The notes under the pieces were generated by a model. That model was not told the origin of the DNA, ran no database searches, and worked only from the letters and a program-made list of their open reading frames with translations. A program made the position numbers and the translations under genes. Shown piece after piece: positions 1-64,000 of a stretch of DNA of 64,000 nt (position 1 is the stretch's first letter; the number at the start of each line of letters is the position of its first letter). The DNA comes from a virus, in the IMG/VR virus record IMGVR_UViG_3300040802_000094, positions 1 to 64,000 of that record; one strand, given 5' to 3'.

Positions 1-24
1 CTGTACAGCCTACTCTGAATGCTT

Positions 25-56
25 AAGGCCGTCCTTCTCGGGCGGCTTCTTTTATG
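25..56 (+). terminator. possible intrinsic terminator
   Basis: A GC-rich imperfect hairpin (GGCCGTCC, loop TTCT, GGGCGGC) is followed by TTCTTTT on the plus strand. It could end a plus-strand gene lying left of the window. Confidence 0.4.
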
Positions 57-1077
57 GCCGCCCTTCGTATTGTTCGGCGATCCGGGAAAAGACTTCTTTC
101 CCGAACGCGACGGGGACTCCGTTGCCCAAGATGCGCCCCGCGTCGGATTTACGTTGGGGGAGGTAGAAATCGTCTCTCACCGTCATGAATCGCTGCAACC
201 CCCGAATGGGGATTTCTACGATTCCGAGATCGGGGAGGTACGCCTTAAACCGACACCAGTGGCCGCTTCCTCCAAATGCCCGGATCGTAAAGGTCGGGAG
301 GTCTTGATCGCGGACGGAGAACGACCCGGTTCCTACTCCCACCGTCGGAATCAACAGGGCGCGATCGCGGAATTCGATTCCTTTTTTCTCGATTTCTTTC
401 CGAACCCATAGGGGGAGTTCTTTTTTTGGAAAGTCGCGAACGATATCCGCGATCGCTTCCAGCCAGCCGATGTTTCGGGGATGCCGTCGCGGTTCGAGTC
501 CGAACCAGTAGAAGCTTTCCCTGCCTTCCCTGCCTCCGATCAATGCGGGTTGGTAGGAAACCTCGCGAAAGTATTGCAAGCGATCGCGACGAATGAACTT
601 CGCAAAAATTCTAACCCGGGATTGCGGCACCCCGTATTTTGCCATTTCAAAGGGCGTATCGTAGTCGTAGCTCGGGATGTAGCCCAGCTCTTGCAGCCCC
701 TTCGACAGCTCCCGCCAGGGTTGAGATCCCACGTACCCGCGAACGTTTTCAATCGTTACGACGACGGGAGAGGCTTCTTTGACGGCCCGAAGTACGTGGC
801 TGCCCGCCTCTGCGTCCGCGTGCTTGCCGATCGCTTTGGAGCGGGCGATCGAGAAGTTCTGACAGGGGGGGCTGGCGTGCAGCAAAAAGATGCCGTCGAA
901 CTGCCGGAAGTTGACGTCTTCGACGGGGGACACGATCGTCTCCACCGTCGGGTGATTTTCGCGGTGGCACTCGGCGGCAACTTTCTCGCGTTCGATCGCG
1001 GCGATCGGCGTAATTCCAGATTGGGCGATCGCCTCCGTACAGAGTCCGCCACCAGCAAAAATATCGATTGCTTCCAT
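52..1077 (-). CDS. DNA (cytosine-5-)-methyltransferase
   Basis: A 341-residue C5 cytosine methyltransferase. The AdoMet-binding motif I is at the N-terminus (DIFAGGGLCTEA). Motif IV with the catalytic cysteine reads ASPPCQNFS near residue 70, motif VI reads ENV near residue 109, YGVPQSR follows near residue 150, and motif X (GNGVPVAFG) is at the C-terminus. All core motifs are present and in the usual order, so it should be active. No restriction endonuclease lies beside it, so it looks like an orphan phage methyltransferase that modifies phage DNA against host restriction; the target sequence cannot be read from the protein. No clear Shine-Dalgarno precedes the ATG. Confidence 0.93.
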   Translation of the reverse strand: MEAIDIFAGGGLCTEAIAQSGITPIAAIEREKVAAECHRENHPTVETIVSPVEDVNFRQFDGIFLLHASPPCQNFSIARSKAIGKHADAEAGSHVLRAVKEASPVVVTIENVRGYVGSQPWRELSKGLQELGYIPSYDYDTPFEMAKYGVPQSRVRIFAKFIRRDRLQYFREVSYQPALIGGREGRESFYWFGLEPRRHPRNIGWLEAIADIVRDFPKKELPLWVRKEIEKKGIEFRDRALLIPTVGVGTGSFSVRDQDLPTFTIRAFGGSGHWCRFKAYLPDLGIVEIPIRGLQRFMTVRDDFYLPQRKSDAGRILGNGVPVAFGKEVFSRIAEQYEGRP

Positions 1078-1186
1078 ATTGATTGATTTTTTACTACGAA
1101 TATTAGTTTATAGCGTTGAACAAAAAGGCAGAAATTTCCCTTGATTCGTGGTAGTAAGTAAGGTGACTTATTTTATCAAGGCAAGG

Positions 1187-1738
1187 ATGAACAAAAAACG
1201 AGCGAAAAGAAAGCTAGCCAAGCGCAAGAACGCTAGAAAAAAACGAAATTGTACTTGGAAGGAGCCGTCCGTTTTGACTCGCCCCTCCAAAAGAGATCGT
1301 CGAGAAGAAATTGACGAACCCGAGATCTGTATAAATGCAAAGAAGACTCCCCTGGGATACGAAGTCGAGATTGGAGTGGGCTACCTCGCTCGGCTGCTTT
1401 ACCATACTTTTGGTACGAGGGGGATGGTCTGTCAGGGCGGCGATCGCGGGGCGTATTACATCATCGAGTCGGCTCTCCAGGAGACCCCTGCCGATCGCCG
1501 CACGTTGGCGGAATACAATCCGAAGACAGAGTTCCTGTTGACTTGGCCGATTCCCGCCAAGCACGGCTTATTCGACCATGCCCTTTGGGCGATCGCTTCG
1601 CACCCGATCGCTCCTTCGCCGTTCATTTCGATCGAGTTTCGGGTAGAGTCCTTGGAGTGCGTTTACCAAACTCTTTCGGATAAAAGGTTTCTCGAAGAAT
1701 TCATCCTCGATAAAAAGATGCTCCTCGGGCAAGAGTAG
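1187..1738 (+). CDS. hypothetical protein with lysine/arginine-rich N-terminus
   Basis: A 183-residue protein I do not recognise. The first ~45 residues are extremely basic (runs of K and R, with little else), followed by an acidic-to-neutral globular-looking part containing a GTRGMVCQGGDRGAYYI stretch. I chose the ATG at 1187, which has CAAGGCAAGG just upstream; a GTG at 1148 in the same frame is also open. The basic tail could bind nucleic acid, but that is inference. It stands alone between the methyltransferase (divergent) and the convergent tagged protein downstream, with only 9 bases to the latter's stop. Confidence 0.6.
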   Translation: MNKKRAKRKLAKRKNARKKRNCTWKEPSVLTRPSKRDRREEIDEPEICINAKKTPLGYEVEIGVGYLARLLYHTFGTRGMVCQGGDRGAYYIIESALQETPADRRTLAEYNPKTEFLLTWPIPAKHGLFDHALWAIASHPIAPSPFISIEFRVESLECVYQTLSDKRFLEEFILDKKMLLGQE

Positions 1739-1747
1739 TGAACGACT

Positions 1748-3085
1748 TCATTGGATCTGGAGCGTTTCGAGGGAGGCTTTTATTGTTTCTCTGATGGCCG
1801 TCGGGTTTACCTTGCTCAAAAGTGTGTCGTTAAGGTTTTTGGTTTTATCCGGACTGAGTCCGCCAATCCGATGAAAAGGAAAGGGTTTTCCTTCGAGGAA
1901 GGCTTCGAGGATTGCTTCGTCTTGGGCGAGCGATTTTAGAAGGCCGATCTCGTCGGCACTCAGCGTTCCTCCAATTTCCGGGTTGCTGAGAATGCTTTGG
2001 ATTGCCTTTTGCAGTCCCGACGAAACGTCGTCAAGGGTCTTCGCCTTGACGATTTCTTTTTGGGCTTGTTGCTTGATCGTTTTTCCTAGTTTTGAAATTC
2101 TGCGAACTTCCGGGTTGGGGGACAGTTGGGAGACTTCTTCGGCAATTTGAGCGGCACGCTTCGTCAAGTCTTTCCCGACCGCTACTTTTACTTTGTTGGG
2201 GATTTTCGATACCTCTTTTAATTCGGACAACCCGGAGGGGGAGAGGAGTTTTTTGGCGATCGCGTTCGTGGCCGTACCTGCCGCTACGCCGGAAGCGACG
2301 CGAACGGCTAGGTCGATCCATTTTTTTTGCTTTTCGCTGAAGTCTCTGTTTTCGATCGCCTTTTTCGTTGCGGCGGAGGCACTTTCCGAAGCAGCGAACG
2401 AAGCGGCGGACGTTGCGAGTATCGCCCCGAGGGACAGGGTTCCGCCGAGTGCTGCCGAAATCAGAACTTCGGGTCCGACGGTCAGCGCCATGGAGATCGC
2501 CAGGGGGGCGCTCGCCTTGATCAGCTTTGCCGCCGTCTCCACGACTTCTTCTTTCGTTATTTTGTATTGGGGGTTCGCGATCGCGTCTTCGTAAGCGGCG
2601 TAGCGCGCGATCGCGAACTCCATTTTTTCTTTAAGCGAGGCGTCTTTGTCGGGGACGGGTAGCTTGGTTTTGAGAATGGCCTGCCTCAACGGGGAGTATC
2701 CCCGTCCGTAGATTTCTGCAAGTTCAGTTTCGTACTGCCGACTTAGCGTGTCGAGCTTTCGCTCGAATTCGGGGAAAAGATTGGCAGTTTTGAGGACCTC
2801 TCGCACGAGTTTCGCTCCCATCCGTCCCGCTTCTAGCCCGATCCGCCTTCGGAAGTCCTTGTCTCGCAGCGACTGGGAGACGATTTCCGACGTTACCCGC
2901 AATCCCTCCCGGAGCGATCGCGCGATCGCTCCCGCCGTTGATGTGGCAGAGGCAAAGCGACCGGAGGCGTCGCGGAAAACCTTGCCTCCCTCGATCCATG
3001 GCGCGTCATATTCTTTGGCTGCAAGTATTAGGTGGCATCGCAACAATGCGCATTGCGCCAAAATCGAACTTGTTCTGAGGTTCAT
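1748..3085 (-). CDS. tagged helical protein, paralog 1 (GRFAS-tag family)
   Basis: A 445-residue, Ala/Lys/Ser-rich, mostly helical protein of unknown function. Residues 1-23 form a short hydrophobic/amphipathic segment with two Cys. Residues 24-48 carry the tag: an EYDAPW start, a Gly pair, then RDASGRFAS. The same tag heads the proteins at 21824, 22814 and 23749. A shared helical domain follows (D-F/V-R-R-R-x-G-L near residue 80; a YAAYEDAI-type segment near residue 168). Residues ~190-240 hold hydrophobic stretches able to insert into membrane, and a long charged helical C-terminus follows. It lies alone on the minus strand about 18 kb from its paralogs. Possible roles are an ejected virion protein or membrane-active effector (inference). 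Confidence 0.75.
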   Translation of the reverse strand: MNLRTSSILAQCALLRCHLILAAKEYDAPWIEGGKVFRDASGRFASATSTAGAIARSLREGLRVTSEIVSQSLRDKDFRRRIGLEAGRMGAKLVREVLKTANLFPEFERKLDTLSRQYETELAEIYGRGYSPLRQAILKTKLPVPDKDASLKEKMEFAIARYAAYEDAIANPQYKITKEEVVETAAKLIKASAPLAISMALTVGPEVLISAALGGTLSLGAILATSAASFAASESASAATKKAIENRDFSEKQKKWIDLAVRVASGVAAGTATNAIAKKLLSPSGLSELKEVSKIPNKVKVAVGKDLTKRAAQIAEEVSQLSPNPEVRRISKLGKTIKQQAQKEIVKAKTLDDVSSGLQKAIQSILSNPEIGGTLSADEIGLLKSLAQDEAILEAFLEGKPFPFHRIGGLSPDKTKNLNDTLLSKVNPTAIRETIKASLETLQIQ

Positions 3086-3100
3086 ATTCAGCCCTGGTTG

Positions 3101-3136
3101 TTCGGTTAACCGAAATCTATCGTGTCGGTTAACCGA
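3101..3136. repeat. two copies of the palindrome TCGGTTAACCGA
   Basis: The 12-base perfect palindrome TCGGTTAACCGA occurs at 3102-3113 and 3125-3136, a 23-base period of about two helical turns. It sits immediately upstream of the tagged gene read leftward from 3085 and overlaps the end of the preceding minus-strand gene. It could be a double operator. Because each copy is self-complementary, the pair could also fold into a 12-base-pair RNA hairpin; there is no U-tract, so a terminator is less likely. Confidence 0.6.
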
Positions 3137-4052
3137 ATAGATCGACCTCCGAGGCGCGATCGCCGTTCGGAGGCATTACTTCAGATTTTACTTGCGGAAG
3201 GCGGCTTACCTCGCGATCGTCGCGACCGGAATAGAGGATCGAGGGAGGATCCTCGTTTGCGAGCTGAATGAGATTTCCACGCAAGTTGTCGTTCATGAAG
3301 TTTTTCATTACCTCTGGCGAACTGAAGACGAGCGTCGATCCGTCCAGCCTCGTGTTCAAGTAAGCCAGGTGGGAGACCCCTCTTCGGGCGCAATTTTCAG
3401 CGTCTTTCTTTATTTCGTCGAGGGTTTTCCCCTCGTAGTCGTCGATTTCCCATCGAGATAGCCCCGGAGAGGCGATCGCGTACGATGCGGATCTCAACGA
3501 CCTGTCGAGATCGGCGATCGCGCCTTCAAATGCCTTGTCCGCGCCGTGGTAGCGAAAGGGGCTGCCAGAAAACCCGGTTAACCCCGAAGGATGGGTGGGT
3601 TCTTCCGAAAAGAAAAACCCTTCGTACTTCCACAGGGAGCTTTTCTTGCTTTGGATCAGCCAAAAAAATCCATTTGCCCGAGCGCCGGGCGGTATCAATC
3701 GGAACTCGATTCGAGGCCGCCCTTCCGTCGAGACGCGCAGTGAGATTAAGTCCGGCTGAGCCAACATCAGAAGGAAAATCTGATCGTACCGAAACCTAAG
3801 TCCGAGGTATTCCGGATTTTGAACCAAAATAAATTGCTCGAAAGTCCCGTTTTCTTCCGAGGCTTCCCAGCGATCGCACCCAAATAGAGGGTTTCGGTGA
3901 AACTGAGGTGGATGGGGGTTGACTGCACACAGGAGTGTTTTGCGAGAGTTGAATTCCGGCGAAAGAAACTTGCACGTCCGACAGATTTGTATATTTTTCC
4001 TCTTCGGAGAAGGGGATTGACTTTTCCAGATTGAAGTAGCGATCGTTTTCAT
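3129..4052 (-). CDS. hypothetical protein with N-terminal four-cysteine motif
   Basis: A 307-residue protein. Residues ~20-65 contain CRTC, then LCAVNP, then GCDRWE: a C-x2-C ... C ... C pattern that I associate with a cyanobacterial putative zinc-binding domain often found at protein ends. The remaining ~240 residues are not recognised: a beta-rich middle (IEFRLIPPG, GFFWLIQSKK, YEGFFFSEE) is followed by a charged helical part. It shares orientation with the tagged gene downstream (43 bases apart, twin palindrome between). A bidirectional terminator lies just upstream of its start, so its promoter must be very close to the start codon or inside that hairpin region. Confidence 0.65.
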   Translation of the reverse strand: MKTIATSIWKSQSPSPKRKNIQICRTCKFLSPEFNSRKTLLCAVNPHPPQFHRNPLFGCDRWEASEENGTFEQFILVQNPEYLGLRFRYDQIFLLMLAQPDLISLRVSTEGRPRIEFRLIPPGARANGFFWLIQSKKSSLWKYEGFFFSEEPTHPSGLTGFSGSPFRYHGADKAFEGAIADLDRSLRSASYAIASPGLSRWEIDDYEGKTLDEIKKDAENCARRGVSHLAYLNTRLDGSTLVFSSPEVMKNFMNDNLRGNLIQLANEDPPSILYSGRDDREVSRLPQVKSEVMPPNGDRASEVDLFG

Positions 4053-4083
4053 GTTTTTTGTAATTGACTGGGGTTATTTTCCC

Positions 4084-4128
4084 ATGCAAAAGGCCACCGT
4101 ATTGCTAAAACACGGTGGCCTTTTGCAT
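4084..4128. terminator. bidirectional intrinsic terminator
   Basis: Perfect 17-base arms (4084-4100 and 4112-4128) read ATGCAAAAGGCCACCGT and its complement, with an 11-base loop and A/T-rich arm ends acting as U-tracts in both directions. It ends the minus-strand gene at 4132. Confidence 0.85.
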
Positions 4129-4131
4129 GGG

Positions 4132-4491
4132 TTAGAAGCGCTTTCTTTCTACGAAACGCTTCACTCTCTCTTTTGACTTAGGAGAGATCACTCCATCCAC
4201 ATGGATGGAGTAGATTGTTGTCGATCCGTTATACGGATCGACCTCCCCCTCGCTGGAGAGGGTTACTGAATCCCCTTCCCCTCGGGGAGGGAAAAGGGGA
4301 TGGTCGGAGGGGATGAAGCAGCCGAGATCGCTGGCTGCTTTTAGGAAGGAGACCAACCCTCCTTCTATCTCCCCTTCCTCTTTAGCCTCGCAGGGCATCT
4401 GTCCTGCGAGGCTAAAATAGGATCGTTCCGAACATGTTTTGTCGTCACCTTCGACGATATCGATAGTATCGATAGTAATGAATGCTTTCAT
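4132..4491 (-). CDS. hypothetical protein
   Basis: A 119-residue acidic protein of unknown function. It has beta-type segments at both ends (KAFITIDTIDIVEG and TIYSIHVDGVISP) and a basic tail. It lies immediately before a strong bidirectional terminator and is divergent from the gene at 4588, so the 96-base gap should hold both promoters. No strong Shine-Dalgarno is visible before the ATG. Confidence 0.5.
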   Translation of the reverse strand: MKAFITIDTIDIVEGDDKTCSERSYFSLAGQMPCEAKEEGEIEGGLVSFLKAASDLGCFIPSDHPLFPPRGEGDSVTLSSEGEVDPYNGSTTIYSIHVDGVISPKSKERVKRFVERKRF

Positions 4492-4587
4492 TTTGTATTA
4501 CTTAAACTTCATCGTTATTCTCCCTTTTTTGTCTCTTTTTTCAAAAAAAAGAGACGCCATAACGCTATTTATTAGTGGAGTACCCGA

Positions 4588-5079
4588 GTGGATTTAGATC
4601 GTTTCATCGATACCTATTCTGCCGATAGCGTCAGTTTTCATCGAAGCGAAGGAACGGAAGATCTGTCCGATACGTTTCTTCGCGCCATTCGAGATAGCCT
4701 AGGAGAAGATCTTTTTTCTGTCCTCCCTTCAATAGAGGTTTACAAGCCAGATTCCGGCATCGTGTCGTGTAGCTTCGATTACGAAGATCGATACCGAATT
4801 TTCCTTTCTCCGTCCAGCGATCGCTATCGCTGGGCGAAAGAAGCCTTGGGACACGATATCAATAACCCCGCATTATTCAATCACCTTCAGTACGATATTG
4901 CGATCCGACACCTGGAAAGAAGGGTGGCAGTTGAAAATTCGGAAGGTTCTTCCGAGCAAGTTTTTATTTACTCTCTGGGTAAAATCGCACTGCGGCGAGA
5001 TTTGGTAGAGGGCGATCGCTTGCGAGCTATACTGCTTTCTTCTTTGAAACTTCTTCGATCGAGGCTTGCGGAAGGATAA
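4588..5079 (+). CDS. hypothetical protein
   Basis: A 163-residue protein, not recognised. It starts at a GTG with GGAG seven bases upstream. It looks globular, with alternating charged helices and a central beta part (SIEVYKPDSGIVSCSF, YRIFLSPS). It is followed by the AcrVA2-like gene, which has its own promoter, so the two may be separately transcribed early genes. Confidence 0.6.
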   Translation: MDLDRFIDTYSADSVSFHRSEGTEDLSDTFLRAIRDSLGEDLFSVLPSIEVYKPDSGIVSCSFDYEDRYRIFLSPSSDRYRWAKEALGHDINNPALFNHLQYDIAIRHLERRVAVENSEGSSEQVFIYSLGKIALRRDLVEGDRLRAILLSSLKLLRSRLAEG

Positions 5080-5138
5080 GTAGGACAGGAGTCGCTGCTG
5101 TCATGGTTGCTTTTGTTGGCTGTCGAATGCCTGCGTCG

Positions 5139-5167
5139 TTGTCCGATTGCTTGTACTTGCATATAAT
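5139..5167 (+). promoter_or_regulatory. sigma70-type promoter for the AcrVA2-like gene
   Basis: A -35 TTGTCC (5139-5144), a 17-base spacer and a consensus -10 TATAAT (5162-5167). The expected transcript start near 5174 gives a leader of about 20 bases before the ATG at 5194. A strong unregulated-looking promoter would suit an early phage gene. Confidence 0.65.
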
Positions 5168-5193
5168 TCACTTGTTTCTTTGTGGGTGGCCAA

Positions 5194-6195
5194 ATGAGAG
5201 GGAAGCAAGCGCGTGAAATGCGGCGCATGTATCGCGATTCAGTAAAAGCGGCGATGGCGGGTTCTTTTTACAAGTCTTTCGATCGCAGGTATCCCAGAGT
5301 GAAGGGATATATCCCCTATGCTTCGGTTGCGGGACGGCTGGCATACATGCTCGAATCGACAGATCTCGCGATCCGTTCGGGGTATCCCTTATCCGCCGTT
5401 GTAGACGATACAACTTGGGCGGCGATTCTGGCTTCGGTATCGCATCTTTCTCTTAATTCCTTTTTCCCTGTCTGGTGGCTCAGAGGGAAATTGGCTGAAG
5501 CACTCAACCTGACCGACGCCCCGGTCGAAGGTTTTTCGCTGGATCTCCTGTCTTCTCCCTTTGGAGTCGTTATATTGCCCGAAAGCCTTCGTATTGTAAA
5601 TCCCGACGGCGATCGGGTGGACTTCTTGTATTGGGACTCGATTCGGTCGGGCGAATCCCGTCCTCATGTCGCTATCGGGGGAAAGAAGATTCGAGTCCCT
5701 CCCTTCGACGGCGATCGCTTGCATTGGGGGACAATCCTTGCCTCTGGCTCTTCTTACGCCTCGACGGTAGAGGTCACGAGCGAGGGCTTGATTCACGGCG
5801 ACTTTTCTTTCGATCTCGGAAATAAATTCGTCGGATTGAATGCAGAAAAGACGACCGAAGAAGAGTTCATTTTAAAAATTCAAAATTTATTGGTCGGCCT
5901 TTTTTATTATTTATCCATTAGACCGGATGAGGCGATCGATCGCAGTTCGTCTGCTCCTGGAATTGGATTTTCTCGACTACCTAAGCGCGATCGTAATAGA
6001 AGACGTTCTCCTCTTTTTATTGGCGATCGTTTTCAAAAAGAAGAGAAAGGAAAATCTCTTTCTCTTCCAGCCTACGGGACTCACGCCTCTCCTCGAATGC
6101 ACATCCGTCGGGGACACTGGCGATTGATGCGAGTAGGAGAAGGCCGTACTCGGAGGGAGTGGAAATGGATTCGTCCGGCAATTGTAGGTGGCTGA
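5194..6195 (+). CDS. AcrVA2-like protein (possible anti-CRISPR family)
   Basis: A 333-residue protein whose overall pattern matches my recollection of AcrVA2, the Moraxella inhibitor that blocks Cas12a synthesis, and its phage/plasmid relatives. The C-terminus has the hallmark HIRRGHW followed by a basic linker and WKWIRPAIV; AcrVA2 ends with HIRRGHW and RVRWQPAVF. A Leu/Tyr-rich helix ending in PDEAID and an SPLFIGDRF segment precede it, in the same order as in AcrVA2. A helical, basic N-terminus and a beta-rich middle complete it. The family is broad and most members are untested, so anti-CRISPR activity is inference. A GTG at 5182 is an alternative start. Confidence 0.7.
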   Translation: MRGKQAREMRRMYRDSVKAAMAGSFYKSFDRRYPRVKGYIPYASVAGRLAYMLESTDLAIRSGYPLSAVVDDTTWAAILASVSHLSLNSFFPVWWLRGKLAEALNLTDAPVEGFSLDLLSSPFGVVILPESLRIVNPDGDRVDFLYWDSIRSGESRPHVAIGGKKIRVPPFDGDRLHWGTILASGSSYASTVEVTSEGLIHGDFSFDLGNKFVGLNAEKTTEEEFILKIQNLLVGLFYYLSIRPDEAIDRSSSAPGIGFSRLPKRDRNRRRSPLFIGDRFQKEEKGKSLSLPAYGTHASPRMHIRRGHWRLMRVGEGRTRREWKWIRPAIVGG

Positions 6196-6239
6196 AATGA
6201 CGGTAGACTGCCCATGAGGACACGGGATATTTGTTAGCA

Positions 6240-6269
6240 AGGTCGCACTGTGTACGCGGTCTTTTTTTG
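6240..6269 (+). terminator. probable intrinsic terminator
   Basis: A short stem, GGTCGC with CGCGGTC partner (two G-U pairs) around an 8-base loop, is followed by seven T. It ends transcription of the AcrVA2-like gene 45 bases after its stop. Confidence 0.55.
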
Positions 6270-6322
6270 TTGGCTGAATGTTTTGAGGTAGTATTTGATT
6301 GTTGACTAAGAAGCAATTTGTC

Positions 6323-6715
6323 ATGAATGAACGGACTTTTAAGGAAGTGGAAAAGTTTGTAGAGAACCACGTGCTTCTCTGTGTAACTCCACTGATCGAT
6401 AGCGAAAGTTTCATGGAGGACTGGCTAGATTCCGGCGAGTACGCCTCTTATGAGACGTACCGTCAGGATTGCGACTCGGATTGCGACTCGGATTGCGACG
6501 TACTCCAACTCCAAGATCTTATCTTGGAGTATTGGGCGGTTAGCGACTGTCTCGGTCGCCTCCTTGAAAAAGGAGAGGTCGTACTGAATTACGGGATGTA
6601 TTATGTCTGGGGGCGTCAAGCTTCCGGGCAGGCGATCGCCCAGGATTCCGTGATTCAGGAAATATTCCTCGCCCTAGATCCCCGTCCTGACTCATGCCGT
6701 GACCCGGTTCATTAG
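6323..6715 (+). CDS. small protein of the WGRxxSGQ type, copy 1
   Basis: A 130-residue protein with a C-terminal half (LEYWAVSDCLGRLL, YYVWGRQASGQAI, DSVI) clearly related to the protein at 6699. This WGR-x3-GQ-x-I motif is one I associate with short uncharacterised cyanobacterial proteins. The middle carries a repetitive DCDSDCDSDCD run encoded by a 12-base tandem repeat, an expandable sequence that could coordinate metal or simply be slippage-prone. The ATG at 6323 is chosen; TTG at 6299 is an alternative. It overlaps the next gene by 17 bases, indicating translational coupling. Function unknown. Confidence 0.6.
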   Translation: MNERTFKEVEKFVENHVLLCVTPLIDSESFMEDWLDSGEYASYETYRQDCDSDCDSDCDVLQLQDLILEYWAVSDCLGRLLEKGEVVLNYGMYYVWGRQASGQAIAQDSVIQEIFLALDPRPDSCRDPVH

Positions 6716-6956
6716 ACTTTTTGAGGGTGATAGGTTTGAAAAAACCATAACCTCACAAATCTTTGAAAGAGACTTCCCGGATCGCGAGATTTTGGAAGTC
6801 TGGGGAGTCACGCACTTCCTTGGCGAGGAACTCGCCAAAGAGGGAGAGGCGGTAGTGGACATAGGAGAGGGGTTTCTCCTATGGGGTCGGACAACGTCCG
6901 GCCAGTCCCCGTATAACGATTCCGCGATCGTTTCAATCGCGGAAAGAATGGGATAG
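6699..6956 (+). CDS. small protein of the WGRxxSGQ type, copy 2
   Basis: An 85-residue paralog of the C-terminal half of the preceding protein. Matching blocks are LEVWGVTHFLGEEL, LLWGRTTSGQS and NDSAIVSI. The GTG start lies inside the previous gene. The pair is a tandem duplication followed by a shared terminator. No enzymatic motif is visible and function is unknown. Confidence 0.6.
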   Translation: MTRFIRLFEGDRFEKTITSQIFERDFPDREILEVWGVTHFLGEELAKEGEAVVDIGEGFLLWGRTTSGQSPYNDSAIVSIAERMG

Positions 6957-6971
6957 AGATCCCCTAAAGTG

Positions 6972-7012
6972 AAACATCCCCGTCAGCACAAATAAAGCTG
7001 ACGGGGATGTTT
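6972..7012 (+). terminator. intrinsic terminator
   Basis: Sixteen-base perfect arms AAACATCCCCGTCAGC (6972-6987) and its complement (6997-7012), with a 9-base loop and a T-rich tail. Confidence 0.85.
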
Positions 7013-7049
7013 TACTTTTTTGACACAAGCAACTATATGTGAATGTGTA

Positions 7050-7089
7050 TTGACACGTGTATACACAAAGGGATATAATATGGGTGTAG
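7050..7089 (+). promoter_or_regulatory. consensus early promoter with palindromic overlap
   Basis: TTGACA (7050-7055), an 18-base spacer and TATAAT (7074-7079). The downstream sequence continues ATGGGTGTAG, matching the promoters at 7433 and 60178 beyond the -10 box. The spacer starts with overlapping palindromes (ACACGTGT, GTGTATACAC), placed where a repressor could block polymerase. Confidence 0.8.
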
Positions 7090-7103
7090 AAAAAAAATAA
7101 ATT

Positions 7104-7364
7104 ATGTATATGCAGATCCCAATCGTTTTGATTCCCCCGATCGTCGCGATCGGGGTGTATCTGGGGTTATGGTCACTAACGAGTCTTCCCAAGGCTCGAA
7201 TTGTGAGCATTGTGACAAAGGCATTCATGTTAACACAACTGCTCTGCGTTTATGCAGGGCTTTCCTACCTCGACAGCCAGGAACAGACCTCCTACTCGGG
7301 GGTCTTTCTCCTGCTTGCGATCTCCCTAGCCCTCCTTGTGGGGGGGGTAAGGCGGATGAAATGA
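7104..7364 (+). CDS. small membrane protein, tandem copy 1
   Basis: An 86-residue protein with three probable membrane segments: IVLIPPIVAIGVYLGLWSL near the start, a middle one around TQLLCVYAGLSYL, and VFLLLAISLALLV, then a basic end GGVRRMK. The protein at 7488 is a paralog. Size and topology would suit a holin-like or superinfection-exclusion protein, but no motif decides this. It has its own promoter and terminator, forming a self-contained cassette. Confidence 0.65.
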   Translation: MYMQIPIVLIPPIVAIGVYLGLWSLTSLPKARIVSIVTKAFMLTQLLCVYAGLSYLDSQEQTSYSGVFLLLAISLALLVGGVRRMK

Positions 7365-7366
7365 AA

Positions 7367-7403
7367 ATGCCCCCGCTAGCAAAAACAAAGCTAGCGGGGG
7401 TAT
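7367..7403 (+). terminator. intrinsic terminator (cassette copy 1)
   Basis: Fourteen-base arms ATGCCCCCGCTAGC (7367-7380) and complement (7390-7403) around AAAAACAAA. The core stem and loop are identical to the terminator at 7749, so terminator and gene were duplicated together. Confidence 0.8.
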
Positions 7404-7432
7404 TTCTATGTATATACGGGCAGTCATATATA

Positions 7433-7471
7433 TTGACACATGTGTCAATAAAAAGTATAATATAGGTGTAG
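7433..7471 (+). promoter_or_regulatory. consensus early promoter with TGACACATGTGTCA operator
   Basis: TTGACA (7433-7438), a 17-base spacer and TATAAT (7456-7461), continuing ATAGGTGTAG. A perfect 14-base palindrome TGACACATGTGTCA (7434-7447) covers the -35 box, the classic place for a dimeric repressor. Confidence 0.85.
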
Positions 7472-7487
7472 ATCAAGGAAAAAGCAA

Positions 7488-7748
7488 ATGGAAGGACAAG
7501 TTCCCATAGTATTGGTTCCGCCAGTCCTTACTCTGGCGATCGCCGTAGCCCTTTGGGGCTTAACAGGCATCTCTAAGGAGCGCATCGTTACGTACGCCGT
7601 TCAGGCATACGTAACGATGCAATTGATAGCCCTGTACGCAGGGCTATCATACATTGACAGCCAGCAGGAAACCCCCTACTCGGGGGTCTTCCTGATTCTT
7701 ATGATCGCCTTAGCCCTCCTATTAGGGGGGGTAAGGCGGATGAAATAA
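7488..7748 (+). CDS. small membrane protein, tandem copy 2
   Basis: An 86-residue paralog of the protein at 7104, of identical length. Shared blocks include PIVLVPPV, YAGLSYIDSQ, YSGVFLIL and LGGVRRMK, with the same three hydrophobic segments. It has a better ribosome-binding site than copy 1 (AAGGA eight bases before the ATG). Function unknown; a membrane role in lysis timing or exclusion is a guess. Confidence 0.68.
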   Translation: MEGQVPIVLVPPVLTLAIAVALWGLTGISKERIVTYAVQAYVTMQLIALYAGLSYIDSQQETPYSGVFLILMIALALLLGGVRRMK

Positions 7749-7796
7749 AAAAAATACCCCCGCTAGCAAAAACAAAGCTAGCGGGGGTATTTTTTT
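7749..7796. terminator. bidirectional terminator between convergent genes
   Basis: Arms TACCCCCGCTAGC and complement around AAAAACAAA, with A-tract on the left and T-tract on the right. It serves both the small membrane gene (plus) and the fibre gene (minus) and duplicates the hairpin at 7367. Confidence 0.85.
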
Positions 7797-9588
7797 ATGC
7801 ATATACGGGACGGTAGGTCAGGGAGACGATCGCCACGAAAGATCCCGGATTTCCTATTGGGGAAATTTCTACGGTTACGATATCTGGATTTGCCGCGATC
7901 GCCCCAATATCTTGACCGATGTGTGCGTAGCCGATCGTTTCGGACTGAGTGGTCAGCGTGGAACCGATCGCCGCTTCCGGCTCGAAAGATTTGGCCTGAA
8001 AAGTCCAGTAGTTCGAGGCGTCGTTTGTACCTTGCAGATCGACTTCTACGTCCAGGCGATCGAGGTAGATATCGAGTCCCGCAAACTCGGAAACCAGCGC
8101 GATACCGATCGCCGAACTCGTTTCGATCGCCTCCGAAGCGGTATTGGCCGTCAGGCCGATCCAGTTCGACCCATTCCACACCCAGTCGCGGTAAACGCTC
8201 GAAGGAGTGGTATCGTGCCAGTAATCTCCTGCCGAAGGATTGTCCGGCGGCAACCCTTGGTGGTAAAGCGTACTGCCATCCTCGAAGACCCAAGTATTGG
8301 AATATTCTTCGAGGATTTTTTTTGTCGATTTTAGGACGATTTGGAGGGAGTTGGTTGCCGGAGGTTCCGAAAGCGATACTGTAATTGAGTTTTCGTCTGT
8401 CGAATAGATCCGGCAGAATACCTCGTGTCCCGAGGCGATGTCGTAAACGATCGCGCGATCCATGTCGATCGCCCACGTATCCCCGCCGTGAATGAAGGTG
8501 TAGTTTTTATCGACCCCGTTTCCAAAAACAGAGGAATAACTATTTGTGAGTGCGTCATTTAAGGCGGTCGGATCGGAAAGCCAGGTCAGGCCGTCGAGGT
8601 AGAGGGGGGAGACGGAAATTCCGGCTTCGTCAACGACGATACTCCCGTTTGCGGCAAGAACCTTCAGTCCTTCGACGACGGCAGTCGTGCCGTATCCCGG
8701 AGAGATCTCGATTTTTGTCGGGGAGGATTTGTGAAGCCCGTGTCCGACAGAGATGTCTGAAATTTTGGAAAGACGGGTGAAGGTGAGTGGAGAGACGCCG
8801 ACGGTTAGCGTGCCGTCGGCGTCTAAGATAAAAAGGTAATCTCCATTTTCCGTCCCTTCCGCGATCGCGACGATCGAACCCGGATTCGCTGTTGCCCCTT
8901 CGTCAAAATCCGAAGTACGGATCCATTCCCCTCCTTCTACAACTCGGAAGATGCCGTTGTCTGCGGGGTTCGCTTGCCCGGTCGCCAGTACGCGATCGTC
9001 CTGTAGCAGGCTGACTCCGTCGATAACCTGCAGTCCGCTCAAGGCGAGGTTCGTCGTAGCGGCGACGCGGCAGGGCTTCCAGAACGAAAATCCTGTCGCG
9101 ATCGCGGCAGTTGCCGAATCGATCTCTGTAGTAACGTATCCGAGTGTGGTGGCGTCGCTTCCGCCGACGGGAGAGGAAAGCCCGGTCAGTCGGGTAGTCG
9201 TTATTTCGTTGAAGCTTGCATTTCCGGAACCGTCCCGCCGCGCGATCGTATTTTCGGTTGCAGCTTCGGTTGCTGAATTGAGTCGGGCGAAAAGGGAGGG
9301 CGGCATCAACCCGGAAGTCGAGGGACTTGCTTCGGCGATCGCCATCGCCAGTAGCTTGTCGTTTCGCGAAATATTTAGCGAACCGTTGGCACTCGTGACA
9401 GAGTCTAGGGACTGAGAGACGGGTCTCGGGCTTCCGGTGGAGGGATCTCCGAGGAACAGTCGTCCGCCCTGGAATGCGAGTCCTTTCGCTGCCGGGGCTT
9501 CGCTGGCGACGAACGCAGTTGTTGCCGAAATTTTTATATTCTGAATGCTCGCCAGGCCGTCTCCGGAGAGGTGTTCGGGAAGTTTCAT
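7795..9588 (-). CDS. tail fibre protein (minus-strand paralog, fused form)
   Basis: A 597-residue fibre. Residues ~1-430 parallel the fibre at 50216 along their length, with shared DGSGNxxFNE, TGLSSP, ALSGLQ and FDEGAT/FDEDSE blocks, ending in a strand-rich domain typical of phage fibre tips. Residues ~430-597 parallel the separate protein at 51589 (WLD/YWHDTT, WNGSNWIGL, DASNYW, VTVEISP). So one chain here equals two adjacent genes elsewhere in the same phage. Its start overlaps the nuclease stop (ATGA), making it the second gene of a two-gene minus-strand operon. It probably contributes to host recognition as an alternative fibre. Confidence 0.78.
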   Translation of the reverse strand: MKLPEHLSGDGLASIQNIKISATTAFVASEAPAAKGLAFQGGRLFLGDPSTGSPRPVSQSLDSVTSANGSLNISRNDKLLAMAIAEASPSTSGLMPPSLFARLNSATEAATENTIARRDGSGNASFNEITTTRLTGLSSPVGGSDATTLGYVTTEIDSATAAIATGFSFWKPCRVAATTNLALSGLQVIDGVSLLQDDRVLATGQANPADNGIFRVVEGGEWIRTSDFDEGATANPGSIVAIAEGTENGDYLFILDADGTLTVGVSPLTFTRLSKISDISVGHGLHKSSPTKIEISPGYGTTAVVEGLKVLAANGSIVVDEAGISVSPLYLDGLTWLSDPTALNDALTNSYSSVFGNGVDKNYTFIHGGDTWAIDMDRAIVYDIASGHEVFCRIYSTDENSITVSLSEPPATNSLQIVLKSTKKILEEYSNTWVFEDGSTLYHQGLPPDNPSAGDYWHDTTPSSVYRDWVWNGSNWIGLTANTASEAIETSSAIGIALVSEFAGLDIYLDRLDVEVDLQGTNDASNYWTFQAKSFEPEAAIGSTLTTQSETIGYAHIGQDIGAIAANPDIVTVEISPIGNPGSFVAIVSLTYRPVYA

Positions 9589-10427
9589 GAGGTTTCCTCG
9601 CTATCAGTAGTAGAAAAGTTCATCCAAAGGGAATTCTCAGGGTAGGAGCGATTGGGGAACCGTAAGGAAAAAACGAGGCGATCGCCGATCCAAACTTGTT
9701 TCCAGAAGATTTCGGGGACGGAGGTACTGCCAATTTTTGCGATTTCGCCCGTCACTCCCGCCACAATTGTAAGCTGGTAGCCCATTCGAGAGAGAGAGCG
9801 ACAGTATTCTTCAAACTCTCGCCACGCTCCCCTATTTAATGTTGGATTTTGTGCGGCGACATTTGAATAAAAGAAGGTCGATTCATTGTCTTCCAGGGTT
9901 CGCGAGCGATCGGCAGAAGGGATTAGGTGTCCCCGATCCCATCCCGTCCCCAGAAAGTCAAGATCTCCTGCTTGGTCGCAAATGACTTTAGGATCTCTAA
10001 TAAAATTATCAGATCGCCGCGCGGAACCAAGCCAAAATGGAGATAGTTGCCAGGCAACCCAGTACGGACGGCGGCGATCGCAGTCGTAGTTCAAGACGTA
10101 CTGCTCCCTGTAGATCGTCGTGCCGTTCTCCGGACTCGGGCTTTTTGGCGGAAGGTGGCTTCCTAGAAATGTCGGCCTTGTTTGGGAGGGAATCTTGTCG
10201 TCGGCGTAGCAAGAGGGGCGATCGCCTCCCTCTCTTTCGTAAGCCGACTTCCCCTCGCACGAATGTCCGGAGATTTGCATATCGTAGGGACAGGTACACC
10301 GCCCAATCGTCGGCAGTCTTACGCGAGATTCGTCAGCTCGGACTTCAAGGGCGATCGCGAACCAACTTACTAAAAAGGATAAAAGAATGGCGGAAAATCT
10401 TACGACAAAATCACTCTTTAAGGTCAT
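9585..10427 (-). CDS. secreted DNA/RNA non-specific endonuclease (NUC family)
   Basis: A 280-residue secreted nuclease. Residues ~8-31 form a signal peptide ending VRA. Residues ~44-74 have a cysteine-rich motif (CTCPYDM ... C ... SAY...GG..PSCY) that I associate with cyanobacterial exported proteins. The beta-beta-alpha-metal nuclease core is intact: WDRGHLIPSADR near residue 163 with the general-base His, and NPTLNRGAW near residue 195 supplying metal-binding Asn. It degrades single- and double-stranded DNA and RNA in related enzymes. It is translated just ahead of the fibre gene (ATGA overlap). Its start overlaps the 5' end of the opposite-strand gene at 10387 by 41 bases, an unusual arrangement. 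Confidence 0.88.
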   Translation of the reverse strand: MTLKSDFVVRFSAILLSFLVSWFAIALEVRADESRVRLPTIGRCTCPYDMQISGHSCEGKSAYEREGGDRPSCYADDKIPSQTRPTFLGSHLPPKSPSPENGTTIYREQYVLNYDCDRRRPYWVAWQLSPFWLGSARRSDNFIRDPKVICDQAGDLDFLGTGWDRGHLIPSADRSRTLEDNESTFFYSNVAAQNPTLNRGAWREFEEYCRSLSRMGYQLTIVAGVTGEIAKIGSTSVPEIFWKQVWIGDRLVFSLRFPNRSYPENSLWMNFSTTDSEETS

Positions 10428-10791
10428 CGTTCAAAGGGTTGTTTCCGAGCTCTTCCGCGATTTTACTCTCCCGGCCTCGGGGGCGATCGAGGCAAACGTT
10501 TCGAGGCACGAGAGGCTAAACATTTACGTGGTCGTTCTTTTGACCCACGATCGCGACATTTTTTGTGAATTCAAGCGCCGAAGAAACCAGTTGGTCGAGA
10601 TGTTTGAGTACTACTTAGATCCATTCAGTCTCGAAGTTTCGACGCGATCGGTTAGTATTGGCGACTACCAGCCGAACCGGACGCAAGGCGTCGTTGACGG
10701 GTTTATCACGACGAATGAAACGGAATATATCTGTTTTAGTTCGGAGGATACGTCGTGTGCCTGTCCTTCCTCATTGATGCGTTCCGAATAA
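10387..10791 (+). CDS. hypothetical protein
   Basis: A 134-residue protein, not recognised. AAGGAT six bases before the ATG supports the start, although this places the start inside the divergent nuclease gene. It has an amphipathic N-terminal helix, a beta-strand (NIYVVVLLTH) and a Cys-rich C-terminus (DTSCACPSS). No neighbour suggests a job. Confidence 0.5.
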   Translation: MAENLTTKSLFKVIVQRVVSELFRDFTLPASGAIEANVSRHERLNIYVVVLLTHDRDIFCEFKRRRNQLVEMFEYYLDPFSLEVSTRSVSIGDYQPNRTQGVVDGFITTNETEYICFSSEDTSCACPSSLMRSE

Positions 10792-10889
10792 TTTCATTCC
10801 TTTGGGGACTTTTTGTTTGCCTCTAGTCGATCGCAAGGCCGAGAGATAGAGATTCGATCGAAAAAAACTCTTATATTCCCCTGAAGGGA

Positions 10890-10943
10890 CAATCAACTAA
10901 AAACCCGTTGCGACGTCGGTTGCAACGGGTTTTTAGTTGATTG
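10890..10943. terminator. strong hairpin, bidirectional terminator
   Basis: Twenty-two-base perfect arms (10890-10911 and 10922-10943), with core AAAAACCCGTTGC and complement. A- and T-tracts lie within the arms, so it can terminate in both directions. It isolates the DGQHR gene from the left. Confidence 0.85.
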
Positions 10944-11008
10944 TCGATGTTATCTTATGTCCTTTTCTAGCAATCTTATATGCTGTTGATGTAGTTAAGG
11001 GACAAAAA

Positions 11009-12040
11009 ATGGACAGCAAAGTCACGTTTTGTGTGATGCCCGGAAAGCAGGGCGATCGCGATTTTTATGTCACCTCCCTGCCTTACGGGCAGTTGGCGGC
11101 GATCGTTCAAATCGCCGATTCCGCGATGCCGATCGAGCTTCGCAATCAACGACAGATCGACCCGCGCAGGGTCAAAAAGATCGTCGATTACCTCGAAGAG
11201 AAAAGATCGAGGTTCGTATTTCCCTCGATCTTTTTAAACCTCGATCCGAAGGCGGAAGTCTCCATCGAACCCGTTTCCTCGGGAGCGATCGAAATGAGCC
11301 TTCCCCTCGGGAAAACGAGGTTGTTCGTCGTTGACGGCCAACACCGACTTACGGCGTTGGCCGAATGGTACGAGCAGACTGGAGACTCTTCAATCCTTGA
11401 AGAGTCTCTTTCTGTGATGATTTTCCGCCTGGACGAGAAGGGTCTCAGGGAGGCGTTTGTCGATATCAACTCGACGGCAAAGCCCGTCGATAAGTCGGCG
11501 ACATCCTTTCTGGGATCCCCGTCGGGCGGTGCCGATCTCGCAAGGGCGATAATTGGCAGAGGCCCAAAGGGTATGGAAGGAGAGTATACGATCCCCGTAC
11601 TTCGGGCGATCGTGGATCCGGACAAGCGCGTGACGGCTACCTCGAAGGTTCCGAAGCTGTTTGGCTTTGAGGCGATCGAGGAGGTCGTTTCAAAGTCGTT
11701 CGGAACGAAAACCCCTTTCCTGCAAAGAAAAAAAGCCGTATGGCGGTTTTGGAAAGGGGTTGCCGAGAACGTCCCGGAATGGGGCGAAGTCGCCGAACTC
11801 AGAGGAATCACCGCGAGACAGGCGGCAATTCGCATCCGCCAAGAAGGGATCGCCGGAACCCTTCTTTTTATCCGAGCTTTGTCTCGGGTATGCGAAAACC
11901 ATCCGGGGAAGGACGCCTTCTCCGATACGGACTTTTCCGGGCTGCGATCGCTCCCCCTAATGAGGGGCGATGAGGCGATCGCCTCATCGCCCCCGACACC
12001 GGACGTATTCGGGCGAATACACGGACAATCGCTCAATTGA
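11009..12040 (+). CDS. DGQHR-domain protein (DndB-like)
   Basis: A 343-residue member of the DGQHR group. The hallmark is FVVDGQHRLTAL near residue 107, with a preceding NQRQIDPRRVKKIVDYL segment, as in ParB/DndB-type proteins, and a following FVDINSTAKPVDKS stretch. DndB regulates phosphorothioate DNA modification; other DGQHR proteins are found in modification and restriction loci and on phages. No dnd genes are present here, so a role with host modification, or a regulatory/decoy role, is inference. AAGGGA precedes the ATG at 11009; an in-frame ATA/ATT-rich upstream extension is ignored. It is a single-gene unit between two strong terminators. Confidence 0.8.
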   Translation: MDSKVTFCVMPGKQGDRDFYVTSLPYGQLAAIVQIADSAMPIELRNQRQIDPRRVKKIVDYLEEKRSRFVFPSIFLNLDPKAEVSIEPVSSGAIEMSLPLGKTRLFVVDGQHRLTALAEWYEQTGDSSILEESLSVMIFRLDEKGLREAFVDINSTAKPVDKSATSFLGSPSGGADLARAIIGRGPKGMEGEYTIPVLRAIVDPDKRVTATSKVPKLFGFEAIEEVVSKSFGTKTPFLQRKKAVWRFWKGVAENVPEWGEVAELRGITARQAAIRIRQEGIAGTLLFIRALSRVCENHPGKDAFSDTDFSGLRSLPLMRGDEAIASSPPTPDVFGRIHGQSLN

Positions 12041-12080
12041 GCGAGTTGATCCAAAGTTATATAGCGTAGCCTTGAGATTG

Positions 12081-12114
12081 AAGCCGCCGCAATAATCGAT
12101 TATTGCGGCGGCTT
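12081..12114. terminator. bidirectional palindromic terminator
   Basis: A perfect 34-base palindrome with core GCCGCCGCAATAATCGAT, followed by TTTT. It separates the convergent DGQHR and tube/hub connector genes; the last codons of the latter lie inside the stem. Confidence 0.8.
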
Positions 12115-13671
12115 TTCTGTATTTTCGTCGGCTTTATTGAGGGATTCCGTAAAGGCTCCCCAGGCAGAGTGGGCGGAAATCCCCGTTACGTGACGACTCA
12201 TGTGTCCGATGAAATCGTCTTTGCTTTCGTAGGGCGCGCCCTCGCGAAGTTGTCGGACTTGAGACTCGGTCTTGAGTCCGAATTTCTTTTTGAGGTCTTC
12301 GTCGCTACTGTCTGTCGATATTGAGGTATTGATGCCCTTGACGATCGCGGATTCCTCTTTCCCGATTTCCCCTGGAATGTTGAAACTGCCCGACTGTCGC
12401 ATCAGCAGGCCGCACTGGAGGATCCGGAAGGCGCGATCGCCCGCCCGACTGTTTTCGCTCTTGAATAAATCGGAATCCCCGTCGAGGTTGCCGTTGAGGA
12501 CGGATTCGGAGATTAAGTTGTAATCGTTTCGGAGACCCTCGTATTCCGTTTGCCACCTCGGATCGAGCTTGCTCGGATCGCCGGATTCGATCGCCTCGGC
12601 GAGGATGCGATCGTTGTAAGCGACGTCGCCCCGTTCGGATTGTGCGATTCGGATCGCGATATCCTGCCTGAGACGTTCCTTGACTTTTTCGTCTTCCATT
12701 ACGGTTTTGGAGACCATCCCCCCCGAAATCAAGTGCAGTCGGGTATTGGGATCTAGTTCCAGGATTTTTTCGGGGTCTTGAAGACCCCTGGCGCCGTCTT
12801 CCGAGAGGAGGCGATCGACATCGGCTTGCCCTTCCTCTCCCAAGCAATCGCTCAGCAGGGTTCGGGCAACTTCGATTCGCCCCTGAAGTTCTCGCTCTGC
12901 GGCAGTTTGTTGCGCTACGGTTTCGTCGATTGGCGTTGCCGCGTGGGTATCTCCCGTCATATTTGGGGAGCCTTTCCCTCCTAGCAAGACGAAACTCAAA
13001 TCGACGGTCGCGCTACGAAATCCGGCAGATCCCGCGATCGGATTGGACTTTTTGACAGAAACGGAAGAACAGAAGCAAGGGGCGTAGGTGGCGCCCCCAA
13101 CTCTGACGAACAATTTTTCGGGAGTACGATCGCCTTCCGTGTTTAGTCGTTGGAATGCAAAGATTTGTTCGGTCAGGTGAGATACGTCATATCCCTCTCG
13201 AACGTAGAAGGTAATGCTGAACGAGATTTCTCGGGCTGAAAGTCCGGTGAATTTCTGACCTTCGCGAATGTGGTCGCTTCCGTCTGCCTCCAGCTTTGCC
13301 GTTTGGCTTTCGCTGACCTCCGAGACTGCAATCCCCAAAAAGGAAGATCCTCCCGGATCCGTGTCGAAGAGAATCCCCTGGCGAAGTCCGTCGAGGGGAC
13401 GAATTTCAATTCCGTTGGAATGGGGCTGCGATCGCAAGTCTCTGGCTTGAGACTTGATCGGACTTTCTGGCGGCTGCTTCGGGAGTGAAGCGGCAAAGGG
13501 GTCTGACGCCCCCCCTTCCTGCGTGTCGTCTCCTTCTCCTCCTTCCTGCGTGTCGTCTCCTCCACCGCCAAAGCCGGAAAAGAATTTTTGGATGTTCCCA
13601 AAAAAGCTACCTTCCTCTTCGACGATTTCTGTGGTTGCAGGCTCTTCGGGGGCGATCGGATCGGTGACCAT
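12100..13671 (-). CDS. baseplate/tail-tube connector of contractile injection systems
   Basis: A 523-residue protein. Residues ~1-95 are low-complexity with a duplicated GDDTQEGG unit. Residues ~95-250 match the pattern of the tube-capping domain of contractile tails (XkdP/Afp7-type): FSITFYVREGYDVSHLTEQI, a P-x-x-L-x-V-x-x-G strand, then AGFRSATVDLSF. The C-terminal ~270 residues are helical and unassigned. In related systems this protein joins the tube to the central hub, and it often carries a LysM domain; here a separate LysM-like protein is encoded at 37781. It is divergent from the HExxH operon across a 65-base gap. Confidence 0.6.
   Translation of the reverse strand: MVTDPIAPEEPATTEIVEEEGSFFGNIQKFFSGFGGGGDDTQEGGEGDDTQEGGASDPFAASLPKQPPESPIKSQARDLRSQPHSNGIEIRPLDGLRQGILFDTDPGGSSFLGIAVSEVSESQTAKLEADGSDHIREGQKFTGLSAREISFSITFYVREGYDVSHLTEQIFAFQRLNTEGDRTPEKLFVRVGGATYAPCFCSSVSVKKSNPIAGSAGFRSATVDLSFVLLGGKGSPNMTGDTHAATPIDETVAQQTAAERELQGRIEVARTLLSDCLGEEGQADVDRLLSEDGARGLQDPEKILELDPNTRLHLISGGMVSKTVMEDEKVKERLRQDIAIRIAQSERGDVAYNDRILAEAIESGDPSKLDPRWQTEYEGLRNDYNLISESVLNGNLDGDSDLFKSENSRAGDRAFRILQCGLLMRQSGSFNIPGEIGKEESAIVKGINTSISTDSSDEDLKKKFGLKTESQVRQLREGAPYESKDDFIGHMSRHVTGISAHSAWGAFTESLNKADENTEKPPQ
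13513..13566. repeat. short tandem repeat encoding GDDTQEGG
   Basis: Two near-identical ~27-base units containing TTCCTGCGTGTCGTCTCC sit head-to-tail inside the connector gene and encode the duplicated acidic linker. Copy number could vary by slippage. Confidence 0.7.
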
Positions 13672-13736
13672 GGTAGTTATCGCTCTCGTTTTGCGAAACG
13701 GTTGCTAGGTTACTATTTTAACGAGGAGGATCTTAG

Positions 13737-15807
13737 ATGCTTTTGAATTTGAGGTTGGCGGCGGCAGTCGCGATCGCGGAATGCAATAGCCTCGGCTTGC
13801 AGGTCGAGGCAAAGGATCGCCTTCGCTATCCGGCGGGATCTGTCGTGGATGGCATCAGTGTTGGCGGTCGCTTCAAGCCGAAAGACGAGGCAGAGGTTCT
13901 CGCCGAAGGAATCCAGACCCTCTCCGATTGGATCTTCAATGGCAACGATCGCCAGATAGAGAAAGGGTGGGACGCCTTTCTGCGGAAGGGCGATCGGAGG
14001 CTGGAGGAAGATCCGTCCTATCGCGATCGCTTTAACGAGATGTTCAAAGCAGTTCGCGACTCTGTTTCCGAGGTCTGGCATAAGGTATCCCCCCCCGATC
14101 GCGGAAGCCTTCGACGCGATCGAGGCCAAAGTCGGCAAAGTCCGCAAGTTCATGTCCGTCGAATCCCTCGACGACTGGATTGGGGGGCGAGTCGAGAAGA
14201 TCGACGAAGGGACGCTTGCCAGACTCGTCGCGGAAACCTTACAAGGGATGACGGTTCATGTCGCTACGGCTGCGCTGAATTTGGCTCCTGAAGTAATTGC
14301 GGGGATGGCGTTCGGCCAGGCGATCGTTCCCATCGTTTTGTCGGGGTTGGTATCCACGGCCATCTTTTCTACCGCTTTTGCTGGCTCTAACTTTTTGCTC
14401 GAAAAGGCGAACCTCCCTCCGGGAGTTAGAGGGGTTTTGTCTACGGGGGTTGCCGTCTTATCGACGTTTGCCCTCGGAGTCAAAAGTCCGGCGATCATGA
14501 AGGCGCTGCGATCGCGCAAGCTGATTTCGTCGGGAGAGAAACTGAGGGAGGCGGGGTTAAAGGTTCTAGCCGAAAAGGGAACCGATGTATCTCTCGTTCG
14601 GAAGTCAATACAAAAAGAAACCGCCGTACTTAAGCAGCATGGATTTGACAGCCTCGAAGACCTAGAAATTCGCCTGGGACAAATCAAAAAAGAATCGAAA
14701 TTTATTAAATCGTTCGACCTGATTCGCTGTACCCCGGGCGGCCCCCTTCAAAGATCTTTAATGAAGCGAGCGGCCAAAGATCTTGGAAAGGACGAATTTC
14801 GTAAGATACGGGAGTATTCTCGGCTTTCTTCGTTGCACAGCAATTCGATCGTCTCAAAAAGGGTAAGGGAACTTTCCTTGTTTGCTCCAGACAGTCAGCA
14901 TTTCAACTGGAGAAGACGAGTTGTTGAAGCGGACGCGAAATACGGACATCACTTGGATGAAATAAAGGATCCACTGTTGCGCAAGAAGGCGTATTCCAGT
15001 TTGATGAGGACACTTAAAAAGGGAAAATCCAACGACTTTAAGTTCAATATAATAAGTCCCGAAGCCCGTTTCCACATGCGATCGTTGAACCCGTTTTTAT
15101 TGCGACTGGATCCCTATACGAAGGATGAGATGTTTGAAGTAGTTCTTCGCGCTAAGTCTGGGTTCAAAGAATTCAAGAAACTTCACAACCATACGGCGGA
15201 GATTTACGTTTTCCCGGTAGGAAAACACAGAAGGGTCGAAAAGGCTGGTTCCTCAGTGTCGTTCATGTGGCGACCTCCCAAGTTGCCGTGGACTTCGCCT
15301 TCTCGTGCCAAGACTACAGTAAAAAAGATCCCGACGGAGCGACCTTCTTTTCTTGAATCGCTTGAAGCGTTGCGGGAGAGTGTTGGCGATCGCGGATATA
15401 TTATAGGGTTTGACGTTCTGGGGAATAACGCCAAAAACGTTAGAATGCTAAAGCTTTTGCCGGAAAAAGATCGAGCAAAAGCCGTCATGTGGCATGAGAT
15501 GACTCACGGGATTATGGCTTTAAATCCGAAGTTGGCGACAGAAACGGGATTGCATGTCGGCACGATTTATGACGAACTCGGTATATTTGGGGGATTTACG
15601 GATGGGTACGGTACGACACTCTATCCAAAACCTTTTTCAACTTCTTTGTATTCGGGGCCTCTTAGTGGTCGATACACGGCCTCTAATAACGAGTTCACCT
15701 CGATTGCCGCCGAACACCTTTCGCACCCCGACATGGCTTCTCAGTTAATCAAAAAAAATAAAGAGCAAATGTTGGCACTCCTGTCTATTCTCGATACGGC
15801 AAAGTAA
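13737..15807 (+). CDS. tagged HExxH metalloprotease-like protein 1 (frameshifted)
   Basis: About 690 residues if one frameshift is repaired. A GAGGAGG ribosome site precedes the ATG. Residues ~1-25 are a hydrophobic/amphipathic segment, and the tag RYPAGS ... VGGRFKPK is at ~30-50. The frame then breaks at an 8-C run (14089-14096); reading continues in the +1 frame (PPIAEAFDAIEAKV ...). Beyond lie a hydrophobic domain (EVIAGMAFGQAIVPIV, about 100 residues), a helical region and a C-terminal domain with WHEMTH (15490-15507), NPKLATETG and GFTDGY. HExxH plus a conserved Glu suggests a zinc peptidase. Likely delivered with or in the virion (inference). First of three TAATG/ATGA-coupled paralogs. 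Confidence 0.75.
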
Positions 15808-17815
15808 TGAAGAATATCAAGTTACATCTCAGCGCTTCGGCGGCGATCGCGGTAACAGAAATCCAACGATTCCTGTTGATTTGCGAAGAGGCTGCCGATC
15901 AACCCCGATGCCCTCCCGGGACGCCGAGGGGCGGGCAGTGGAAATCGAAAAAGGCGGGTGTGGAGAAAAGGCGTCATCCGATCCCTCCGACGACCGCCGA
16001 CCCGATCTCGAATCTGGGTCAACGGCGATCGCCAAAGATAACCCGATCGTCGTCAACGCGGGGGCGATCGGCCAAATCAACAAGATCTTTGACGACACGA
16101 TCGCCGCGTCCGAGGAGTTGCGGGACAACTACGAGCGATACCTGACCAATGCAGGCAAGGCGATGTCGGACGTTCTCGGGGCGATCGCTCCGCAAGCCCA
16201 GAAAGTATTCGATAAAATCTCCCTGCCCGAGGTCGATTCTTCTCCGGCTAACATGATGAACTTGGTCGGAAAGATCGAAAGTAGTGCCGCCGACATGGCA
16301 GTCGGCGAGTTGATGGGCAGCCTTGGAGAGCTTTGTTCTATTTTCCTCTGTCAGGGGCTAAAAGTATCCGCCACTTTGGGGCCGGAAATAGCCGTTGGCA
16401 TGATCGCGGGGCAGGCGATCGGTCCCGCGATCCTTGCCGCCGCAGGGGGCGCACTGGCTACGGTTGTGCTAGAGAAGGGGATCGAGTACACGCTGCGAGC
16501 CGTAGGGGCGGAGGAAGATGTGGCGAGATCGATAGGGAGCGCGATCTCGGTTGCTTCTTGTATTTTCGGCCTCGGCATAACTTCTCCAAAGTTACTTAAA
16601 GCCCTGCGTAGCAGGAATTTAATGAAGAACGCCGATGCTTTGAGGGAGTCTGGAATCAAGATCCTTTCTAAGAGCGGGGTTGACGAAAAGGTCGTTCGCT
16701 CGATCGCCCGGAAAGAAATGAAGGCGATCGAGGCAAAAGGTTTCGCTTCGCTGGAGGAAATGGAAAAACACCTCTTCGATCTGAGGAAGACAAAATTGGT
16801 CAAGCGAATCGAGGGACTCGACTTCGTCCAAGAGGAAAGCGTCCGGAGGGAAGCCATCTCGAACTTCCTCAAAAACGCCTCCCCCGAAGAATCTGCAAAA
16901 CTAAAACAGTTTTCCGAGCTTTCTCGGGTTCACGGGGATACGGTGGTCTTGAAGCGGCTTCGAGAGATTCCGGCGATTCGCGAAGGATCTCCTCAGTTCA
17001 ATTTGAGGAAGCGATTGATCGAAGCTTCGGCAAAATACAAGGACGATCTCGATGCGATTCGCGAATCGGGAGGGGCGACGGCAGAGTATTCGGCTTTACT
17101 CAAGAAAATCAGGCGAAAAGCGAAGAATCCATCCACCCTCCACCGCGCGACCGAAGCACAAGAAGAGGCTGGCGCTAACTTTGCAAAGGCACTAGTGCCG
17201 CAGCACGCAAGCGAGTTCAAAACGCTTGGGGCGGCAGAAAAGAACAAAATCGCCAGTCAAGCTGGCAAGGCTTTTGACGAATTCAAGCAAATTCACGGAC
17301 GAAAGCAGAATATAAAACTTGCGATCGTGGGGGAAGGGAAAAAGGGAACTCCTCCCACTGCCTTCATGCTAAATATCCCGAGAATCAAGAAGGATCTTCT
17401 TGGAAAAACACCGTTGTTTAGAAGGATTACCGATGCTTTTGAGGGGGACAAAAGTGTTTTACTTTTCGACAACAATCTTTCGGTATTGAGGGGAATCGAA
17501 AATCTCGACGAATTCGATCGGGTCAAATCTCTTGTGTGGCACGAATCTATGCACGATATCACTTTTGGCAACCCAAAATTGGCGCAAGAGACTGGCCTCC
17601 TCGTCCGACAGATTAAATCCGAGCTGGGCAGTTTTGGCGGGTTTGTCGATAATTACGCCTCAAAATTGTATGGAAATCCTTTTGAATCAATTAACAACGA
17701 ATCTCTCTCGATTGCGGCAGAAAGTCTATCTCATCCGAAGCTCATGAAAGGGTTTCTCGATCGCGGATCGGAGCAGATGCTCAACCTGCTGTCCGTATTG
17801 GAGAATGCGACATGA
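15807..17815 (+). CDS. tagged HExxH metalloprotease-like protein 2 (frameshifted)
   Basis: About 668 residues when a -1 frame change is allowed. It starts at the ATG overlapping the previous stop (TAATG). The N-terminus is again a hydrophobic helix, then a variant tag CPPGTPRGGQWKSKK. The open frame moves to -1 near an A-run (AAAAAG, 15948-15953); both frames are open around it, so the exact point is uncertain. The body then matches paralogs 1 and 3: a hydrophobic domain (EIAVGMIAGQAIGPAI), a helical middle (QFSELSRVHGDTVV), WHESMH (17537-17554), NPKLAQETG, GFVDNY and a C-terminus with NESLSIAAESLS. TTG at 15881 would be the only separate start for the downstream frame and removes the tag. 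Confidence 0.75.
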
Positions 17816-19443
17816 TTTCCCGACTTTCGCTCTCTCTCCGTCTTTCCGAGATTTCAATGCGTTGCGCGCAGCTCGCGATCGCAGCAGAAATTGAGGGACC
17901 CGAGCGCTATCCGGCGGGGACGACGATCGACGGAGTCAACGTCGGCGGACGATTTAAGCCGAAAAACGCTACGTCGGGGGGATTGTCGGAGGATGCTCGA
18001 GAACTGACGTCCGATTTTCTTCAGAAAAAAGAGTCGATCCTTCAAAAGTTTGCCACTTCAGTCAGGGATTTGGTTTCGGAGGCGATCGCGTCCCCTCTTT
18101 TGCAAAGGCTGATCTACGGGGCTTACAACCGATTAAAAATAAAAAGCGTATCCCAAATCAACAAAGAACTGATCGATAAAGGGGTCGAGATCCTCGCCAA
18201 GGAAGGCGTCAGCAAGCAAGCCATCGAGGCGGCGATCGCTCGCGAGTCTCAAGAACTGAAGCGCAGGGGGTACGATTCTTTTGAGTCTCTAGAGAAAGAT
18301 GTCGCCAAAATCCTAGAGTCCCCCGAGATAAAGCAAATGGCCGCGAAGCTTTATCCTCACGCTGAAATTGAGGCGCTGATCGACGAAGACCCGTCTCTCG
18401 GCAGGAAGCTCAAAGATCTGTTCGACAAGTCGGGACTGCTGTCGGAGTGCGTCGCGACGAGGCGGGCGAGAGAAATGCCTTTCGTCGATCGCGACAGCAT
18501 CGGGTTTTCCTATCGAAAGCGGATCGTCGAGGCGGCGATCGCCTACGGCGGACAAGTAGACGCACTGCGGGGAGCCGAAGATCCCGCGATCGCCCACAGA
18601 CAAATCCTCGACACCTTGAAAGCAAACAAGAAGCACGACGGTAAGATAGACACTCACTTGCTCTTATTTAACGAGGCTGGCAAGAAAGCTACGGAAATGA
18701 AGCTAACCAAAATCTTCTCGCAAAAAGTGGAACTCGTTGACATGAAGCGGGGGGAAGGGAAGGCGATCGCGGATCGCCTTCAGGGTTATGCGAAAGAATT
18801 GTCGGAAATCACCGGATTCTCGTTGAACATCCCCTTCATGATTTGCGATTCCGAGATAAAACCCGGCAACAACCTAATGACGTTCGTCGGGGGTCTGAAG
18901 GATGTCGTCGCTTTCGATCCTCAGTACCTCGACAAGGAGTACCTCGACAATCTAATTTCGTCGTTTACTTCGACCAAGCACTCGGGCAATGTGTTTTCCT
19001 TCAACAAGAATCTTGTCGATATCGACGCCGTACGTCGGTTTGACGATCAAACCCAAAAAGAGCGGGAAAGAGGCTACGTTTGGCACGAGATCGGACACGA
19101 AATCTCCCGTAATAATCCTCAACTGACGAAGGAGACGGGGTTTTTAGTGTTTGATTCGTACAACCAGTTCGGCAGGGTTGGAGGGTTTACCGATTTTTAC
19201 GCGACCTTTGTCCAGCCCGGCATTCCCGATGTCGGACCACTGCCCACCATTCCCGTCAGCGACGCCTTTTCCTTATTAAACAAAATGCACCTTCGACCGT
19301 TCCGCTCGAAGGACGTTTACAATACCGAGGCTTTTTCGATCGGCGTCGAGTCGCTTTCTTCTGCCAACTACGCGCAGTATTTCGCGCAGAGGAGTCCCGA
19401 GCAGTTACTCAACACTTTATCCGTTTTGGAAAATGCTAAATAG
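17812..19443 (+). CDS. tagged HExxH metalloprotease-like protein 3 (intact)
   Basis: A 543-residue, uninterrupted member of the trio. Residues 1-25 form an amphipathic segment and the tag RYPAGTTIDG ... VGGRFKPK ends near residue 52. It lacks most of the ~100-residue hydrophobic domain of copies 1 and 2, which explains its shorter length. The C-terminal domain has WHEIGH (19081-19098), NNPQLTKETG, GGFTDFYAT and EAFSIGVESLSS. The spacing of a late Glu after HExxH recalls lethal-factor-type peptidases, but the match is weak. It overlaps the preceding gene by ATGA. Substrate unknown. Confidence 0.8.
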   Translation: MISRLSLSLRLSEISMRCAQLAIAAEIEGPERYPAGTTIDGVNVGGRFKPKNATSGGLSEDARELTSDFLQKKESILQKFATSVRDLVSEAIASPLLQRLIYGAYNRLKIKSVSQINKELIDKGVEILAKEGVSKQAIEAAIARESQELKRRGYDSFESLEKDVAKILESPEIKQMAAKLYPHAEIEALIDEDPSLGRKLKDLFDKSGLLSECVATRRAREMPFVDRDSIGFSYRKRIVEAAIAYGGQVDALRGAEDPAIAHRQILDTLKANKKHDGKIDTHLLLFNEAGKKATEMKLTKIFSQKVELVDMKRGEGKAIADRLQGYAKELSEITGFSLNIPFMICDSEIKPGNNLMTFVGGLKDVVAFDPQYLDKEYLDNLISSFTSTKHSGNVFSFNKNLVDIDAVRRFDDQTQKERERGYVWHEIGHEISRNNPQLTKETGFLVFDSYNQFGRVGGFTDFYATFVQPGIPDVGPLPTIPVSDAFSLLNKMHLRPFRSKDVYNTEAFSIGVESLSSANYAQYFAQRSPEQLLNTLSVLENAK

Positions 19444-19452
19444 GGGGAGATT

Positions 19453-19785
19453 ATGGCTGTAGTTAAAATTAAATTTGTCAACGTTGAAGATTCCAGTCAC
19501 TACGTCAAAATTACTTTAGACAAAGTGCCTGAGTTCGAGTCCGACTCCGTCGCCTTCAGGTACGAAACGAACCGGGAAAAGGACGATCGCTTTCTCCTGG
19601 GCTTGGTGGTCGGGAGGCACTGGCGCATGAAGACTGGCGTTTGCAGTGCGGCTGAGATCGTAGACGCCGCATTGCAGACGGCATTGATGGAAGGGTTCCG
19701 CTTGGTCTCCGATATTCCGGAACTCAAGCCAGCGAAGCCGCTTTCAGAAGAGCAGAAAAGAATACAAGACCTCATTATCGATTGA
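19453..19785 (+). CDS. hypothetical protein at the end of the HExxH operon
   Basis: A 110-residue protein with a GGGGAG ribosome site, nine bases after the third HExxH gene and before the palindromic terminator. It is therefore the last gene of that operon. It contains beta strands (VVKIKFVNVED, HYVKITLDKV) and a C-terminal helix. Position suggests a partner or immunity-like role for the HExxH proteins, but nothing in the sequence proves this. Confidence 0.6.
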   Translation: MAVVKIKFVNVEDSSHYVKITLDKVPEFESDSVAFRYETNREKDDRFLLGLVVGRHWRMKTGVCSAAEIVDAALQTALMEGFRLVSDIPELKPAKPLSEEQKRIQDLIID

Positions 19786-19789
19786 TTTC

Positions 19790-19827
19790 GCCCACCTAAA
19801 TTGCAGACGTCTGCAATTTAGGTGGGC
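19790..19827. terminator. 38-base perfect palindrome containing the TGCAGACGTCTGCA element
   Basis: Arms GCCCACCTAAATTGCAGAC and complement meet without a loop at GACGTC. The central AATTGCAGACGTCTGCAATT recurs at 57798-57817 and 63766-63785. Followed by TTTATT, it can terminate the HExxH operon; the recurrence suggests a second role. Confidence 0.7.
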
Positions 19828-19839
19828 TTTATTCTAGCC

Positions 19840-21843
19840 ATGAAATACAGCCGCCATTTTTTCTATAACCTGCCCGCCTACGCCCAGCTCATGGACGATC
19901 GCGGTATCTTGGAGCATTTCCTTTCGGGATTGCAGGACAACCTGGACGAAATCCGCAGCCGCCAAGAGTTTCTGCGAATTATTGTTTATTCCGTGGACTA
20001 TTGTCCCGACGAATGGCTGCCGTGGCTCGGGCAGTGGGTCGGCCTTTCCGGAGAACGCGATCGTTTTCTCGGTATGGGCTTGAATCCGGATTGGCCGACC
20101 GCTCACAAGCGGGAGGTCATCCGCAGAGCTTGGGAGTTCTGGAATCGGAAAGGAACCGAATGGGCGATCAGAGAGGGGACGGCGCTGTGGCTGAGGTGGG
20201 AAGAGTCCCACGATCGCGATCGCCTGGAATTCGTCCATCCATTTGGCAAGCAGATCGGCGATCGCCCTCCCCTTTGGCAAGGCTGGGGCGATCTTTGGAG
20301 TGCTGGGGCGACTCGCCTGACGACCGAGCGCCGGAGACTGGGAGGGGGCGATCGCCAGCCGAACGACGTTTTGGAGAAATTTGATTATTTCGTTCCGAGA
20401 TCTCCTCATGGAAATCGCTTCAACAGGCGGTGGCCGACGCGGAATTTGTATCGAATCGATCGCCCCACTTACCGGGAAGGGTCTCGCCTCGGTCCCCACA
20501 GCGTCTGGGAGCGTTTTACCCGGCTGACTGAAAACGAGTGGCATCGATTCTTCCCCGACGTCGTCAAGCTCAACTACGAATTATGGGCGACGGAGGTACG
20601 ATCGCTCCCGATAGGGGAAATGGAGATAGGAACGCTCTCCGTTTCCATATTTCCTGAGAAACCGAAAGTCGTCGTCCGGTCGCACTTCCGCAAAACGTCC
20701 GTGGACGGGATTCAATTTGGGGACAAATTTCCCCGTCGCAAAAGCGGCTTCACCCGGACTTCTCCTGTCGAGACAGGGGGGTGGGCGACGCGGCGGTTCC
20801 TCCGTTTCGGCGATCGCCTGGGAGCTTTTCCCTACGATAGGACTTCGCTGAAGGACGCGATCGTTCTCAACTTTTTCCCAAAGAAAAAGAGTTCGAGTAT
20901 TTACGGAAATCCTTACGGATCGTGCCGAATGCTCGAACTCAAAACAAACCCTTCTCAACTCCCGCACAACCATTTTTGGCTGCTGTCTACCTCTCTGAGA
21001 CCCGGGTTTCCCTGGCCGTCCAGGTTTTTGCCCGGCTCTGTTGAAATTTTTCGGCGAGCTGAAACTGCCTTTTATCCTACAACTTCTCCTGCCGTTTTGT
21101 CTCGCGGCCTCGTCCCGACTACGGAGTTTTATTCCAATACTTCGTGGGGAATGTATGCGGGGCGAGGGAAAGTGCAAGGAGAATCCACCGTCTTCGTGCC
21201 GACATGCGATCGCCCTGGACTGGCAAAAGCCTTTGAAACGTCCCACTGCACTCCGTCGCGGCGATCGTTCGAGGCGGACGTTAAAAACAACCCCTCTCGA
21301 TTCGAGAAAGGTCGGTGGGGAAACCTCTGGTATCGCGAGCGGTTTTTTGTTAGAGGGGTATGGGGAGAAATACCCGGAAATTGTTGGACGGAGAGATCGC
21401 GGTATCCGACTTGCGGGATTTACAAACAATTTTCGCGACGACAAGTTCGCGGGTATTTCTACGAAACGATTGAAGAGAATTCGCCAAAAGAGCGATATCC
21501 TCAAATAAGAGAGATGGCAACGGTCTCTAACTGGGAAATCTTGCTTACTTTAGGTGGAGGACATGCGATCGCCTATCCTTCGGCATTCTTCGGGATTGAC
21601 GAATCTGGCAATCGCGTGTCCTTTTTCTCTCCCGCGATCTCGCGCGGTATCCTCGAATTTTCTATATCGGTCGGCCAGCAAGAGTGGTGTTCGGGGATCT
21701 CGTTGCTTTATAAAAAAGGAAAAATCCGACTTCACAAAGGGTTCGACCGCCCGATCTGTCTCGCTCCAAAAACGATGGGAGTATTTAGGGCAACGATTGA
21801 AATCGATTATATGGAGATCGAATATGATTCTTTTGGAGGCTAA
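19840..21843 (+). CDS. baseplate protein of the P2 gpI (Tail_P2_I) family, extended
   Basis: A 667-residue protein. Residues ~1-120 match the gpI fold of contractile-tail baseplates: a Leu-rich N-terminus, LDEIRSRQEFLRI, a CPDEWLPWLGQWVGL segment and a helix ending in KGTEWAIREGT. gpI helps join the baseplate wedge to tail fibres. The remaining ~550 residues are beta-rich, Arg/Pro/Trp-rich and unassigned, far longer than P2 gpI (~180 residues), so this may be a gpI-fibre-adaptor fusion. Start choice: ATG at 19840 has no Shine-Dalgarno; GTG at 19822 is possible but lies in the terminator stem. Its last 20 bases overlap the next gene. Confidence 0.75.
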   Translation: MKYSRHFFYNLPAYAQLMDDRGILEHFLSGLQDNLDEIRSRQEFLRIIVYSVDYCPDEWLPWLGQWVGLSGERDRFLGMGLNPDWPTAHKREVIRRAWEFWNRKGTEWAIREGTALWLRWEESHDRDRLEFVHPFGKQIGDRPPLWQGWGDLWSAGATRLTTERRRLGGGDRQPNDVLEKFDYFVPRSPHGNRFNRRWPTRNLYRIDRPTYREGSRLGPHSVWERFTRLTENEWHRFFPDVVKLNYELWATEVRSLPIGEMEIGTLSVSIFPEKPKVVVRSHFRKTSVDGIQFGDKFPRRKSGFTRTSPVETGGWATRRFLRFGDRLGAFPYDRTSLKDAIVLNFFPKKKSSSIYGNPYGSCRMLELKTNPSQLPHNHFWLLSTSLRPGFPWPSRFLPGSVEIFRRAETAFYPTTSPAVLSRGLVPTTEFYSNTSWGMYAGRGKVQGESTVFVPTCDRPGLAKAFETSHCTPSRRSFEADVKNNPSRFEKGRWGNLWYRERFFVRGVWGEIPGNCWTERSRYPTCGIYKQFSRRQVRGYFYETIEENSPKERYPQIREMATVSNWEILLTLGGGHAIAYPSAFFGIDESGNRVSFFSPAISRGILEFSISVGQQEWCSGISLLYKKGKIRLHKGFDRPICLAPKTMGVFRATIEIDYMEIEYDSFGG

Positions 21844-22798
21844 ATGCCTTGCTTGCGAAACAGATTTGACGCGATTGATCGTTCTCGCGCTCGCAGCAGA
21901 GCCGGAGGCGACAAAACCCGGATCTGGAACCGTCGAAAAGTATGCTGCCGACTGGCTCGAAGGTGGGAAGACAATCTACCGCGACGCCTCCGGTCGTTTC
22001 GCTTCGGGGGTGAAGCGAGAAATCGCGAAGCAAGCGATCGAGGATACGGGAAGGAAGGTCGCCCGAACGGCGCAGGACTTAGGGGAGTCCGCCGGAATCG
22101 CGATCGTCTCCATTCCGATCCTTGCGGAAATCGGCTTGGACGCCGTACGAAATTTGGCGACGAACCCGGATTTTCGTCGGCGTGCCGGACTGATGGCCAC
22201 TCAGGCGATGGGGAGCGCGATCGCCGCTTTCGCGAAAAAGCTGTCGGAGGACTCCAAGGTTGCCAAGATTGCGGGAGAATACGCGGCCAGGGCGCAAAAA
22301 GAACTAGAAAAAGAATACGGAGCCTACAACAATCCAGTCACCCAAGCGGTGTGGGAAGCGCGATCGCTTGTGGACTCTACCGTACTGAGTCGCCCCGAAG
22401 CTAGGCTGAGGGGAGTCAAAAAGCAGCTTACCCTCGGAATTTGTCAGTACGTGGCTCTAGAGCAGGCGCTCAAAAAGCCGAGAAAAATTTCCAAGGATAT
22501 ATTGGACGTTTCCAAGGCATCTCTTTACGGAATCGTCATTCCTGCCGTCCTGCTCGGCAGCCCGATCGCCGGAGTGGGAGTCGGAACTGCATTGCTCCTC
22601 CTGTCCGTACCGGGAATCGAGTTGGCGAAGTCCAATTTGCTCGCCTATTTTCGCGAGAAGCAGAAACAGGAGAAGGCGCTAAGGGAGGCGATCGCCTCCG
22701 GGACGAAGACGGTAGAAGACGGTTTCAAGTTATCGATGGAAATTGCTAAAAAATTCATTGACGAGACGCTAAAAGCTATCCAGTCAAAAGGTTCGTAA
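21824..22798 (+). CDS. tagged helical protein, paralog 2 (GRFAS-tag family)
   Basis: A 324-residue protein starting at ATG 21824 with GGAG seven bases upstream, overlapping the gpI gene end. Residues ~1-25 are hydrophobic (LTRLIVLALAAE). The tag KYAADWLEGG ... RDASGRFAS is at ~39-62. A helical domain shared with the paralogs follows (DFRRRAGLMATQAMGSAI, EYGAYNNPVTQAVWEA, CQYVALEQALKKP). A long hydrophobic stretch lies near residue 240 (IVIPAVLLGSPIAGVGVGTA) and a charged C-terminal helix ends it. Tandem with two paralogs. Likely a virion-associated, membrane-active or ejected protein (inference). Confidence 0.75.
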   Translation: MILLEAKCLACETDLTRLIVLALAAEPEATKPGSGTVEKYAADWLEGGKTIYRDASGRFASGVKREIAKQAIEDTGRKVARTAQDLGESAGIAIVSIPILAEIGLDAVRNLATNPDFRRRAGLMATQAMGSAIAAFAKKLSEDSKVAKIAGEYAARAQKELEKEYGAYNNPVTQAVWEARSLVDSTVLSRPEARLRGVKKQLTLGICQYVALEQALKKPRKISKDILDVSKASLYGIVIPAVLLGSPIAGVGVGTALLLLSVPGIELAKSNLLAYFREKQKQEKALREAIASGTKTVEDGFKLSMEIAKKFIDETLKAIQSKGS

Positions 22799-22813
22799 CC
22801 GGGAGGGTTGACA

Positions 22814-23704
22814 ATGTCTTTCAAAACCAGAATTTCTCCATATTCTTGCACGATCGCGCTTTCGCTATCTCAACTGAGTACGTCGATAGACCTTCGGTCG
22901 GCAGGGACGAAGGAATACGAGGCCGATTGGTTAAAAAGTGGCGTCAAGGTACTGCGGGACGCTTCCGGTAAATTTGCCTCCAAGGCGGGAGATGCCACTC
23001 AGGCGGTAGGGAGTGCGTTCGCGGCAGTTCCCCTGGGGCTGGTGATTTCCGAAAAAATCGTACTCGACCTCGCGACCGACCCCAAGGTAAGGAAGCGTTT
23101 GGGGTTGATGGCGGGACAAAGTACGGCCAAGGCAATATCGAAAGCTGTCGAAAAGATAGACAAAGACTCTGCTTTCGCAAAGCGGATGGGGGAATATGCC
23201 ACATCCTTGCAAACTATGCTTGAAAAAGAATACGGGGAACAGAAGAGTCCTCTACTACAGTCGCTACACGAGGCCGCACTCATCACTGGCGGCGATCGCT
23301 CAAAAAAGACGAAGCTAAAAGATAAGATAGAGTTCGCCGTTTGCCAGTACGCGGCCTTCCACGAAGCGTTGAAAGATCCGAGGAATTTAAAAGAAGAGGA
23401 CATCAATCCAAAGTTCCGCAAGGAGGTAATGAACTTCGGAACCCGCACTTATGTTGAGGGAGTAGCGGTCAGCATCCTATTTGGCAATCCCCTCTTCTTG
23501 ATAACGGGACTTCCGGCATTGCACATCATGTTTCCCGAGATAAAATCCAAGGTTAAAAAAGCTCGCCTCGATCGCTACGCAAAAGGAGCAGGCGAGGCCG
23601 AAGGGCTGTCGAAACAAACCCAGGCGATCGCCGAAGACCAGCGCAAGGCAATTGAAAAATTGCTCGACGAGAGGAAAAAGGAAGCGTCGGCAACCCGCGA
23701 TTGA
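22814..23704 (+). CDS. tagged helical protein, paralog 3 (GRFAS-tag family)
   Basis: A 296-residue paralog with GGAGGG before ATG 22814. It has an N-terminal hydrophobic segment (CTIALSLSQL), the tag EYEADWLKSG ... RDASGKFAS (~35-58), and the shared helical domain (KVRKRLGLMAGQSTAKAI, EYGEQKSPLLQSLHEA, CQYAAFHEALKDP). A hydrophobic stretch near residue 215 (GVAVSILFGNPLFLITGLPA) and a charged helical end follow. Order and spacing match paralog 2, so the pair arose by tandem duplication. Confidence 0.75.
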   Translation: MSFKTRISPYSCTIALSLSQLSTSIDLRSAGTKEYEADWLKSGVKVLRDASGKFASKAGDATQAVGSAFAAVPLGLVISEKIVLDLATDPKVRKRLGLMAGQSTAKAISKAVEKIDKDSAFAKRMGEYATSLQTMLEKEYGEQKSPLLQSLHEAALITGGDRSKKTKLKDKIEFAVCQYAAFHEALKDPRNLKEEDINPKFRKEVMNFGTRTYVEGVAVSILFGNPLFLITGLPALHIMFPEIKSKVKKARLDRYAKGAGEAEGLSKQTQAIAEDQRKAIEKLLDERKKEASATRD

Positions 23705-23748
23705 CGACAAGACGGATTTCAAGTAGGGTATCCATAAAGGAGATTTTG

Positions 23749-24789
23749 ATGAATACAGTTTTTGCCATAAAAGCCGTTTCCCTCCGTCACGATTTAAGAC
23801 GTCTGCAACTGTGCTGCGCTTCCAGCAGGATCGAGGCGGCGGAACTCAAGGAGTACGACGCAGACTGGCTCGATGGAAAGAAGGTAATGCGGGATAGCTC
23901 GGGACGGTTTGCTTCCAAAGTGGCCGACACCGCCAGCCAAGTCTCTAAGGCGGCAGGAGCGATCGCGGAAGGCGTCCGATCTCTCGCGGAAGATGTCGGT
24001 TACCTGTCTCAATATGCGGGTCCCCTCGCTACCGCCACGGCGCGAGGGGTAATGAACGCCGTTTCCGACCCTAGATTCTTGAAAAATCTGGCTCTGGAGG
24101 TCGGCAGCCGTGCGGGAGATTTGTATTTGGCGATCGGCGAAATGATTGGAGCGATAGACAACCCTGTCGCTCAAGCTGCCGCGATTCCTCCGTTCGTCGC
24201 CGGAACCTCGCTAAAGATGGCCTTCGGAGCTGGCTTGATGTCCGACTACGGCTCGGCTGGCAGCGCAACGCGGCAGGCGGACAAAGATGTTGCGGAATAC
24301 ATGAAGTCGAACAACAAGCCGGAAGATAAAAAGAAGAAAGTTAGAAATTTTCTAGAGAAGCAGATCCTGGGATTTATCGCTTTTGAAAAAGCACTGGAAC
24401 ACCCCAAGAATGTAGAAAAAGCGAAGGAAAACAAAGAAGAAAATAAGAAGGCGAAGTTGCTCGGACATGCGGCCTTCGGTGGCTTTTGTGGCGGGATGCT
24501 CGCGTTAACCGCGATTAAGAACGGACTGATGAGCGCCGCTCCCGCCACGTCGATCCCCGCAATCTTGATTCCGGCGATCGGCGCTTCGCTCTTCAAAGGA
24601 CTCGATAAGGATACCAGTGCGAACCTGAAAGAGTTCCTTCAAAAATGGCAGAAGGAAGAAAAGGCTGCTAGGGAAGACGGCGTTTCGGAAGAAAAGATCC
24701 AGAAGCAATCCCTCGACTTCATGAAAAAGTTTTTCGCCCTCGGGAAAGGCGCGGTGGACAAGACGGTGGATGCCGCGATCGGCGCATAA
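23749..24789 (+). CDS. tagged helical protein, paralog 4 (GRFAS-tag family)
   Basis: A 346-residue, more divergent paralog with AAGGAG before ATG 23749. The N-terminal segment is followed by the tag EYDADWLDGK ... RDSSGRFAS (~36-58). A helical region (DPRFLKNLALEVGSRAGDLY) matches the family. An inserted stretch (AAAIPPFVAGTSLKMAFGAG), a Lys-rich helix and a late hydrophobic segment (GGFCGGMLALTAI) follow. It is last in the three-gene tandem array; a hairpin ends transcription. Confidence 0.73.
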   Translation: MNTVFAIKAVSLRHDLRRLQLCCASSRIEAAELKEYDADWLDGKKVMRDSSGRFASKVADTASQVSKAAGAIAEGVRSLAEDVGYLSQYAGPLATATARGVMNAVSDPRFLKNLALEVGSRAGDLYLAIGEMIGAIDNPVAQAAAIPPFVAGTSLKMAFGAGLMSDYGSAGSATRQADKDVAEYMKSNNKPEDKKKKVRNFLEKQILGFIAFEKALEHPKNVEKAKENKEENKKAKLLGHAAFGGFCGGMLALTAIKNGLMSAAPATSIPAILIPAIGASLFKGLDKDTSANLKEFLQKWQKEEKAAREDGVSEEKIQKQSLDFMKKFFALGKGAVDKTVDAAIGA

Positions 24790-24806
24790 AAAAACCACCC
24801 AAAGTC
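24783..24806. terminator. small hairpin terminator between convergent genes
   Basis: Stem CCACCC/GGGTGG with loop AAAGTC, flanked by an A-run on the left that becomes a U-tract for the minus-strand DUF262-like gene. Only modest for the plus strand. Confidence 0.55.
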
Positions 24807-24822
24807 GGGTGGCCGTGGCTTT

Positions 24823-25242
24823 TCAGCATTGAATTCTTCTGGCGATCGCCAGACATTCCGGGGTGGGTTTTCCGTCGCCGGGAATTTGCAGTAAATGGAC
24901 GGGAACCTCGGTCTCCAAAATGCGGCGACGGATCTTGGGCTTGAGGTCTTCCCACCTTTGCTTGTCGCTGAGGGGGAAGTCAAATTCAAGTCCCGTCAGT
25001 GCGAACTGGTTCGAGACGAATTCCTCGATCGCCCCCCAGCGCTTCCTTCCGTCGAATATTTCCAACAAGTTGTCCGAAGAATACAGCCAAAATTGACCGA
25101 TAGGGACTCGAATGGCGATCGATTCGATAAATCGGCTTTTCGCCTCCCGGCTCCACCCCTCGCTTCCGGGGTTTCGAGCCGTTCTCAAAAGTTCGGCGAT
25201 CGATATAAACCGACTTTCAATTCTAAGGGTAGTGGGATCCAT
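24823..25242 (-). CDS. short DUF262/ParB-like protein
   Basis: A 139-residue protein resembling only the N-terminal ParB-like part of DUF262 proteins: FIESIAIRVPIGQFWLY, then LLEIFDGRKRWGAIEEFV, the position where DUF262 proteins have a DGQQR-type motif. Full DUF262/GmrSD nucleases are far longer (~550 residues) and add a DUF1524 HNH nuclease, missing here. It could be an intact regulator, a truncated defence gene, or an inhibitor of host GmrSD-type restriction. AAGGAG precedes the ATG at 25242. It is a single-gene unit. Confidence 0.6.
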   Translation of the reverse strand: MDPTTLRIESRFISIAELLRTARNPGSEGWSREAKSRFIESIAIRVPIGQFWLYSSDNLLEIFDGRKRWGAIEEFVSNQFALTGLEFDFPLSDKQRWEDLKPKIRRRILETEVPVHLLQIPGDGKPTPECLAIARRIQC

Positions 25243-25403
25243 CAAAATCTCCTTTGTGGATACCCCGCCTGAAATCTGCGATCCAGGCGGGGGTTATTGA
25301 CATACTCTTTGATTCAGTCAACTCCATATCTGAAGTGCGAAACAGGTTATGGAAATAATATATGGCGTAGTGTAATATTCGCAGTAAAATCAATTCATAG
25401 CAA

Positions 25404-25826
25404 ATGAAGGTAATTCATGCATCGCATCTTGGGGGCATAAAATCAGCCCCCGATGTTTTGTATATGCCCGAGTGTCCGGAAGGACCTATTGTTTCCTATT
25501 GGAGGTACAAGGCCCTTCGAGGTGAAAAGGGCAATCTCAAAGACATGATCGAGAACCGTAAGGGGAGGGTCGTGTTCTTTACCCTGCCGGGGTGGGTCCC
25601 GTGGCCTTACGGCGACATTTACACGCTGGATCTTCCCGACGAACAAGAGTGTTTCGCCGGGATTGCGTGTTTGAAGCACGTTCGGACGACGTTAAAACGT
25701 GCCGAAGAAGCTATTTTTACTGCCAACCATCTCCATCCCCTTTTGTGGGACAACCTTCATCACTTGGAGATTGTCATTCCCTGCGAGTGGTTCGACAGCA
25801 AGGGAATAATATTCCCGAAGGAGTAG
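25404..25826 (+). CDS. hypothetical protein
   Basis: A 140-residue protein not recognised. It has an N-terminal beta part (MKVIHASHLGGIK), a Trp/Pro-rich middle (FFTLPGWVPWPYGDIY) reminiscent of nucleotide-binding or viral small proteins, and two Cys. The gene starts after a promoter-like ATAATATATGGCGTAG resembling the early promoters, and ends at a strong terminator, so it looks like another single-gene early unit. Confidence 0.55.
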   Translation: MKVIHASHLGGIKSAPDVLYMPECPEGPIVSYWRYKALRGEKGNLKDMIENRKGRVVFFTLPGWVPWPYGDIYTLDLPDEQECFAGIACLKHVRTTLKRAEEAIFTANHLHPLLWDNLHHLEIVIPCEWFDSKGIIFPKE

Positions 25827-25852
25827 CGGCCATTAAGCTTAGGTCGGGTACT

Positions 25853-25892
25853 GACAAAAGCCCCCATATCAATCGATATGGGGGCTTTTGTC
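25853..25892. terminator. strong intrinsic terminator
   Basis: Eighteen-base arms GACAAAAGCCCCCATATC and complement around a 4-base loop, with T-rich right arm end. Works in both directions. Confidence 0.85.
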
Positions 25893-26002
25893 TTTAGGGG
25901 GGCGGTTCAAATTGAAGCGATCTTCCTTGTAAGTTGGATGGGTGCGGGACGATCGCGATCGCGCCGGAAAAGGAAGCCCCTGTGGTACGATTGGAGTCAA
26001 TA
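25893..26002. other. intergenic stretch before the group II intron
   Basis: About 110 bases rich in GATCGC with no supported gene. It is the 5' flank of the intron; the last bases (GGAGTCAATA) would be the exon sequence recognised by the intron RNA. With the intron removed, this joins directly to the terminator at 28598. Confidence 0.5.
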
Positions 26003-28574
26003 GTGCGATTCGTTCGGGAATCAAATAGGGCTGAAATGCCCGAAATAACCTCCCGGTAGGGCTTTCATCCCCTTGGATGAATATAAGGGACACACCCCCT
26101 GACCAGCCTTATAACTATCCATAGGTTCCAAAGTTTGGTATCACAAGATACCAAATGAGGTCGGAACTCTCAAGGTCAAAGGGAAAGTTGGAGAATCTTA
26201 ACAATTCTTAACAATCCCCGAGAGAGGAGGCGATAGCCACCCCCAGTTTTGGGACTCACAACCCCAGGATTGAAGCGGGGAACGGAAGGCATGAGGTGGA
26301 ACCTGCCACCAATAACTGACCACTGCCAACCATCTATGATTAACCGAAAGGTGAACGTCTGACATGAACCCTCGATACAATCGGGTATCCAAACCAGGTT
26401 GAAAGGATGCTGCTCGAATGAGCAAGTGGAAAGATGGGATGCTTGTTGCCATACCCATACAGACCTTCAAAGTACACCGGGGGAGAGGACGAATCTAAGG
26501 ATGGAATACCCCTATGGATGGAACGAAGTAACCCCATAATGGCTCTTGTTAAATGGTCGATTAAGCAAGTAGTGACGGCAATAGCCAAAAGTGTAAGCGT
26601 ATGCCATATGGGGGTGAGATGTGACCAGAAGCCAATGCCTGAATGTAATGTCCAGGATACGCTGACAGGTCACGGTTCAGTTGTAAGATATGAGGCTCCA
26701 GTAGCAATTTAATGACGAAATCTAGAACATCAAAAGGCTTTGGAAAACCAAAACCCAATGACACTAAGAATGTATGGAAAACTGTCAACTGGGCGAAAGT
26801 CCAACGACAAGTTTTCAAGTTGCAAAAGCGCATCTATCAAGCGGCTCAATCGGGGACTGTTGCAAAAGCTAGAAGGTTGCAAAAACTCCTTTTAAAGTCA
26901 TACTATGCAAGGCTCCTTGCGGTTAGGCGCGTAACCCAAGATAACCAAGGTAAGAAAACAGCCGGAGTAGACGGGGTAAAATCAATATCCCTGAAACAAA
27001 GGTTAGAACTAGCTGAGGAAATCAAAGGAAACTTCAAAGCCAAACCCCTTCGGAGAGTATGGATACCAAAACCTGGGCGGGAGGAAAAACGCCCCCTTGG
27101 TATCCCCACAATCCGAGATAGAGCCAAGCAAGCCTTGGTCAAGATGGCATTGGAACCCTTTTGGGAACCATTATTTGAGGGAACAAGCTATGGGTTCCGA
27201 CCCGGACGCTCAACTCACGATGCCATAGCAAGAATCTTCTTAAGCATCAACAATGGGAATTATTACGTTCTCGATGCTGACATTGCTAAGTGCTTCGACC
27301 AAATTGACCATGACTACCTACTATCCAAACTTCGTTGTCCAACGACCATCAGGCATAATATCAAACAATGGTTAAAAGCCGGGGTCATGGATAATGGTGT
27401 ATTTGACGATACGAAAACAGGGACACCCCAAGGAGGGGTAATTAGTCCACTCCTCGCCAACATTGCACTGGATGGAATGGTGAGGTACATCAATCAAATC
27501 TTCCCTAACAAAAAGGGGCAGAAGATTAAAGCAACTGTCGTCAGATATGCTGATGATTTCGTGGTCATCTCACCGGAACGCGAAATCATTGAACAGTGCC
27601 AGATTGCCCTATCCGAATGGTTAAAGCCCATCGGACTCCAACTCAAACCAGAAAAGACAAGAATTTGTCACACCCTTCAAGAAATTGAAGTAAACGGCGA
27701 AATAGTCCCACCTGGTTTCGACTTTTTGGGGTTCAATATTAGGCAATTCCCAGCCGGAAAACACGTATCCGGAAAGAGCGGTGGCGCAGCCAGTAAATCA
27801 CTAGGATTCGTCACCCACATGAAACCGAGTAAAAAGGCAATCAAAGCCCACACCGAAAAGGTTAAAGAGGTGATAAAGAAACACAGAACATCACCTCAAG
27901 CCGCCCTGATAAGAGACTTAAACCCTGTCATCAGAGGATGGTCGAATTATTACTCAGGGGTAGTCTCAAAAGAGATTTTCGGAAAACTGGATAATACCAT
28001 CTGGTTACAACTTAGGGCATGGGTAGTATCGAGATGTGGAAAGGTAGGTTACGACCAATTCAGTAATTATTTCCGACCAGGAACAGTAAAAATTGGGAAC
28101 GGTCAGGAAAGACACGAAACATGGCTATTCCAGACAAAAGATGGACTAACACTCCACAAACATAACTGGACACAAATAATCAGACACAAGCTGGTCAAAC
28201 CTGAAGCATCACCGTATGACGGAAATTGGACGTACTGGGCAACTAGAAGGGGAACCGCTATTGGAACCCCGCAGCGAGTAGCAAAACTGCTGAAAAAGCA
28301 GAAAGGAAAGTGCAACCATTGTGGTCAGTATTTTACAAGTACAGACTTATTGGAAATCGACCACATCACTCCTCAAAGCCTCGGCGGAAAGGATGATTAC
28401 AAGAATCTCCAATTGTTGCACCGTCACTGTCACGACCAAAAGACTGCCCTAGATGGTAGTCAAAGCCGTACCCATAACAATGGGACAAATGGACTAGGAG
28501 CCGTGTGAGGTGAAAGTCTCATGCACGGTTTTGAATGGGAGGGGGAGATGGTAACATCTCTCTCGACCCCTAAT
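26003..28574 (+). mobile_element. group II intron (with reverse transcriptase ORF)
   Basis: The 5' end begins GTGCGATTCGTTCGGG, matching the GUGYG consensus, followed by about 700 bases of structured RNA (domains I-IV). The RT/maturase ORF lies in domain IV. Domain V is recognisable near 28497-28535 (GAGCCGTGTGAGGTGAAAGT ... CACGGTT) and domain VI with hairpin GGGGGAGATGGTAACATCTC follows, with the 3' end at about CCCCTAAT. Boundaries are good to a few bases. The element contains almost no GCGATCGC, in sharp contrast to both flanks, which supports acquisition from elsewhere. It sits between two transcription units, just upstream of a terminator, so it interrupts no gene. Confidence 0.88.
26712..28508 (+). 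CDS. ltrA: group II intron reverse transcriptase/maturase with HNH endonuclease
   Basis: A 598-residue intron-encoded protein. Residues ~70-330 are the reverse transcriptase (GIPTIRDRAKQALVKMALEP, YGFRPGRSTHDA, DADIAKCFDQIDH, GTPQGGVISPLLANIALDG, and catalytic YADDFVV). Residues ~380-480 are the maturase X domain (RDLNPVIRGWSNYYSG). The C-terminus is an HNH endonuclease (CNHCGQYF ... LEIDHITPQSLGG ... HRHCHDQK) that would cut the target for retrohoming. All catalytic motifs are present, so the intron may be mobile. The codon style is AT-richer and lacks HIP1, unlike neighbours. Confidence 0.96.
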   Translation: MTKSRTSKGFGKPKPNDTKNVWKTVNWAKVQRQVFKLQKRIYQAAQSGTVAKARRLQKLLLKSYYARLLAVRRVTQDNQGKKTAGVDGVKSISLKQRLELAEEIKGNFKAKPLRRVWIPKPGREEKRPLGIPTIRDRAKQALVKMALEPFWEPLFEGTSYGFRPGRSTHDAIARIFLSINNGNYYVLDADIAKCFDQIDHDYLLSKLRCPTTIRHNIKQWLKAGVMDNGVFDDTKTGTPQGGVISPLLANIALDGMVRYINQIFPNKKGQKIKATVVRYADDFVVISPEREIIEQCQIALSEWLKPIGLQLKPEKTRICHTLQEIEVNGEIVPPGFDFLGFNIRQFPAGKHVSGKSGGAASKSLGFVTHMKPSKKAIKAHTEKVKEVIKKHRTSPQAALIRDLNPVIRGWSNYYSGVVSKEIFGKLDNTIWLQLRAWVVSRCGKVGYDQFSNYFRPGTVKIGNGQERHETWLFQTKDGLTLHKHNWTQIIRHKLVKPEASPYDGNWTYWATRRGTAIGTPQRVAKLLKKQKGKCNHCGQYFTSTDLLEIDHITPQSLGGKDDYKNLQLLHRHCHDQKTALDGSQSRTHNNGTNGLGAV

Positions 28575-28597
28575 CAATGACTCATTTTATTGCCCTA

Positions 28598-28629
28598 CCC
28601 CGGCTCGTTATTTTGCGAGCCGGGGTTTT
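28598..28629 (+). terminator. intrinsic terminator
   Basis: Ten-base arms CCCCGGCTCG / CGAGCCGGGG with an 8-base loop and TTTTG tail, between the intron and the tail gene at 28648. In the intron-free state it would end transcription arriving from the left. Confidence 0.8.
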
Positions 28630-28647
28630 GTCTTTGGATTTAAACTT

Positions 28648-30870
28648 ATGCCCGACGACGCTTTAAACCTTTCGGACAACGACCTAGGGGTTTTTCCTAT
28701 TCCGGCGCAATCGCCAGACGACGTGCGCGCCCTTCTCGCAGAAGAGCTGCAACTAGACCTACTGATCGCGCTGCGCAACCTACAGCAATCTCGTCCGCCC
28801 GCCGCCTGGATTCAAAGCCCCGGACTGCTCGAAGACGAAGGACTGGTATCCCTCAACGGACGAGCCATTTTCCCGATTTACCCCGCAAGGGAAGTGGCGA
28901 TCGATACTTCCGTCCAGATTCCCTTGCTTCCCGATGCGGTTGCCTCGGTCGTTCGAGAGGACTTCCTCTCCCTCGTGGCCGTCGTCGCAGAAGTAGGGGC
29001 GGAACAAGATCCCAACCTCGGCGACTTGACTTTTTACTACAACGTCGATCGCCCCGACGGATCGGTGGAGGTCGAGCAACGGACGAGTGAAAATGCCCGG
29101 AGACTTAGGGTCTTTCTGATCGTATTGCTATCCCCCCACTTTCCCACCAAGGAAAGTGTCAAGGCTTTGTTGAGGGCGCAGCACCCCGAAGACGTCGAAG
29201 ACGCCTATCACCTGACGATCGCCAACAAAGAAAAAGAAGGGTTCGCGATCGCCGATTCTCAGATATACGCTTTCGACCCGCACTTCCTCGAAAAGACCTA
29301 TCGCATTTTCCCCGACTACTTAGAATTTTTGGGGATTTGCAAGGTTCGGCGATCGAAAAATCATTCTACTGGCGGCTACATCCCCGACGACGGAATCAGC
29401 ATCCTCCCGTCGATCGAGCTGACGGATGACAATACGAACCTCATCGTCCGCCGACGCTGGATCGAACTTGCCACGGGCATGAATTTGGCGGGGGATTACT
29501 TGCTTTCGGTCAAGAATCTGATCCCCGGAGCGATTTCTCAGCACCAAGGGGCGGAGGGGGAAACGGCCATTTCCCCGAACGGAGCCGGGGTACTGGCCAA
29601 CGGCCAGAGGACCTCGTTTTCCAACCAGGCGATTTCGGATCGCCGTTCTTGTTTCAAGACGATCGCCACCAACGATGGGAACGATCGCCCGATCGTCGCG
29701 ATCGAGGTCAAACCTAACTCTCCTGTCGGGACGAGGTTCAGCGATCGATCGGAAATGCATCGAATTTACTCGATCGATGGAGTGGAGCAATCGAAGCTCG
29801 GTCGGTTCGCCCGTATTGGCGGGAGTCACGGCGTCCTTTCCTGGATCGGCGGCGAGTATTCGACGATCCGCCCGGGAGATCCGTGTTACTTCGCGCCTTG
29901 CATCAACTATCCTGCCGGATCCGGATTTTCCACTGCATTCAAGTCGGTCGAAAAAGTATGGTTTCACCTTCAAGAAATCCATTCCGACAATATTAGAGAT
30001 GCAAGCAAAAACGACGTCCTAGAATACGAAGATCCGGCTGGCGACGAAGACTACATCGTCGTCTGGTCTTGGGATCGGTCTGCAATTCACTATATTTACA
30101 AAAAAATAGAATTAACTGCGAATAGTTTTGGTGTTATTTTTGCGCCTTCCGAGATCGGAGGAAATATCGCTTTCATCGAGGGGATCCAGACCGACGGTCG
30201 GCATCGAATCGACGCCCCCGTGGCGAGGGGGCTGGTACCGAACCATACCTATCGATGCTTAGTCTATTACCCACCCAAGCCGGAAGACCTCTGGCAATTT
30301 CTGTTGAAGTATCCAAGGTATGAAGGAATCGGGAGAGAGGAACCCGATTTTTTGAACGGTGCGGAAATTATTTCCGATCCGATCCTGTTCGTCCATACCC
30401 AAGGGGGTGGCAATCTCGTCTATCGAGGGGATTCAACTTATCGGTATTCCCCGATCGCCCGCTACCTTCCTCGTCTGTCGGAAAATATTCCCTACCCCGA
30501 CCACTCGCTCTACGGGCCGATTCATTTCTTCGGTGCGAACTACCCGGGACCCGTTACTTGGGACGAGGCGCAGATCCAGGCAGCACCCGGAGTCGCACTG
30601 CCGATGCTCGGCCAAACCTTGGCGACATTTTCAAGGCAAAACGTTCACGAGCGATCGCTCAATGTCGCCCTCGCTTTCGGCGGCAACGTCTTGGGTTTCC
30701 GTACTCCCTCGATGGCGCACGACCATCCCTTTCAGAGCGTGCTGATCTTTGCGGTTAAGAAGGAAAATGCAGTGCGCGTGGCGATCGCCACGCACAATAA
30801 CGTTGGGGGGCAGACGGCGAAGCTCGATACGGATCTCGGTACGGCTATTGATATCTTTAAATTGGTGTGA
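28648..30870 (+). CDS. large tail-associated structural protein
   Basis: A 740-residue protein that opens a tightly packed operon. I do not recognise a domain with certainty. The N-terminal ~250 residues are acidic and helical with beta segments (LGDLTFYYNVDRPDG, RLRVFLIVLLSPHFP), resembling baseplate or fibre-adaptor proteins. The remainder is beta-rich with many aromatic residues. It is soluble, with no signal peptide. Context (fibre-like protein downstream, coupling by a GTGA overlap) supports a tail or adsorption role. Confidence 0.6.
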   Translation: MPDDALNLSDNDLGVFPIPAQSPDDVRALLAEELQLDLLIALRNLQQSRPPAAWIQSPGLLEDEGLVSLNGRAIFPIYPAREVAIDTSVQIPLLPDAVASVVREDFLSLVAVVAEVGAEQDPNLGDLTFYYNVDRPDGSVEVEQRTSENARRLRVFLIVLLSPHFPTKESVKALLRAQHPEDVEDAYHLTIANKEKEGFAIADSQIYAFDPHFLEKTYRIFPDYLEFLGICKVRRSKNHSTGGYIPDDGISILPSIELTDDNTNLIVRRRWIELATGMNLAGDYLLSVKNLIPGAISQHQGAEGETAISPNGAGVLANGQRTSFSNQAISDRRSCFKTIATNDGNDRPIVAIEVKPNSPVGTRFSDRSEMHRIYSIDGVEQSKLGRFARIGGSHGVLSWIGGEYSTIRPGDPCYFAPCINYPAGSGFSTAFKSVEKVWFHLQEIHSDNIRDASKNDVLEYEDPAGDEDYIVVWSWDRSAIHYIYKKIELTANSFGVIFAPSEIGGNIAFIEGIQTDGRHRIDAPVARGLVPNHTYRCLVYYPPKPEDLWQFLLKYPRYEGIGREEPDFLNGAEIISDPILFVHTQGGGNLVYRGDSTYRYSPIARYLPRLSENIPYPDHSLYGPIHFFGANYPGPVTWDEAQIQAAPGVALPMLGQTLATFSRQNVHERSLNVALAFGGNVLGFRTPSMAHDHPFQSVLIFAVKKENAVRVAIATHNNVGGQTAKLDTDLGTAIDIFKLV

Positions 30871-30872
30871 TC

Positions 30873-32525
30873 ATGAGCGACATTCAAGAGTCAATTAATT
30901 TCGCGATCGCTGGAGGATCTCTCAGTCTGATCGGGGATTACAACCCGACGTTTTCTCGTCCGTCGGCAATTTTCATGGAGTTGGAGGTTGGGGCGGACAC
31001 GTCATTTCTTCCAGTCCGTTCCGGAGAGCCTGCCGTCTACGACGACGGCTCGGTACTGATCGAGCCGGAATCAAAAAATTTCTTACCTTGGAATATCGGA
31101 CTGGAGCGCCCCAATTGGTACAAGGGGAGCAATATTATCGTCCGCGCCAACCTCAGCAACGACAGCACTTCCCGGAGGGAGGGCGATCGCATTGCCGCCC
31201 TTTCTCCGAGCTATCCGCCTTCGACCCCAGAAGAAAGAGCGCAGCAGTCGATCCGGCAAGAGATAGATCTTACGGCAGGGGTTTATACGATTTATGCCTC
31301 CCTTAGCTTGAAGAATGGGATGTTCGGTGTGGCGGACGCTCTACGCTTGGTTGCGGGAGAGCGGGTTCTCGGTTCCGTTCAGTTGAACGAATTGAACGAC
31401 TACCTGGACAAAAATCGGATTGTCGAATTCCAGGCCGAGGTGTCGGAAGCCGATTCGGGACTGTACTTGGAACTGTATATCGAGAATGCAGTGACGCTCC
31501 ACTGGCGAGGCGCGCAAGTTGAGAACAAGCCTTTCCGGTCTTCCTTGATTTACCAGCACGTCACTCCGGAGACGCGATCGCCGACGGTCCTTCGCTACAA
31601 CCGCAACCCGATTTCCGGCCTCAATACTTTTGGACTGTTTTGTCACCTCAAGTATTGGAGGGGCGACGGCAATATTGCCAAATTTGGCAATCTTCACGCT
31701 TACATTGAGGGCGATTACTTAAAAGTAAAGGCCGGATCTTTGACGATCGAGTGTCCGGAGATCTTGCCGAAAAAGGATCTCCGTTTTTTCGTTCAAGTAT
31801 CGTCGGAAGCGCAAACGATCGCCCTGTACCTGAACGAAACACTCGTGGCAAAAGGGGCAATCCAGGGGTTCCGTCCCAGCCAGGATTCGGTAATCTTTGA
31901 TTCGGAAGGGGTGCGCTGCCTGTCTTCCTGCTTCACGACGACTCGATTGATGAGTGACGGGCAAATCGCGATCGGCGAAGTTGCCTTGGAAGACGTCAAA
32001 AACCTATTCATTCCCGACATTATCTCGTTCGAGCTGATGTCGGTTCAGTCCTCGATGCTGCTCCTGAATCCGATAACGATTCCGGCTGCCGCGACCGATC
32101 CGGACGTCGATCTCTTGATCCCCGGGTATGCGAGCGTTCGCCTGCCCTTTATCGCCAGCGACGCCCAGCCGATTCTCGACATTTTACCGGACGACAAAGT
32201 CAGAATTTCTTCGACTTTGAGTTTTGAGGTAGGGATGGCGATCGTTACGTCGCCATCGTTTTCGATCGAGGTAGAGGTGGTCGAAAACGACAGGCTGTCC
32301 AACGTCCTGACGCTTTCCTCTGCAGCATTTTTGAATGTCGGCGACACGATCGCCCAAGCAAAAGCCCAGACGGAAGTAGAGGTCGATCCTCAAAATTACT
32401 ACGTAGATCTGCTCGCTAGCGCCCCTGGAGTCAAGATTGCGCAAAAGTATATCAACGGCTTCATTCTCTCGAATCAAAATACCGAACCCAAGACCGTTTC
32501 CCCTTCAATTTATATCAAGCACTAG
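30873..32525 (+). CDS. putative tail fibre/adsorption protein with jelly-roll region
   Basis: A 550-residue beta-rich protein. Residues ~60-220 (FLPWNIGLERPNW ... DLTAGVYTIYASLSLK ... LYLELYIENAVTLHWRGAQVE) look like a carbohydrate-binding jelly roll as often seen in phage fibres. Residues ~240-370 (LFCHLKYWRGDGNIAKFG ... IALYLNETLVAKG ... IAIGEVALED) resemble a LamG/concanavalin-like fold. The start is ATG 30873; GTG 30867 also overlaps the previous stop. Probably binds host surface polysaccharide (inference). Confidence 0.6.
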   Translation: MSDIQESINFAIAGGSLSLIGDYNPTFSRPSAIFMELEVGADTSFLPVRSGEPAVYDDGSVLIEPESKNFLPWNIGLERPNWYKGSNIIVRANLSNDSTSRREGDRIAALSPSYPPSTPEERAQQSIRQEIDLTAGVYTIYASLSLKNGMFGVADALRLVAGERVLGSVQLNELNDYLDKNRIVEFQAEVSEADSGLYLELYIENAVTLHWRGAQVENKPFRSSLIYQHVTPETRSPTVLRYNRNPISGLNTFGLFCHLKYWRGDGNIAKFGNLHAYIEGDYLKVKAGSLTIECPEILPKKDLRFFVQVSSEAQTIALYLNETLVAKGAIQGFRPSQDSVIFDSEGVRCLSSCFTTTRLMSDGQIAIGEVALEDVKNLFIPDIISFELMSVQSSMLLLNPITIPAAATDPDVDLLIPGYASVRLPFIASDAQPILDILPDDKVRISSTLSFEVGMAIVTSPSFSIEVEVVENDRLSNVLTLSSAAFLNVGDTIAQAKAQTEVEVDPQNYYVDLLASAPGVKIAQKYINGFILSNQNTEPKTVSPSIYIKH

Positions 32526-32534
32526 GAGGTCGAG

Positions 32535-32954
32535 ATGCCCGATCAGAATCTAGATCTGTATCCGGAGGACTTTCCAGATACTCTCAATACGGATTTAACA
32601 GTAGAACAAACCTTAATCCTCCACGCTTGGAGGATCCGTCGGCTGCAATCCTTTCGGATCCAGGGAGGGGCGATCGAGCTGTCTGCGTTGATCTCCGGAC
32701 AGAACTTGAACGTCTATACCTCGAACGAGAGGCTCCCCTCCCTCCCCCAGATGATTTCTGAAAATAACATCCTCGCGGGGGAGGAGGGCGATCGCCTCCT
32801 TCAGGAAAAAAGATACCTCTCCTTGCAGGAGAGCCAAGTAGGGACGGCAACTACCATTTTGGAGATGCAGTCCACGATCGCCCAGATGAGTCAAGAGATT
32901 TCGGATCTGCGGACGTTGATTTACGAAATCACGGGTTCCGCCATCGATAACTAA
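32535..32954 (+). CDS. hypothetical tail-operon protein
   Basis: A 139-residue protein with AGGAGG before the ATG. The C-terminal third is a coiled coil (TILEMQSTIAQMSQEISDL), suitable for trimerisation. The N-terminus is acidic. It probably belongs to the fibre assembly encoded just upstream. Confidence 0.6.
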   Translation: MPDQNLDLYPEDFPDTLNTDLTVEQTLILHAWRIRRLQSFRIQGGAIELSALISGQNLNVYTSNERLPSLPQMISENNILAGEEGDRLLQEKRYLSLQESQVGTATTILEMQSTIAQMSQEISDLRTLIYEITGSAIDN

Positions 32955-32970
32955 AGGATGCTGCGCCACC

Positions 32971-33186
32971 ATGGCACTAGAACAAAAAATTACAGAGTTG
33001 ATCTCGGCGACCAGCCATCTTGTCGCCGACGGCAAGAAAAATCAAGAAGCGGCGATGTCTAGCGCTCAAAAAGCACTGGCACAAATCACCGCACTGGAAC
33101 GTAGAGTCAAGGCGATCGAGGAGGCGATCGACAAAGCCAAAACGATGGAAGAGTTGAAGCGAATGGTAGAAAAAGGAGGCGCGTAA
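32971..33186 (+). CDS. small coiled-coil protein
   Basis: A 71-residue, almost wholly helical protein. Heptads run from residue ~25 (KALAQITALERRVKAIEEAIDKA). It could be a fibre connector or a regulator of the peptidase downstream. It lies four bases before that gene. Confidence 0.55.
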   Translation: MALEQKITELISATSHLVADGKKNQEAAMSSAQKALAQITALERRVKAIEEAIDKAKTMEELKRMVEKGGA

Positions 33187-33189
33187 TCG

Positions 33190-33957
33190 ATGGGTATCTT
33201 TGTCGAACCCCTGCCGAAATCTCACTGTCTCTTCAAGAAAAGGCCGTTATCGAGCGTGTCGATTCCCGGGGAGACGGTAAGAATTGAGGAAAAGGTGGAA
33301 ATCTCCGAGTACTCCCTTCCTCCCGAGCGAAAGCACATTCGTGTCCGATGGAAAAATCTCGATTGGTTCGTTTTTGCCGAACATTGTCAGATCTTCGACG
33401 GAGGCAAAAAGGTTTGGCCGGAAGAGGTTCCGAGTAAGGTTTGCCTGGATCTCCCTTATTTGTCTCAGCTCGACAATTACGAAAATCCGACGGGTTCGTG
33501 CAACGTCACGAGCATGGCGATGTGCTTCCGCTACTTTGGGGTCGAGAGAGACCCGAATTATTCGAGATTTTCTCAGCTCGAAGACGAACTTTATAACGTG
33601 ATGCTCGATTGCGGGCGATCGCGGCATTCGCCCCAAGATCTCAAGTGGCTTGCCGAGCGTTACGGCATCGACGATCGCTTTACGGTGAAGGCCACCCTCC
33701 AAGAAGTAAAAACCTGGCTGGCAAATGGAAACCCCGTCGTCGTCCACGGCTACTTTACGAGCTTCGGCCATATTATTGCCATCAAGGGGTATGACGACGT
33801 CCTCCAATCCTTCGTCGTCAACGATCCGTATGGCGAGTATTTCGATTCGGGATACCGCACGGATCTCACTGGGGAATCTCTCAATTATTCGTACGATCTA
33901 ATCCGAAGAACGTGCATGGATGACGGAGATTTCTGGGTTCATTTTTTATCCAAATAG
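33190..33957 (+). CDS. C39-like cysteine peptidase, possible endolysin
   Basis: A 255-residue protein with AGGAGG before the ATG. Residues ~1-75 look like an SH3-type beta domain. Residues ~80-255 are a papain-like fold of the C39_2 type: nucleophile in TGSCNVTSMAM near residue 100, catalytic His in FGHIIAIKGYD near residue 195, and VVNDPYGEYF supplying the third residue. No signal peptide and no ABC transporter domains are present, so it is not a bacteriocin processor. In cyanobacterial phages such proteins with SH3-like domains are plausible cell-wall hydrolases; activity on peptide cross-links is inference. It immediately precedes the photoreceptor kinase. Confidence 0.7.
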   Translation: MGIFVEPLPKSHCLFKKRPLSSVSIPGETVRIEEKVEISEYSLPPERKHIRVRWKNLDWFVFAEHCQIFDGGKKVWPEEVPSKVCLDLPYLSQLDNYENPTGSCNVTSMAMCFRYFGVERDPNYSRFSQLEDELYNVMLDCGRSRHSPQDLKWLAERYGIDDRFTVKATLQEVKTWLANGNPVVVHGYFTSFGHIIAIKGYDDVLQSFVVNDPYGEYFDSGYRTDLTGESLNYSYDLIRRTCMDDGDFWVHFLSK

Positions 33958-33986
33958 AATAATTACGATCGCAGAAAGGGTGCGAG

Positions 33987-36413
33987 ATGTTTCGACTGAA
34001 GTCTAATTTACATAATTCGAGATTCAGGCGATGGTTTCCCACCGTCTTTCGGTTGATAGACGCGATCGACTACTGGCACTGGTGGCATTTTCGTCACGTC
34101 GAAGACATTAGGGCGGGGCTAGATACGGTTCCCGCCGTATTTGTTCTGTGGAGCAAAAACGAGGGCGTTCGACAATTAAATAACGAATACCTCGCCTCTT
34201 TTTCGGAAGAGTGGGGAACTCAGTTCTCCGAGTTATTTGATATCTCGGAACAAATTCAGCAGTTTCGAGACTCGCCTCGCCAGGAAATTGTTTACGACGT
34301 TTCCTTTCCGATGAACGATGGCAAGTCAAAAGTCGATTATATTTTCTTCTTCCGGAAGTACGATCGCGGCAACAAGATCATTGCGGTAGGACTCGATATT
34401 TCCGATCAAAAAGTTGTCGAGCGGGAGCTTAAGAATGCCTATTCCCAGCAAAAAACAATCCAAATTATTTTAAATCGCATCCGAACGTCTTTAGAGATAG
34501 AAGAAACGCTGCAGCTTGCCTGCGAAGAGGTTCGCAAGGAGTTGAGCTGCAGTCGCGTAGTGATCTATCAGTTCAACTCCAGTTATTCGGAGGGATGGGT
34601 ATGTTCGGAATCGATCGACGACAAAATTGGCTCGATTCGCGGGAGGGATTTGGAAGACCCTTGTTTTAACAAGGTTGCCAAAGAATATATTCGGAAAGGC
34701 TTTGCCGTATGCAGCGACGTTCGGAATACGCAAAGTTGCTACAAAGAAATGCTGCTCGGACTCAACGCCAAGTCCAGTCTCACGGTGCCGATCATGGAGG
34801 AAGACAAGTTGTGGGGGCTGATGGCGTGCCACCAACAAGAGCCGTTCTATTGGGACGAAAGGGCGATCGTTTTAGTTAGGGAAGTTTGTCGCCAGCTTCA
34901 AATTGCGGTACAGCAGCACAAGCTTTACGAACAATTGCGCTTGCGCGAGCAACAACTCAAGGTAGATCTGCAGCGAGAGCAGCTTTTACTGGAAGACGGC
35001 TTGGTTGGAGTTTTGAGATTGAAGTGGAATAAATCTCAAGATTTCACGATCGGCTACGTTCAAAATTCAGAGCAGTTTTTTCGCAGCTCTTCGAGCGCGA
35101 TGTCCGGAAAGAATTTCTTGGACTTTATTCACCCCCAAGACCGAGATACTTTCCTCGCGGTTTGCGAGGCGATCGTTTCCGGGACGACGGGAAATGACGA
35201 TATTTTTTACCGAGTTGTCGATGCGAACAGGCAAATAAAATGGGTTTATAACTTCGTTCGTGTCGCCAGAGCGCACGAAGCGGAAATTGAGATCGACGGC
35301 TACATCGTTGACGTGACGAGCTACAGGCAGGCCGAAGAACGGGCGAAACTACTCGTAAGCTCTTTACCCGTATTCATTTTCGCGATCGACAAAGAGAATC
35401 GATTCGCCCTTTGCGAAGGAAGGAATATCCGGGGAATCCCTTCTCAAATCGTCGGGCAAAACGTGATTGAGGTTTACGCCAATCTCAACTGCTTTGAGGT
35501 TGGCGAGGCGATCGAAGCGGCTAGGGCGGGAGATCCCCTCAAAAAGACCTTCAACTTGAACGGTCAGTTTTATCGCCATTACTTTACGCGATCGGAAAAC
35601 GAAGAATCCGTCTTGGGAGTCGCTTTCGACGTGACGGACTTGACGATCGCCCAGCTCGCCCTAGAGAAAGCGAGTCAAGAAATGGAGGCATTCTTGCATT
35701 TCACGTCTCACGACTTGCAGGCTCCCTTGCGAACCGTATCGAATTACCACAAGCTATTTCTACGTCACCTTCAAAAGCAATACTCGCTGACGCCGGAGGC
35801 CGACCCCGTACTTTCGAGTCACACCGAAAAAATCCAAGCATCCCTGGAGCGGGAACGTCGGTTGATCGAGGATCTCCTGGCTTTTTCGAGAATCAACCGG
35901 GTCGAGTCCGACATCGAACTTCTCGATCTGAACGAAATTTTAAACTCCGTAAAAGCCGTCCTCGCCGATCGCATTACCGAAAATAGAGCCACAATCTTTT
36001 GCAGGCAAACCCTGCCGACGCTGTGGGGCGATCGCACTCAAATCGAGTCGGTATTCCAAAACCTGTTAAGCAATGCGATTAAATTCCAAAGGCCGGATCT
36101 AGACCCCGAAATACGAATCGAATGCGAAGAAAGGCTTCTCGACGGGGAGCGCGCGTGGTACTTCCGGTGGATCGACAACGGTATCGGCATCGCCCCCTTG
36201 GACGGCAGCAAAACCTTCGAGGAAGCGGCGGAAGCTATCTTTTCCCCGTTCAAAAAAATGCATTCTTCCTCCTATTCTGGGACGGGGATAGGGCTTGCCG
36301 TCGTCAAAGCCGTCATCGAAAAACACCGAGGTAAGGTGTGGGCTTCGGAGAACCCTTCGGGGGGGACCATTTTTCACCTGCATCTCCCAGAAGGAAAGGG
36401 GAGGGAGGTATGA
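33987..36413 (+). CDS. cyanobacteriochrome-type (DXCF) sensor histidine kinase
   Basis: An 808-residue soluble kinase. Predicted order: N-terminal PAS-like region (~40-140), GAF (~160-330), PAS (~345-455), PAS-like (~460-555), HisKA (~560-650), HATPase (~680-805). The GAF has both chromophore cysteines of DXCF cyanobacteriochromes: DPCF (Asp224-Phe227, Cys226) and Cys251 followed by Tyr252, then the expected LTVPI and LWGLMACHQQ strands. Phospho-acceptor His575 lies in FTSHDLQAPLR; the ATP lid has NLLSNAIKF, DNGIGI and GTGIGLAVV. All kinase motifs are intact. It should bind a bilin from the host and act as a blue/green or teal-type photoswitch (family knowledge). It is 29 bases from the peptidase gene and is flanked by phage genes on both sides. 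Confidence 0.88.
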   Translation: MFRLKSNLHNSRFRRWFPTVFRLIDAIDYWHWWHFRHVEDIRAGLDTVPAVFVLWSKNEGVRQLNNEYLASFSEEWGTQFSELFDISEQIQQFRDSPRQEIVYDVSFPMNDGKSKVDYIFFFRKYDRGNKIIAVGLDISDQKVVERELKNAYSQQKTIQIILNRIRTSLEIEETLQLACEEVRKELSCSRVVIYQFNSSYSEGWVCSESIDDKIGSIRGRDLEDPCFNKVAKEYIRKGFAVCSDVRNTQSCYKEMLLGLNAKSSLTVPIMEEDKLWGLMACHQQEPFYWDERAIVLVREVCRQLQIAVQQHKLYEQLRLREQQLKVDLQREQLLLEDGLVGVLRLKWNKSQDFTIGYVQNSEQFFRSSSSAMSGKNFLDFIHPQDRDTFLAVCEAIVSGTTGNDDIFYRVVDANRQIKWVYNFVRVARAHEAEIEIDGYIVDVTSYRQAEERAKLLVSSLPVFIFAIDKENRFALCEGRNIRGIPSQIVGQNVIEVYANLNCFEVGEAIEAARAGDPLKKTFNLNGQFYRHYFTRSENEESVLGVAFDVTDLTIAQLALEKASQEMEAFLHFTSHDLQAPLRTVSNYHKLFLRHLQKQYSLTPEADPVLSSHTEKIQASLERERRLIEDLLAFSRINRVESDIELLDLNEILNSVKAVLADRITENRATIFCRQTLPTLWGDRTQIESVFQNLLSNAIKFQRPDLDPEIRIECEERLLDGERAWYFRWIDNGIGIAPLDGSKTFEEAAEAIFSPFKKMHSSSYSGTGIGLAVVKAVIEKHRGKVWASENPSGGTIFHLHLPEGKGREV

Positions 36414-36475
36414 CAAACATCCCGATTCCTCCGAGGAAACGCAGATTCGATCGCTAGTTACTTGAGAGTCTCTTT

Positions 36476-36886
36476 ATGCTCAAAATTCTTTACATAGAAG
36501 ACTCGGAGGACGACTATGAATTCTTCAAAATTGCCTTTGAAGGAAAGGCGGATGTCGAGTGGGAGGAAAGTGCGAGGTTCGCCCTCGACTCGCTCAAGCA
36601 AAGGAGAGTCGCGGACTATCCTGACTTGATCTTTCTCGATTTAAATTTAATCGGCATTTCCGGACTTGAGTTCTTAGAACTGCTTCCCCGAGAAGCCCCT
36701 TACGTCCTCGCCAAAGTGCCGATCGTTATTTTTACCTCAAGCGCGTATTATAACGATATCGACATGGCTTACCTACATCGAGTCTCCAGCTATATCAGAA
36801 AACCCCTGGACATAGACGAACTTTGCGATTGCGCTGAAGTGGTCTGCCAGTTTTACGGGCAAACCTGCATTCTTCCCACAAAATGA
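36476..36886 (+). CDS. CheY-like response regulator (Rcp1 type)
   Basis: A 136-residue stand-alone receiver. The acidic pair is Glu8-Asp9, the phospho-acceptor is Asp55 in LIFLDLNL, with Thr87 and Lys109 in the conserved switch positions. The long C-terminal extension and D-L-N-L phosphorylation loop are those of the phytochrome-associated Rcp1 group. It should accept phosphate from the kinase 62 bases upstream. It has no output domain, so it must act by protein-protein contact, perhaps on the next gene product, to which it is coupled by an ATGA overlap. Confidence 0.9.
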   Translation: MLKILYIEDSEDDYEFFKIAFEGKADVEWEESARFALDSLKQRRVADYPDLIFLDLNLIGISGLEFLELLPREAPYVLAKVPIVIFTSSAYYNDIDMAYLHRVSSYIRKPLDIDELCDCAEVVCQFYGQTCILPTK

Positions 36887-37788
36887 CCAATACTGAATCC
36901 GTAATTCACCTTATCGAAGATTCGGACAGCGATGCCGACGTTGCCGAAATACTTTTGAATGAGGCGGGGTTTAGGGTGTTTCGATATCCGACGCTTTCAA
37001 AGGAACGACTGATCCGCAATATCGAAAAATATCCGGAGACGAAGCACATCGTTTTGTTGGACTTATTCGGAGTTTCCCCGGAGTCGCCAAAGGAAATCAT
37101 TGAAAACGTTCAAGGATGTTTCCAGTCGCGCCAGGATGTCGATATCGAAATTGTCGTCCTTTCTGGCGGATCGAGTCCCGAACTTGTTCAGATGGTGAAG
37201 TCCCACGGGTTGCAGTTTCTGTCGAAAAATGAAGCCCTCGACCCCGACACCGACACCTTGGCGGTCAACCTCAAGCAAATCCAACAAGATCGGGGAATTG
37301 AAAAAAGTATATGGATACTGGAATCGAAGCTAGATCAACTGCATTTGAGGCACCAGATGGCGGTCGATCGCTTCTCTCAGGAAATCGGCTCGATTCAAAC
37401 CGCCTACCAGGAAGTTCACCGACTGGTGTATAGCTTGGAAGCAAGACAGAATCGCGACGAAAGCGATCGCCTCGCCGGAGGGCAAAATGTCGAACGACAC
37501 CTCAAAGGACTGGAGGTCAAAATTCAGGAACGAATCGATCGCATCCAGGAAAATTCCGAAGCGACGAAGGTTTTACAGTACCTCGTCCCTCTCGCCGCTC
37601 AATTCCGGCATAACCAAATTGGAGAAGACGAATTCAGGGCGATGGCTCAAGCCATTCGCTCGATCGTATTGATCAAAAAAAATCCCAAAAAGGCGATCGG
37701 GTTGGCCCTCCTGTTCCTGACACTAATGGCGAGCGCCCAGGATCGAATTGTCGCCCTCCTTCGTATGGTATTTGAGATTTTTAAGTAG
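36883..37788 (+). CDS. receiver-domain protein with coiled coil and C-terminal membrane helix
   Basis: A 301-residue protein with an unusual plan. Residues ~1-130 form a receiver with acidic residues at 12-13 and likely phospho-acceptor Asp60 (IVLLDLFG). Residues ~140-235 are a long coiled coil (LESKLDQLHLRHQM ... VKIQERIDRIQEN). Residues ~268-300 hold a hydrophobic segment (AIGLALLFLTLMAS) followed by an amphipathic helix. A receiver anchored to the membrane by its C-terminus is not a standard regulator and could control membrane permeability or lysis timing (inference). Coupled to the Rcp1-like gene; convergent with the gene at 37781, overlapping it by eight bases. Confidence 0.8.
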   Translation: MTNTESVIHLIEDSDSDADVAEILLNEAGFRVFRYPTLSKERLIRNIEKYPETKHIVLLDLFGVSPESPKEIIENVQGCFQSRQDVDIEIVVLSGGSSPELVQMVKSHGLQFLSKNEALDPDTDTLAVNLKQIQQDRGIEKSIWILESKLDQLHLRHQMAVDRFSQEIGSIQTAYQEVHRLVYSLEARQNRDESDRLAGGQNVERHLKGLEVKIQERIDRIQENSEATKVLQYLVPLAAQFRHNQIGEDEFRAMAQAIRSIVLIKKNPKKAIGLALLFLTLMASAQDRIVALLRMVFEIFK

Positions 37789-38014
37789 ACTTAATTTTGG
37801 GGACTTGTACTGTCTGTCCGGAATGGAGATCCCAAATTGTCGTGCGGTTGTAAAGCAAAAATCGTTTGTAGCGATCGCCGGGAAATTTATTTTTCTTCAA
37901 AAAAAGTGGAAGGGGATCTCGATACGATCGCAATTCCGCCTCTCGGTAGCGGGGAAGCTTGAAGGGAGGACGTCGATTTAATCGCTCCCAGAAAGGGGTT
38001 GAGGGGTTGGCCAT
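37781..38014 (-). CDS. LysM-like small tail protein (gpX type)
   Basis: A 77-residue basic protein. The C-terminal two thirds read like a LysM fold used in contractile-tail hubs: LPLFLKKNKFPGDRYKRFL, then YNRTTIWDLHSGQTVQVP, where the W-D-L-x-x-G-Q-x-V-x-V-P ending is diagnostic. In P2, gpX is such a protein and binds tail/hub. It complements the connector at 12100, which lacks a LysM end. No good ribosome site is seen. Confidence 0.6.
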   Translation of the reverse strand: MANPSTPFWERLNRRPPFKLPRYREAELRSYRDPLPLFLKKNKFPGDRYKRFLLYNRTTIWDLHSGQTVQVPKIKST

Positions 38015-38107
38015 TTTGTCGAGCTATCGTGCTATCCTAAAATCTGAGCGATCGCTATTCGAGCCGAGAGCGATCGCTCTTCACAAAATAGTATTACAAA
38101 ACCGTAA
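38015..38107. other. intergenic region with paired HIP1 sites
   Basis: A stretch without gene, containing two GCGATCGC octamers (near 38048 and 38070) in GAGCGATCGCTATTC and GAGAGCGATCGCTC contexts. It must hold the start of the minus-strand LysM-like gene's leader and possibly the promoter for the head operon; no convincing -35/-10 pair was found. Confidence 0.4.
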
Positions 38108-38140
38108 AGCGCGGGGACGTTGCAGTCCCCGCGCTTTTTT
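38108..38140 (+). terminator. intrinsic terminator before the head operon
   Basis: Eleven-base GC-rich arms AGCGCGGGGAC and complement around GTTGCA, then TTTTTT. It stands only 15 bases before the head operon start codon, so it may act as an attenuator rather than an end point. Confidence 0.8.
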
Positions 38141-38154
38141 GTTTGGAGCGAGTT

Positions 38155-39861
38155 ATGTCCGATCAATTCATCGAAGCCATCGGCAAAACCCTCAGCCAGA
38201 AAAATGTTTCGCGACTCAAGGAAATTTGGTCGTCGCTTACTGAGCTGCTGGCGAGTACGGGAAACCTCGAAATAGAAGATCTACCAAAAACTTTAATCGA
38301 CCCGCAATCTCAATACGACCTTCACAATATGGAAGGAGAGATTGCCGCTTCCGGGCGAAAAGGTATTGATGTCGGCGCGCAACTCGAATGTACGGCGTGG
38401 GCTGCAAAAGTCAACAGGCTCGCCGACATTTTCGCTCTTTTGTTGCGTACTTATCCTAGGGTATTCAAATACGAACAAGAGGGTGAAGCCGAATTCGAGC
38501 CTCCCGAAGAACGGCTCAGCCGACTGCTGAAGGAGATAACGGACGCCGCTTTTTTGCTTTGTAAGGAAAAACCAGACACCCGCTCAAATGCGGATATTTA
38601 TGCGAGTTCGGGAGAGGGAGAAAAAGAAGACTTCGGCGATCCTTCAATATCCAAGGCCGAAGGGGAAACGGAGTCCGAAAGTACTTCGGATGTCGAGACC
38701 GAAACCTTGATGGCAAGAGATCTCGCGGAAGCCGAAGGCGAGGTTCGCGAAGTTTTCAATATTGAAATTGCCGCGCGAGCGATGCCGACCGCCAAGAAGG
38801 CCGCCAACGAAAGGCCGATCGACGGAATCCTCTTCCAGGTCGATCGGCCCAGCGAGGCAATTCCGGAAGTGGGGCCCGGCTTGCCCCTGTTGATTCCGAA
38901 AGAGGTCGCCCTGGCGGCGATCGCGGACATCACCCCCGGGAAACCAAAACCCTTGGACGCGCACGACACCTTCGCCCGCCATTCCAACCGAGATATTGTC
39001 GGCGCCATGACCAGCGCCTACCTCGAAGGAGACGACCTCGTCGTCCAGGGAGTCCTTTGGGATTACAACCAGCCGGACAAGATTCAGGCGATCGGCCAGG
39101 AGACACAGCGTCTCGGCATGTCCGTCAATGCGACAGCCGACGGACATGTCGCCGAGTGGGGCGGAACGAAAGTCTGGCAGGTAGATCGCCTGCAGATCTT
39201 GGGTGCAAACATCTTGTTTTCGGATAAAGCGACTTTCAAGCGGACGCGGATTATTCGCGCGATCTCGAAATCTTCTTTGGGGGATTTCGAGCAGCCGATC
39301 GCGGCGCGGGCGGAAGATTCGCCGGACTCGGAAGACCTGCCTTTAAACAAAACCTTCGACCCAGAAGAGGACACCATGAGTAACGAAGCAATTTCACAGC
39401 AAATACAAGTGATCGCAAGCTCAGTCAAGGAAGTTCAGACGATCTTCGCCCAGGAACTGGAAGCGTTGCAGGAAGCCGTCCGAGACCTGAGTACGCAAGT
39501 CTCGGATATCCAGTACGAACGGGAGCAAAGTCAGAGTTCGATCCAGGCTGCCGCGCAAGAAGAAGCCAAGCAGAAAGAAAGAGAGGATTTGCTGGCATCG
39601 ATCGCCGAAGTCGTTGACGCAAAACTGGCGAATCTTCCCGGTCCTCGGCGAGCGGGCTACAGCATTCCACTTGCCGCGTCGAGTCCGCCTTCGGCAACGG
39701 CTGGCGATCGGAAAATGGAAATCCAACTGCAATTGAGCAAGTTAAACGGACAGATTGAGGTAATGCAGCGAGATCCCAATATGTCCGGCTCTCCAGAAAT
39801 CATTTCGTTGATCGACAACCGTCGCCAGCTCGTCGCCCAACTAGAATCCTTCGCCAACTAA
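38155..39861 (+). CDS. prohead protease fused to scaffold-like coiled coil
   Basis: A 568-residue protein. Residues ~1-200 are acidic and helical, unassigned. Residues ~200-380 look like a phage prohead protease: an N-terminal strand, His in LDAHDTFARHS, and nucleophile Ser in RLGMSVNATADG, as in assembly serine proteases of the S78/T4 gp21 type. Residues ~410-500 are a coiled coil (VKEVQTIFAQELEALQEAV) suited to scaffolding, followed by a disordered Ala/Pro linker and a final helix. Protease and scaffold in one chain just before the capsid gene is a known arrangement. It would build the prohead and then cleave itself. Start is ATG 38155 with GGAGCG upstream. Confidence 0.72.
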   Translation: MSDQFIEAIGKTLSQKNVSRLKEIWSSLTELLASTGNLEIEDLPKTLIDPQSQYDLHNMEGEIAASGRKGIDVGAQLECTAWAAKVNRLADIFALLLRTYPRVFKYEQEGEAEFEPPEERLSRLLKEITDAAFLLCKEKPDTRSNADIYASSGEGEKEDFGDPSISKAEGETESESTSDVETETLMARDLAEAEGEVREVFNIEIAARAMPTAKKAANERPIDGILFQVDRPSEAIPEVGPGLPLLIPKEVALAAIADITPGKPKPLDAHDTFARHSNRDIVGAMTSAYLEGDDLVVQGVLWDYNQPDKIQAIGQETQRLGMSVNATADGHVAEWGGTKVWQVDRLQILGANILFSDKATFKRTRIIRAISKSSLGDFEQPIAARAEDSPDSEDLPLNKTFDPEEDTMSNEAISQQIQVIASSVKEVQTIFAQELEALQEAVRDLSTQVSDIQYEREQSQSSIQAAAQEEAKQKEREDLLASIAEVVDAKLANLPGPRRAGYSIPLAASSPPSATAGDRKMEIQLQLSKLNGQIEVMQRDPNMSGSPEIISLIDNRRQLVAQLESFAN

Positions 39862-39866
39862 GAACT

Positions 39867-40979
39867 ATGGGTATTTCTTTTGCCTCGCCACAAATGGCGC
39901 AAAGGCTGGATTCGTTCGGATTCCAGCGCTCTTACGACTTACAAGCAGCCGCAACTCGACTCGACGGATCTTTTCTGACCCATCGGGACGACTTCATGTC
40001 AACGATCGGACACTATATCAGAAACAGTCAGGACGTCCGGCTGTGGAAGATGATCCGGAAGGAGTTGGCGGAAGCGGATCTGAACAGAGAGGCTATCGAG
40101 GGACAGGATCCCGAGTCCGGCTTCATGAGCAAGAACAACATGAACCCTCCCGTCAACGACGTCGCAAATCCGGCGTCGCACGATTTAAGCGATCCGGGTC
40201 AACTCAATAAAGCGATCGGAGGAATCATCCAGACCGGGCATTATACCGAAAGTATGTGGAGGCAGCAGGGCAAGCCCTACGGAAATCAGCTCTCCGATCG
40301 CACGATGAAGCTGATCAGCTCGATGGTCAAGAATGTCGAGCGCGCTTTATTTCGGGGCAATGCCACGACAAACCCCCTCGAATTTAACGGACTGGAGCAG
40401 CAAATGGATCCCACCCATTTGTTCGAGGCGGATATTACGGCAGGTGACTCGGTAGTCAAGAAGTTGCGAGGGATCGTCCGCCTGTCAATATCCGACGAAA
40501 CGATCCTGAGATCGGTCACGCACATCTTCACGACAGCGTTGGGCGTCCAGCTTCTCGAAGACGAGACAGACATGAAGCTGGAATACCACAACCTCGATCG
40601 CGTTTCTCCGGGGCTGTCGGTTCCGTCGATCGTCACACATCGCGGGCTGATGCCTATCGTGGACTCCCCCTTCCTTCGGGACGAGAAAGGGGCGACCGAC
40701 GCCGACCCCGACTATATTGACTACTGGCTGCTCGACATTAATTCGCTGTGCTGGAAAGGGGTTATTCCGAAAGGGGCGAACGTATCCAATCCCAACAGCC
40801 CTTCCCCGTCGGATTTCGACCCGCAGATTTTCGACATCACGCGATACACCGGAATGGGCGACTTGATGGTCGAAACCCGTATCGGCCTGATGTATGGCAC
40901 GCTATATGCCAAAAACAGAGGACAGGGGATTTGGAAATTGAGAGTTAAAGTTCCGCCGCTAACCGTCGCTTCAATTTAA
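39867..40979 (+). CDS. major capsid protein (HK97-fold)
   Basis: A 370-residue protein between protease/scaffold and connector genes, the standard position for the major capsid protein. Features fitting the HK97 fold are an N-terminal helical arm, a long spine-helix region (RTMKLISSMVKNVERALFRG), a central beta/alpha part and a C-terminal beta strand ending (GDLMVETRIGLMYGTLYAK). Family membership is inferred mainly from position and size. No strong ribosome site is visible before the ATG. Confidence 0.75.
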   Translation: MGISFASPQMAQRLDSFGFQRSYDLQAAATRLDGSFLTHRDDFMSTIGHYIRNSQDVRLWKMIRKELAEADLNREAIEGQDPESGFMSKNNMNPPVNDVANPASHDLSDPGQLNKAIGGIIQTGHYTESMWRQQGKPYGNQLSDRTMKLISSMVKNVERALFRGNATTNPLEFNGLEQQMDPTHLFEADITAGDSVVKKLRGIVRLSISDETILRSVTHIFTTALGVQLLEDETDMKLEYHNLDRVSPGLSVPSIVTHRGLMPIVDSPFLRDEKGATDADPDYIDYWLLDINSLCWKGVIPKGANVSNPNSPSPSDFDPQIFDITRYTGMGDLMVETRIGLMYGTLYAKNRGQGIWKLRVKVPPLTVASI

Positions 40980-40983
40980 GTAA

Positions 40984-41460
40984 ATGTCTCTCGTCCGATC
41001 GACGCCCAAGTGGGCTGCCAACCAAATCCAAGTTCCGGGAGTCGGGAGGGTTTTTCGCCCGGTCTCCAACGCCATCGTTACGATGCCCGACGAAGTTGCC
41101 GCGTGGCTGGCGGAAAATGGGTTCGTCGAAATTGTCGGCGGCCTCCCGTCACCCCCTCCGGGGATACCCCGCTCCGTCAAAAAGGAAGGAGGGCGATCGC
41201 CGGATCCTCCTCTCGGTTCGTCACCTCCACCTTCCCCCATGCAAGAAGGATCCGGCGAGGAGACGTGGAAGTCTCTTTTGTTGGAGTATCTAGAACGGTC
41301 TCCCGCAGAGGAGATCATTGAGAATGTTCGGGGAATCGGTCGGGAAACGGCGGAAGCGATCGCCGACCTCCCAAGGCCGCTAACCTGGGAATCGGTCGAG
41401 TCCGTGCTGAAACCCGCACAAATCCGAAACTTGAAAAAATTCTTAGGAGAGGAGGAGTGA
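40984..41460 (+). CDS. head-region protein with helix-hairpin-helix C-terminus
   Basis: A 158-residue protein. Residues ~1-55 are beta-rich (WAANQIQVPGVGRVFRPV ... VAAWLAENGFVEIV), a pattern common in phage head-fibre or head-decoration proteins. A Pro/Gly-rich linker follows (~55-90). The C-terminus contains a helix-hairpin-helix (IIENVRGIGRETAEAIADL) that could bind DNA in the filled head. It overlaps the following gene start (GTGATG). Confidence 0.6.
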   Translation: MSLVRSTPKWAANQIQVPGVGRVFRPVSNAIVTMPDEVAAWLAENGFVEIVGGLPSPPPGIPRSVKKEGGRSPDPPLGSSPPPSPMQEGSGEETWKSLLLEYLERSPAEEIIENVRGIGRETAEAIADLPRPLTWESVESVLKPAQIRNLKKFLGEEE

Positions 41461-41996
41461 TGCCACTCATTACGTCTCACGTCAGCCAGTCCCTCGGGGC
41501 GATCGCTCAGTCCTTGATCGAAACGAAACCCAAATTAATCGCCGCGACGGTTCGGAGGAAGGCGGAAGCTTTCTCCTACGAGGCCGGACAGGCGGTTGTT
41601 CCGTCGGAAGCGAAACTCCTGACTTTTGCGCGGTGTATCCCCGAAGGGGGGAACTCGCTCCTTCTTTCAGCTCAGTTAATTTCCAAGAAGGGGTTTTCCG
41701 GAAAGCTGCTCTTGTTTTCTGGATGCCCGTCGCCCCCCGAAGACGGGAAGGCGGTTGACCCTTCCCGGGACGACATTCGGAAGTTCCTATTTTCTGTCGA
41801 TTTCTCCGACCCTCTCGCCAAGGTAGAAGAGATCGGAGAGTTTCAGTCAATTGAGGTCGTTTCCCACAAAATTGCGGAAAGCGCCGATCGAAACTTGTAC
41901 GGAATTCTCGTCGCGAAAGAGCCTTACGCGGCGATCGCCGAAGAAGAGTTCCTCATCCGGCTTGGCTTCTTTCCCAGAGAACTCAGGATGATCTGA
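41460..41996 (+). CDS. hypothetical head/connector-region protein
   Basis: A 178-residue protein starting at ATG 41460, with GGAGAGGAGG upstream inside the previous gene's end. Alternating beta strands and helices; no domain recognised. Its place between the capsid and gp6-like connector suggests a head completion or minor capsid role. Confidence 0.55.
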   Translation: MPLITSHVSQSLGAIAQSLIETKPKLIAATVRRKAEAFSYEAGQAVVPSEAKLLTFARCIPEGGNSLLLSAQLISKKGFSGKLLLFSGCPSPPEDGKAVDPSRDDIRKFLFSVDFSDPLAKVEEIGEFQSIEVVSHKIAESADRNLYGILVAKEPYAAIAEEEFLIRLGFFPRELRMI

Positions 41997-42002
41997 TTTG
42001 TT

Positions 42003-42638
42003 ATGCCTTACCTAACCCCAGAAGAAGCCCGAGATCGCCTGCTCTCGTCGGGGAGGTACGAAGAAAGTACCCTCCCCGACGCAGGCGTACTCGGGCTTTT
42101 GCTGGAGGATATCGAAGAACGCATCGATACTTGGCTGGGATACCACGCGCCTCTAACGGATTACGTAGAAGAATACCGAGTCGATCCGAAAGGGGTCGTC
42201 GTCCTGTCTGGCTTCCCCGTCGCCTCAGTACGACAAGTAGAAATACTTTACGGGATCGAGACGAACAATGCGGAGCAGTCTCCAACCGAAATAGTCACTT
42301 CCGGCTATTGGCTTCGCGGCAATATCGTCGGACTCGGGGGCTGTCCCGGCGATCGCGTCCGGATCTCCTATTCCGCAGGACTAGATCCGCTACCCACCCG
42401 TTTTAAATTGGCCGCGTACAGGCTGTTGCTCGAAGTTTTGGAGAAAGACGGGACGAGTGGCTCTACCGATTCTTTGGACGCGATCGCCCGTCCCGTCACT
42501 TCGCTGTCCGTCCCCGGAATTTCCAAATCTTTCCAGCTCGGGAAAGACCCCGATAGCGGCAAGCCTTTTGGCGAATTCAAGCGGATCGACGAAATCTTGA
42601 GTCGGCTCAAAACCGATCGGAGAAAATTCTTATGGTAA
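42003..42638 (+). CDS. head-tail connector (gp6-like)
   Basis: A 211-residue protein with an N-terminal helical part (YLTPEEARDRLL, LLEDIEERIDTWLGY) and a beta domain (VVVLSGFPVASVRQVEILYG), which is the layout of gp6/gp15-type head-tail adaptors that sit under the portal. Coupled to the next gene by seven bases of overlap. Confidence 0.68.
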   Translation: MPYLTPEEARDRLLSSGRYEESTLPDAGVLGLLLEDIEERIDTWLGYHAPLTDYVEEYRVDPKGVVVLSGFPVASVRQVEILYGIETNNAEQSPTEIVTSGYWLRGNIVGLGGCPGDRVRISYSAGLDPLPTRFKLAAYRLLLEVLEKDGTSGSTDSLDAIARPVTSLSVPGISKSFQLGKDPDSGKPFGEFKRIDEILSRLKTDRRKFLW

Positions 42639-42919
42639 AAGAAAAGTCAATTTTTAAATCTAAAACCTTATGGGTTTCGGTTCTTACTTTTTGTTACGGG
42701 ATCATGCCCGTCCTTCAGGATGCCTCCGCGACAGAAAAATTTACGCCCGCCCACCTTTTCGAGATTTTCAATTTTGCCGTACTGATGGGCGCGACGATTT
42801 TGACGCGATACCAGGGGAACAGTTCCGTCCTCTTTACACCAAAGGGGTTGCCCGGGATCGACCCGGAGCAGGCCAAGTACATGGCCGAAGTTTTCAATCA
42901 ATCCATGAAAAATGAGTGA
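42632..42919 (+). CDS. holin-like membrane protein
   Basis: A 95-residue protein with a basic start (MVKEKSIFKSK), two hydrophobic segments (TLWVSVLTFCYGIMPVL and IFNFAVLMGATIL) separated by a short polar loop, and a soluble C-terminus. Size and topology fit a phage holin of class II. It is embedded between connector genes with overlaps on both sides, an unusual place, so it would be expressed with late genes. Confidence 0.6.
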   Translation: MVKEKSIFKSKTLWVSVLTFCYGIMPVLQDASATEKFTPAHLFEIFNFAVLMGATILTRYQGNSSVLFTPKGLPGIDPEQAKYMAEVFNQSMKNE

Positions 42920-43343
42920 TTTGATTTCCTCGGAAGACTTTCTCGAACTCGCAAAAGAGATGAACCACGACATTCGGATTTATCAACGTCGCGAGACAAA
43001 GTCCGGCGATCGCCGATTGGGATTTCGCGACGACTACGAAGTTCGAGGGCGATCGATCCGAGGATTCATTTCTCCCCGAAAAGAAATAGGCGTCGCGATC
43101 CTCGGAGGCATCGAGTCTTCGACAGATTTGACGGCATACGTTACGGATCTCGACTTCCGGAGTTCCGACGTCACTCCGGAAACGAGAATTGCGGAACACA
43201 ACGTCTACGGCGGCCAGCTATTTCGGGTCAAGTACAAAGGGTACAAGAATGCGGCAAAATACCACGAATTGGAGTTGCTGCAATTGCCAGAAGAATCCGA
43301 CTTCACCAGCGATCGTGCGGGTGAAGTCCTTCATTTAGGCTAG
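42912..43343 (+). CDS. putative head completion/tail joining protein
   Basis: A 143-residue beta-rich protein with strands YEVRGRSIRGFIS, TDLTAYVTDLDF and GQLFRVKYKGYK, typical of head-closure proteins that plug the connector. ATGA overlap with the holin-like gene. No specific family motif was recognised. Confidence 0.55.
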   Translation: MSDLISSEDFLELAKEMNHDIRIYQRRETKSGDRRLGFRDDYEVRGRSIRGFISPRKEIGVAILGGIESSTDLTAYVTDLDFRSSDVTPETRIAEHNVYGGQLFRVKYKGYKNAAKYHELELLQLPEESDFTSDRAGEVLHLG

Positions 43344-43352
43344 GAGGAGTAC

Positions 43353-44912
43353 GTGGCAGAGGAAGAAACCAAACCGATCGAGGCAGAAGAGGAAGAGGAA
43401 GAAAAAGAGGAGGGCGAAAAAGAAGGCGAAACGGATGCCGTCGAAGAAATGCAGGAAGAATCGGAAGACGGAGAAGAGGAAGATGTCGAACCCGAATACG
43501 AAGGGCCTCCGGGGCCGCGATACAAAACCTTAATCGAAGTCAAGATCGGCAAAGATACTTTTTCCAATGTCAACGGAGATTTCCTCGACTATCCGACGTG
43601 CAAAATCGTACTGTCAACTTGGTTATTTTCTAACGCACAGTTCGTCTTGAACGACCCGGATGGGGAGATTTTTGAGAAGATCGACGATAGCTCCGAGGTC
43701 GTAATTTCCTTGGGGTTTGCCGGAGCCGAAAAGAAAAAGAAGCTGACGGGAAAGATTTATTCGATCGGACGCATTCTCCCTATCGGTACCGTCGTTAGTA
43801 TTGCCGACGCTACGGCCACGATGAACCGCCCGACAACTTCCGTCAATTCGGACTCGGATGGGACGGCGCCGTCCCCCGAAGACACCCCCGAACCTTGGGA
43901 CGATGTCGTTTACACCACGGGAAGTCTGCTATTTAAAAAATTCAAAGAGATGGCCGACAAGCACAAGGAAGAAGGGGGATCCCTCCCCGTCGTCAACGAA
44001 GACGGGGAGGAAGGGCAGAAAGAGGAAAAGAGCTTTGACGATATTGTCAAAACTTCCGAAAAAGTAAGCGCGCAAATGCTCGAAGAAGGAACGGCACCCA
44101 ATAGGACGACGGCGAGGATGGCGGCTCTGTTTAAAGGGGTTGGCGGCCAACTCAAGGCCAAAGACCGAACCATCGCCAATCCCTCGAAAGGAGGAGAGGT
44201 CTTGGCGATGGCGTCGAGTATGAATGCGGCGATCGTCGAGTCGATCATGAAAGGGAACGTTATCGTAACGGAAGGGAACCAGGTAAAAGAGGTCTCTGCA
44301 GGAAAAGAAGAAAAAAGTAAAATTACGATCGACGTTGCCAACCACACGTTTTACGGCAATCCTCAAATTATCAAAAAAGGTCCCGTCCAACTGGCAAGGG
44401 CTTTCGTCAACGTCAGCAGTCCCGACGCGATCAACAAAACCGTACACAGCGCCACGGTGGGAACGAAGCCTTCCGTTATCGACGCGAGCGGTCCGGTCAA
44501 CGTCCCCGAATGGGGGGAGATCAACCTAGAAGATCCGATCGTCGAAGGCTCTCAGTACACCTGGAGCGACGCGACGGCGGGAGGCGCGCGCGTTCCGGAA
44601 TCCAAGTCCGTGATGGAGGGGATCGCGCGCGTTTGCAAGTGGCTCGATAAATGGACGAACGAAGAAAATGGCGGCGAGAAGTTTTTGATTACTTCGTGGT
44701 ACCGCGAACCTGCCTATAATATGCAAGTGGCGTCGTCGGGGGCGAACGGCCCCCACACGACGGGCAACGCCGTCGATTTTTGGTTCGAGAATTATCTGGA
44801 TTTGTGCGACAAGTTGGATCCGGAGTGGGATGGCGGCCTTGCCTGGAGCCTCAACTCCGAATTCATGCATGTCGATCTCGGCGCGCACGGGAGGTGGAGC
44901 TACGACCACTGA
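43353..44912 (+). CDS. tail hub protein with C-terminal M15 peptidase
   Basis: A 519-residue protein; GTG start with GGAGG upstream. Residues ~1-50 are a highly acidic Glu-rich run. Residues ~55-150 contain hub-like strands (KIGKDTFSNVNGDFLDYP ... FVLNDPDGEIF) as in gpD/VgrG-type hub proteins. The C-terminus (~400-519) is a D-Ala-D-Ala carboxypeptidase-like M15 domain: ITSWYREPAYN, then HTTGNAVDFW and FMHVDLG, the zinc ligands His/Asp/His. It would cut cross-links in peptidoglycan during DNA entry. A tail lysin fused to the hub makes sense for a contractile tail. Confidence 0.75.
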   Translation: MAEEETKPIEAEEEEEEKEEGEKEGETDAVEEMQEESEDGEEEDVEPEYEGPPGPRYKTLIEVKIGKDTFSNVNGDFLDYPTCKIVLSTWLFSNAQFVLNDPDGEIFEKIDDSSEVVISLGFAGAEKKKKLTGKIYSIGRILPIGTVVSIADATATMNRPTTSVNSDSDGTAPSPEDTPEPWDDVVYTTGSLLFKKFKEMADKHKEEGGSLPVVNEDGEEGQKEEKSFDDIVKTSEKVSAQMLEEGTAPNRTTARMAALFKGVGGQLKAKDRTIANPSKGGEVLAMASSMNAAIVESIMKGNVIVTEGNQVKEVSAGKEEKSKITIDVANHTFYGNPQIIKKGPVQLARAFVNVSSPDAINKTVHSATVGTKPSVIDASGPVNVPEWGEINLEDPIVEGSQYTWSDATAGGARVPESKSVMEGIARVCKWLDKWTNEENGGEKFLITSWYREPAYNMQVASSGANGPHTTGNAVDFWFENYLDLCDKLDPEWDGGLAWSLNSEFMHVDLGAHGRWSYDH

Positions 44913-44940
44913 TCGCCACAGTTGAAAAATAGCAATACAA

Positions 44941-44973
44941 AAGCCTACCCCGCCTTTTCGGTGGAGTAGGCTT
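44941..44973 (+). terminator. intrinsic terminator after the head/hub operon
   Basis: Arms AAGCCTACCCCGCC and partner (one G-U/mismatch) around TTTTC, then CTTTT. It separates the head operon from the propeller genes. Confidence 0.75.
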
Positions 44974-44989
44974 GTCTTTTGAGGAAAAT

Positions 44990-46330
44990 ATGGACCATCA
45001 AGAACTAACGATCCGCGCCCAGCAGATCAAGCAAAACACGCTCGAAGAATTGCAGGCGATCGAGTCGCGGGTCTGCGAACTCGAAAAACTCCACCTACTC
45101 CCCAAGCCGTTGAGACCGTTCGAGTCGATCGACCTAACCTGGCCCGCCGATCCGAAGGTCGAGGTCGTCAACTTGTCCGAAATCGACGACGGACTGGGAG
45201 GAGTTCTCCAGCCTTGCGCGATCGGGGACGACCGGATCGGCTTCGGAACCTACTTTTACGGTTACGAAGGGATGAAAATGGCGGTCTTGAACGTCAACGA
45301 TCCGAGTCTTTCTTCTGTTTTCAACATCAAAGCCTCCACCCCCGACGATATCTACCGGGTCAATAAGACGGTTTTTGACGGACGTTACTTGTACGCGATC
45401 GGGGATATCAATACCAAGACGAAGTACGACTCCCCCCAAAAGCTGATCCGCGTCGATACGACGACCGGATCGGTTTCCTCTTTGGATTTTGGTGCGCCTC
45501 GGGGATTCGCTGCCGCCGTTTACGACGGCAGCCGCTTCCTTTACGCTTTCAGCCGATACCACTATCGAACGAAGCCATATCAGACGATCGCGGAAGGGTA
45601 CGTTACTAAAATCGATACGTACAACTTTTCTCTGGAGTACGTGGAAGAGATCGATTTGAGGGCGATCGACGAATCCCTGACTGGATTCGCGGACGTCGTC
45701 AAAGTGGGGCGGTTTTTATTCGCAATTTCTTTATTGAATCAGCCTAACGGCGCTTATTTTAATCGATTGGTCAAAATCGACACTTCGCTGTTTCCGATGC
45801 GGAAATCGGTCGAGTGGATCGACTGCCTCGAAATCGATAAGAAGCTGGGGGGGATTGACTCGATCGCGACCGACGGAGAATACCTCTACTGTCCCGCCTA
45901 CTATCGATACCATCTCAAAAAAGAAGATGACGGGAATTTCATGAGCTATCGCTCGGGACTCCTTTGGAAGATCTCAATTCAGGACTGGAAGGACAGAAAG
46001 GGGTACGAATGCTTGGATCTAGAGGCAGTTTCCCCGCGATTTCGAGGCCACATCTCGATCGCAATCGTCGGAAATAGGCTCTACATCCCGAGTTACCACA
46101 ACCAGTCCGGCGACAATTACGATCCTGGGTGGGTTTTGTCTGTCGATAAAAACGAGTTTTCTTTGAAATCTCTTAAAAAATTAGAACTCGGCAAAATCGC
46201 GGGGCGGGGAGCGCAATTTCACGGGAACGGAATCGCGATCGGCGATCGCCTGTATTTGTTCTCGTATTATTCGGCTGGTTCGCACGACAATCGAGTTATT
46301 TCATTTGAGGTGTTGAAAGATAATGGATAG
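44990..46330 (+). CDS. beta-propeller adsorption protein, copy 1
   Basis: A 446-residue protein. Residues ~1-45 are an N-terminal coiled coil (LEELQAIESRVCELEKL) likely forming a trimer. The rest is repeated four-strand blades with motifs such as VFDGRYLYAIGD, AVYDGSRFLYAF and GNRLYIPSYH: a beta-propeller. Start ATG 44990 (GAGG upstream). It is one of three tandem paralogs that overlap or nearly touch. Likely a tail-fibre tip or receptor-binding head. Confidence 0.7.
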   Translation: MDHQELTIRAQQIKQNTLEELQAIESRVCELEKLHLLPKPLRPFESIDLTWPADPKVEVVNLSEIDDGLGGVLQPCAIGDDRIGFGTYFYGYEGMKMAVLNVNDPSLSSVFNIKASTPDDIYRVNKTVFDGRYLYAIGDINTKTKYDSPQKLIRVDTTTGSVSSLDFGAPRGFAAAVYDGSRFLYAFSRYHYRTKPYQTIAEGYVTKIDTYNFSLEYVEEIDLRAIDESLTGFADVVKVGRFLFAISLLNQPNGAYFNRLVKIDTSLFPMRKSVEWIDCLEIDKKLGGIDSIATDGEYLYCPAYYRYHLKKEDDGNFMSYRSGLLWKISIQDWKDRKGYECLDLEAVSPRFRGHISIAIVGNRLYIPSYHNQSGDNYDPGWVLSVDKNEFSLKSLKKLELGKIAGRGAQFHGNGIAIGDRLYLFSYYSAGSHDNRVISFEVLKDNG

Positions 46331-47693
46331 CCAGCAATTAGAAGCAATTCTCGATCGGATCGAACGCTACGCAATTTCCAAAACAGGAAGTATCGAGCGA
46401 GAGGCCGAGGGAGCGGACGAATTCACTACCTTTTTCTGGGGGACAAAACCAGCAAATTTGACTGTCGATGCTCGTTGGCCGGACAAAAGCGCGATCCGCC
46501 TTTACGACATCGATCGCCAAACCCCCACCGACATAAAGGGGAGCGCCTTGGCTTGCTTGCCCCTGCCCGACGGAAGAGTCGCGATTTCCTACTACTATTC
46601 GATGAAGTCGGCGTACGACAACGGGTTCCTACTTTTCGATCCCAACGCACCCGACAACTCGAAGACCGCACACCCCAAAGCGATCCGGCCCGATTCGGGG
46701 GCGGGATATAACAAGCTTGCCTTTGACGGACGCTACCTTTATTCCGGAGTTCACTACTCGGGCAACAATACGGATTCTAATCCACTGGTACTGACGCGAG
46801 TAGACGTCAATACGCAACAGGTCGAATTTTGCGACATCCCTTCCGAGGAAAAGTCGCTATCAGATGTTTTGTCTCCCGTATACGACGGACAGCAATATAT
46901 CTACTACCCCGTTTACAGCCCGAGAACAATAAGTGGAGGTCTGGTGACTTACCATCCTTCGGGAAGCGTATATCGAATTGATAAAAATAATTTCAGTTGG
47001 GATACCGTCACGATTCGTCGGTGGGAAGGAAGCACCTTCCCTGCCTTTCACAATTCGTTCCGCATTGGCGAATGGATCTACTTATCCAGCCCGAGGTCGC
47101 AGCAAGGCGCGGGCGCCCGTGCCAAAATCTACCGATTTAGACACCGGGATTTCAGCGAATCCGTCGAGATGGAGTCCGTCGATATTGGCGAAGCGTCGCG
47201 GTACGGAGGGGTTTATGGAATGTGGGGCGACGAAAACGCGCTCTACGGGGTTGGCGGGCGAGAGGGGATCGCCTCTGGCGACCAAACGCAAAAAAGGGCG
47301 ATCCGGATCGACCTTTCGCTTGAGTTTGGGAACCCGGAAGCGGTCTCTTTCCTCGACCTGGAAGACGTCGATCCGAGGTTGGGTGGGGGGATGTCGATTT
47401 CGGGCAACGATCGCCACGTCTACTTGGCCACGAATGTGAGGAGCGGGAGAAAGGGGGTGTCTGGCAAAAATATCGTATTTCCCAGGCACAGGGCCACGAA
47501 TGGAACCGTTGTCGCCATCGATCGCCACAATTTCAGCCCGTCCGGCGTAAAGTTTTTGGAAATGGAGGAGATTCACCCGAGATTTAAAAATATTTATTCG
47601 ATCGAGGCGACCGATTCCGACGTATGGACGTTGAGCTATACGGACGGAAAGGGATCTTATCTCAGCTATCTGGCAAAAATTCCGGCACTATAA
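46323..47693 (+). CDS. beta-propeller adsorption protein, copy 2
   Basis: A 456-residue paralog of copy 1. The N-terminal helix is short; blade motifs include AFDGRYLYSGVHYS, YDGQQYIYYPVY, FRIGEWIYLSS and GNDRHVYLAT. The start overlaps the copy 1 stop. Sequence divergence between copies is high while the blade pattern persists, consistent with diversified receptor binding. Confidence 0.7.
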   Translation: MDSQQLEAILDRIERYAISKTGSIEREAEGADEFTTFFWGTKPANLTVDARWPDKSAIRLYDIDRQTPTDIKGSALACLPLPDGRVAISYYYSMKSAYDNGFLLFDPNAPDNSKTAHPKAIRPDSGAGYNKLAFDGRYLYSGVHYSGNNTDSNPLVLTRVDVNTQQVEFCDIPSEEKSLSDVLSPVYDGQQYIYYPVYSPRTISGGLVTYHPSGSVYRIDKNNFSWDTVTIRRWEGSTFPAFHNSFRIGEWIYLSSPRSQQGAGARAKIYRFRHRDFSESVEMESVDIGEASRYGGVYGMWGDENALYGVGGREGIASGDQTQKRAIRIDLSLEFGNPEAVSFLDLEDVDPRLGGGMSISGNDRHVYLATNVRSGRKGVSGKNIVFPRHRATNGTVVAIDRHNFSPSGVKFLEMEEIHPRFKNIYSIEATDSDVWTLSYTDGKGSYLSYLAKIPAL

Positions 47694-47706
47694 CGCGAGC
47701 GAGCAA

Positions 47707-49140
47707 ATGTCTTTTGAGATTATTTCGGCAGTCAACGCAACGAAAGACGCGATCGACGAATACGAACGCAATTTAACCGAGAGGATTTCGGCGATCGTCG
47801 CCGAAAATAACGAAAATTTTGACGTGACGACTCCCGCAACGTGGCAGTCGTACGACGACAACTTCTTCGAGCGCTACTACAAAGGACTGTGGCATTACGG
47901 GATAAACATTTTTGAAGCGAGAAAACTCAACCCTCGGACGTGGGACCTTACCGACCTGCATCCTCGACTGGAGGGGAATTACTCGATCGCCTCGGCAGGC
48001 GATCGCCTGATCGTCGGCAATTACTACAACGAAGGATCCTACCGCTACCCCGTCTTGGCGAAGATCGATCCCAAGAACTTCCACGACGGCAGCAGCGTTC
48101 TCGCGCTTTACCAACTGAGTTCCAACTATCCCGTCTGCGGGGGCGAGTTCGCTTTCGACGGGAACTGGATCTACTTGTCTCCGTGGTACCAATTGGGCGG
48201 ATCGGGGAGCTACTCGGGGTTGTTCCTGCGCGTCCGGTACGACGACTTTTCTACGGTGGAGTATATAAACCTCCCCGGAATTGACACGAAGTATCGAGGG
48301 TTTCGCTCCGTCGCCTGCGTCGGAAATTACGTTTACCTCCTCGGCGGCTACCATTCTTCCGCCGATATGGGCGCCACCATCCACGCATACCATCAGTCCT
48401 TGGTGATTCGCGCGGACGTCAATAACTTTACCGCCGACGGGGTTGTGGCGATCGATTGCAAGGAGATTCTCAACAATCCTCGGGTTTCACGCCTCCATGG
48501 CAGCACGACGCACCGAGGTAGGATTTACGCGATCGCCTACCAGCCCGGAGAAAGTGGAATCGTCGAAATCGATCCGGCCAAATTTCCCGATCCGGACTGC
48601 ATTCGCTACCTTTGCCTCGACGACATCTGCGAAGAAAAAATTCAGGCGCTCGGGTTGACGAGTCTCGACCCCTACGAGAATGCCTTGGCCTTGGGAAGCT
48701 ACCTCAGCAATTTCCTCGCCAAAGTCAACCTAGACGATTTTCCTTCGCCGGATTGCGTTAAATTAATGCGAATGCCGATGCCTCTGGCGGGGTTTGGGGA
48801 TTCGCCACGCAGTGCGGGCGTTTGGAACAATCGGAACCCCGTATTGGCGACACTCCCGATCGTCGGCGGTAGCAGCGACTGGGGAGTGTATTGGCTGCCC
48901 AGTCAAGCTCGCCCGGGGTTCCTGGTGCGACACCGCCTCAACAACCATCCCAGTGGCTACTACAACGCCCCTTTCAACTGGGCCAGAGGATTTAGCAACC
49001 TGGCCATCAGCGACCTTTCGGAAATAAACGGGTTCTCTGGGTGCGGCGGTGGCGCCGTCTATCTCGACGGATATATCTACGGTTTGGGCTACAGCGACAG
49101 TACGCCAAGTTCGATGTTGTTACAACTGACTCCGTTTTAG
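47707..49140 (+). CDS. beta-propeller adsorption protein, copy 3
   Basis: A 477-residue paralog. N-terminal coiled coil (ATKDAIDEYERNLTERI) then blades (SAGDRLIVGNYYN, AFDGNWIYLSPWYQ, CVGNYVYLLGGYH, YLDGYIYGLGY). Completes the trio before smaller tail proteins. Confidence 0.7.
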   Translation: MSFEIISAVNATKDAIDEYERNLTERISAIVAENNENFDVTTPATWQSYDDNFFERYYKGLWHYGINIFEARKLNPRTWDLTDLHPRLEGNYSIASAGDRLIVGNYYNEGSYRYPVLAKIDPKNFHDGSSVLALYQLSSNYPVCGGEFAFDGNWIYLSPWYQLGGSGSYSGLFLRVRYDDFSTVEYINLPGIDTKYRGFRSVACVGNYVYLLGGYHSSADMGATIHAYHQSLVIRADVNNFTADGVVAIDCKEILNNPRVSRLHGSTTHRGRIYAIAYQPGESGIVEIDPAKFPDPDCIRYLCLDDICEEKIQALGLTSLDPYENALALGSYLSNFLAKVNLDDFPSPDCVKLMRMPMPLAGFGDSPRSAGVWNNRNPVLATLPIVGGSSDWGVYWLPSQARPGFLVRHRLNNHPSGYYNAPFNWARGFSNLAISDLSEINGFSGCGGGAVYLDGYIYGLGYSDSTPSSMLLQLTPF

Positions 49141-49141
49141 T

Positions 49142-49363
49142 ATGAAGGTTAAAGTTACTGCCGAAGGCAGAATTTACTACTCCGGCCCCAACGGGGATAA
49201 AACGATTCCCCCCGAACTTTTGGGGTACCCCACGGACGACCTTCGTTACGACGAAGGTTCGAGCCAATTTATTTACGACCCAATTCCAAAAGACCGATTT
49301 CCCCGACAACCCATTTCACCCTCGGAGATCGATCCGGCCCTCCACCCAGAAGGACTGCCATGA
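49142..49363 (+). CDS. small hypothetical tail protein
   Basis: A 73-residue beta-rich protein (KVKVTAEGRIYYSG, GYPTDDLRYDEGS) two bases after the third propeller gene and overlapping the next by four. Probably a small tail-fibre accessory; no motif found. Confidence 0.55.
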   Translation: MKVKVTAEGRIYYSGPNGDKTIPPELLGYPTDDLRYDEGSSQFIYDPIPKDRFPRQPISPSEIDPALHPEGLP

Positions 49364-50142
49364 CTTCAATCGTCCCGCTCCCTTTTTACGAAGTGGGAGG
49401 ATCTCGTCCCTCCCCTTCTCGGCTGCTGGAGACGGCGATCGCCCTTCTCGCGCTCCAGCAGCCGAGACCGCGCCCTCCCGCCAGGAAAGAAGACGATCGC
49501 CTTTGCATTCCCGTCAAAACGATCGAAGCCATCCCTCAATTTAGCGGGGTATCGCTTGCCGGAACCGACGGCAATTACCTTACCGCCAAGAAAAGGAGCA
49601 ACCTTTCCGAAATCGTCTTGGGGATTAACGAGCGCCCTCTCGAAGAGAACCAAATCGGAGAAGTTGTTCGAGAAGGGTTGTTGTGGGAGGAAGTCACCCC
49701 TCCTCAAGATGGGAAGATCGGTGCTTACGTCATGGTTGACGAAGCGGGTCTTCTCAACTACGACCGGGGGGTGGTCGTGGGAATGTACCTCGGGAAAAAC
49801 CGCATTTTTATCGACCCGTCGCTCAAATCCGACGATCGCGCCATTAAAGAATTGTTAGAAAATCCCCCCGAAGGCTTTTCAGGGGACAGCCTTCGGGCTA
49901 TCTTGGATCAGATGGCTGCGGCGATCGCCAAAGGACAGACCTACGTCTACGAGTTTGCTTCCCCCGCGCAAACCTGGATGATCGACCATCCCCAGAAGGA
50001 ATATCCTTCGGTCGAGGTGTATCTCTGGAATCCACTTTCGGAATCCTTTGAACATACGATGGCAAATATCGAGCAGCCTTCTTCGACCTCGACAGTGATT
50101 TTGCTGTCGTCCCCAGAATCGGGAAAGGTCCACCTTACCTGA
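49360..50142 (+). CDS. tail fibre-tip or decoration-type protein
   Basis: A 260-residue protein. The middle (~85-150) is beta-rich (IGEVVREGLLWEEV, IGAYVMVDEAGLL). The C-terminal ~75 residues match a widespread fibre-tip domain: TWMIDHPQKEYPSVEVYLW followed by strands ending SSPESGKVHL. The same domain ends the fibre proteins at 50216 and 7795. Start overlaps the previous stop (ATGA). Confidence 0.6.
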   Translation: MTSIVPLPFYEVGGSRPSPSRLLETAIALLALQQPRPRPPARKEDDRLCIPVKTIEAIPQFSGVSLAGTDGNYLTAKKRSNLSEIVLGINERPLEENQIGEVVREGLLWEEVTPPQDGKIGAYVMVDEAGLLNYDRGVVVGMYLGKNRIFIDPSLKSDDRAIKELLENPPEGFSGDSLRAILDQMAAAIAKGQTYVYEFASPAQTWMIDHPQKEYPSVEVYLWNPLSESFEHTMANIEQPSSTSTVILLSSPESGKVHLT

Positions 50143-50170
50143 TTCCTCAATAAACAAGAACCAGTAACGA

Positions 50171-50200
50171 CGGCTCGATCGCTTTTGCGATGAGCCGTTT
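50171..50200 (+). terminator. intrinsic terminator
   Basis: Arms CGGCTC-ATCGC and GCGATGAGCCG with one bulged base and a TTTT loop, followed by TTTTC. It is 16 bases before the next fibre gene. Confidence 0.6.
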
Positions 50201-50215
50201 TCTTTGGAGAAAAAG

Positions 50216-51505
50216 ATGCTACTACGAACGCACTTAGTTGGCGACAACACCGTCGAGCTGCGCAACCTAAAAATTCGAGAGTCGGTAACGCTAGAGAGCG
50301 ATCCGACGGGAACTCCCGCTAACGGGTCGATCTTTTTCCGCAGTGGGGTCTTAATGGCCGCGCATCCCGATACCGGAGTGGAGTCCGCAGTGGATGCCGG
50401 GATTACGTCGATCGACGTTTCTCCGGCAGGCGGCGCCCTTTCCGCAGAACAAACGGGAAGGGCCGTCACTTTGACGATCCGCGACGCCTCGACGACGGAA
50501 AGCGGCGTGATGTCCTCCGCGTTTTACAATCTACTCAACGACGCGACCGAACTCGCCACTGCCGGAACCTTGGCCATTCGAGACGGATCCGGCAACGTCG
50601 CATTCAACGAAGTAACGAGCGTCAGAGTTACCGGGCTGAGTTCGCCGAGCGAGGCGAGCGACGCGACCAGCAAGGATTACGTCGATACCCAGCTTTCGAC
50701 TGCCGTCTCCGGACTGGCGCAAGGTCTCGCCGTCAAGCAGGCCGTCCGGGCAGTCGCCACGACGAACATCACCTTGAGCGGACTACAAACAGTCGATAGC
50801 GTCGTCCTGGCCGCAGGCGATCGCGTTTTGGCTGCGGGGCAAACCGACGCAACGACAAACGGTATTTATACCGTCGTCGATGGGGGAGCTTGGACGCGCT
50901 CTACGGATTTTGACGAGGATAGCGAAGTCGCGTCGGGAATCGTGGTCGCCGTGACGGAAGGTTCGACCTCCAACGCCGACTCTTTGTATATCTTGCAGTC
51001 CGACGGAACGCTGACCGTCGGGACTTCGGAGCTGAATTTCACCCACCTGGCAAAGCTGACGGACATCGCCGTTGGGGACGGGCTGTACAAAGTCGATCCG
51101 ACAACCTTGGCCGTGCAGGCTTACCACGGGATCGCGACGAGTGCCAATGGCGTTTCCGTTCAAGCGGCGGATTCGAGCCTCGTTGTCGATGCCTCGGGCG
51201 TGGCCGTCAACCCCACGTGGCTCGATACCCCGGCCAACTGGCTCTCCACGCCGAGCGCCCTCAACGACGCCCTTACCGACGAGTTTACCCAGGCGTTTGG
51301 CGACGGTACCAACACCGTCTACTCGATCGCTCACAACTTGAACGGCAATATCATCGATATGGACGTCGCGATCGTTCACGAATTGGCGACGCAAGAAGTG
51401 GTGATGTGCGACCTCGTTTCTACGGACGTCAACACGGTACAAGTGACGCTGACCTCCCCTCCCGCGAGCAATGCCTTTCGACTGAGACTCAAGAAAGCCA
51501 AATAA
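50216..51505 (+). CDS. tail fibre protein
   Basis: A 429-residue Thr/Ser/Ala/Asp-rich fibre. ATG at 50216 with GGAG five bases upstream. N-terminal half: RDGSGNVAFNEVT, TGLSSP, LSGLQTVD and FDEDSEV blocks shared with the minus-strand fibre at 7795. The C-terminal ~80 residues are the fibre-tip domain (VYSIAHNLNGNIIDMDVAIV ... SPPASNAFRLRL). It lacks the ~170-residue extension that is fused in the paralog and encoded here as the next gene. Confidence 0.78.
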   Translation: MLLRTHLVGDNTVELRNLKIRESVTLESDPTGTPANGSIFFRSGVLMAAHPDTGVESAVDAGITSIDVSPAGGALSAEQTGRAVTLTIRDASTTESGVMSSAFYNLLNDATELATAGTLAIRDGSGNVAFNEVTSVRVTGLSSPSEASDATSKDYVDTQLSTAVSGLAQGLAVKQAVRAVATTNITLSGLQTVDSVVLAAGDRVLAAGQTDATTNGIYTVVDGGAWTRSTDFDEDSEVASGIVVAVTEGSTSNADSLYILQSDGTLTVGTSELNFTHLAKLTDIAVGDGLYKVDPTTLAVQAYHGIATSANGVSVQAADSSLVVDASGVAVNPTWLDTPANWLSTPSALNDALTDEFTQAFGDGTNTVYSIAHNLNGNIIDMDVAIVHELATQEVVMCDLVSTDVNTVQVTLTSPPASNAFRLRLKKAK

Positions 51506-51506
51506 A

Positions 51507-51549
51507 ATGAAAGGGCGAGCGGATCGAATCGATCCGCTCGCCCTTTCAT
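51507..51549. terminator. palindromic terminator between fibre genes
   Basis: A 43-base near-perfect palindrome (arms TGAAAGGGCGAGCGGATCG and complement), whose arms end in AAA/TTT. It splits the fibre gene from its detached C-terminal module at exactly the place where the paralog at 7795 is continuous. Confidence 0.75.
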
Positions 51550-51588
51550 GAGCGTCGGGAACATATTTCGCTTCTAAGGAACAGGGCA

Positions 51589-52122
51589 ATGCCTATTTTC
51601 CCAAACGATTTAAAATTTCAAAACGGAACCACCCATTACAGGCAGGAAACCGAACCCGCTTCGCCCCAAGCCCAAGACGAGTGGCTGGATACGACACTCT
51701 CTTCACTGTTTAAGCGGTGGTACTGGGATGGAACCGACTGGCTGAGTTTAGATCCTTTTTTAATCAAAGAACACCTTCTGGTTTACGACGAGCTGAGTGC
51801 GGCGATGCTCGCACCGATCGCGAACCAAGCTTGCGCCTTGCAACGCATGGATCTGCGCTGGAATCTAGGGGGCGCCACGGATGCGAGCAATTATTGGAAC
51901 GTACGCGCAAAATCTTTTAAAGACGACGTCGAAACGACTCTCGGAACGGGAATCGCGATCGCCGACCAGCCTTCGGGGTGGGGGTCTTCCTCCGACTCCT
52001 TCTCGGGGGTGTTGGAGCCGGGAAATTTCGACCTCGTCACCGTGGAAATCTCTCCCGTAGGATCGCCTCCGGCTCCTCTGGAGATCTTTTGTACGCTGTT
52101 GTATCGAATCGTGAGGAGATAG
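51589..52122 (+). CDS. fibre C-terminal module protein 1
   Basis: A 177-residue protein homologous to residues ~430-597 of the minus-strand fibre: EWLDTTLSSLFKRWYWDG, TDWLSL, ATDASNYWNVRAKSF and VTVEISPVGSP. Also homologous to the next gene product. As a free module it may be a fibre-tip adhesin or a chaperone that caps the fibre. Confidence 0.68.
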   Translation: MPIFPNDLKFQNGTTHYRQETEPASPQAQDEWLDTTLSSLFKRWYWDGTDWLSLDPFLIKEHLLVYDELSAAMLAPIANQACALQRMDLRWNLGGATDASNYWNVRAKSFKDDVETTLGTGIAIADQPSGWGSSSDSFSGVLEPGNFDLVTVEISPVGSPPAPLEIFCTLLYRIVRR

Positions 52123-52126
52123 GGAG

Positions 52127-52654
52127 ATGGCTAGAATTGCAAAAACGGCGGCAAAAAGGGACTACTACGGAGCGGACGCCAGGCAAGATACCGCTCCCGC
52201 CAGCCCCGGACTTTGGGATACCTGGGAATCGACTCAAGCGGGAGAGGCGATCCGACGGTGGCGATGGGACGGAACCGACTGGATTTCGGAAGGACACGCG
52301 ACGACGGAAACGCTGGAGATTTACTACGATACGGAGATCGACCTCGTCGATCCCACTACGGCCTACGACGTAGGAATGTCCGCCTGCTCTTTAGTCGTGA
52401 CGACGGAGTCCGCATCGGATGCCAGCAACTATTGGACGGTCGAAGTCTCTTCGGAAACTGCGGCAAACGGAACGCAATCGATCGCCGCCATTTCGACACA
52501 AAACCAAGGAGCGGGGACGCAGACGGGGGATTCGACCCCTTCAACTCGACTGACTGGAAGCGATCGCGTATTCCTTTCCGTCGTACAAACTGGGTCTCCC
52601 CCAACCCCAGTAAAAGTCAAAGTCACCAATATATATCACTGGATTCATGGCTGA
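52127..52654 (+). CDS. fibre C-terminal module protein 2
   Basis: A 175-residue paralog of the preceding protein (WDTWESTQAGEAIRRWRWDG, TDWISEG, ASDASNYWTVEVSSE, VVQTGSPPTPVKVKV), four bases downstream. Overlaps the tailspike start. It shows that the module has been duplicated in tandem. Confidence 0.67.
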   Translation: MARIAKTAAKRDYYGADARQDTAPASPGLWDTWESTQAGEAIRRWRWDGTDWISEGHATTETLEIYYDTEIDLVDPTTAYDVGMSACSLVVTTESASDASNYWTVEVSSETAANGTQSIAAISTQNQGAGTQTGDSTPSTRLTGSDRVFLSVVQTGSPPTPVKVKVTNIYHWIHG

Positions 52655-55600
52655 TTATATTTGCGCTCCTGACGGACTGGCGACGAACTCGGGAACCCTT
52701 GCCAGCCCCTGGAGCTTGACCAAAGGACTGACCGACGCGCAAGCCGGAGATCGCCTTCTTTTGAGGGGTGGGAAGTATTTCGAGGAACCGAGGCCGAGCA
52801 ACTTCGGGACGTCCGGCAATCCGATAACGATCGAGTCCTATTCCGGAGAGCGCGCGCGAATTACCAGTTTCGAGGAACTCGACAATCAAAACTGGACGGT
52901 TCATAGCGGAAATATTTACAAAATTCAGCTAGACGCGAGCTACTCTCCAGGACTGGGATACGAGCAGGTCGTCTGCGACGGCGTGTTGATGCCGGAGGCG
53001 CGATATCCCAGCCTTCCCGTCGGGCAGAGTGCGGCCAAAATGTATCGCGGCCTGATGGCGTTCATGGACGGGGCGACTTTCGACGACCAGCAAACGCCGG
53101 ATGGCGAAGGTTACTATTCGGTCACGATCCAAGATGCCAACTTAAACCAGTCGGCAGGATTTTGGGTGGGCGCGCAAGGAGTGATCGTCCCGGGACACGA
53201 ATGGCACGCTTACGAAATGTTCGTGACGGCCTCCGCTCCGGGATCGATTACGGCAAAGTACAAGTGGAACGGACTGAATACCGCGATCGCCAAGGCGGGC
53301 AATCCTTTTTGGCTGTGGAACAAACTCGAAATCCTCGATACGGAAGGGGAGTGGTACTTCGATCGCGACGGCGTCTACGGCCCCGCATACACCTTGTATT
53401 TTTATCCCCCTGGAGGCGCGATCGGAACCCAGGTTGTCGAGGTCAGAAAAAGTGCCTTTTTCCTAAACATTCCCGCGAACGCCGCCTATTGGGAATACAA
53501 GCACCTCGATTTTTACGGGATGGGGGTCGAGGTCCACGATACCGCGTCGAATATGTACTTTGAAGACATATTGATGCGGCTCCCGGCACACAACCTCGGA
53601 GGAACGAGCGACTGGAAGCGATCGGGAATCCGACTGAAAGGAAGCGATCACGTTTTCAAAAATTCTTCGGTTTTGGAATCGGCTTCGACGGCGATCGAAA
53701 TCAATTCTTCCAATTGCTTGATCGAGAATTGCGCGGTAGTGGATACGGGATACCTCGCCTTAAACGTAGAAGGGATTCAGTCCGGCGCCCTCTCGATCGC
53801 GAGTACGATTCGCTATTGCAGCGTCGCCCATTCTTCGGGTATCGGAATTTCTTGCTTGGGCGAAGACCTGACCGTCGAAAACTGTTACGTGACTGACTGC
53901 GGACGACAAAAAACCGATATCGGCGTGTTCAACGTTTACGGCGGCGGACACAGCAATAACGAGATCGCTTACAACTTCGCCAACGCGAACTCTATTTATA
54001 ACGAGTACAATCCCGACGAATCGAAGTGGGGTATTGTTTGCTACCGCATCGATAACGGCGGCGCCACGGAAGCCGGAAGTGGCTACAACTTTCACCATAA
54101 TTTAGGGATGTCGGCGACCACGGGCAAGCACGAAGGGTTTACCCTGTGGACGCTGCCCTCGACCGATCCTTACTACGGCAATTCCGGCAATAAAATTTAC
54201 AACAATACTATCTTCGGAACGTTTAATTTTCGCGATGGCGACGCGAACGGCCACGGCGGAACGGAGGTGAAAAATAATATTTTTAGCGGGTATGCCAACT
54301 TTGGCTCCGGGGAAATTCCGACGGGGGCGATCGTCGAAGACAACTTCTTTGCCGACACCGCAGTGACTGGGAACTTCACGGGGGATCCGGGATGGATCAG
54401 TCCGTGGGAAGGCAACTTCTTACTCAGAAGCGACGCTGCGGCGATCGACGCGGGACAGGTCCTCGCCGGATGGACGGACGGCTACTCGGGTTCGGCTCCG
54501 GACGTGGGGGCGATCGAATATGGCGCCTACCCCCCTTCTTACGGCGCTTACGAAATCGATATCGACCCGTCGTCCCTCACCTACGAAATCGATACGTCGG
54601 CAAAATCGAAAGTCAAGGTAACTGGCTTCGCGGAGGGACGGGGGTTGCCGCCGACGTTCCGGATAAAAGTGGGTGCCGGAGGGACGGCCAGCGATCGCTA
54701 CTACAACGTCCTCGAAGACTCCTACGCGATCCTGGATTTCGATCTGACGGGAGTAACTCAGCCCACGAATATCTTCGTCAGTGCGGATTCCGGTTCGACG
54801 TGGCACGACACGGGACTGGCGATCGATCCCAACCGCATTCAATCCACAGCATCCACCCCCAACGGAGATCCTCCCCCGATCGGAAGAGTAATCTCGCGTC
54901 CGGCCAAAAGCTTCGACGTGATTTGCCACGGTTCGCGATCGATCGCCCTCAATTTCAACGGAGACGGGACGTATACCCTCCAAATCCTGGGTAGGGGATT
55001 TCAGACAATCCCCGAACAACGGGTTCCTGTCACCGGATATTTCGAGGGATACTCCGACAAGTCCCCCTACCCTGCCCAAAACCCTCCCATCCTGCTGCGG
55101 CTCGATTCGACGCTGGCGGCGAGTGCCGGAATCAATGCAGAGGGGAGCAACGTCCGCGTTTTTTCGGAACACAAAGAATTCGATTACTGGGTGGAAACTC
55201 CTCCGGGGCGAGGAGGGGAATGCTTGATTTGGTTTAAAGAGAAAGCACTTAAAGATGCCAGCCTGGGGTATCCGACGTTTGAAGGCGAATCGGCAGGGGT
55301 TTGGTTGTCGATCCTCGACAGCCCGATTTCCGAAAGCAACGTTGACAACCTCTTTCCGATCTTCAATCGAGCCTCCCTGCGATCGTGGCTCAAGGGACAC
55401 GAGATGGATTTGGGATCGCTGGAAACCTGGAGTTCGGCCAAGCACCCGGGAACGAACGCGACGCTGAACGACGCAACCCAGCCCCTCGTTGCCAGCAGAC
55501 CTTCGGTGGTCGAGGGGGCGCTTAACGGCTTCCGCGAAGTCAGCTTTGACGGGAGTGACGATTGGCTCGACTTTGGAGACGTCATGGGCTTGGCAACGGA

Positions 55601-56150
55601 TATCACCGTCGCCCTAGTGTACCGAAATCCAGACCCGGGAACGCAGCTCTACCAGCGCATGTATTCCGCGAGCAGCGACTCTACCAGCGATTCTACCGGG
55701 ATCGCTGGATATACTAGTATGACGAGCGGCACGTCCAACGCCTACCCTGGAGGAGCCGTGCATATCGGTCGATATACGGCAAAAGATTGTGAAAATTTCA
55801 TCATCGGCGCCAGGAATAACGCCACGCACAGCAACGCTTACAAAGGAGCCTTTCCCGAGATCGTCATCTTTCAAGAACGTCTCGACGATACGGGGCGAGA
55901 CGCCTTGTACAGCTATTTAAGACCGAAATACGGGGTGGATGCGACACCTTTCGGGGAGGCTGGAGCGGATTTTTCTGGAGCGCGATCGCCTATCGAGGTA
56001 AAAGTCGGAGCGCAAGTCGTCCCCGTTGATTCAGTTTCCGGCGATTCGATCCAATCGACCTTCACTCCGACGGGGAGTGGAACGTTTGACGTGACGGTAA
56101 CGATGCCGGATGGGGAGGTTCTCGTGTATCAGGACGCGGTCTCGATTTAA
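52647..56150 (+). CDS. tailspike: right-handed beta-helix with LamG-like domain
   Basis: A 1167-residue protein, the largest in the window. Residues ~1-60 show the start of a Q/beta-helix fold (GTLASPWSLTKGLTDAQAGD). Residues ~290-640 are a parallel beta-helix with pectate-lyase-like turns (SSNCLIENCAVVD, TVENCYVTDCG, GNKIYNNTIFGTF, TEVKNNIFSGYANF), ending with the DVGAIEYGAYPP tail of many surface beta-helices. Residues ~920-1080 resemble a LamG/concanavalin domain (FREVSFDGSDDWLDFGDVM). A beta-sandwich closes it. Such spikes bind and often cleave sheath or exopolysaccharide. Whether it is catalytic cannot be read. Confidence 0.78.
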   Translation: MADYICAPDGLATNSGTLASPWSLTKGLTDAQAGDRLLLRGGKYFEEPRPSNFGTSGNPITIESYSGERARITSFEELDNQNWTVHSGNIYKIQLDASYSPGLGYEQVVCDGVLMPEARYPSLPVGQSAAKMYRGLMAFMDGATFDDQQTPDGEGYYSVTIQDANLNQSAGFWVGAQGVIVPGHEWHAYEMFVTASAPGSITAKYKWNGLNTAIAKAGNPFWLWNKLEILDTEGEWYFDRDGVYGPAYTLYFYPPGGAIGTQVVEVRKSAFFLNIPANAAYWEYKHLDFYGMGVEVHDTASNMYFEDILMRLPAHNLGGTSDWKRSGIRLKGSDHVFKNSSVLESASTAIEINSSNCLIENCAVVDTGYLALNVEGIQSGALSIASTIRYCSVAHSSGIGISCLGEDLTVENCYVTDCGRQKTDIGVFNVYGGGHSNNEIAYNFANANSIYNEYNPDESKWGIVCYRIDNGGATEAGSGYNFHHNLGMSATTGKHEGFTLWTLPSTDPYYGNSGNKIYNNTIFGTFNFRDGDANGHGGTEVKNNIFSGYANFGSGEIPTGAIVEDNFFADTAVTGNFTGDPGWISPWEGNFLLRSDAAAIDAGQVLAGWTDGYSGSAPDVGAIEYGAYPPSYGAYEIDIDPSSLTYEIDTSAKSKVKVTGFAEGRGLPPTFRIKVGAGGTASDRYYNVLEDSYAILDFDLTGVTQPTNIFVSADSGSTWHDTGLAIDPNRIQSTASTPNGDPPPIGRVISRPAKSFDVICHGSRSIALNFNGDGTYTLQILGRGFQTIPEQRVPVTGYFEGYSDKSPYPAQNPPILLRLDSTLAASAGINAEGSNVRVFSEHKEFDYWVETPPGRGGECLIWFKEKALKDASLGYPTFEGESAGVWLSILDSPISESNVDNLFPIFNRASLRSWLKGHEMDLGSLETWSSAKHPGTNATLNDATQPLVASRPSVVEGALNGFREVSFDGSDDWLDFGDVMGLATDITVALVYRNPDPGTQLYQRMYSASSDSTSDSTGIAGYTSMTSGTSNAYPGGAVHIGRYTAKDCENFIIGARNNATHSNAYKGAFPEIVIFQERLDDTGRDALYSYLRPKYGVDATPFGEAGADFSGARSPIEVKVGAQVVPVDSVSGDSIQSTFTPTGSGTFDVTVTMPDGEVLVYQDAVSI

Positions 56151-56264
56151 ATGCCAATCGACCCCTTGGCATTTTGTCGGCATCGATCTAAAATGATTCA
56201 AGATAAAAGAGAAAGTTAAATAAAAATTTAGAACTTTTCTTTCATTGTTCTCCTTTCTTGAACT

Positions 56265-56292
56265 AAAAGCCCGCCCCAAAAGGCGGGCTTTT
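56265..56292. terminator. intrinsic terminator of the adsorption module
   Basis: Arms AAAAGCCCGCC / GGCGGGCTTTT with loop CCAAAA. It ends the tailspike transcript. Confidence 0.8.
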
Positions 56293-56350
56293 GCTTTTGC
56301 AAGGATATAGAGAAAGAATAAAAATGGAACCTGAAGTAAAAAAGTGAACG

Positions 56351-56659
56351 ATGACAATAACGATAGAAGAGAAAAGAGCAAAATGTAAGGAGCTCATTGT
56401 ACGGATCCTTTCCAAAGGTGAGGAGATGACCGAAAAGGAAGTTTTCGATCGCCTAAAAGAAACCCATTTTTATGGGGAAAAGCGTCATCCCATATATGGA
56501 AAAGCGCTGGTAATCCGATCGCTAGAAGCATTAGAGGTCAAAGGAGTCGTTGCGGTCAGAAATGGAGATACCTATCGTGCAGGAAAAAGGTATTCCTTGA
56601 TTGAGTCTCGGAATCGGCAATGTTCTAACATATTGGAGTCGGGTAAATCGAGAGAATAA
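56351..56659 (+). CDS. putative small DNA-binding protein (winged-helix-like)
   Basis: A 102-residue basic protein. A helix-turn-helix-like pattern: VRILSKGEEMTEKEVFDRL, then RSLEALEVKGVVAVRNGDTYRAG, the second part being a typical wing. A 7-codon mini-ORF ends two bases upstream (56324-56347). It may be a transcription regulator of the phage. Confidence 0.5.
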   Translation: MTITIEEKRAKCKELIVRILSKGEEMTEKEVFDRLKETHFYGEKRHPIYGKALVIRSLEALEVKGVVAVRNGDTYRAGKRYSLIESRNRQCSNILESGKSRE

Positions 56660-56699
56660 AGAAACTTCTTGACGGAAATCCCGTATCCTCAAAAGGAAA

Positions 56700-57104
56700 A
56701 TGCCGGGAAAGAAATGGCATCCTAATATTTTTTGTGAACGAGGTAAAAGAATCTACAATAAGGAGGTAGTAACAAAAAAAAGAATGAAAACCCCACACTT
56801 GCTGAGCAGACTGGACGGGAAAGAGAAGCGCCTTCTCTCGAAGGCAGAGGAAGAATTTCACCGGGATGACGCTAACAGGTGCAACATCAATGACTACCCG
56901 GAAAAGACGGGACTCCTTTGGCTCGCCAAAAGGCGGGTAGAGGAGGTTGTTGACTCATTCCTGAAAAGAGAGGGAAGCTGCCTGTATGTTTACAGACAGC
57001 TAAACCCTCTGGGGTCTTCTTTGTACGTGGGGCTAACGCCCCTCGACGACCAAAACTACGACACGGAAGGAATTTCGTGTCATGGTCTCGCAACCAATGA
57101 TTAG
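56700..57104 (+). CDS. hypothetical protein
   Basis: A 134-residue protein, unrecognised. ATG 56700 follows AAAAGG; a shorter form from ATG 56784 (106 residues) has AAGGAGG 17 bases upstream, which is too far for a normal site. The C-terminal region (LKREGSCLYVYRQLNPLGSS, VGLTPLDD) is beta-like. Followed by a strong terminator. Confidence 0.5.
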   Translation: MPGKKWHPNIFCERGKRIYNKEVVTKKRMKTPHLLSRLDGKEKRLLSKAEEEFHRDDANRCNINDYPEKTGLLWLAKRRVEEVVDSFLKREGSCLYVYRQLNPLGSSLYVGLTPLDDQNYDTEGISCHGLATND

Positions 57105-57107
57105 TAA

Positions 57108-57153
57108 TTAAGCACAAACGCCGCACAGTCAACTGTGCGGCGTTTGTGCTTAA
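57108..57153. terminator. strong bidirectional hairpin
   Basis: Twenty-one-base perfect arms (57108-57128 and 57133-57153), core AAACGCCGCACAG, loop TCAA, arms ending in TTAA. Confidence 0.85.
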
Positions 57154-57170
57154 GCGGAAAATCCCAGAGA

Positions 57171-57578
57171 ATGGACGAAACAAAAGAAGACCAGACCAAG
57201 CCTATGAAGGGTAAAATTAAAGACATATCCTATTACCAGAAACACCCCTTACTGCCCTTGATACAAAAAGCAGTAAAAGGCGTCACACTTGCTAGAAAAA
57301 CGGCAGGCAAGCCTTCGTTCACGGCGACCGAGTTCGGAGCGATCGTCCTCATCGAATTGGTTGATGCAGAGTTCGACGAGAACTCCAGATTCTTTCACGT
57401 ACTCAAAACAGCGTGGGAGTCTGCAACAGGGGAAGAGATAAACGCTCAGTACCTCAAATCTCTGAAACGGGCAATCCAGTCCAACCAAAAGCCAAATATC
57501 GTTGCTTCGGCGATCGCGATGATCGCGCAAAGCTACCGCCAACGGCGCAAGCCCTGGTTGCGGCGACGGGCTATATGA
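57171..57578 (+). CDS. hypothetical basic protein
   Basis: A 135-residue helical protein (ATG 57171). The N-terminus is Lys-rich, and the C-terminus ends in RQRRKPWLRRRAI, suitable for nucleic-acid binding. No family recognised. Its stop codon lies inside the promoter of the putative RNA downstream. Confidence 0.52.
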   Translation: MDETKEDQTKPMKGKIKDISYYQKHPLLPLIQKAVKGVTLARKTAGKPSFTATEFGAIVLIELVDAEFDENSRFFHVLKTAWESATGEEINAQYLKSLKRAIQSNQKPNIVASAIAMIAQSYRQRRKPWLRRRAI

Positions 57579-57586
57579 TGTATAAT
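57558..57586 (+). promoter_or_regulatory. promoter for the putative small RNA
   Basis: -35 TTGCGG (57558-57563), a 17-base spacer and TATAAT (57581-57586). Transcription would start near 57593, just before the first hairpin repeat. No protein-coding frame follows. Confidence 0.65.
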
Positions 57587-57592
57587 TAAAGC

Positions 57593-57790
57593 ATAGAAAC
57601 CGGGGTGGCGCCCGGTAGACCAAAAACGCCACTCCCGCAAGGGAGGTGTTACCAGGCTGAGCAACCTGAAAGCAAAACTGCTCTTTGCGCGCAAAATAGA
57701 AACGATAATAAAATATTTTGCACCGGGGTAGCGCCCGGTAGACCAAAAACGCCAAAGAGTCGTAGCATTCGCTGCGGCTCTTTTTTTGTG
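57593..57790 (+). ncRNA. putative structured small RNA with twin hairpins
   Basis: A ~200-base stretch with a strong promoter at its left and an intrinsic terminator at its right (stem GAGTCGTAGC / GCTGCGGCTC at ~57760-57783, then seven T), with no supported ORF. It contains two near-identical ~33-base units: each starts ACCGGGGTRGCGCCCGGT (a 6-base-pair hairpin with loop GTRGCG), followed by AGACCAAAAACGCCA. Between the units are a third hairpin (CCTCCCGC region) and an A-rich linker. No match to tRNA, 6S or tmRNA was seen. Confidence 0.6.
57600..57755 (+). repeat. two ~33-base hairpin repeats
   Basis: Unit 1 at about 57600-57632 and unit 2 at about 57722-57754, differing by a G/A in the loop of the hairpin. 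Near identity over 33 bases, about 120 bases apart, implies recent duplication or functional constraint. Confidence 0.75.
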
Positions 57791-57795
57791 TCAAC

Positions 57796-57819
57796 CAAAT
57801 TGCAGACGTCTGCAATTTG
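57796..57819. repeat. TGCAGACGTCTGCA palindrome, copy 2
   Basis: A 24-base perfect palindrome centred on GACGTC. Its core AATTGCAGACGTCTGCAATT is identical to those at 19799-19818 and 63766-63785. It stands between the small RNA terminator and the baseplate J stop. Confidence 0.85.
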
Positions 57820-57820
57820 A

Positions 57821-59047
57821 CTAACGGGCAACTACCCTCAAAGATCCTTGGACTTCGAGAAGGGCATACGGGGGAATTTCTATTTCGCTTAAAGGCTTTT
57901 GGGTCTCGGAGTGCTTGAGAGACATCTGCGGAACGCTGTAAATACCTTCCGCTTTTTCGAGTGCCGTCGCCAAAGTTTTCTCAAACCCCCGATCGCCCCA
58001 AATTCCGTGAGGGGGATTGACTCCGGACTGAATCGCCCTGGCAACGAGATTGAAGGCTTCCCGATTCGGATCGATCCCGAAAGGCTGGCGGACGAGGCCG
58101 ACCTCGACGACCCCATTGATGGGAACGATCTCGGCCTGTCGGACGCGCAAAATATGGCCGCAGGGGCTGAGGTCGGCAAGCTGCTGGCGGATTTCGCTAA
58201 GGATGGGGGAGTCCTCCGATACTCCCGGGAACCAAACGGCGATCGTCACCCCCGGGGCAACATGCCCGGGGAGTCCGTAACTGCTAGTCAAAATCAACGT
58301 TTTTTGGCTTCCCATTGCCCGAGCGGCTTCGTAGTAGTCGGAAGGCGTCACCAGTCGCCCGAAAGGACGGTTCTCACGATCGCGTGCGTTCCCCCTCCTC
58401 AGTCCGTCCCTGGCTCGTTCGACGACTTCGATCAGTGTCTCTACGGGGCGCCCCGGAGAAATCACCTTGCCGTCGTTGTAGATCTGAGCGAGATAGGGAA
58501 TGAATGGAGCGTCGGAAATTTCGCCGACTCTGATTTTGGAGACGAGGCGAGGGTCTCCCGCGAACCTGGCGGCAACTGTCGCCGATTCATCCGACCCCTC
58601 AATCGTTACGTCGGAAAGCGTGTAACAAAATATGGACGGATCGACGATCGATCGCACTTGAGTATGGATCGGAACTTCGAGGGGGAGACGCCGCGCGATC
58701 GCTTCCCGCGATCGTTTGACGACCAAGTTGAGGATCGGAGACTCGGCAGGGTTACGCTCGACCCCTAGCAATCTCAAGTGTCCGACCAGATTGGCGTCGG
58801 GGAGAAGATTGAGTTCCTGCCCGAAGTACCCTAGATGTCGGACGAAAATGGAGGCCAGCACCGCATGGGCGGACGTCGGAGTCAGGGAAGAGAAAGGACT
58901 AGGACTCCCATCCGGCAAGGGCTTGGCCGCAGCGACCAGAAAGCGCTTCAGCATTTCTTGCTCGTCTACCGCCCACAGCTCGGGAGACTCGATCAATCGA
59001 GTTTGGGTTTCGAGCCATTCCATCAACTGGTAAAAATCCTCGTACAT
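57821..59047 (-). CDS. baseplate J-like protein (gpJ/gp47 family)
   Basis: A 408-residue baseplate wedge protein. Family features are an N-terminal helical segment (YEDFYQLMEWLETQTRLI), a central strand block (LPLEVPIHTQVRSIVD ... CYTLSDVTI) and the DYYEAARAMG ... GLPGHVAPGVTIAVWFPG section, which is typical of gpJ; then an L-R-V-R-Q-A-E-I-V-P-I strand. It starts in the TGATG overlap with the gp25-like gene, so the two are made together. It would form the wedge that triggers sheath contraction. Confidence 0.8.
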   Translation of the reverse strand: MYEDFYQLMEWLETQTRLIESPELWAVDEQEMLKRFLVAAAKPLPDGSPSPFSSLTPTSAHAVLASIFVRHLGYFGQELNLLPDANLVGHLRLLGVERNPAESPILNLVVKRSREAIARRLPLEVPIHTQVRSIVDPSIFCYTLSDVTIEGSDESATVAARFAGDPRLVSKIRVGEISDAPFIPYLAQIYNDGKVISPGRPVETLIEVVERARDGLRRGNARDRENRPFGRLVTPSDYYEAARAMGSQKTLILTSSYGLPGHVAPGVTIAVWFPGVSEDSPILSEIRQQLADLSPCGHILRVRQAEIVPINGVVEVGLVRQPFGIDPNREAFNLVARAIQSGVNPPHGIWGDRGFEKTLATALEKAEGIYSVPQMSLKHSETQKPLSEIEIPPYALLEVQGSLRVVAR

Positions 59048-59580
59048 CAGAAAAGAGGCTCCCGGTTCAATTCAACGGTAAGAAAAAAGTCGTTCAACAG
59101 GGAAGTGTCGGCAAGCCCTTCAACGTAAGAAGACCAGCTAAACAGCAGGTTCTGCCGTCCGATCGCGGAATATTTCGCAATATCTCGATCTTTCCCGCCG
59201 GGGGCGATCGTCTTGGGAACGAAATCAATTTCGGCGATCAATTGATTTTCGGCGTCGAGGCGATCGTGGGGGATTTCCACCGTCAGGCTCTCGATCCCGA
59301 CCACCCACTGAAGAATTTCTCTTTGCGCATTGTACGCCCAATACTGGGCTTCGCTCCGACTCAGGGGATCGAACAGTTCCGGAGCGATACCCAGGGCGTA
59401 GTGCGGCACCTCTCCGGGCTGGATGAGTAAGACGCTGATAATATCGTGAGCGATCTTTCTCTCTCCCGCGACTAAATTGAGGTGGCCGCGATCGTCGTAA
59501 GGAGGCCAAAAGCTCAACCCCCGACCGAGGTATTCGAGTCCCAAATTCATGGGTGAATTCAAAATGAACGACGCCCACAT
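59047..59580 (-). CDS. baseplate wedge protein (gpW/gp25 family)
   Basis: A 177-residue protein of gp25 type: GLEYLGRGLSFWPPY, a nucleating GERKIAHDIISVLLIQPGE helix, HYALGIAPELFDPLS and REILQWVVGIESLTVEI. GAGGAG is six bases before the ATG. gp25 starts sheath polymerisation in contractile tails. Its promoter must lie in 59581-59607. Confidence 0.85.
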   Translation of the reverse strand: MWASFILNSPMNLGLEYLGRGLSFWPPYDDRGHLNLVAGERKIAHDIISVLLIQPGEVPHYALGIAPELFDPLSRSEAQYWAYNAQREILQWVVGIESLTVEIPHDRLDAENQLIAEIDFVPKTIAPGGKDRDIAKYSAIGRQNLLFSWSSYVEGLADTSLLNDFFLTVELNREPLF

Positions 59581-59607
59581 TTTATCTCCTCACATGCAGG
59601 AATAAAG

Positions 59608-59637
59608 AAAGCCCCGGCTAAATACTGCCGGGGCTTT
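59608..59637. terminator. bidirectional terminator
   Basis: Arms AAAGCCCCGGC / GCCGGGGCTTT with loop TAAATACT, followed by T-run. It separates two minus-strand genes; the gp25 leader must begin right after it. Confidence 0.8.
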
Positions 59638-59640
59638 TTT

Positions 59641-60114
59641 TTATTTGATGCGGACAAACTTAAATTTATGATGCCTCCACTCTGGATAGGCTTTCATCAT
59701 TTCGGACAGAAAAGTCAACGCGACAGGCACTGATTTTAGCCTGACAATTTGGAATTTAAATCGGTTGAAATCTTGAGTCTTCCAACTGTAAACCGGAAGA
59801 GACGTCCCCAACAATTGCTTTTGAAGATCTTTTGCTTCGACCAAATACAACAACCTTCGATCTTTGCCGTAAACCGCGATCGCCACTTCGCTCGTCCAAC
59901 GTTTTTGAGCATTATTGAACTCCCCGTAATTCAGAGTGATGTCAAAGGGGAGGGCGGTAAGCCCATCGGAAACGTAATACGCTCCTCCTAAGTAGAAGAC
60001 GGAGCCGATTTCCGAGTAGGCAACGATCGCCCGAGGTGAGTCGTGAAACCGAATCTGTTTTGCACCCATTTTCCCTAGAAAGGAGGATAAGCTTTCCTTG
60101 ATTTCAAAGTTCAT
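59641..60114 (-). CDS. hypothetical protein (early gene)
   Basis: A 157-residue protein; start ATG 60114 (an upstream ATG at 60171 has no ribosome site). Beta-rich middle with WTSEVAIAVYGKDRRLLYLVEAKD, a pattern seen in PD-(D/E)xK nucleases (E ... E-A-K), though the preceding acidic residue is uncertain. The end is basic (HHKFKFVRIK). Possible nuclease or binding protein; confidence low. Confidence 0.55.
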   Translation of the reverse strand: MNFEIKESLSSFLGKMGAKQIRFHDSPRAIVAYSEIGSVFYLGGAYYVSDGLTALPFDITLNYGEFNNAQKRWTSEVAIAVYGKDRRLLYLVEAKDLQKQLLGTSLPVYSWKTQDFNRFKFQIVRLKSVPVALTFLSEMMKAYPEWRHHKFKFVRIK

Positions 60115-60177
60115 CCGATCGTCCTCAAGTAAAACCAAAATTACTTTACAAGTAGCTATACAAGACAGCAAATACTG

Positions 60178-60217
60178 TTGACGTTATACATCATCAAGAA
60201 ATATAATAAAGGTGTAG
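60178..60217 (+). promoter_or_regulatory. early promoter, motif TATAATANNGGTGTAG
   Basis: TTGACG (60178-60183), 18-base spacer, TATAAT (60202-60207), continuing AAAGGTGTAG. The extended downstream match with promoters at 7050 and 7433 suggests a phage-specific early promoter class. Confidence 0.78.
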
Positions 60218-60237
60218 TTAAAGGAAGAAAATAAAAT

Positions 60238-60459
60238 ATGCTACAGCAGATCGTGCTTCAACTCCCCGGGGAACTCCTCGGGGAGTTAGCCGCAGCCACA
60301 GTTATGTGGTTAGTTTTGTCTGGTTTTCGGGAGATCCGAAAACCAGACAAAACTAAGGAGAAGGAGATCGATGCCCTGGCCTTCCTCAGACAAGTGACAT
60401 TGTCCGAGGAAGACCAAAAAATTCTCCGCCAAATGGCGGAGAAATATAAAAAAGACTAA
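60238..60459 (+). CDS. small membrane-anchored protein
   Basis: A 73-residue protein. One hydrophobic segment (LLGELAAATVMWLVLSGF) then a charged helix (KTKEKEIDALAFLRQV). AAAGG precedes the ATG. Driven by its own early promoter and closed by its own terminator, like the two membrane proteins at 7.1-7.7 kb; function unknown. Confidence 0.55.
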   Translation: MLQQIVLQLPGELLGELAAATVMWLVLSGFREIRKPDKTKEKEIDALAFLRQVTLSEEDQKILRQMAEKYKKD

Positions 60460-60510
60460 AAGGAAGAAGCCCCGGATAGAGTGTGTATCTATCCGGGGCT
60501 TCTTCCTTTT
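60458..60510. terminator. strong bidirectional terminator
   Basis: Twenty-three-base arms (60458-60480 and 60488-60510), core GAAGAAGCCCCGGATAGA, between convergent small genes. Confidence 0.85.
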
Positions 60511-60796
60511 AGTATGAAATACAGGCGATCGCGCGATCGCGAATCAGAATCTCAAAATCCTCTTGAGATTCTATCTTTAGACCGTCTATTGCTTCCGCCA
60601 TAAAATAGATCGTCTTCCTTTCGGGAAACCAATCCATTCTGACCAATAACTCATCCGTTATCGGATCGATAGTTTTCGAGATTTTTACGAAAACCCCGAA
60701 AGCTCTCAAATGGCTTTCTAGTTCGGAGAAAGCTTTTTGCATTTCTCCTTCTAGCAAATAAAGAGCGGAGATTTTCTCCGCCAAAGAGACTTCCAT
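60509..60796 (-). CDS. hypothetical small protein
   Basis: A 95-residue protein, not recognised. N-terminal helix (LAEKISALYLLEGEMQKA) then beta-alpha (ELLVRMDWFPERKTIYFM). Upstream, read on the minus strand, TATAAATGTAGTTAAGG gives -10 and ribosome site, resembling the leader of other early genes here. Confidence 0.55.
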   Translation of the reverse strand: MEVSLAEKISALYLLEGEMQKAFSELESHLRAFGVFVKISKTIDPITDELLVRMDWFPERKTIYFMAEAIDGLKIESQEDFEILIRDRAIACISY

Positions 60797-60851
60797 GATG
60801 TATTTTCCTTAACTACATTTATAGATTACAAAACAAAATATCTTTTACATA

Positions 60852-60894
60852 AAAAAAGGGAAGGCGTGAAATCGTATCACGCCTTCCCTTTTTT
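60852..60894. terminator. bidirectional terminator
   Basis: Eighteen-base arms AAAAAAGGGAAGGCGTGA and complement, T-tract on both sides. Confidence 0.85.
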
Positions 60895-61147
60895 AGGTTT
60901 CTACCTCAGCTCGACATTCCCTAAGCAGTGACACGAGTCGGATATAATTCTCCTCCTCGTCGTCGCAGAGAGGAACACAGCTCTGGCGATCGAGAAGCAT
61001 CGCCAGATCGCAGGTAAAGAGATCTCCTCCCCCCAAAGAGATGACAATCACGTCATCTCTTTGGGGAGGGATAAAACATTCCGTTTCACCCAAAATGACG
61101 TCCAGGAATGCCTTGATTTTGTCAATCATTTGTTTACAATCGCTCAA
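60893..61147 (-). CDS. hypothetical small acidic protein
   Basis: An 84-residue acidic protein (CDDEEENYIRLVSLL) with four or five Cys and a central strand (DVIVISLGGGDLF). Divergent from the gene at 61234. Function unknown. Confidence 0.55.
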   Translation of the reverse strand: MSDCKQMIDKIKAFLDVILGETECFIPPQRDDVIVISLGGGDLFTCDLAMLLDRQSCVPLCDDEEENYIRLVSLLRECRAEVET

Positions 61148-61233
61148 CTTTTAACTATCAAAAGAATAACAGCATGATACTTTTTCGGAAAAAAAAGAGT
61201 ACCGCAGTACATTATTTAAAACAGGAGAAGCGT

Positions 61234-61821
61234 ATGTATAAGCATCAATACATCAATTTTGACAATGGTGGAGAAATGCATTCCCTGCCCTTTTGCGGGG
61301 AGTTCGATCGAACTGCAAAAACAATCGTAGTGCAAGGGAATCCCCCCTTGCTTTACTTCAGACTTCGAGCCGTTTTTGACGGTGAAGAATGGATCGTAAC
61401 GGAGAGTACCCTCCGTTTCTTGGCGAAAGAAATGCAAGGTTTTCACTCGATCGCCCTAAGCAAAGAAGCACCACCAAAAGCTTCTTTCTTGAAAGCACAA
61501 TTGGACATGCTTTCTGAGGGTACCGTAAATGGCTGGGTGCCTCAGAGCGTTCCTCCGGGGCTTCCAGAAAAACTGGAAAAGCTTCCACTCAGGGAAGGCT
61601 ACCTGTGGACGAGAGGGAAAATCCCAAAGAGCTTTCGCTTTAGAGCGGGGGAGAAGAGAAAAATAGTTCTAGCCCCCCCAGGAACTTATGTGGCGATCGT
61701 TCATACCCCGAAGGATCCCCTGGTTCCGTCGGGAGTGGCCTTCTACTGTAGGGAGTACTGCAGACCGGAGACATGGAGAGTTGCTCCCATGTCTCGGCAC
61801 TACATGTGGAAATACATGTAA
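61234..61821 (+). CDS. hypothetical protein
   Basis: A 195-residue protein; ATG 61234 has AGGAG six bases upstream, while ATG 61174 adds 20 poorly conserved-looking residues. Beta-rich N-terminal half (KTIVVQGNPPLLYFRLRAVFDG) and a Pro-rich C-terminus with YCREYCRPE. It is a single-gene unit ending in a bidirectional terminator. Confidence 0.55.
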   Translation: MYKHQYINFDNGGEMHSLPFCGEFDRTAKTIVVQGNPPLLYFRLRAVFDGEEWIVTESTLRFLAKEMQGFHSIALSKEAPPKASFLKAQLDMLSEGTVNGWVPQSVPPGLPEKLEKLPLREGYLWTRGKIPKSFRFRAGEKRKIVLAPPGTYVAIVHTPKDPLVPSGVAFYCREYCRPETWRVAPMSRHYMWKYM

Positions 61822-61842
61822 TGTGGGGACTCCTTAAATAAT

Positions 61843-61880
61843 AAAAAAGCGACGTCATATTTACATGACGTCGCTTTTTT
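61843..61880. terminator. bidirectional terminator
   Basis: Arms AAAAAAGCGACGTCAT / ATGACGTCGCTTTTTT with loop ATTTAC, between convergent genes. Confidence 0.85.
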
Positions 61881-61901
61881 GTTGGCTATTGTTGGTTTTT
61901 G

Positions 61902-63707
61902 CTAGCTAGCAAAAGTTCCTTCCTTCGCCGACTTGAGGGCGAAAATCATCTTTTGCTCGTTAGGGGTCAAACCCTCCCATATCGCCTTTTTGATTTCATC
62001 CACGATCGCCCCCTGGCGATTGCCGACGATCGACTCGACATGGTGGACGACTTCCTCGTAAAGGGGGTGAGACTGACTTAATAAGCGAGAAAGATCCAGG
62101 ATCTCCTGCTGGTAAGTCTTGACGTCTTCATTCCCAAAATAGCGTTCGTATTCGACCCACTTTTGGAAGGCTGTCGTTTCTCGTTTGTAGCCGATCGCCT
62201 GACACAAAAATCGAAAGTCTCCGAGAGACAGGCGAAACCTAGGATCGCTCGACCGCCTGTCGATCAGTCGATAGAAAATCCAGTTCGACTGATACCCTCG
62301 TTGCTTCGCTTCGTGCAACAGATCCAGAGCGTAAGAGAGATACGGGCGTTTCGGGATTGCCTCCCCGCGTCGCGGGACGACGACGGGGGATAGAGAGATG
62401 CGCTGACGATCGCGCCGCAACTCTCGCAAGAAAGAAGCGGGAAGGATTTTTCCTTCTCCTGAAGGAGGAGACTTCTTTCTGGGAGGGGAGACGGGAACCA
62501 TGGTGCCGCACTCGGGACACTCAGCCAGTAACCTTTGGCGATCTTCTGGCGTCGGAACGATCGCGTACCCGCACTCGGGGCATTGGAGCGCCCGGCGCGA
62601 TTTATTCTTAGGCTGACCTTTGAGACTCCAGGATTCAACATCTTGCGGCCAGGGTAAGGTACTAAACGTCCTGGTGAAATCGACGACGACTAAGTGATCC
62701 TTCCCCTGCCAAGGGCGAAGCCCGCGCCCGAGAAGCTGGTGGGCAATTCGGAGCGACTTTGTCGGACGACAACACAGAATCGCGTCGATCCAGGGGATAT
62801 CGAGTCCTTCTACGGCAATTTCGTATTGGAATAAAACTTGAATCTCTCCATCGCGAAATTGCTGCAAAGTATTATGACGATCGTCTTTTGGGGTCGATCC
62901 ATCCAAATGGGCGGCAGCGATCCCTTTCGAGACGAATAAGTCGGTCAAGGATCGGCTGTGTTCGACCCCTGCTGCAAAAACCAGGGTTCGACGATCGCTA
63001 CAGTACTGCTGCCAGCCCGCAAAAACCTCTTCGTCTTGGAGGTGCGATCGGACAAAATCCTGTAGCATGGCCTGACTGTAATCAGCCCCGGAACCTCGTT
63101 TGTCCGGATCGGGAATCAGATCCCGGGAGACGAATACCTTGAAAGGACAAAGAAACCCCTGAGATTTCAGTTCCTCGAAGGAAGGTCCCTGAATTAGCTC
63201 CTGATATCCTTCGACTCCTCCAGACAAAAGATCCAGCCCCTCACCATCCGTGCGACACGGCGTAGCCGTAACGCCGAGGATTCGACTGTAGGGGTATTCG
63301 AGGAAGATCCTCGCGTACTGCCCGGCAAAGGTGCGATGGGCTTCGTCGATGACAATCAGACCGACCTTCGGTAGAGATCCGTTTCTGAAATAGCCTTGCA
63401 GCGTACCGACGGAAACTACCTGAATCGGCGCCTCCAAATTTGGCTTGATGCCGCTTTTGATCACTCCAATCTCGGTTCCTTCGGGGAGGAAGGCTTGGAG
63501 TTTGTCGTGAGCCTGCTGGATCAATTCCTCTCGGTGGGCGACGATCGCGATCCTTTCTCCCGCTTCGTAGGCGATTCGACAAACCTCGGAAAGGATTACA
63601 GTCTTTCCGCCCCCGGTGTAAAGCTGGACGAGTACGTTCTTGATTCCCCTGTTCCAGGAATCTAGGATTTTCTCGACCAAATCGACTTGGTAATCTCTTA
63701 ATTTCAT
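61902..63707 (-). CDS. SF2 DEAH-box helicase with zinc-ribbon
   Basis: A 601-residue superfamily 2 helicase of the SSL2/type III restriction-subunit type. Q-motif region (LRDYQVDLVEKIL), Walker A GGGKT at ~32-36, DEAH at 121-124, motif III VTATP near 146, a second RecA domain with motif VI QLLGRGLRP near 330. Residues ~370-410 carry two CPECG zinc-ribbon pairs, and the C-terminal ~170 residues are helical. Likely works in phage replication, recombination or host takeover. Palindrome copy 3 sits 57 bases upstream of its start. Confidence 0.9.
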   Translation of the reverse strand: MKLRDYQVDLVEKILDSWNRGIKNVLVQLYTGGGKTVILSEVCRIAYEAGERIAIVAHREELIQQAHDKLQAFLPEGTEIGVIKSGIKPNLEAPIQVVSVGTLQGYFRNGSLPKVGLIVIDEAHRTFAGQYARIFLEYPYSRILGVTATPCRTDGEGLDLLSGGVEGYQELIQGPSFEELKSQGFLCPFKVFVSRDLIPDPDKRGSGADYSQAMLQDFVRSHLQDEEVFAGWQQYCSDRRTLVFAAGVEHSRSLTDLFVSKGIAAAHLDGSTPKDDRHNTLQQFRDGEIQVLFQYEIAVEGLDIPWIDAILCCRPTKSLRIAHQLLGRGLRPWQGKDHLVVVDFTRTFSTLPWPQDVESWSLKGQPKNKSRRALQCPECGYAIVPTPEDRQRLLAECPECGTMVPVSPPRKKSPPSGEGKILPASFLRELRRDRQRISLSPVVVPRRGEAIPKRPYLSYALDLLHEAKQRGYQSNWIFYRLIDRRSSDPRFRLSLGDFRFLCQAIGYKRETTAFQKWVEYERYFGNEDVKTYQQEILDLSRLLSQSHPLYEEVVHHVESIVGNRQGAIVDEIKKAIWEGLTPNEQKMIFALKSAKEGTFAS

Positions 63708-63763
63708 CTAAGGCTCTCCTTTTCAAACGAGATCATTATCGGCCATGCCTACTCGAATCAAAA

Positions 63764-63787
63764 ATAATTGCAGACGTCTGCAATTAT
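63764..63787. repeat. TGCAGACGTCTGCA palindrome, copy 3
   Basis: A 24-base perfect palindrome ATAATTGCAGAC and complement, in the upstream region of the helicase gene. No T-run follows, so here it is more like an operator than a terminator. Confidence 0.85.
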
Positions 63788-64000
63788 GTTGACTTTTTAG
63801 TCAAGCCCAGGGGGATCTTATCTGAGGAGAGCGGGTGGGAAGAGGCCAGCCAGGAGAGGGGATGCTCTCGGTTCTCGGGTCTCCCCTTTCGCTTACCTCC
63901 CCTCTTTCCTTGCTCGCCTGATCGCGCGTGCGCGTACACACATGGATTTAGATTTTTGTTAAAGAGATTTGATATTGACCAAAATTGTGCAATGGATTGC
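63788..64000. other. intergenic region, no gene seen
   Basis: About 210 bases with no supported ORF. A GTTGACTTTTTAGTCAAG hairpin-like start (63789-63806) is followed by a purine-rich then pyrimidine-rich stretch. Could contain a divergent promoter for a gene beyond the window; nothing else recognised. Confidence 0.4.

Follow-up and report, generated by a model that had tools for sequence, protein, structure and literature searches.

The window analysed here is a 64,000-nucleotide (64-kb) stretch of an 84,955-bp (~85-kb) IMG/VR virus record, IMGVR_UViG_3300040802_000094. Between positions 13,737 and 19,443, its plus strand carries a tandem array of three genes (copies 1, 2 and 3) whose products contain an HExxH motif. 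As a preliminary description of this DNA had stated, the motifs follow one another as WHEMTH, WHESMH and WHEIGH; they lie in the ORFs at 14152-15807, 15881-17815 and 17812-19443. Each is followed, all in register, by NPxLxxETG, GGF(T/V)DxY and N(N/T)ExxSIxxExLS, and the spacing WHExxH-x5-NPxLxxETG in the catalytic core is common to the three. The HExxH codons are located at 15493-15507, 17540-17554 and 19084-19098 in copies 1, 2 and 3, respectively, and those of a candidate zinc-ligand Glu at 15691-15693, 17699-17701 and 19327-19329. The genes are joined by TAATG at 15805-15809 and by ATGA at 17812-17815, also as described. A tblastn search with copy 3 as the query recovered copies 1 and 2 with 27-50% identity (best E value 2.4e-26); the similarity therefore reflects homology rather than chance. 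Copies 1 and 2, but not copy 3, contain a pair of hydrophobic segments.

While the picture of three coupled genes was confirmed, copies 1 and 2 turned out not to be single open frames, since their start codons and tags are off-frame. Copy 3 (17812-19443, plus strand, 543 codons) is the only uninterrupted gene of the trio, encoding an N-terminal tag (RYPAGTTIDGVNVGGRFKPK), a helical region and the HExxH domain. In copy 1, the N-terminal ORF (13737-14291, plus strand), with the tag RYPAGSVVDGISVGGRFKPK at 13824-13883, is out of frame with the catalytic body (14152-15807, plus strand), which comprises hydrophobic segments, a helical region and the C-terminal HExxH domain. The third-position GC signal moves from one frame to the other at ~14067-14097, spanning a run of eight C residues on the plus strand (14089-14096) to which both the sequence and the GC switch assign the frame change. 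Copy 2 is organised likewise, with an N-terminal ORF (15807-16145, plus strand; tag RCPPGTPRGGQWKSK) out of frame with a body (15881-17815, plus strand) that contains hydrophobic segments, a helical region and the HExxH domain. Here, the third-position GC changes frame somewhere within ~15930-16017, a region in which inspection by eye found no canonical -1 slippery heptamer. The frame changes may be base-calling errors, recent mutations or slippage sites and, because they follow the tag, copies 1 and 2 may not be expressed as one protein each. A third frame break in the family was observed in a related contig, where a second-type peptidase gene (L242:3139-4853) is split at 4527-4548, directly before its HExxH.

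These breaks, both in copies 1 and 2 and in the relative, would be expected if the trio were a decaying remnant in which the first two copies are pseudogenes and copy 3 alone is used. We consider such decay unlikely. Copy 3 is intact, the bodies of copies 1 and 2 (551 and 644 aa) are open and keep all their catalytic residues, and the third-position GC signal carries on in the new frame after each break. Given this continuity and the open bodies, each break should be very recent, a homopolymer base-calling error or a site bypassed by slippage.

Whole-protein searches with the trio retrieved no close relative from GenBank phages, IMG/VR, GTDB contigs or plasmids. A relaxed scan of viral contigs for WHExxH-x5-NPxxL provided the link to a known family, as most matches belonged to the C-terminal domain of P1 DdrB (PHROG 2299) and its relatives. 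Profile comparison of the C-terminal domain of the trio with nine DdrB-type domains yielded a probability of 97.6 and an E value of 3.6e-12. Since the scan had picked these sequences by the motif, homology was tested again with the motif cut away. In 200 column shuffles, the null was 10.4 ± 1.9 with a maximum of 19.6, whereas the downstream part alone scored 33.8. Upstream of HExxH, the profile test detected no match to DdrB, so the claim of homology is limited to the segment from HExxH to the C-terminus; longer similarity was found only with relatives from the phage's own lineage. Within the matching segment, the core of the trio aligns with WHExGHHxExxNPxLL ... LSxxYxxKIY ... TEVFSMALQ of DdrB, and its HExxH is in register with that of the DdrB-type zincin metallopeptidase (MPTase) family. 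Six columns (H, E, H, Y, E and S) are invariant among the 13 sequences aligned. One of them belongs to (N/T)ExxS and places the Glu in the second conserved C-terminal helix, where it would act as the third zinc ligand.

Judging from these alignments, the three proteins are very probably metallopeptidases of the DdrB type. This agrees with the earlier view of a metallopeptidase core retained in three diverged copies beside a variable hydrophobic part, the core aligning with the P1 DdrB type in both HExxH and the downstream Glu. The domain, whose fold the earlier description could not name, groups with the DdrB-type zincins of phage polyvalent proteins. This zincin type is the commonest domain of phage and plasmid polyvalent proteins and is found in DdrB (Iyer et al. 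2017, PMC5512222). The enzyme type is thus already known; what is new is the tandem trio, its cyanophage lineage and the presence of its tag on unrelated cargo.

Structure prediction contributed little to recognising a zincin core, which would consist of a three-stranded sheet, an HExxH helix and a Glu helix. Two AlphaFold jobs returned weak models (pLDDT 45 and 60), and fold searches from them gave no match at E 0.001, the weak top matches of the pLDDT 60 model including a phage 'lethal factor' (E 0.13) and the zincin 3e11 (E 3.3). No sequence match to a lethal-factor-like peptidase (M34) was found in Pfam or PDB. As the predicted structures did not resolve the site, one could argue that HExxH arose in structural proteins by chance or convergence, with no metal site. 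This is highly improbable, however, given that three paralogues, full-length relatives and DdrB-type peptidases all keep both HExxH and the downstream Glu.

The trio also differs from its known counterparts in architecture. Neither Pfam nor PHROG revealed a second recognised domain beside the peptidase, so the three proteins fall short of the definition of a polyvalent protein, which requires at least two functionally different domains. DdrB is, like them, a phage protein, but it is present in a single copy and has an N-terminal ddrB-ParB domain, which a domain search found to be absent from the trio; in P1 it is a component of the virion head. With the zincin-like MPTases of polyvalent proteins (PMC5512222), the trio shares HExxH plus a Glu in a later segment, a phage setting and presumed delivery with DNA. 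In place of a second enzyme domain, it has a tag, hydrophobic helices and a helical region, and it occurs as three tandem copies.

Several features of the record bear on its host. It contains 141 copies of the cyanobacterial HIP1 octamer (GCGATCGC), and a group II intron reverse transcriptase/maturase with an HNH end (26712-28508) resides within the phage genome. The closest matches of this maturase, ~70% identical, are copies from Microcystis, Arthrospira and Planktothrix, which suggests the host group. Based on the HIP1 count, the likeness of the intron protein and the genome setting, the host is most likely a cyanobacterium.

The head genes occupy ~38-43 kb of the window and include those for the major capsid protein (39867-40979, plus strand) and a head-tail adaptor (42003-42638, plus strand). 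A tail protein gene of the P2 gpI family (19822-21843, plus strand) lies close to the trio. The capsid protein shares 48% identity with its counterpart in a cyanobacterial prophage of genome G660, which places both phages in the same lineage, and similar capsid proteins are encoded on five further IMG/VR contigs. None of the GenBank phages in the collection searched carries the capsid or the tag of this lineage, which is one without a cultured member. At the other end of the record, an open reading frame of 5,086 codons or more (69697-84954 of the record; L007 and L008) continues past the contig end and probably encodes an extremely long tape measure protein.

The N-terminal tag is not confined to the peptidases. 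The motif G[RKQ][FW][AK][SPK] is present in 6 of the 62 non-overlapping ORFs of the record, always near the N-terminus, whereas shuffles predict 0.14; a seventh occurrence, GGQWKS in the tag of copy 2, lies in a short ORF outside those 62. In addition to the trio, the tag is borne by four helical hydrophobic proteins that are paralogues of one another. One is encoded on the minus strand at 1748-3085 (RDASGRFAS, without HExxH) and three on the plus strand at 21824-22798 (RDASGRFAS), 22814-23704 (RDASGKFASK) and 23749-24789 (RDSSGRFASK). None of the four was found in 386 cyanobacterial genomes, in a search that had no positive control.

Across the lineage, the tag comprises a helix, hydrophobic or amphipathic and in many cases ending in LxLA[E/G], a spacer and then either RSPDGKFASK or DGVNVGGxF, the general form of the latter being DGVxVGGxF. 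Between proteins without detectable similarity in their bodies, tag identity reaches 74% over 58 aa (E 7e-30). An N-terminal segment common to unrelated cargo, which is one criterion for T4-type capsid targeting sequences (CTS), is present in the lineage. The RDASGRFAS/GRF motif is by itself non-diagnostic, as other phage proteins have it too, at internal positions rather than near the N-terminus. The hydrophobic part of copies 1 and 2, previously proposed to serve translocation, is better read as this tag common to unrelated cargo plus Gly/Ala-rich hydrophobic helices.

The tag thus resembles a sorting sequence, and we infer a sorting role for it. Targeting sequences of the T4 internal proteins and of P1 DarB are N-terminal as well, and in T4 they are common to different cargo. 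Work on P1 found that 30 N-terminal residues of DarB suffice for head loading and that no sequence is common to the P1 cargo. The DarB signal is contained within ~30 residues, while the lineage tag extends over ~45-60 and has a conserved GKFASK or GGRF end. The likeness is one of arrangement, with no sequence relation claimed, and the packaging role of the tag is putative.

Relatives of the trio were recovered from cyanobacterial genomes with a combined profile. A 648-aa protein of the G660 prophage matched the trio with a probability of 96.6 and an E value of 6e-10, the alignment covering 305 columns; it has an N-terminal tag ending in RSPDGKFASK, and its gene adjoins that of the head-tail adaptor. 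The same genomes yielded four further weak matches with E >1e-4 and one match to a short ORF. On all five IMG/VR contigs with the capsid gene, tagged genes lie immediately downstream of it, and full-length tagged peptidase genes could be read there in two. Contigs G674 and G675 have a second-type peptidase gene elsewhere, whose tag (RYPPGTIIDGVNVGGQF) shares 43-49% identity with the copy 3 tag.

It appears fairly probable that the trio is virion-borne and tag-directed, and this is our main reading. The tag would then be the address by which proteins are loaded into the prohead. In P1, DdrB is a head protein of the virion proteome (PMC9024508) and the Dar proteins are co-ejected (PMC12810830). 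The position of the trio is less easily reconciled with loading into the head. A tail gene is close by and the capsid gene ~20 kb away, in contrast to the head-adjacent relatives, and for this reason a tail location of the proteins is possible.

A more far-reaching version, to which we give a probability of roughly 0.45, is that an undescribed cyanophage lineage uses a modular N-terminal tag of ~45-60 residues to bring several unrelated proteins, as many as three metallopeptidases among them, into the virion for later ejection, and that in relatives a dedicated small protein accompanies the peptidases. Under the main reading, the trio would have arisen by tandem duplication of a DdrB-type peptidase in the uncultured lineage, and the enzymes would be ejected alongside the DNA. 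In copies 1 and 2, the Gly/Ala-rich hydrophobic helices could contact the membrane or other ejected proteins. The peptidases might cut cargo, namely themselves and the tagged helical proteins, at maturation or ejection, or else a host protein at entry.

The first type of target corresponds to a role in virion processing, in which the peptidases would cut themselves and other tagged proteins between tag and body at head maturation and would not be aimed at the host. Iyer et al. proposed autoprocessing of DdrB, a shortened form of which is found in heads (PMC5512222), and propeptides are removed from T4-type head proteins (PMC9026906, PMC7411985). The genome encodes several tagged candidate substrates, and many tags have an LAE or LAxE step at the end of the helix that recalls T4-type propeptides. 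This pattern is short, however, and marks a candidate site that may reflect chance. In addition, the divergence of the three copies speaks for multiple substrates or for an arms race, and not for a single housekeeping cut. We regard a mainly processing role as a real possibility, if short of an even chance.

Evidence on the second type of target comes in part from the Planktothrix phage PaV-LD, in which ORF080R and ORF081R are likewise tandem genes of the same peptidase type with an ATGA overlap; ORF081R is annotated as a virion structural protein. Both share an N-terminal tag that reaches other proteins, as in the window, but this tag is Cys-rich (QCVKPTxYNCGxxCIN) instead of GRF-type. It is also present on neighbours that we label ADP-ribosyltransferase-like from their sequence by eye rather than from a profile. 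The region at 52141-60205 of PaV-LD (L199) encodes five proteins with the Cys-rich tag: the two peptidases, two ADP-ribosyltransferase-like proteins, one with a doubled domain, and ORF078R. The arrangement in the G441 prophage is similar, and there a different zincin (L203:6071-7471; IHETGHNF...EDFAETARMYF) bears the same Cys-type tag as the DdrB-type peptidase. The direct profile match between the PaV-LD pair and the trio is moderate. In the tree they form separate clades (100/100), indicating that the peptidase has been duplicated in tandem twice.

A small gene next to the peptidase gene is a recurrent feature of related loci. In seven of them, the peptidase gene is preceded or followed by an ORF of 92-138 aa, which touches or overlaps it (gap of -8 to +1 bp). 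Six of the seven small proteins are connected by pairwise similarity (E 1e-68 to 4e-3). Genes of this family, with products of ~94-138 aa, overlap or adjoin DdrB-type peptidase genes of cyanobacterial phages at L241:2549-2911, L242:2723-3139, L208:15164-15511, L204:6395-6733, L196:16373-16657 and L203:9067-9417. An inhibitor or a chaperone would both fit the small partner of these relatives. In the window, a 110-aa ORF (19453-19785, plus strand) begins 9 bp past copy 3, in the position of the partner genes of related peptidases. Its sequence revealed no relation to the partner family, no member of which was found in the record.

If the peptidases were effectors, they would cut a host protein after ejection, for anti-defence or takeover, and the small gene would encode an inhibitor protecting the producer cell. 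The linked small genes, the independent tandem duplications in two phage lineages and the occurrence of a single tag type on further cargo, ADP-ribosyltransferase-like or another zincin, in PaV-LD and another prophage, are in line with this role, as is the action of the P1 Dar proteins against restriction (PMC12810830). On the other hand, the small partner could equally be a chaperone, and the trio lacks a recognisable member of that family either beside it or elsewhere in the record; we regard an effector role as possible, at somewhat less than an even chance. Between the two roles, the evidence is divided: DdrB, as a head protein with a shortened form, tips slightly towards processing, whereas the repeated duplication and the partner gene speak for effectors.

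For the main reading of a tag that loads proteins for ejection, the strong conservation of the tag on unrelated proteins means that the loading address of ejected proteins could be readable from sequence. Work on the tag would give an uncultured cyanophage lineage its first candidate ejected proteins, including peptidases whose targets can be sought.

The phage genome has further genes of interest. Upstream of the trio, a gene for a DndB-family (DNA phosphorothioation-associated) protein (10937-12040) lies close to one for a nonspecific endonuclease (9585-10427, minus strand), and a D12-class adenine methyltransferase is encoded at 64666-65790 of the record (minus strand). A GAF/PAS histidine kinase gene followed by a response regulator gene (33987-36886 of the window) is also located inside the phage genome, adjoined by a gene for a C39-type peptidase (33190-33957).
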